This document shows, in pieces, positions 1 to 23,505 of a stretch of 23,505 nt of DNA; the first letter of the stretch is position 1; every line of letters begins with the position of its first letter. The translations under genes were made by a program, and so were the position numbers. Source of the stretch: a virus; the IMG/VR virus record IMGVR_UViG_3300009071_000076, positions 1 through 23,505 of that record. One strand, written 5' to 3'. The notes under the pieces were generated by a model that had not been told where the DNA came from, searched no databases, and was given only the letters and a program-made list of their open reading frames with translations.

Positions 1-658
1 AATCTACATTATCAAGGTCTTTCCAAGATTCAGTTTGATGGTCCCTATAGTATGAAAAAGACTTTCTTGATCTTTCATCATTAGTAAAATTCGTGATAGT
101 AGGCATACCTTCAACATCAATCCACGGTGGGGTATAGTCATCATGGAAATTATCAGGGGATCGTTTAATAACATCATATCTATCAGACATGTCAGGAGCA
201 CCAATTTCTTTCCACATCTTCAAATTCAAATTCATATGTTGATGGTGAAAATATGTTTTGCGGTTTGGTCTTGCCATTATGTGTGCTTTGCAAAACTCAC
301 CACTCTCGACAAAATCATAGAAGTCTGTTATTGATGTTTGTCTTTTCTCTGGACCACCAGATACCATATCAAATACCATACCAACTGATACAATCATAGC
401 ATGGGTGTGATTACACTTTAAAAGAATATCATGAACTTCACTTCTATAACAAAAACGGACATCGTGTCCAGTACCCGAACCAGTTGCGCCACCAGAAACC
501 ATAAATGTTGTGGTTTGAGTTTGTTTCTCTATTCCAAAATCCCACTTTAGTTTATCTGGATAAACTACCAGAAACAACATATCTCTAAATCTTTTGTATA
601 CTTTGTTATTATATGTTTCACCTATCCATAGAGTAACAAATTCATCAAAACTATTCAT
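1..658 (-). CDS. Hypothetical protein, 3' end beyond window (219 residues visible)
   Basis: I translated this frame by hand. It is open from an ATG at 658 to the left edge, so the C-terminus is missing. The start overlaps the upstream oxygenase stop by 8 nt (gATGaaTAG), the same kind of coupling seen elsewhere in this cassette. The protein begins MNSFDEFVTLWIGETYNNK. It contains a Gly-rich stretch (SGGATGSGTGHD, about residues 53-64), a HTHAM segment (about 85-89), an FHHQHMNLN segment (about 137-145) and a DDYTPPWIDVEGMP segment (about 173-186). Several His clusters could bind metal, but I recognise no family and assign no function. Position and spacing place it in the same transcript as the accessory enzymes upstream. 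A glycan- or nucleotide-modifying role is possible from context only. Confidence 0.8.
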   Translation of the reverse strand, partial: MNSFDEFVTLWIGETYNNKVYKRFRDMLFLVVYPDKLKWDFGIEKQTQTTTFMVSGGATGSGTGHDVRFCYRSEVHDILLKCNHTHAMIVSVGMVFDMVSGGPEKRQTSITDFYDFVESGEFCKAHIMARPNRKTYFHHQHMNLNLKMWKEIGAPDMSDRYDVIKRSPDNFHDDYTPPWIDVEGMPTITNFTNDERSRKSFSYYRDHQTESWKDLDNVD

Positions 659-1355
659 CAATCTCTTTCAACACATCTTTACCAAACTGTTTTACGAGAG
701 ACTTTCTCATCAACTCTTCACGTTCTTTATTGAAACCACCATGCATGATAAAGTGATATCTGTTTTCATTCGAACTGTTTAGTGCTTCATGTTCCACACC
801 GTTATCAAACCAGAAACCAGTGCAGTTGTCAAAGGGCAACTCTTCCTTTGTATCTGCTCGTCTTAGGTAACAGTTCTCTGGTTGATAGAAGGCAATATTG
901 ATTGCACCAGCAATGTTTCTAATTCTGTTCTCTCTTATTCTCTGTGGACTTGCATCGTTGTGTGCGTCGATACCAGCACCAGGCTCTAGTAACATGAAAC
1001 GTAGACGACGATAAGATTTGTGAGGAAACTCTTCTAACCACCTCTTCGTCTCTGGACACACTTCAACAATCTCTGTCCAACCCCACTCAACGTCTTTCTC
1101 TCGCAGTCCATGACCCTCTGGGTTCTTGGTGTGAAACCAACCCATGTCTAGGTCTTTACCTTTCTCCACAAAACTGTGAATGGATGCAGACTTCCAACCA
1201 CCATTTCCACCATCGCCAAAACGGTGTTCTACAAAGAACCCCTCATCATACACAGCCTGTGCCTCTTGAATGCAAACCTCTGGTATCTCTATGTCCATCT
1301 TGAGATACCAAACATCATTATCTCTACACCAATTCACAATTTGTTTATGACTCAT
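651..1355 (-). CDS. 2OG-Fe(II) oxygenase, aspartyl/asparaginyl beta-hydroxylase family
   Basis: The 234-aa protein matches the aspartyl/asparaginyl beta-hydroxylase type of 2-oxoglutarate/Fe(II) dioxygenase. The signature RRLRFMLLEPGAGIDAHND (residues 116-134) carries the HxD iron ligands H132 and D134. The distal iron ligand is probably H189 in FDNGVEHEALN, and R199 in NENRYHF fits the 2-oxoglutarate-binding arginine. The family uses O2 and 2-oxoglutarate to hydroxylate protein side chains or small molecules; the substrate here is unknown. There is no signal peptide or membrane segment, so it should be cytosolic. The ATG overlaps the methyltransferase stop by 4 nt (ATGA) and AGGA lies just upstream. 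Neighbours suggest a modification cassette. The catalytic residues look intact and the family call is fairly secure. Confidence 0.85.
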   Translation of the reverse strand: MSHKQIVNWCRDNDVWYLKMDIEIPEVCIQEAQAVYDEGFFVEHRFGDGGNGGWKSASIHSFVEKGKDLDMGWFHTKNPEGHGLREKDVEWGWTEIVEVCPETKRWLEEFPHKSYRRLRFMLLEPGAGIDAHNDASPQRIRENRIRNIAGAINIAFYQPENCYLRRADTKEELPFDNCTGFWFDNGVEHEALNSSNENRYHFIMHGGFNKEREELMRKSLVKQFGKDVLKEIDE

Positions 1356-1990
1356 CTTCCTATCACCATAAACCTTTCCATGCCGTTGTCTAATGTTTTT
1401 GTCCCACTATACATTACGTCCACGAACTCAGCCTGTTCTGCAAGTTCTTCTGGACCACTCACACAATTAATGTGGTCTTCATATTTATCCTCGTTGGTTG
1501 ATTGCAATACATAAACAACATCATTAAAGAACCCCCTATTGAGTTTCTTAAATCTAGTCATTGGAAACATGTGTTCACAAGAAGTATTGATAATCATATC
1601 AGGTTTGCTTTTGTATTTGATATTAAATACTGGTTCAAACATTACATTGGTCAAATAACATTTGTATGTGTCATCATCCTTACGAGACTTGTTAAATTTA
1701 TAACTAATCTTTTTTACATCAGGATCAAGATCAAAATTGGTGATATAAGAAACACCATGTTGAAATAACAGAGGAACCATAAAATTTGCATACCACCCAC
1801 CAAGAAGAACAACTGACTTTGGAAACAGCATAAGTTCTGATAACTCGTTTACAATCCACAACTTACTTTCTAATTGGGACCGGTTCATAGAATCCGTTAC
1901 TCTTTTAAGTAGGTATATTTCTTTTTCTGTTGCTGATATTGCATTCTTCCAATCATGAGCTAACTCTGGAGTAAATTTCAAATAGTCCAT
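1352..1990 (-). CDS. Small class I methyltransferase-like protein
   Basis: This is a 212-aa protein with a Rossmann-type pattern. A hydrophobic strand and Gly loop, SVVLLGGWYANF (residues 59-70), resembles motif I of SAM-dependent methyltransferases, with GGWY in place of the usual GxGxG. An acidic strand end, FDLDP (86-90), would contact the SAM ribose. A further strand, DMIINTSCEHM (131-141), corresponds to the motif IV region. From memory, GGWY-type proteins of this size recur in marine T4-like phages. The start overlaps the glycosyltransferase stop by 13 nt, with GAGGAG 11 nt upstream, and the end overlaps the oxygenase by 4 nt. The acceptor is unknown: sugar, protein or nucleotide are all open. 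The fold is moderately likely; the activity is unproven because motif I is atypical. Confidence 0.6.
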   Translation of the reverse strand: MDYLKFTPELAHDWKNAISATEKEIYLLKRVTDSMNRSQLESKLWIVNELSELMLFPKSVVLLGGWYANFMVPLLFQHGVSYITNFDLDPDVKKISYKFNKSRKDDDTYKCYLTNVMFEPVFNIKYKSKPDMIINTSCEHMFPMTRFKKLNRGFFNDVVYVLQSTNEDKYEDHINCVSGPEELAEQAEFVDVMYSGTKTLDNGMERFMVIGR

Positions 1991-2691
1991 AAAGATTTTA
2001 ACTCCTCAACATTATTAGTCTCTGCACTATTATTAAACAAACAAATTTTGTGGTCTTCTCTGAAAATATTCTTCTCCATATCATCAGGAAAAACATTACC
2101 CTTATACCAAGAGTAAATATCACCCTGTGGGAACCCTTGAATGTAACCGTCTTCTTTCCAAGGGTCATACCAATGATGAACAAAATAATTATCTAGACTA
2201 GCATATGTGAAGAAGATAACCTCTGCATTATCTTTAACATGTTGCAACACAGGTTTCATCTGTCCTCTGTTCCATCGAATGACAGAAGAATTTAATGGTG
2301 TCGATATATATTTTGCATAATTCTTCTTGACTGTTCCAATATCGTTCCACCACCCACGGACAATCCAAGGTTTTTGCATTGGTAATTCAAAGAAATATTT
2401 TAGGTCTTGATGTATGATTACATCTAGGTCAAGAAAAATAAACTTGTCACCTTCTACATAATCATCACTAAACATATAACACTTACGCCAAGCCCAGAAG
2501 AAGTTCTTACTTGGGATGTAGTGGTGGTCAAGATATGTTGGAAGTTGTATATCGTATTCATGAGTTGGGTTGTCGGTGAAACAATAGAAGTTGAAATCAA
2601 CAGAACAGTTTTTCTCGCACTGCTCTTTTAACTTCTCAACATAGGAGTCATCATATTTATCTCCCCACTTCATACATAATATATTATTCAT
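1978..2691 (-). CDS. Glycosyltransferase with DxD motif
   Basis: From the ATG at 2691 this encodes 237 aa. The opening strand (NNILCMKWGDKYDDSYV), the CFTDNP segment (37-42) and the metal-binding DLD motif in KFIFLDLDVII (83-93) fit a GT-A fold glycosyltransferase that moves a sugar from a nucleotide-sugar donor. There is no membrane segment, so it should act in the cytosol. ATGs at 2706 and 2697 are also in frame. I prefer 2691 because AGGA sits 5 nt upstream of it and the recognisable fold starts there. The start overlaps the preceding 35-aa ORF by 8 nt and the stop overlaps the methyltransferase by 13 nt. It may glycosylate a virion protein, a host surface glycan or a modified base; the sequence does not decide. 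Confidence 0.78.
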   Translation of the reverse strand: MNNILCMKWGDKYDDSYVEKLKEQCEKNCSVDFNFYCFTDNPTHEYDIQLPTYLDHHYIPSKNFFWAWRKCYMFSDDYVEGDKFIFLDLDVIIHQDLKYFFELPMQKPWIVRGWWNDIGTVKKNYAKYISTPLNSSVIRWNRGQMKPVLQHVKDNAEVIFFTYASLDNYFVHHWYDPWKEDGYIQGFPQGDIYSWYKGNVFPDDMEKNIFREDHKICLFNNSAETNNVEELKSLWTI

Positions 2692-2791
2692 CTTCATCCT
2701 GTTCATAGATAAATTTATGTTCCTTATGTTCGTATTTTCTAAAACGAGATAAGAAAAATCTCACCCTGTAAATAAATTTCTTAATTTTCAT
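2684..2791 (-). CDS. 35-aa micro-ORF, basic N-terminus and acidic C-terminus
   Basis: A 35-codon frame starts at ATG 2791, overlapping the SGNH hydrolase stop by 11 nt. It ends at 2684, overlapping the glycosyltransferase start by 8 nt. The product is strongly basic and aromatic at first (MKIKKFIYRVRFFLSRFRKY) and ends in an acidic tail (YEQDEDE). The only ribosome-binding candidate is a weak AAGAGA-like stretch. The frame stays open further upstream, but that part lies inside the SGNH gene and is not plausible. It bridges two real genes that would otherwise be 89 nt apart in a genome without other gaps of that size, which supports real translation, perhaps as a coupling leader. I recognise no family. 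Confidence 0.5.
   Translation of the reverse strand: MKIKKFIYRVRFFLSRFRKYEHKEHKFIYEQDEDE
2697..2700 (-). promoter_or_regulatory. Shine-Dalgarno AGGA deciding the glycosyltransferase start
   Basis: AGGA on the minus strand lies 5 nt upstream of the ATG at 2691. The two earlier in-frame ATGs (2706 and 2697) have only AT-rich sequence upstream, so this site favours 2691. Confidence 0.5.
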
Positions 2792-3623
2792 TATATATCT
2801 CTTTGTATTTGTCGTATAAAAAGTCTGCAATAATTTTATGACCCGCAGCATTAGGGTGGGAATCAGTTTTAGACATCCTAAATTTGGCGCCGCCCTTGCG
2901 CTGTCGTGACCATCTGCCGGGTTTATCATGTGGGTCTTCTTCATCAAAAATATGATCAATACAATATCCACCAAGTTCATTCATTATTGGCCAACCTATA
3001 AATTTGTTTCCTATATTTTTTTCAATGTAATTGATATAAGGACTTTCAATTATTTCTTTTGCAGTCATTCTACGACTGTCGTTTACTTTATAAAAATCGA
3101 GGGTTTCATTTGGACCTCCTACAGAACAATCAATAGTTTCTAATTTGGTTGTGCTATAAAAGGGTATATTAAAAGTTCCTTGAATAAAAAGATAAGGTAA
3201 ATCTTTCAAAAGTTTTTCAGCATGTATAAATGTTCTCAGGGTGTTGCGAGTTGCATGAAAAACATTTTGGTTTTCTAAAATAAATTTATTCATACCCTCT
3301 GTATCACGAGGAGTAACATGGCGCCATTTATTCCAACTTTTACGGTGTTGAAATCCTATTCTCTGCCATTCACTCCACATCAAAACAATAAGACCAATGT
3401 TCTTTTCGTTTAATACAACATCAAGAGTTTTTGCTAAAATTTGGTCATTACCCGAACCACTACTACCAAGATTTACACATTCCATATCAAGCATATTTGA
3501 AAGATGTTCCGGCCATCTTGGAAAATCCCAATCTACATCAGGACTTTGTTGAGAGTATAAACTGTGTTCTGTGAAACTACATCCAATAGCAATGAGTTTT
3601 TTTCTAGAAGACTTGAACACCAT
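2781..3623 (-). CDS. SGNH/GDSL-like hydrolase
   Basis: From the ATG at 3623 the product is 280 aa. Block I is LIAIGCSFTEH with the nucleophile Ser16. Block II is VNLGSSGSGNDQ, supplying the oxyanion-hole Gly. Block V is DSHPNAAGH with the Asp254/His256 pair. The usual GxND of block III is replaced by LMWSEWQRIGF, as I recall from other phage members. SGNH enzymes are esterases, lipases or carbohydrate deacylases, so removal or transfer of an O-acyl group is a reasonable guess. There is no signal peptide. The frame is open to 3674, but the ATG at 3623 has GGAGAAG directly upstream and begins just before block I, so I use it. It overlaps the carbamoyltransferase stop by 20 nt, which indicates co-translation. 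Confidence 0.75.
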   Translation of the reverse strand: MVFKSSRKKLIAIGCSFTEHSLYSQQSPDVDWDFPRWPEHLSNMLDMECVNLGSSGSGNDQILAKTLDVVLNEKNIGLIVLMWSEWQRIGFQHRKSWNKWRHVTPRDTEGMNKFILENQNVFHATRNTLRTFIHAEKLLKDLPYLFIQGTFNIPFYSTTKLETIDCSVGGPNETLDFYKVNDSRRMTAKEIIESPYINYIEKNIGNKFIGWPIMNELGGYCIDHIFDEEDPHDKPGRWSRQRKGGAKFRMSKTDSHPNAAGHKIIADFLYDKYKEIYNEN

Positions 3624-4926
3624 ACTTCTCCATAAATCTAGTTGCATCACGGGGTGAGTCAACCATTGGTTCACCCTTAATATTTAGTGATGTATTCAAA
3701 AGCATCGGACAACCTGTTGCATCGTACCACTCTTCTAGAATGGGACGAATGACAGACTTGCAGTTCTTCTTTACAACCTGTACTCTCGCAGTTCCATCAA
3801 CGTGAGTGACAGACTTGTAATCGTGTTTTGCGGTGGCAACAAACTGCATGTATTCGTTCATTGGTCCTTCGAAGTATTCGTCCGCATACTCCTCTAGGAT
3901 TGCTGGTGCGAAAGGACGAAATCTCTGTCGTCTCTTAATATCATTTACTGTGTCTTTGATATCATATCTTGGGTCACCTAGTAAAGAACGATTACCCAAG
4001 GCTCTAGGTCCAAACTCTGCTCGACCATGTGCAATGCCACATACTCTGTTCTTCACAAGTTCTTGAATAACACCATGAACCCATATTGGACGGTCAATGT
4101 CAGTTCCAAGATACGGACCTTCCCATTGCAACTTCTTTTTCTGTACAAGTGATGCAGCACCAAGTGCAGAACCAGCATCACCCGGCGATGGCATAATCCA
4201 TATGTTCTTGCCTTGTATCTTACTGTTTGCGACACAGTTCAACGCACACCCACCCATGAGAATGATATTCTTTTTGGGACACATATCAACTAACTCTAGA
4301 AGTTTTCTCTCGTATAGAGCTTGTACAGATGCAGCAAGGTCTTCTGGTCTTGCGTCTTTCCAGACATTACCAACCCCACGATGATTGTTCATCAACAGAA
4401 GGGGTTCTAAGTCATACAAAGGTTCACCAAACGCAGCCATACCCATCGTGATATACTCATCCTCGTTGGGTTTTAAACCGATACGTTGTGTGATTGCAGA
4501 GTACAGAAGTCCTAGTGAGTATGGATACTTCCAAGACTTCACCTTCTTCATGTTATCCCAAATAGAAACAGTGTCCCATTCACCGATTGCATCCACAACA
4601 ATAATGTTGCAGTCATCGAATGGTGCAGTATAATACCCCGCCGCAGCATGGGACTCATGGTGACGAAAACTCACATCATACTTGAGACGAGGTTTCTTCC
4701 ACTTCTGTCCGGCATAGAGTCGTCTTAGATTTTTGGAAAATGGTTTCTCATAGTATGCAACTACTGCGTCACGATTATCTCTTATCTTTGACAGTTGATA
4801 CCAGTGAAGGTATTTGTCACCCTTTTTTCTACTGTGTCTCTCTGCATGAGATGCAAAAACAATCTTATTATCTTCTAGGACACAAATAGCAGCATCATGA
4901 AAACCTTCTGATATACCTATGATCAT
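3604..4926 (-). CDS. Carbamoyltransferase, NodU/CmcH/TobZ family
   Basis: This 440-aa enzyme family transfers a carbamoyl group from carbamoyl phosphate, via carbamoyl-AMP, to a hydroxyl group. The Kae1-like N-terminal half has GISEGFHDAA (4-13) and HHESHAAAGYY (89-99). H89 and H93, D112 in DAIGEWD and D250 in SPGDAGSALGAA fit the four metal ligands of the family. The C-terminal half carries HGRAEFGPRALGNRSLLGDPR (300-320), RFRPFAPAI (335-343), THVDGTARVQ (374-383) and NTSLNIKGEP (411-420). The protein is shorter than typical bacterial members (about 550-600 aa) and stops a few residues after MEKYGVQVF, without the usual final hydrophobic strand. The ATG overlaps the upstream stop by 4 nt. 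Known substrates include Nod factors, antibiotics and, in some phages, hydroxymethylcytosine; the substrate here is unknown. Confidence 0.93.
   Translation of the reverse strand: MIIGISEGFHDAAICVLEDNKIVFASHAERHSRKKGDKYLHWYQLSKIRDNRDAVVAYYEKPFSKNLRRLYAGQKWKKPRLKYDVSFRHHESHAAAGYYTAPFDDCNIIVVDAIGEWDTVSIWDNMKKVKSWKYPYSLGLLYSAITQRIGLKPNEDEYITMGMAAFGEPLYDLEPLLLMNNHRGVGNVWKDARPEDLAASVQALYERKLLELVDMCPKKNIILMGGCALNCVANSKIQGKNIWIMPSPGDAGSALGAASLVQKKKLQWEGPYLGTDIDRPIWVHGVIQELVKNRVCGIAHGRAEFGPRALGNRSLLGDPRYDIKDTVNDIKRRQRFRPFAPAILEEYADEYFEGPMNEYMQFVATAKHDYKSVTHVDGTARVQVVKKNCKSVIRPILEEWYDATGCPMLLNTSLNIKGEPMVDSPRDATRFMEKYGVQVF
3625..3631 (-). promoter_or_regulatory. Shine-Dalgarno GGAGAAG for the SGNH hydrolase
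   Basis: GGAGAAG immediately precedes the ATG at 3623, inside the 3' end of the carbamoyltransferase gene. It argues for this start rather than the in-frame ATG at 3674. Confidence 0.55.
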
Positions 4927-5483
4927 GTAAAGGGAACGAATACTCCTGTGATGTTACCCTCATCATCTTTATGAATCTCTGTATTTTCATTTCTAAAAAC
5001 TTGATAAAGTGCAAGAATTTCAATTGGACTACTTGCTTTTCTGATAGCAGTCTTTGCATTCTTTGACCTTTCAGATGTGTCAGAATCCTTAACTTCATCT
5101 TTTTCGAAAATACTAAGTTTTAATGAGAACAATCTCTCTTTGTCTTCTGCACTCTCAAAATCAAAATTACTAAAGAACCTAAAGACTTCTGAATTATTTT
5201 CTATTGGGTCACTACCAACATATACACCAGAACGTTCTGCATAACGATCAAATGCATCCTTAAATTCCTGACGAACAATATCATTTGCAGCCTTAGTGCG
5301 AAGTTCAATATCCTCATAAGATGTATCACCAAGAAGAGCCATAAACTGTTCATCTTCTTCGTCTACCTTAAGGTAGTGTTCACGATAGATGTTCATATCA
5401 TCTTTCCAGAGAATTTTTACTGTATCTAACTCTGAATTTGTGTAAGTAACATCAGCAATTTTGTCTGTCCAAAAATATGCCAT
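4923..5483 (-). CDS. Conserved-looking acidic protein of unknown function
   Basis: A 186-aa, highly charged, Asp/Glu-rich soluble protein with no signal peptide or membrane segment. The N-terminus (MAYFWTDKIADVTYTNSEL) leads into a short beta-rich part, VKILWKDDMNIYREHYLKV (about 23-41). A charged helical part follows (EEDEQFMAL to YAERSGVY, about 42-108), and the C-terminal segment has ASSPIEILALYQVFRN (about 150-165). AAGGAA lies 8 nt upstream of the ATG. It sits between a fibre-like gene 11 nt upstream and the carbamoyltransferase, with a 4-nt overlap. It could be a virion or assembly protein closing the structural block or the first member of the accessory cassette. I recognise no family. 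Confidence 0.8.
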   Translation of the reverse strand: MAYFWTDKIADVTYTNSELDTVKILWKDDMNIYREHYLKVDEEDEQFMALLGDTSYEDIELRTKAANDIVRQEFKDAFDRYAERSGVYVGSDPIENNSEVFRFFSNFDFESAEDKERLFSLKLSIFEKDEVKDSDTSERSKNAKTAIRKASSPIEILALYQVFRNENTEIHKDDEGNITGVFVPFT

Positions 5484-5494
5484 TTTAGTATTCC

Positions 5495-6457
5495 TTATAC
5501 CTGTGTAATCTTAAAAGTGTATGTTGAGATAGTCTGCGCTGACCCATTAGGAAATTCCTGTGCTCGATAATCATCGAGTCCAACCTGTAGAGTTTGGTAG
5601 TTACCAGAACCATCAAGTCTTGTGTCAACCATAGCAGTACCTCTAGAGTTACCACTTCCATTAATATTATATGATAATTTATTTCCTGCGGTATCTTCTG
5701 CTGCATAGTGACGAATATCATTCTTTAGAATTGCATTAAAAGAACTTGTATCAGAGGTCAAGTCAACCTGATTTAAGTTACCACTTGTGTCTACAAGAAG
5801 AAGTGCCTGTGATGGGAATGCTCTTGCATCACTACGTCTCTGTAAATAATAACTTGTAATAGTAGTAGGTTGGTCAAGTGTTTCTGGAATACCAGCAGCA
5901 GTATACAAAGTTGTATCTGCTCGTGTATCAAGAAAGATTGGGGTGTTTGAACCAGATACTTCTGTGTAGTTTGAATCTGATGCAGAGGTAGATATTGTAT
6001 ACGTTCCATTGGTAGATGCACTCTCACTAGCAGATACTATTCCCGTTAGAGTTGCATAGATAAAGGTATCAACATAATCTGCGGCAGACATTGCACGAAT
6101 ATCATTACCATCATAGTATGCAGGGAATGCAACGTTGTTTGTATCAGCAGTTGCACTAAGTGCAGTATTATATGTTGGACCTGTAACCTTGTCGTAGTTG
6201 ACAGTCACAGTTGAGGGTTCTGCTGTTGTTGCCTCATTAGCAAATGCAGATGCTTGACCAGTTATTGCTGCACCAGCTTGAAGTCTGGTGTCTGCCATTG
6301 TTGGAGATAAAGTACCACTAGAACCAACGACAGTAACAGTAACGGATGGTGCTGTACCATATAGGTATGCAATATATGTTTTCCACTCATTGATTTGAGT
6401 GGCATTCATTTCAACAACGTCTGTCCCATCATAATATATTGGTGTTCTTACAGTCAT
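5495..6457 (-). CDS. Virion structural / fibre-like protein, 320 aa
   Basis: A Ser/Thr/Ala/Gly-rich, beta-type 320-aa protein that is probably part of the virion. It has an internal duplication: IYYDGTDVVEMNA (7-19) and AYYDGNDIRAMSA (113-125) are near copies, each followed by a short helix ending in Tyr-Ala. A DTR motif recurs three times in similar surroundings: TMADTRLQAG (53-62), IFLDTRADTT (174-183) and AMVDTRLDGS (275-284). This suggests two to three copies of one structural module. The start overlaps the preceding stop in a TAATG (1 nt). Low-complexity composition and position among fibre-like genes support a tail-fibre or baseplate-decoration role. No receptor-binding domain, chaperone domain or protease is recognisable. 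Confidence 0.75.
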   Translation of the reverse strand: MTVRTPIYYDGTDVVEMNATQINEWKTYIAYLYGTAPSVTVTVVGSSGTLSPTMADTRLQAGAAITGQASAFANEATTAEPSTVTVNYDKVTGPTYNTALSATADTNNVAFPAYYDGNDIRAMSAADYVDTFIYATLTGIVSASESASTNGTYTISTSASDSNYTEVSGSNTPIFLDTRADTTLYTAAGIPETLDQPTTITSYYLQRRSDARAFPSQALLLVDTSGNLNQVDLTSDTSSFNAILKNDIRHYAAEDTAGNKLSYNINGSGNSRGTAMVDTRLDGSGNYQTLQVGLDDYRAQEFPNGSAQTISTYTFKITQV

Positions 6458-7362
6458 TATCCAATTCCATTAATTGTTTTCAATGTTGTCCCAGACGAGT
6501 TCTTAATCAAGAGAGTAGCAGTTGCAGTTGCTGCAATTGTTCCTGTAAACGTTGCATTACCGTTTGATGCAAACGTCAAAGCATTTGTCGTAGTTGCTGG
6601 TCCAATCGTACCACTATCGTCAACAACCAATCCACTTACTCTAGTTGATCCGGGCGTAATTGTCAAGTCACCAGATGACGCACCAGTTGCAGTTGTCGTA
6701 CCAAAGATAACTTGGTCTGCACTTTCATCCCAACCAAGGAATACGTTGTCACCAGTAGACCCACGCTCAATTACGATACCAGCATCACTGGATGCAGACG
6801 TAGTGCCGGTTCCAAGTTCAATGAGGACATCTTCAATCGTTGTATTCGTTGCACTGTTTGTTACTGTCGAACCGTTGACTGTTAGGTTACCTGTGATTGT
6901 AACATCATTAGGTAGTCCGACTGTAATCGTACCAGAAGATTCAGATACATCAACTTCGTTTGCTGTACCAGCAAAGGTAACTGTACCACCAAGTGATGCA
7001 GCCGTAGATGTTCCACCACTTGCACCAAATGTAATACCACTGTTTGTTAGAGAAGAGTTACCAATATTACTTAGAGTGTTAGATGCACCACTGATTGTTT
7101 TGTTTGAAAGTGTTGCAGTACTATCTGTAGTAAGAACAGTACCACTAGCATCAGGTAGAGTAATAGTTCTATCGGCAGTTGGGTCTGCTGCAACAAGAGT
7201 AGTTTCAAAATCATCTATTGTACCTTCAAAAACAACACCGTCAGAGAAACCTAGTGATGCGAGAGTAACACCGCTTACATCTGTCCTAAGTGTATTAAAC
7301 TGCTCTTTGAACTGTTCAAGGGAACTATCAAGTGAAAGTTCTGTTGCTGTTACTGTTGCCAT
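6457..7362 (-). CDS. Tail-fibre-like structural protein, 301 aa
   Basis: A Thr/Ser/Gly-rich 301-aa protein. The N-terminus has a short amphipathic helix (SLEQFKEQFNTLRTDV, 14-29) that could trimerise or dock the fibre. Next come the phage-fibre beta-repeat ITLPDASGTVLTTDSTATLS (67-86), an ITGNLTVNGS turn, and AGIVIERGSTGDNVFLGWDES, a segment common in marine phage fibre-like proteins. It closes with a DSGTIGPATTTNALTFASNG repeat like those in the 425-aa protein at 15613-16890. There is no C-terminal S74 peptidase. ATG follows the previous stop directly (TAAATG), with GAGG 8 nt upstream. It likely contributes to a fibre or whisker at the baseplate; the exact role is inferred. Confidence 0.8.
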   Translation of the reverse strand: MATVTATELSLDSSLEQFKEQFNTLRTDVSGVTLASLGFSDGVVFEGTIDDFETTLVAADPTADRTITLPDASGTVLTTDSTATLSNKTISGASNTLSNIGNSSLTNSGITFGASGGTSTAASLGGTVTFAGTANEVDVSESSGTITVGLPNDVTITGNLTVNGSTVTNSATNTTIEDVLIELGTGTTSASSDAGIVIERGSTGDNVFLGWDESADQVIFGTTTATGASSGDLTITPGSTRVSGLVVDDSGTIGPATTTNALTFASNGNATFTGTIAATATATLLIKNSSGTTLKTINGIG

Positions 7363-7584
7363 TTACTTGTCCTCTACCAGTTTCAATAACATATTTTTAA
7401 TTTCATGCATCTCAGATTTTATACTATTTAGTTCTCTTGTAGTCTGACGAATTTCATCACGTTGTCTCTGAGCCTCTTCTGCACGTTTCTTTGCAATGAG
7501 GTATGCAGACTTATTTGTGTTCACGATTGCATTTGATTTTTCATCACGAACTAAATCATTATGTCCTTCAACTTGTATTCTCAT
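7363..7584 (-). CDS. 73-aa coiled-coil protein
   Basis: A 73-aa charged protein with an N-terminal short beta part (MRIQVEGHNDLVRDEKSNAI) followed by a long predicted coiled coil from about residue 25 to the end (AKKRAEEAQRQRDEIRQT ... LLKLVEDK). It lies between the 2165-aa virion protein, 1 nt from its stop, and the 301-aa fibre-like protein, where it could be a small fibre-attachment or trimerising adaptor. As far as I recall, small ORFs of this type with an opening like IQVEG occur at this position in other marine T4-like phages. No biochemical function is assignable. Confidence 0.78.
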   Translation of the reverse strand: MRIQVEGHNDLVRDEKSNAIVNTNKSAYLIAKKRAEEAQRQRDEIRQTTRELNSIKSEMHEIKNMLLKLVEDK

Positions 7585-7585
7585 C

Positions 7586-10500
7586 TTATGTTGCCAGTGC
7601 TAGAATTCTAAGGTCTTTAATCCTTGGTGGTCTTGCAGAGTTTGTTGCCCGCATTACAATCTTAATCTGGAAGGCAATGAACTCATCAAGTGGTGTACCG
7701 ATACCATCGTCTGTCACACCAGCAGTAAACTCATACTCGTTAAACTGATCTAGACCAAGTGATGGAGACACACTTACGTCTGGTCCACCAGAACCAGCAA
7801 CAGTTCCATCATCATTGAAGAATTTGAAATCTAGTTCATCAAAGTCATTTGCATCATCAGTTCTTAGAATTCTGTGTAGAACTTTAATGTCAGCAGTGTC
7901 TTCTCTGTTTGCATCAAAGATAACTCTGAGTGATGTTGCAGCATTTTCTAGTGTTGCACGTTTTGTTATATAGATTGCGTCATGATCATCGCCAGATGGG
8001 TCTGTCATTGGATCATAGATTGATGCTGGATATACATCAGAAGATGAATCAATCTCATTGATTCTGTTTGCAATAGCCAGAAATGTCATTCTCTTCAAAT
8101 CAATAACAGGAGATACCTGAGAATTTGTTGAAGAGAGTGTCAGGGGCATAATCAAAGACTTACTACCAGACATTTCGTTTGTCTCGTTAATCTCAGAGGC
8201 AACCATGTATGGGTCTTCATAGTAGTAGTTATCATTCAATGGAATTGTCTCTGCATTAGCAAGAGTAGACTGTGTGAATGAAGTTTGAGAACCACTGGCA
8301 CTTGTTGCAGTTGTAGGTCTAATCTTGGAAACAATATTACACTCTGGTGGAATGAGAGTTCCAATGACCGTACTATTCACATCATACATTGCATTTTCTG
8401 TTGCAGTCACAGAACTTCCTCCAAATGAGGAGTCACCACCACTTGCAACAACTGGTGTTGTTGAAAGAGAAATTGTATAGTAATCCGTAGATGGATTTGC
8501 AATTGCAGTGTGTGTCTTGTTGATTTCTGTAAATGGAACTTTGTGTAACATATACAGTTCTACCGTTGCACCATTTGAGTGTGCTGCAGCAGTTGTTCCA
8601 CCAACACCTCTTGTTGCACCAGTAATGTTGTTACCTGTGATTGAGGTATAAGAAATAATCTCATCATCAATCTTGATATAGTAGATACTGCCAACTGCCG
8701 TTGGTGCATACTTACCACTAGTATCATCAAAGTTTGTACCAGAAGTTAGTGTGATTGAACTTGCATCACTTGCAATAGCACCATTCAGTGTAGTCTCCGC
8801 ACCAGACACCACACCACTAATTGTCACATTATTTGATGTAGAGTGCATCTGGTTATCAAAGTGATTTACCTTTAGAGTGGTACTACTATTTGTCATCACT
8901 AATGGATTCTTACCAAGAGTAAGTGTTGGTACTGCATCATTAGTTAAGGTTACCAGGCCTGCAGCACTTGTATCAAATTGTGCGGCACGAAGAGTGAACT
9001 TTGCATCTTGTGTTGGAGAAGGAGCCCATGCACGATTATTATGTCCCTTAAAAAGAAGACCAATATGTGGTTGTTCCCCAACGAAATTACCATCTGAGTC
9101 TTCTTGACCCAAATCAGAAATCCACATAATATAATTTGGTGTGTTTGACATTACAACAAAGCAATACTCTGCCATAGACTGTAGATAAACTGGAGATTTA
9201 AATGTAAATGTTGTTGCAGTCTTACCATCATCAGAGGTATTAACCTGAGATGGTTGCAGTGTGACTCTACTAAATGGTAGAACTTTAGGGCCGGGGTAAC
9301 CATTTACAACATTACGAATTTCAACAGTAAGTGGGAGTGTATCATCTTTAGCAGAGAAGAACAAATCAATAGATGTTACAAATCTACCAGCATCTGTGTT
9401 ACTTCCACCCAAATCTGCGTTAAACTGATTATCTTCGTCCGCAATAATAAATGTTTGTGCAAGTGGATCACTGCCGCCGTCATTGCCGTCTCCGCCGTCG
9501 TCCCACAGCTGAGCTTCTCTTTCAATTTCTCTTGATTGACTAACATTTTCAACTGCAAGTCTACCATTACGAGTTGCAATAATAGTTTCTTGTCTTGTTT
9601 CAAGAATACCATTTGCGCTATAAATTGTCTGTGCAAAACTATCAGGATTTTTTTCATTGGTTGAACTTGCTGTCAATCTGAAAGTGATATCACCAGTTTG
9701 GAACTGAGGATTTCCAGAAACTTTTGGGTCTGGAATTGCAAATGTACCACCACATTGACTATCTGCTTTTACAATCAATGGACTTCCCGCAACGGGTGTT
9801 GAGTCTGTGGTTGAATCTGCATCTGGAGTAACATATGTAGTTACATCTCTATTATCAAAGAAGACATACAATCTTTGAAAAGGTTTAACACCATGTGCAT
9901 CAAATCGAATATTCCTTGCACGAACAACAGGAATTGCAACTCTAGAAATTGTTCTGAAACCCTGACTCTCTCTTTCAACTTGTTCTTCAACAAACGTTCT
10001 TGTTCCAGTTCTTCGTGAAGTGCCGGTTTCAAATGTGCGGAAAACTCCATCTTGGACGCGCATTCTGCCGGTCAGACCGAAACCAATTCGACCACTCCAT
10101 GTATCCTGCCACGCATTCCAAACAGTTCCTAACTGGTTTCTATTTGCATTTACAACAGCATCAAAGTTACCTTCGATATTAACTACAAGTTCTGGTGCAA
10201 CCTCTGTCTCAAACCAAGAGTCTTGGTCTGGGTCAAGTTCTATAATACCATTCCATGAAGCAGTAAGGAATGGTGTTACTCTTTCAACAGTCGTTGCAAA
10301 TGGATTTTCAGAAATAACCACCTCTGTATAAGGAAGTGTAAGTAGATCACCTGTCTTCTGATAACCAGCAGTAGTTCTTGCACTATCAGTTGTTGCCTGT
10401 TCAAGAAGATCAATACCCTTTGTCTTATGAACTGGACGTAACTCACCAATCTGAATGTCCATAGAATTTCTATAATCTGGATGTCGAGTATCACCAACAG

Positions 10501-13500
10501 AGTGTCCACGGAATGGGTCAACGATGAAACCAGACTTAAATCTGTTTAATCCATTTGCATCAGTGACCTCAAAAGACTGTGCATCTTTCTCAAGTAATGA
10601 AAGTGTGGTAATTCTTTCAACATTGGTAAGTCTTTGTTCAATTCTACCAATGTCACGCATTGTGAATCTTTGAGTTCTTTCTCTATCCACAGTTACATCT
10701 TGAGGTTTAAATGTAAACGCAGGTAGAAACATATCAACAAGTTTCATCGCATTATCAACAGGAGTTGGCAACTGAGGAAGTTCAGAAGATGCACCCTCTC
10801 TTACAACAACATTGCCTCTGTCATCCATAAAGATAGATGCACGTTTTGGTAGGTAATACTCAAGGTCTGACTGAACGTTAGAAGCTGGTTTACCAAAGTT
10901 AGAATATGATGAACCTGTGCCAGTGTAAACTCTAGAAGTAAAGTCGAAAGAGTTTCCAGTTATTTCATCTACGGTTGAAAGTGTTGCACTTGCACCAGCA
11001 ACATCAGCAACTCTTGGTCTAAAGTCATATGTTTCATATAGTGGGAACAGACCTGTGGGTTCTGGGTCGTCTGGGTCAACTCTTGATGCACTATAAGATG
11101 GAATGTCTTCGTAATCCATCTGGTTTGCAACATCAGTATATGAGTCAACTGTCATTACATCACCAGTACCATGTTCCATATAATCATAAACTACAAGTAG
11201 TCTACCCTGTGGAGAAGGAACACTTGGTTTTCTGACTAGACGAGAAATGTCATAGAAGTTATCACGTTGTCCTGTATCAAGTAGGAAGTCTGAAGTGATA
11301 ACAATATCACCCCCCGTCACTGCACTTACTGTTGCAGTTGCACCAGAGGATTCACCTGTAATAACATCACCTACAGCAAAGTCTGTTACTGATGTTAGGA
11401 CATAACTAAATGGTGATGAGGTGTCAATAATTCTGCCTGTTGCACCACTTGTTCCGCCTGTAATCTTTTCACCTCTTGTGAATGTACCAGTGATTGAACC
11501 TGTAGTTAGTTCTGGTGCAACAGCATCTGTTGATGTGTCTTCTGAGTCAAACACAGCAACAAGTTTAAATGCGTCTGCCCGCCCAAGAGAAATATCTCTA
11601 TCAGTTGGGCGTGTACCAAATGCATCAGTTGTGCCTGGTGTTACCTTTACCTGTTTCATCAACTGAACAGTTTTATTCTTTTGTGTAACAGAAGTCTTCG
11701 TTGTGGTTGCAAGAAGTTTTACTTTTGATGCATTGAAATCAGAGTCAGTAATTGTAATTGTACCTGTTCCAGTTCCAGTAATATTACCGTCAATACTTAC
11801 AATGTCACCAGTTGCGTGAGTAGAACCACTACCGATATTAAGAACAGATAGTGTATAATCAGCTTCTGTGAAACCATTGAATGTTTCGTTTGTACCAGCA
11901 GTAAATGATACCACACCAGATGCATTTGTTGTACCAACGAACTGTCTGCGAATGGTGTATTGTGTATCACTTGCGCCGCCGTTTGCAGTTGTCAAGTGAG
12001 TCTTTACAACTCTATGTGTTGGTTTGAATAGTGCAATATTCTTTTCTGCGTCTTTCAACTGGGCACGTTTACGAATAACGTTTGCGGTTGTAATTGCGTC
12101 AGTTGATGGTGCAGCAGTAAATGAGATTGCAGTTGAGGTAATAGCGTCAACAACTCTTTCTTCCGTTGCACCAGCAACACCAGTTGGAATTTCTAGAACG
12201 TCACCAACCTTAACTTCACTCGTATCATAACCAGATACACCAATGAGGTTATCTGTACCAGTTGTCTCTGTACGATATGTACCACTGAGTGTTAGAGTGT
12301 TACCTAGAACAAAGTCAGCAGTAAAGTCTTCATTAGCATCTGCATCATTCATAAAGATTTGTTTGAAATCTTGGAATGAGTATGTTGTGATTGATGAGAT
12401 TGTCAAGTCTGTGTTACCAGAGTTCTCAACAATACTATCTGTTTCAGATGAATCTGAAGCAGTAATCTTTTCACCTGAAGAGAATGTACCAATAACGTTT
12501 GTTAGATTAACGTTAGTTGTTGATGTGCCTTCACCAAATACAAGACCAGTTGCACCACTCGTCACACCTGTAACGAGAACACCATCAGTATGGTTTGTAG
12601 TGAGTGTTGGACTTGGTGTACCACTTAGAGTTAGAACTGTAAATGGTCTTAGGTCAAACAAGAACAACTTGTACTGTGAGGTTGTGTTAGAACCAGTTGC
12701 ACCCGCCGTTCCACTATGATAAGACATGGAACGAGAACGTCCCACACCAATTAGTGTTCCGTTTGCAGTACCACGAGATGAGTTCCGTGTATCATAGAAC
12801 TGACACTCTTTGAAAGGAGTTGCCTCACTGGTTACTTCAGAGATATCCGGTGAATTGTAAATGTTTGTAATGAGTGCATGGTTACCAGTATCAAAAACTG
12901 TAATGTCAGCATTCTTAGTTTCAAAATCACGAGCCTTATTGATGTCCTTGAATGATGGAGTATTTTTTAATATTTCATATCCATTAACATATGCTTTGCC
13001 GGGAGAAACCTTGATTGCAAGTAAATCTGAACTTGCAGTATTACCGTCATCTGTAGTTGCTCCAAGAGCAAATCTACCAGTATTCTCATTTACAGTTACG
13101 GACTCTTCAACCTTAAATTGAAATGGTTTAACAGTATAGTTACCAGACTCATCAAATGTGCGCCTTGCAAATTCCTGAGATAATACAGAATATTCTGTTT
13201 CTCTACCCATTGCAACCAAGGCGCCATTTTTGATTTGTGCAAGTTGAACAAAGTTTGCATTAGTTGCAGTTGTTTTCTTGGCAAGAGTAAGAGAAATCTG
13301 AAGACGATGAGCACCCTTTGCAGCAAAGTTTGAAGACCCCTGTGCATTGTCTAGAAGTGATGATTCATCCTCTGGAGTAACTAGTGTCTCTGTAATATCA
13401 AAACCAACAAATCCATTAAAATTGATATTATATGGATCAAGTGTAATTTGTTGATTACCAGAAGCAACAAAAAAACCTCTTATAAAATAAACACCGGCGC

Positions 13501-14083
13501 GAACATAGTAAGCAATACCTGTTCTAGATGCTGGTCCTGTTGCACTTGTTGCATCAGTAGAAGTTGCAGTAAAAGTAGTTGCTGATGCAACATCAACAGA
13601 GTAAGAGGTTGCGTCATGTTGAATGGCAATACTAGCAGTAATGTTTTCACCATCTGCAAATACAGCAGTGGTATTATCCGTTCCTGCTCTTTGATAATTA
13701 ACAAACAAAAGTGGTTGTTCTGTAGTGCTTCCTGCCTGAAAACCAATAACTTCTGCTTTAACACCAGTAGTTGCACCAGTGATAACAACTGGTGTATCTG
13801 CGTTATAATACTTTGATGGGTCTACGTTTTCTCCACCAAATTGTGTTGCAAGTTTTAGTGAATAATATCTCTCAGCACCAGACTGGCCAGGAACAACGGC
13901 AGCACCTTCTTTAAATACATGACTACCATGAGTCTCAATCTGATACTGCAATTGACTCTGTAACTGAGTAAGTTCTCTTGCCTGAACTGCAAAACCAGGC
14001 CGAAAGAGTGTGCGAACATAATTATTGTCCTCACTAAAGTCGTCGTAATAAGGTGCAGCGTTAAGATTTGTTTTTTGTGCCAT
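7586..14083 (-). CDS. Giant virion structural protein with DUF4815 domain, 2165 aa
   Basis: The N-terminus (AQKTNLNAAPYYDDFSED, then FRPGFAVQARELTQLQSQLQ) is the DUF4815 start seen in T4-like marine phages. Several GE-x-ITG-type modules follow, for example at 11331-11374, 11434-11474 and 12541-12572. A middle part has RFTMRDIGRIEQRLTNVE (about residue 1140) and DTRHPDYRNSMDI. Further on are the conserved RFDAHGVKPFQRLYVFFDN (about 1395) and YLQSMAEYCFVVMSNT (about 1640) segments. The C-terminus ends PPRIKDLRILALAT. It lies directly after gp8 with a 1-nt gap, so it is most likely a baseplate or tail-tip/fibre-anchor component. Which T4 protein it replaces is uncertain (gp9 and gp10 are both possible). 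The frame is uninterrupted over 6.5 kb. Confidence 0.92.
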   Translation of the reverse strand: MAQKTNLNAAPYYDDFSEDNNYVRTLFRPGFAVQARELTQLQSQLQYQIETHGSHVFKEGAAVVPGQSGAERYYSLKLATQFGGENVDPSKYYNADTPVVITGATTGVKAEVIGFQAGSTTEQPLLFVNYQRAGTDNTTAVFADGENITASIAIQHDATSYSVDVASATTFTATSTDATSATGPASRTGIAYYVRAGVYFIRGFFVASGNQQITLDPYNINFNGFVGFDITETLVTPEDESSLLDNAQGSSNFAAKGAHRLQISLTLAKKTTATNANFVQLAQIKNGALVAMGRETEYSVLSQEFARRTFDESGNYTVKPFQFKVEESVTVNENTGRFALGATTDDGNTASSDLLAIKVSPGKAYVNGYEILKNTPSFKDINKARDFETKNADITVFDTGNHALITNIYNSPDISEVTSEATPFKECQFYDTRNSSRGTANGTLIGVGRSRSMSYHSGTAGATGSNTTSQYKLFLFDLRPFTVLTLSGTPSPTLTTNHTDGVLVTGVTSGATGLVFGEGTSTTNVNLTNVIGTFSSGEKITASDSSETDSIVENSGNTDLTISSITTYSFQDFKQIFMNDADANEDFTADFVLGNTLTLSGTYRTETTGTDNLIGVSGYDTSEVKVGDVLEIPTGVAGATEERVVDAITSTAISFTAAPSTDAITTANVIRKRAQLKDAEKNIALFKPTHRVVKTHLTTANGGASDTQYTIRRQFVGTTNASGVVSFTAGTNETFNGFTEADYTLSVLNIGSGSTHATGDIVSIDGNITGTGTGTITITDSDFNASKVKLLATTTKTSVTQKNKTVQLMKQVKVTPGTTDAFGTRPTDRDISLGRADAFKLVAVFDSEDTSTDAVAPELTTGSITGTFTRGEKITGGTSGATGRIIDTSSPFSYVLTSVTDFAVGDVITGESSGATATVSAVTGGDIVITSDFLLDTGQRDNFYDISRLVRKPSVPSPQGRLLVVYDYMEHGTGDVMTVDSYTDVANQMDYEDIPSYSASRVDPDDPEPTGLFPLYETYDFRPRVADVAGASATLSTVDEITGNSFDFTSRVYTGTGSSYSNFGKPASNVQSDLEYYLPKRASIFMDDRGNVVVREGASSELPQLPTPVDNAMKLVDMFLPAFTFKPQDVTVDRERTQRFTMRDIGRIEQRLTNVERITTLSLLEKDAQSFEVTDANGLNRFKSGFIVDPFRGHSVGDTRHPDYRNSMDIQIGELRPVHKTKGIDLLEQATTDSARTTAGYQKTGDLLTLPYTEVVISENPFATTVERVTPFLTASWNGIIELDPDQDSWFETEVAPELVVNIEGNFDAVVNANRNQLGTVWNAWQDTWSGRIGFGLTGRMRVQDGVFRTFETGTSRRTGTRTFVEEQVERESQGFRTISRVAIPVVRARNIRFDAHGVKPFQRLYVFFDNRDVTTYVTPDADSTTDSTPVAGSPLIVKADSQCGGTFAIPDPKVSGNPQFQTGDITFRLTASSTNEKNPDSFAQTIYSANGILETRQETIIATRNGRLAVENVSQSREIEREAQLWDDGGDGNDGGSDPLAQTFIIADEDNQFNADLGGSNTDAGRFVTSIDLFFSAKDDTLPLTVEIRNVVNGYPGPKVLPFSRVTLQPSQVNTSDDGKTATTFTFKSPVYLQSMAEYCFVVMSNTPNYIMWISDLGQEDSDGNFVGEQPHIGLLFKGHNNRAWAPSPTQDAKFTLRAAQFDTSAAGLVTLTNDAVPTLTLGKNPLVMTNSSTTLKVNHFDNQMHSTSNNVTISGVVSGAETTLNGAIASDASSITLTSGTNFDDTSGKYAPTAVGSIYYIKIDDEIISYTSITGNNITGATRGVGGTTAAAHSNGATVELYMLHKVPFTEINKTHTAIANPSTDYYTISLSTTPVVASGGDSSFGGSSVTATENAMYDVNSTVIGTLIPPECNIVSKIRPTTATSASGSQTSFTQSTLANAETIPLNDNYYYEDPYMVASEINETNEMSGSKSLIMPLTLSSTNSQVSPVIDLKRMTFLAIANRINEIDSSSDVYPASIYDPMTDPSGDDHDAIYITKRATLENAATSLRVIFDANREDTADIKVLHRILRTDDANDFDELDFKFFNDDGTVAGSGGPDVSVSPSLGLDQFNEYEFTAGVTDDGIGTPLDEFIAFQIKIVMRATNSARPPRIKDLRILALAT

Positions 14084-14084
14084 A

Positions 14085-15584
14085 TTAGAATTCCACTATG
14101 ATTTTGATGTCTTCGGTTTGATCGGTAGCTCGAGAGATTGGTGACCTGTTCTCATTATATATAATGTCTCCACTGTCGGGTTGTAACTCTGGGTTTGCAT
14201 AACCATTAGTAAAGGTAATCGTGTTACCACCAGAGAGTGTTACTGCACTATCTGCGGCAGCATCTGGTGTTCCTGTTGCAGATGAGTCTGCACCAGTTAC
14301 AGTATTTGCACCTGAGAATGCAACAAGTCCACCGTTAGTAGAGACTGTACCAAAGTCAGCGAAACGTTCCTGTTGGTAATATAGAATACTCAAATCTGAA
14401 TCCCATTCCACAACTTTACCAACTGCACCTGTCGTTGCCTGTGTAATCTTTTCATCTGCCGTAAACGTTCCACTCAAACTTGTGAGTTTAAGTGCATATG
14501 TCTGACGAATGGTGCTATCTGTTGCAACTGTTGATGTTCCAAAGTTTGTTGGGTCAACTGCGATTGCAATGTTACGGAAATCGTTACCTGTGAGAAGGTC
14601 ATCACGTTCTGCACCAATAAAGAGTGTGTTCAACATAACATAGTGACCGCCAAGTTGGTCAATTGCATTTGAACCATGTCCACCTTTTGGACTAATTACA
14701 ACACGAACGGAACCACCAGAACCACCGATTGCTGATGCACTTGTCAAGGCTGAGTCTGAGAATGTAAATCCAGAACCAAGATTAACTGTTCCAAATGTAT
14801 ATCCAGAACCACCAGCAAAAACAGTTGTGTCTGTTCCGTCTGTTAGACCGAATGCGTTAAGAACACCATCTGAGTCAACAACAATTTTTACGATTGCACC
14901 AGAAGCAGTTCCTTGGTTTGCACCATCACCATAGACTGCGGCAAAATATGTTCCTTGAGTATAACCAGAACCGCCAGTGACAACAAGTGATTCGATTTTA
15001 CCATCAGTTGCAGCAGAAGAAACAGTTGAGTCTGTACGAACAGGTATAAAGTCTGTTGTTAGAAACTTAACTTGGTCAGATGCACTGATGGTGTACATAT
15101 ACTTAAGAACATATCCACCAGAAGCAAAGGGTGTATTTGCTTCTGAAGATGGTTCAGTACCAGAATATGCAGTACCACCACCATTATCCAACACCAAATA
15201 CACACGATTCTCTGAAGTTCTAAAGAAGAAAGTTGAGTCATAAAGGTTTGTTGCACCGGATGTAGAAGTATTTGACGCACTAACAGTATCATCGTACATG
15301 TCATATGTTGTTGCGTTTGCCCAATCTCTACGAGGGATAACATACTGAACATCGGTCGTTGCAACATTCTTACCAGCAATAGTCTGATCCCAAACATAGA
15401 ACTCACTGGAAACATCATCAACAGGAGTGGGCGGTGCAGAGTCCGTTCCACCACTGGTTACAGCGGTGAATGGAGTTGCCTTACCGATTAACATATAGTA
15501 TGTTGACTTTGCAGCTTCGGAGAATGACTCATAAAACTGGTCTGCGTTATGTTGTCTAAATTTTTGTGTGATAATTGCAGTCAT
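14085..15584 (-). CDS. gp8: Baseplate wedge subunit gp8
   Basis: The opening TAIITQKFRQHNADQFYESFSEA, together with EFYVWDQTIAGK and VIPRRDWANATTYDMYDD, is characteristic of the gp8 family of T4-like marine phages. The C-terminus NENRSPISRATDQTEDIKI matches as well. In T4, gp8 is a wedge protein that links gp7 and gp10 in the baseplate. This version has 499 aa against 334 in T4. The additional middle part holds Gly-rich repeats (VTGGSGYTQGTYF, FAGGSGYTFGTVNLGSG) and one GE-x-ITG-like module, DEKITQATTGAVGKV, at about 14410-14455. GAGGAA sits 6-7 nt before the ATG and a late-promoter sequence overlaps the preceding stop. The family assignment is secure; the insert's role is unknown. Confidence 0.9.
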   Translation of the reverse strand: MTAIITQKFRQHNADQFYESFSEAAKSTYYMLIGKATPFTAVTSGGTDSAPPTPVDDVSSEFYVWDQTIAGKNVATTDVQYVIPRRDWANATTYDMYDDTVSASNTSTSGATNLYDSTFFFRTSENRVYLVLDNGGGTAYSGTEPSSEANTPFASGGYVLKYMYTISASDQVKFLTTDFIPVRTDSTVSSAATDGKIESLVVTGGSGYTQGTYFAAVYGDGANQGTASGAIVKIVVDSDGVLNAFGLTDGTDTTVFAGGSGYTFGTVNLGSGFTFSDSALTSASAIGGSGGSVRVVISPKGGHGSNAIDQLGGHYVMLNTLFIGAERDDLLTGNDFRNIAIAVDPTNFGTSTVATDSTIRQTYALKLTSLSGTFTADEKITQATTGAVGKVVEWDSDLSILYYQQERFADFGTVSTNGGLVAFSGANTVTGADSSATGTPDAAADSAVTLSGGNTITFTNGYANPELQPDSGDIIYNENRSPISRATDQTEDIKIIVEF

Positions 15585-15609
15585 TTGTTATTCCTCTATA
15601 ACCTATCTT

Positions 15610-15617
15610 TATTTATG
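15610..15617 (-). promoter_or_regulatory. T4-type late promoter-like element (CATAAATA) before gp8
   Basis: The minus strand reads CATAAATA, one base off the T4 late -10 consensus TATAAATA. It overlaps the stop codon of the 425-aa gene and lies 25 nt upstream of the gp8 ATG. Part of the match comes from the stop codon itself, so it is weaker evidence than the two exact sites. Confidence 0.5.
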
Positions 15618-16890
15618 CGTCATTTGCAGCGTCTGTAGTAAAGAATATTCTTATACCAATAAGTCTCGCATCCTCTGTCATATCATCATTACTATCTGAA
15701 ACATCTCTAAAAATTCTAAAGTAACAGATGTCACCAACAGCAGGAGTTCCAGCAATTGTAACAGCACTACTCTCTGCCGTCACACACTGGTCTTCTGCGG
15801 CACCCAGAGCATCATCTGTTACTACAACCGCTGTTCCATATGCGACATCAATTGTATCGTTATCTGAAACAGCAACTCCCTGCAATCCCCATGCAACACC
15901 ATCAGTATCAGATGCGGTTGTAGTCCAATAAACTTGGAATGTAATAGTTCCTTCGTTCCAACTCTTAGGAAATGCAATCTGAAACTGTGCGTGTTCATCA
16001 GAAGTTGCATCGAAGTCTAGAACTTGCATGTCTGGACGACCAGAGGTTGTTTCAACTTCAGTGATAGAGGCACAACCATTGGAAACTGTTGGACGCATTG
16101 CTCCCACAGGAACCCAAATAGTTTCTTTACCCTGTTCTCTAAATGCAGAACCACCTGTAGATATTGCACCAGAGAACGTAACATCACCATTTGCAGCAAT
16201 TGTGATTGCGCCTGGAGTAGTTAAAGAACCAATAGTGCCAACATCCTTGATAACAATGTCGTCTACGAATGTAACAATACCAGTAGAGGCAACCGTCATT
16301 GCAGATGTTGCAGATGAAGAACCAATTGTGCCACCATCCTTGATAACAATATCATCCACAAAGGTTACGATACCTGTAGAGGCGATTGTCAATGCAGATG
16401 TTGAAGATGCAGAACCAATTGTCCCTGCATCCTTTATGATGATATCATCAGCAAAGGTTACGATACCTGTAGATGCAATTGTCATTGCCGATGTCGAGGA
16501 AGCAGAGCCGATTGTCCCTGCGTCTGGAATTAGAACGTTACCAGCAAAAGTCGTATTAGAATTATCTACCTTTAGTCTTTGTGTTCCTGCCGTGGTAATC
16601 GCAACCTCATCTGCGGCACTAAAGAAGATACCTGTATTCGTGTCACCAGTTTTTGTAATTGAAGGTGCGCCAGCAGAACCAGCAGCAAATGACGCAACAC
16701 CTGTAACAGTAGGACCAGCAAGGGTTACGACAGAAGCAGTCGCACTGATACCAGTTGAAAGTCCAGAACCATCTCCAAGTGCAGTATAGATTTCATTAAA
16801 GTTATCATTGATTTTATCACCACCAGCACGAATGGTATCGCCTGTTCCATCGTTTGCCGTAGTTCCAATTCCAATTGCTTGTTTTGCCAT
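15613..16890 (-). CDS. Tail-fibre-like virion protein with 31-aa repeats, 425 aa
   Basis: The N-terminal AKQAIGIGTTANDGTGDTIR and INDNFNEIY segments are a frequent opening of marine phage fibre proteins. A TGDTNTGIFFSAADEVAITT motif follows (81-100), also typical of fibres. Residues 125-245 hold four tandem copies of a beta-repeat starting GTIGS (31 aa each, the last diverged). The C-terminal part (about 250-425) is a Trp/Tyr-containing beta domain (TIWVPVGAMRPTV, WTTTASDTDGVAWGLQ, ICYFRIFRDVSDSND) ending IGIRIFF, which may bind a ligand or cap the trimer. No S74 protease is present. AAAGGA lies 8 nt before the ATG, behind an exact late promoter. It sits between the gp7-position gene and gp8, so it is probably baseplate-attached. 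Confidence 0.82.
   Translation of the reverse strand: MAKQAIGIGTTANDGTGDTIRAGGDKINDNFNEIYTALGDGSGLSTGISATASVVTLAGPTVTGVASFAAGSAGAPSITKTGDTNTGIFFSAADEVAITTAGTQRLKVDNSNTTFAGNVLIPDAGTIGSASSTSAMTIASTGIVTFADDIIIKDAGTIGSASSTSALTIASTGIVTFVDDIVIKDGGTIGSSSATSAMTVASTGIVTFVDDIVIKDVGTIGSLTTPGAITIAANGDVTFSGAISTGGSAFREQGKETIWVPVGAMRPTVSNGCASITEVETTSGRPDMQVLDFDATSDEHAQFQIAFPKSWNEGTITFQVYWTTTASDTDGVAWGLQGVAVSDNDTIDVAYGTAVVVTDDALGAAEDQCVTAESSAVTIAGTPAVGDICYFRIFRDVSDSNDDMTEDARLIGIRIFFTTDAANDA
16147..16518 (-). repeat. Four tandem 93-bp (31-aa) coding repeats
   Basis: Units begin at 16518, 16425, 16332 and 16239 (minus strand). Each encodes GTIGS..., then a T-IAS-TGIVTF core and a DDI-IKD linker. The first three units are close copies; the fourth diverges after GTIGSLTTPGAITIA. 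Such repeats extend a fibre shaft and can change copy number by recombination. Confidence 0.85.
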
Positions 16891-16910
16891 TTGAGAAATC
16901 CTTTATTTCT

Positions 16911-16918
16911 TATTTATA
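16911..16918 (-). promoter_or_regulatory. T4-type late promoter (TATAAATA)
   Basis: An exact TATAAATA on the minus strand lies in the 34-nt gap between the 1110-aa gene and the 425-aa gene, 20 nt upstream of the ATG at 16890. T4-like phages use this -10 element with sigma gp55 for late genes. Confidence 0.75.
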
Positions 16919-16924
16919 ATTTTT

Positions 16925-19900
16925 TTATACAACGGTCTTATCAAATGTGAACGCAGAAGTATCAAAAGTTTCTGTAGTTGCAGAGAACCCTCTAAAGTCC
17001 GCATCACCATAGATATTACTCAAGAATGAGGTTTCTGTTCCAGATTCTAGAAGGACATTATTTCCACCAATATTCACACCAGCCAGATCGGTAGTTGCAG
17101 TTTCAAACTGAATTTGAGTATCACCTTGGTCAATTTCTGGTTCATAATAAAGTCTACCAATTTGTGCAACATACACTTCAGCAGAACGAGCAAATCTTGG
17201 AACCGCAGATTGACTAGAATAAACATCTGGTGGTGTTTGCCCAACTGAAGTCTCATCCTCAAGTGCAATAACTTGACTCTCCAAAGAAAGTTTACCACCA
17301 ATTGTTAAACCAGTGCCTTGTTCAAGAAGTATTTCATCACCATGTGTTGTTGATACTGTCGTACCATCCTCTTGCATAATGGAGCCGGGAGAACTATCCT
17401 CTAATAAAATGTTAACAGTGTCGAACTGGTCAGTTATATTTAACTTATCTACAACACTCAAATCACTTAAGTTAAATCCTTCCGTTACTCGACTGTAATC
17501 GTTAACAGAAATGCCTTGTCCAATATTAACATCTTCAACAGTTTCCAAAAGTATTCTGTCACCAACATCAGCAGTACCAATGTCTGCCGTATTATCAAGA
17601 AGAAGGTCACCAATCATACCGTTAACACCAAGAGCCACACCGGATTCAATAGCAAGTGTATCACCAAGAATACTCTCTTGAGTTACATTACTAATAAACG
17701 ATATTCCATTAGCACTATCGCCGGTGCGGTTTGGTTTTACATCAATTTTAACTTCAGTTTTCTTAATAACTCTAAGGTCGTAGGTATCTGTGGAATAAGT
17801 TTCCTTTTCCTCTTGGACAATTATTCCACCATCTTCTCCATGTAAGAAACCGCCAACAGAATCTTCCATAGCAATATGGTATGCTGGATTCTCAAATACT
17901 TGATGTCTTCTTCTTTTGACCTCATCAAAGAGAACCTCAAATGTAGATGCAAGAATTGGACTGAAGGTATTTGTATCTGCAACGTAATCATCTCCAAGTG
18001 TTGCACCAGTTGGTGTTGAGATACCAGCATACACAGCAGTAGATGATTTAACCTTACTGAATACATTAAATCCAGATGGGTGTACAGATTTCTTTAGTGG
18101 GTTAAGATATGAACCAGAACCAGATGCAGTCTGAACTTCGTATGAGAACTGCTGATAATATAGAGAGTCTTGAATACGAATAAGGTCTTCACCAATAAGA
18201 CTTTCAATGTCTGAATATCTACCAAACCTATCAGCCGTCATACCAACGTTAAATGTTCCTTTTGCAATGTCTGCATTTACAATTGTTGCACTTGCAGAAG
18301 CAGTTGTGATTGAAACATCTTTACCAGAGAAATCAATCTCATCTTCATACACAAGATAATCACCAGCATCAAATGCACCTGTTGGGTCTGTACCATCAAG
18401 AACGATATTGTCAAAAGTTCCGTCCTCACTTACAATTCTTTCGATATCAGAAAAAGATGCAGTTAGAACTTGTGTTCCTGCCTCAAATGCACGAACTGTT
18501 CCTGCGTGACTTGTCAGAACATCATCAACACTAAAGGTTCCACTTATATCCTTAACGACAAAGTTTGCACGGAACTCTGTGGCTGGAGCTACCTGATAAT
18601 CAAAACCAACCGTCCTTACATTCACATCATCAACGCGACCAATGTCGCTTGTTGTTGCAAGAAGTTTTGCACCACTACCAAATTTTGATGTAATCGTGAT
18701 AGTAGGAAGTTTTGAATACCCAAATCCACCATCTTGTAAAAATACTTTCGTGATGTCACCAGAACCAGACTCTAGAATAAATGTGTCATCATCTCTCTTG
18801 GTTGTATCAACCCTCTCTTCAAATATACTAACTTCTGCTTCAATCCTATCACCAAGGTCTGCTTCTGTGTTTATCCCACCAACTTCTACTGCGGCATTAC
18901 CAGACTCAAAGAATAGTTCTCCATCATCCTCTTGTACGATATTGAAATACTCAACTTCTCTATTAGTTGCACCCTCTTGAAGAAGTGTCTCATCATCTTC
19001 AAGAAGAATAGAACCATGAATAACTGCGACACGGGCAACAGCAGACTGAACAAGTCCTGTTTCTAATGTATTATCAGTAAATGTTAGAATATCACCAATC
19101 TCATAGTTTGTTCCCGAATCATCAACCTCTACACCACTAACAGAACCAGTTTCAACTTCGCCCACAACAGCATCAACATCACCACTACCAATTGCTGTAG
19201 ATGTTTCAACATCAATCACATCATTAGTAGAATACAGAATGCCGTCATTGGTAACTGTCTCTGATGTTACGATTTGTCTAATTCTATATTTGTAAACAAC
19301 ATCAATTACGCCAGAGACACCATGTATTTCTTCGTCTTTTGTAAATGTACCCGTTACGTTACCAACAGTAATCTCTACAACTGTGGATGCATCTGATGGA
19401 TCAGAAAATGTTGTACAAGATTCAACTCTTGCAGTTGCACCAGATGTTTGTCCAGTAATAGTTTGTCCTGCTAGTTCACCATGAACTGGAGTTCCAATTG
19501 GACTAGCACGAAGAATAGTTGGTTTATCCCAATCACCGCCAGATACACGAAGCATTCTTGTGTTTGGATAAAAAATTTCTGCTTCTTCATCTAGAAGAAT
19601 GCGAATTAAAAGTTTTACACCTTCTTGCGTTCCCTTCCTACGATAAAGTTCACGAATATTTTTTGTGAGGTTTCTTTTATCCAATCCAGTTGCAACACTG
19701 CTTGGAATTGCATTCATGAATGATTTACGAAACTCTTCAAGGAAGTCATAGATAGTATTGTCAACATCTGCATATGCAAGAAGTTGTTGAATATTCTGTA
19801 CAGGACTTGCGCGATAACTTGTTACTGTGCCAGTTGCATCAGACGTTGCACCTGTAATTGTCTCACCAGTTACAAACTGTTGTTGCGATGTGATGAATAG

Positions 19901-20257
19901 TCTTGGTCTTGTATCGTTACCCAAGTCATCAACAAGAACCTCGGCAGTGGCTTTGGAAGTGGAACCAGTAATAGTTTCACCTACGATAAACTTACCTGTA
20001 GTACCAGTTCCTTTCTCAAGAACAATTCTGTTATCTTCTTCATCAAGAAGTCGAGTGGTTGTTGCAACCTCAATAAGTAGATTGTCAATTGTTGCAGAGA
20101 CGACAAGTTCACCCGACTCCAGATACTTGTAGTAACTTTGAAGAAAGGACGAGAATACAGGATGGTCATCTGCAACGAAGTCAGGGAGTTGACCATCAAT
20201 CTGTGTGCTGACCTTATTAATCAGGTCTGGTGAATATCTGCCGTCAAAAGGTGCCAT
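16925..20257 (-). CDS. Large baseplate/virion structural protein in the gp7 position, 1110 aa
   Basis: The N-terminus (APFDGRYSPDLINKVSTQID, then FSSFLQSYYKYLE) and the helical segment LDKRNLTKNIRELYRRKGTQ (192-211) leading to LLIRILLDEEAEIFYPN are typical of the large protein between gp6 and gp8 in marine T4-like phages. T4 gp7, the wedge initiator, has the same position and a similar length (1032 aa), so it may be the functional counterpart; I see no clear sequence proof. GE-x-ITG modules occur near residues 90-106, 128-145 and 262-278. Many LLE/LQE...G stretches (ILLEDDETLLQEG, IMQEDGTT, ILLEQGTG, NNVLLESGTE) form a second repeat family. The start overlaps the gp6 stop in a TAATG. No enzymatic motif is visible. 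Confidence 0.88.
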   Translation of the reverse strand: MAPFDGRYSPDLINKVSTQIDGQLPDFVADDHPVFSSFLQSYYKYLESGELVVSATIDNLLIEVATTTRLLDEEDNRIVLEKGTGTTGKFIVGETITGSTSKATAEVLVDDLGNDTRPRLFITSQQQFVTGETITGATSDATGTVTSYRASPVQNIQQLLAYADVDNTIYDFLEEFRKSFMNAIPSSVATGLDKRNLTKNIRELYRRKGTQEGVKLLIRILLDEEAEIFYPNTRMLRVSGGDWDKPTILRASPIGTPVHGELAGQTITGQTSGATARVESCTTFSDPSDASTVVEITVGNVTGTFTKDEEIHGVSGVIDVVYKYRIRQIVTSETVTNDGILYSTNDVIDVETSTAIGSGDVDAVVGEVETGSVSGVEVDDSGTNYEIGDILTFTDNTLETGLVQSAVARVAVIHGSILLEDDETLLQEGATNREVEYFNIVQEDDGELFFESGNAAVEVGGINTEADLGDRIEAEVSIFEERVDTTKRDDDTFILESGSGDITKVFLQDGGFGYSKLPTITITSKFGSGAKLLATTSDIGRVDDVNVRTVGFDYQVAPATEFRANFVVKDISGTFSVDDVLTSHAGTVRAFEAGTQVLTASFSDIERIVSEDGTFDNIVLDGTDPTGAFDAGDYLVYEDEIDFSGKDVSITTASASATIVNADIAKGTFNVGMTADRFGRYSDIESLIGEDLIRIQDSLYYQQFSYEVQTASGSGSYLNPLKKSVHPSGFNVFSKVKSSTAVYAGISTPTGATLGDDYVADTNTFSPILASTFEVLFDEVKRRRHQVFENPAYHIAMEDSVGGFLHGEDGGIIVQEEKETYSTDTYDLRVIKKTEVKIDVKPNRTGDSANGISFISNVTQESILGDTLAIESGVALGVNGMIGDLLLDNTADIGTADVGDRILLETVEDVNIGQGISVNDYSRVTEGFNLSDLSVVDKLNITDQFDTVNILLEDSSPGSIMQEDGTTVSTTHGDEILLEQGTGLTIGGKLSLESQVIALEDETSVGQTPPDVYSSQSAVPRFARSAEVYVAQIGRLYYEPEIDQGDTQIQFETATTDLAGVNIGGNNVLLESGTETSFLSNIYGDADFRGFSATTETFDTSAFTFDKTVV
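19424..19990 (-). repeat. Dispersed GE-x-ITG-x-TSxAT modules in the 1110-aa protein
   Basis: Three copies are visible: GETITGSTSKATAEV (about 19981-19937), GETITGATSDATGTV (about 19867-19823) and GQTITGQTSGATARV (about 19465-19421). The same short beta-hairpin-like module occurs in gp8 and in the DUF4815 protein. Confidence 0.7.
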
Positions 20258-21132
20258 TAGTTATAGCTCGAAGGTGATGTATAACCAGAAGTGGTTGTGA
20301 ATGTAGTATTGCCAGAGTCATTACCTTCAGAAACAGTATCAATAGATGCAGTCACCGTAGTATTCACCAAATCAATCTCAAGTAACTGATTTCTCTTTGG
20401 AACAATATCAAGTGAATCAGGAATAACAGTAATACGAATTTGTGTAGAAGTTGCACCATCAACATTAGAAACACTATTAATAGATATTGGATTAATAGAT
20501 ATAACACCAGCATCGTAGTCAATTGTTCCTGCTGTAGAATCCAGATACGTTCTTACACCAGAAACAATAGAGTAAACGCGAATATTACCATTTCCATCGT
20601 CATCAAAGAAAAACTCAGTTACATTTTGTCCAACAATACCAAACCCTGTTGATGCAACGATACCACCACCACTAGAATTATGTCCAGAGTGTGGGTTGTA
20701 TAATTTATTATTAAAATACACCTTATAAGATTTTGACTCTGCTAAAGTTGGAATAATATATTTTGCCAAAGAGACATTTAATATGTTACCTGTAATTGAT
20801 GTATCTGTATCATCAATCAATCCTGTCAACTTAGAGTGTCTAAACAAACCATTAAATGTATTCAGATTATCTGTGTTATAATTTGTTATTGTATTACGGA
20901 CATTAGATTCAATGGTTGCATTACCCTTTGTGGTAGCACTTGGATTAAACTTGACATTTGACTGAAGTATAAGGAAGAGTGTTTCAGGGTCAACGATTAC
21001 AGGAGTAATTGAAGCAACTGTATATTGTTGTAAGTTTGTCTTTAAGGTTTCTTTTTGAGATTCAGTAAGATTTTCACCAGTAGTTGATTTAACACTGATA
21101 AACACTTTACCAAATTCTGGTGTAGAGGTCAC
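20257..21132 (-). CDS. gp6: Baseplate wedge subunit gp6, C-terminal part (after in-frame stop)
   Basis: This 291-aa frame begins at a GTG (TSTPEFGKVFISVKS) and is the direct in-frame continuation of gp6. The 48 codons upstream of it (21276-21133) also read as gp6 sequence: LNAPLDYASQGRAVTTEDYK, then LVRQLFAQTQAVAVFGG. They contain no stop and no ATG, GTG or TTG codon. So the real C-terminal part spans 21276-20257, and only the TAA at 21277-21279 separates it from the N-terminal part. No Shine-Dalgarno lies close to the GTG, so independent start here is doubtful. The C-terminal region of gp6 builds the dimer ring of the baseplate wedge, so losing it should be lethal unless the stop is read through. 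Confidence 0.7.
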   Translation of the reverse strand: MTSTPEFGKVFISVKSTTGENLTESQKETLKTNLQQYTVASITPVIVDPETLFLILQSNVKFNPSATTKGNATIESNVRNTITNYNTDNLNTFNGLFRHSKLTGLIDDTDTSITGNILNVSLAKYIIPTLAESKSYKVYFNNKLYNPHSGHNSSGGGIVASTGFGIVGQNVTEFFFDDDGNGNIRVYSIVSGVRTYLDSTAGTIDYDAGVISINPISINSVSNVDGATSTQIRITVIPDSLDIVPKRNQLLEIDLVNTTVTASIDTVSEGNDSGNTTFTTTSGYTSPSSYN

Positions 21133-21276
21133 ACCAATACTTGTATCGAAAGAACCAGACTCACCACCAAAGACAGCAACTGCCTGAGTCTGTGCAAAAA
21201 GTTGTCTTACGAGAGTCTTGTAATCCTCTGTTGTTACAGCCCTACCCTGTGAAGCATAATCTAATGGTGCATTGAG

Positions 21277-21279
21277 TTA
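21277..21279 (-). other. In-frame TAA interrupting gp6
   Basis: The context reads GAA TCA ATC TAA CTC AAT GCA CCA, that is ESI-stop-LNAP. Related gp6 proteins have, from memory, a basic residue at this point (SI-K/R-LNAP), so a single AAA-to-TAA change would explain it. The frame is open on both sides. Confidence 0.85.
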
Positions 21280-22164
21280 GATTGATTCAATCGACTCTGC
21301 TTCTGAACCTCCAGAAGAACTATCAATCGTTGTGACAATCACACTTGAAACTGTATCAATTGCACCAGCAGATGTAAATACTGAAGCACCGTTTCCGTCT
21401 TCCTTATTAGACACAACATACTGAAGAATTACAATGTTGTCATCTGACAATGCACTACCAAGAACACCGTCACCAAAGTATACCTCAAATTTACCAACCT
21501 CAACTTCTTGTAAAAAGTAAACATGACTTGTACCAGTAATCTGTGCAATATCTGTTGCGAGAGTATAAGTTGTTGTGGTAGAATCAGAAACAGAGTTTTG
21601 AACCTTAACTGTGAGAGTGCGAGTATCTACTCTATTATCATTGATAAGAAATCTCTGTTCAACATCTTGAGTATTTACAGTATATCTAGAAGTAACAAAT
21701 GTTCCCTCGTAAAGAACAAGGTTTGAGAACACAATACTGTTACCAATATTTGCCGCAGTTTTTTCTATTGGATTGATAAAGGTATATGCATCACCTTCAA
21801 TCGTTGTATTAAACACAGTTCCAGCATCCATCGTTGCAGTTGCGTTTGTGGTGTTCAATGCAACCTCTACAGTTGCAGTTGCGGCTCTTGCAGACTGTGG
21901 AACATATCCAAGTGTCTTTGCATGTGATACAACAGATGAACGCAGAGAAGAACTGTCAAGGAACATTTCGTTTGCAAGCATATTCGCATTGAACGCAAGA
22001 TAGTGAGTATTGTATGCTAGAGTGTCAAGAAGAATATTCATACCAGAACCTTCAAAGTCGTAATCAGTAAACTCTGTCTGTCCTTTAAGGAATATTTTTA
22101 GATTGTCTTTGATATCATCAAAGTCCAACTCTGTTACATTAAGTCGTCTTGGATTTGCGGCCAT
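21277..22164 (-). CDS. gp6: Baseplate wedge subunit gp6, N-terminal part (295 aa)
   Basis: The opening ANPRRLNVTELDFDDIKDNL, then YDFEGSGMNILLDTLAYNTHY and VVSHAKTLGYVPQSARAA, is the gp6 N-terminus of T4-like phages. The whole region 22164-20257 equals 635 codons plus the final stop, counting the internal TAA as one codon; T4 gp6 has 660 aa. gp6 forms the wedge ring that ties neighbouring baseplate wedges together. The frame ends prematurely at 21277 after GGSEAESIESI. The start overlaps the gp25 stop in a TAATG (1 nt), so translation should be coupled. A 295-aa product would lack more than half of the protein. Assignment is secure; the interpretation of the stop is open. Confidence 0.88.
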   Translation of the reverse strand: MAANPRRLNVTELDFDDIKDNLKIFLKGQTEFTDYDFEGSGMNILLDTLAYNTHYLAFNANMLANEMFLDSSSLRSSVVSHAKTLGYVPQSARAATATVEVALNTTNATATMDAGTVFNTTIEGDAYTFINPIEKTAANIGNSIVFSNLVLYEGTFVTSRYTVNTQDVEQRFLINDNRVDTRTLTVKVQNSVSDSTTTTYTLATDIAQITGTSHVYFLQEVEVGKFEVYFGDGVLGSALSDDNIVILQYVVSNKEDGNGASVFTSAGAIDTVSSVIVTTIDSSSGGSEAESIESI

Positions 22165-22619
22165 TATCGTAGTCTCTCTAATAGAACTGTGGTATCAACT
22201 AATTCTGTAGGAGCATTCTGTACATAGAACTCAACACTGATTTCATATGCATTTCGGTCCAAGTCAGGATTTGCCCTGACACCCACCAATCTTGCTCTTG
22301 GTTCAAAGTTCTCAATTACGTCTTCAACTTTCTGTGATAATACAAATGCAGTGATAGGACTCAATGGTTCGAATAGAAGTCCACGAATACCAGAACCTAT
22401 CTCTGGATGAAAAGGTTTCTCGTAGATGTTCGTAAGAATAAGATTTCTCACAGACCTCTTGATTGCCTGAATACCATTTACCTTTGAGATATCTTTTGAA
22501 GTATTTTTTTTACCAAAGAATAAGTCTAGGTCTTTGTATACCTGTGCATCCCTATCAAGGTTGATATTTTTGGACTGTGCATCAGGAAAAGCGGTATTTA
22601 GAGATGCTCCGTGAGCCAT
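22164..22619 (-). CDS. gp25: Baseplate wedge subunit gp25 (GPW/gp25 family)
   Basis: A 151-aa protein with the gp25/GpW signature RSVRNLILTNIYEKPFHPEI (residues 55-74), followed by GSGIRGLLFEPLSP (75-88) and the C-terminal strand RNAYEISVEFYV (122-133). In T4, gp25 (132 aa) sits at the inner baseplate, helps to attach gp6 and gp53, and primes sheath assembly. The N-terminal 45 residues, with SKNINLDRDAQVYKDLDLFF, are longer than in T4. An exact late promoter lies 18 nt upstream and AAAGGA precedes the ATG. It is the first gene of the baseplate transcript and is translationally coupled to gp6. Confidence 0.95.
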   Translation of the reverse strand: MAHGASLNTAFPDAQSKNINLDRDAQVYKDLDLFFGKKNTSKDISKVNGIQAIKRSVRNLILTNIYEKPFHPEIGSGIRGLLFEPLSPITAFVLSQKVEDVIENFEPRARLVGVRANPDLDRNAYEISVEFYVQNAPTELVDTTVLLERLR

Positions 22620-22637
22620 GAGTAATCCTTTTTATTC

Positions 22638-22645
22638 TATTTATA
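22638..22645 (-). promoter_or_regulatory. T4-type late promoter (TATAAATA) before gp25
   Basis: An exact TATAAATA on the minus strand lies in the 27-nt gap between the 90-aa gene and gp25, 18 nt upstream of the gp25 ATG. It would drive the gp25-gp6-gp7-position transcript late in infection. Confidence 0.75.
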
Positions 22646-22646
22646 C

Positions 22647-22919
22647 TTACACACTCGCAGTTTGTTTCATAATATACTTTTTAGGTGAACCCCATACGTC
22701 TTTCGCATTAACTCGAATGAATCTTTTGTTTGTTTCTTTGTCATTTGGGTTGGGAATAGTCAACATGACATTCTTACCCCTCAACCAAGCATCTCTTTTG
22801 TTAGCTGCCGCCTGCAATAGAGTCGTATCATTACGAAGTGCATTAAGTAGTTTTTTATTCACATTTGAACCCTCTCCCTTAGACACTTGTTGGGTTCTTT
22901 GTTTCTTTCTCTTAGCCAT
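22647..22919 (-). CDS. Small basic conserved phage protein, 90 aa
   Basis: A 90-aa protein with a strongly basic, Lys/Arg/Gln-rich N-terminus (MAKRKKQRTQQVSKGEGSN), a helical middle (NKKLLNALRNDTTLLQAAA) and a beta-rich C-terminus (KNVMLTIPNPNDKETNKRFI, RVNAKDVWGSPKKY). As I recall, proteins with this opening lie just before gp25 in several marine T4-like phages. Function is unknown; nucleic-acid binding or virion packing is conceivable from the charge. The ATG overlaps the Usg-like stop by 8 nt (ATGgcTAA), with GGAG 7 nt upstream. It ends just before the gp25 late promoter. Confidence 0.75.
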   Translation of the reverse strand: MAKRKKQRTQQVSKGEGSNVNKKLLNALRNDTTLLQAAANKRDAWLRGKNVMLTIPNPNDKETNKRFIRVNAKDVWGSPKKYIMKQTASV

Positions 22920-23148
22920 TAATAATCTCCTTCACTGGCCGGTATGATGTATCATACTCATTGCATAAAAAAACTTCTGATATAACCGCATCAATATTCT
23001 CATGCCAAAAATTTAAAAACTTATGTACTCTTGGATAGTCTGGTTTAACATCCTGCGTCTGCCATATGAACTCTTGCAGAATGTTATGATAATCAGGCAT
23101 CCAATAAATTATATTTAGTGTGACTATAGATTTTCTTTTTAGTATCAT
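22912..23148 (-). CDS. Usg-like protein, 78 aa
   Basis: The core TLNIIYWMPDYHNILQEFIW (10-29) and the DVKPDYPRVHKFLNFWHENI segment (33-52) match, from memory, the pattern of the Usg family found in alphaproteobacteria: LYxxPDH-x2-LLQ-x-F-x-WQ-x2-D-x2-P-x-FP-x3-FLxFW. Usg proteins are small and of unknown biochemical role. The bacterial proteins are of about the same size. It overlaps the upstream gene by 4 nt (ATGA) and the 90-aa gene by 8 nt, so it is a regular member of the operon rather than a stray insert. Whether it works in the virion or manipulates the host is unknown. The family call rests on motif recall only. Confidence 0.6.
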   Translation of the reverse strand: MILKRKSIVTLNIIYWMPDYHNILQEFIWQTQDVKPDYPRVHKFLNFWHENIDAVISEVFLCNEYDTSYRPVKEIING

Positions 23149-23505
23149 GTTGATGGGCCTGGGTCGTAATTCTCATTATACTCATACGTTATGATTGCAG
23201 CATAACCACCAAATACTTTGTTGAGTTTATCGCCATAATCGATAAATCTTCCGGGCCCAAATACGCTATCTTTTCTTACAGATTCGGGAAATCGTCCAAA
23301 ACATCGAAACGCGCCTTTTACATTGAGAATTTCATTATCAACAGCAACAATATTGCCGGGGTGATCTTCCAATAATGATCCCGGCATAGAAAATATCAAT
23401 TCTTTCCCATTAACTTTTACGTTTTGAGAACCTGTACCATTACCGGCGGTGTTTATCCACGCATACATATGTGGACCATAATAACTACGATAATGTGTAC
23501 CGATA
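23145..23505 (-). CDS. Hypothetical protein, 5' end beyond window (120 residues visible)
   Basis: An ATG occurs at 23468, but the frame remains open to the right edge and the residues there (IGTHYRSYYGPHMYAW) continue the style of the protein. There is also no Shine-Dalgarno before 23468, so the true start is probably outside the window. The visible part has a Gly/Asn-rich strand-turn region (WINTAGNGTGSQNVKVNGKE), a FGRFPESVRKDSVFGPGRFI segment, and a C-terminus (GGYAAIITYEYNENYDPGPS) that looks structural. It overlaps the Usg-like gene by 4 nt. I recognise no family. It lies upstream of gp25 in the same transcript direction and may be another virion or assembly protein. Confidence 0.7.
   Translation of the reverse strand, partial: IGTHYRSYYGPHMYAWINTAGNGTGSQNVKVNGKELIFSMPGSLLEDHPGNIVAVDNEILNVKGAFRCFGRFPESVRKDSVFGPGRFIDYGDKLNKVFGGYAAIITYEYNENYDPGPST

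Follow-up and report, generated by a model that had tools for sequence, protein, structure and literature searches.

The gp6 baseplate wedge gene of the IMG/VR contig IMGVR_UViG_3300009071_000076 is interrupted at codon 296 by a single-base, contig-private substitution that creates an in-frame TAA in an otherwise intact gene, and a consensus error of metagenome assembly is its most likely source. The window analyzed here is the whole 23,505-nucleotide stretch of this contig, and the virus that it represents is a marine T4-like myovirus, with Methylophilales phage Melnitz and Pelagibacter phage Mosig among its relatives. Of the contigs examined, this one alone contains the stop, and the rest of its gp6 is unchanged in comparison with the nearest relative. 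For its origin we infer an error rather than a real mutant: a one-base sequencing or assembly error would have turned a sense codon into TAA at codon 296, and the virus proper would carry an ordinary sense codon there and make one full-length gp6.

The gp6 gene and its internal stop codon

Translation of the minus strand from 20257 to 22164 gives 635 codons followed by a terminal TAA, and the sole internal stop is the TAA at codon 296 (21279-21277, minus strand). Its context, GAA TCA ATC TAA CTC AAT GCA, has no frameshift, which bears out the preliminary description of a gp6 split by a single in-frame TAA with a readthrough total of 635 amino acids. That description covered 21133-21300, which includes the stop and the stretch without start codons that follows it; the whole gene extends over 20257-22164. 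When read through, the protein matches the baseplate wedge profile phrog_219 over nearly its full length (positions 4-594 of 598, E 4.7e-177). The part up to and including the stop (21277-22164, minus strand; 295 amino acids) comprises the N-terminal helical domain and linker and accounts for profile positions 4-299, while the part past the stop (20257-21276, minus strand; 339 amino acids) comprises the C-terminal domains and accounts for positions 302-594. Pfam domains likewise fall on either side, with Gp6-like_1st, the helical domain, before the stop and Gp6_C-I and Gp6_C-III after it, so the earlier statement that both sides are gp6 in the same frame also stands.

The T4 gp6 chain 5hx2_D matches the window protein with an E-value of 1.2e-43. 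T4 gp6 (PDB 5hx2 and 5iv5; C-terminal part 3h2t) is homologous over most of its length and has the same two-part architecture, yet it is one 660-residue chain whereas the window copy has the internal stop at codon 296. The closest named phages, Methylophilales phage Melnitz and Pelagibacter phages Mosig and HTVC008M, have gp6 proteins with 49-53% identity over ~96% of the protein, and in contrast to the window each of them encodes gp6 as one uninterrupted gene. As sequenced, the contig copy is thus not an intact gp6 but a gp6 gene that contains a nonsense codon, and this nonsense codon is seen in IMGVR_UViG_3300009071_000076 only.

Inspection of the sequence past the stop agrees with the preliminary description of 48 codons without a start, followed by a GTG without a Shine-Dalgarno sequence. 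No ATG, GTG or TTG occurs in frame across these 48 codons, and the first in-frame start candidate is the GTG at 21132, which is preceded by GATACAAGTATTGGT, where no Shine-Dalgarno sequence is found. An ATG just past the stop lies in another frame, which closes after three codons.

The gene neighborhood is that of a baseplate wedge protein. The minus strand of the window holds a T4-like baseplate gene cluster in which the upstream neighbor of gp6 (22164-22619) matches the baseplate wedge families phrog_261 and phrog_43, and the gene at 14085-15584 matches the wedge family phrog_438; a similar gene order is annotated in Melnitz. The neighboring large genes look intact: for 14085-15584 and 7586-14083, Melnitz has frames that align over the entire length, and the gene calls tested beyond ~6.4 kb all have full-length relatives.

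Codon 296 in related gp6 genes

The nearest relative (L082, IMGVR_UViG_3300020175_000725) is another, independent IMG/VR contig, 4,395 bases long, that aligns with window positions 19048-23439 at 99.84% identity, with seven mismatched bases and no gaps. Across the 1,908 bases of gp6 it differs from the window only at 21279, the first base of codon 296, where it has AAA (lysine). The same AAA is found in the two relatives that come next, L002 (96.8%) and L003 (94%).

Alignment of gp6 homologues at the stop, which the preliminary description had proposed as a check, gives a sense codon in all 199 distinct contexts, mostly AAA. These contexts, each defined by 183 bases, come from 272 loci that span codon 296, and they encode lysine in 189, arginine in eight and glutamine in two cases, with no stop (AAA 167, AAG 22, AGA 4, CGA 3, CAA 2, AGG 1). 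The counts pool the fetched loci, some of which were retrieved by a pattern requiring AAA; the 129 contexts retrieved without using codon 296 have AAA in 99, AAG in 22, AGA in four, CAA in two, and CGA and AGG in one each, again with no stop. Together with the arginine aligned at this residue in 9f4a, the best-matching solved gp6 structure, these counts indicate that codon 296 specifies a conserved basic residue.

Searches for the stop elsewhere were negative. Two scans, one with each half of gp6, returned loci from ~49% to 99.8% identity without a stop at codon 296; the exact TAA context is absent from other IMG/VR contigs; and a degenerate ESI-stop-LNA pattern matched 28 contigs, none with a gp6 relative. 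Megablast against the phage collection gave no near match. In five loci (L154, L155, L200, L221 and L259), the stops that were flagged sit where the alignment finishes at the C-terminus (query 625-629), and we take them for natural gene ends. The comparison with L087 counted two further nonsense codons, which are probably gap artefacts, as tblastn shows no stop there. In a different gp6 homologue, L269 (IMGVR_UViG_3300046468_000563), an isolated in-frame TAG occurs at 350-352 of that locus, where five near-identical contigs encode glutamate; this is a genuine separate internal stop and a parallel to the TAA of the window, sporadic and contig-private, at a site unrelated to codon 296.

Substitution pattern between the window and its nearest relative

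Over 4,392 bases, five differences separate the window from L082, and none of the five is synonymous, each being an amino acid change or the stop. Besides 21279, the only base in the shared stretch where the window departs from L082 and from all other covering relatives is 20064 (minus strand), which changes an amino acid at codon 65 of the neighboring 1110-amino-acid gene. L082 is itself the odd one out at window positions 22756-22757 and, as a triplet, at 19261-19263, and these multi-base private differences look like consensus errors in L082.

Genuine relatives, in comparison, differ mostly at synonymous sites: between L082 and L003, these same genes have 133 synonymous and 60 amino-acid-changing codons. 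At this ratio, five non-synonymous events in a row have a chance of ~0.003 under ordinary selected divergence. The absence of synonymous changes between the window and L082 is therefore the pattern of consensus errors or of mutations yet unseen by selection, although by itself it cannot tell these two apart, and just two of the five changes are found in the window alone. A random substitution in gp6 creates a stop in ~3.5% of cases, so that a nonsense change would be unremarkable among a few errors. Against the error reading, the two window-private changes in the L082-shared stretch are a small sample for an error rate.

A possible real nonsense mutation

The main alternative is a real nonsense mutation in the sampled phages, either in defective genomes or in genomes that survive by complementation during co-infection. 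We consider this unlikely, but it is the one competing explanation that carries appreciable weight. Unselected real mutations would likewise be mostly non-synonymous or nonsense, and the lack of further gp6 decay (no other difference from L082 across the gene) is as compatible with a very young mutation as with an error. If the mutation were real, gp6 would end at residue 295 and, by analogy with T4, lose the half that joins the wedges. In T4, both gp6 domains build a continuous ring by which the wedges are joined (PMC3004832), and in the window the stop lies shortly upstream of the region aligned with the T4 C-terminal fragment (3h2t aligns from residue 306). By this analogy, loss of the gp6 C-terminal region should abolish baseplate assembly, and a phage without it should not form particles. 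The majority allele is what a consensus contig usually shows, and it should not carry a lethal change, and we rank an error above a real mutant for this reason; how strongly the two are weighted against each other is a judgement and not a measurement.

Improbable alternatives: readthrough, recoding and internal re-initiation

The preliminary description had left a choice between an erroneous or lethal one-base change from AAA to TAA and readthrough of the TAA, either by a suppressor tRNA or as a programmed event. The first part gains support from the AAA in most relatives and in the gp6 of L082, which is otherwise identical, while the second is not supported: the stop occurs in no relative examined, no other TAA is used as sense in the window, and no suppressor tRNA was found in the window or the loci scanned. 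Readthrough would yield full-length gp6 together with a shorter product, and the two fully conserved halves in one frame are what it would leave behind. With the stop seen in none of the 199 distinct relative contexts, however, programmed readthrough is very unlikely, and we give readthrough of either kind very little credence. A real TAA of very recent origin, tolerated through UAA suppression supplied by the host or by the unseen rest of the phage genome, is similarly improbable.

Stop codon usage in the window also speaks against recoding. TAA is the main terminator, ending 13 of the 19 gene calls (four end in TGA and two in TAG), and the search for other in-frame TAA codons that had been suggested found none: the TAA of gp6 is the only internal stop in 7,663 codons. 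Phages that recode stops (TAG to glutamine in code 15, or TGA) resemble the window in having in-frame stops inside structural genes, but they have many recoded stops, in several genes, and usually a matching suppressor tRNA, whereas the TAA of the window is isolated and the scans of the window and of the relatives' loci detected no such tRNA. Recoding of TAG and TGA, but not of TAA, was reported in a survey of jumbo phages and others (PMC13037316).

A suppressor tRNA was likewise sought, as proposed earlier. ARAGORN detected no tRNA in the window, which is a genome fragment, such that a suppressor may be encoded elsewhere, and no suppressor anticodon in the 305 fetched loci, with the complete Melnitz genome, split into three pieces, among them. 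An Rfam tRNA search of nine longer contigs from relatives had no tRNA hit. Melnitz does have a tRNA-Leu with anticodon taa, but it was rejected as a suppressor, as it reads UUA and not UAA. A real stop that is read through would make gp6 an essential virion protein with UAA readthrough, a case for which we find no support. More generally, when just one metagenomic contig has an isolated in-frame stop, it calls for comparison with near-identical contigs before recoding is proposed.

Least probable of all is the production of gp6 as a pair of proteins, of which the second would arise through internal re-initiation: the C-terminal half of T4 gp6 (residues 334-660, the crystallized fragment, a C-terminal dimer) does fold and crystallize on its own (PMC3004832) and aligns just past the stop, but the start-less 48 codons, the GTG without a Shine-Dalgarno sequence and the out-of-frame ATG speak against re-initiation, and the relatives encode gp6 as one protein, which excludes the suggestion that it is normally two.

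Other genes in the window

The 2165-amino-acid gene at 7586-14083 matches phrog_358, a family of unknown function, over its full length (E 0) and is conserved with a hypothetical gene in Melnitz. Unlike the baseplate genes, the tested gene calls at 651-6457 have no relative among the fetched loci, and this region may be a variable module or may lie outside the coverage of those loci. Within it, 3604-4926 has a strong match to phrog_1601, a Nol-like carbamoyltransferase (E 1.8e-86), and nearby 1978-2706 has a weak glycosyltransferase match.
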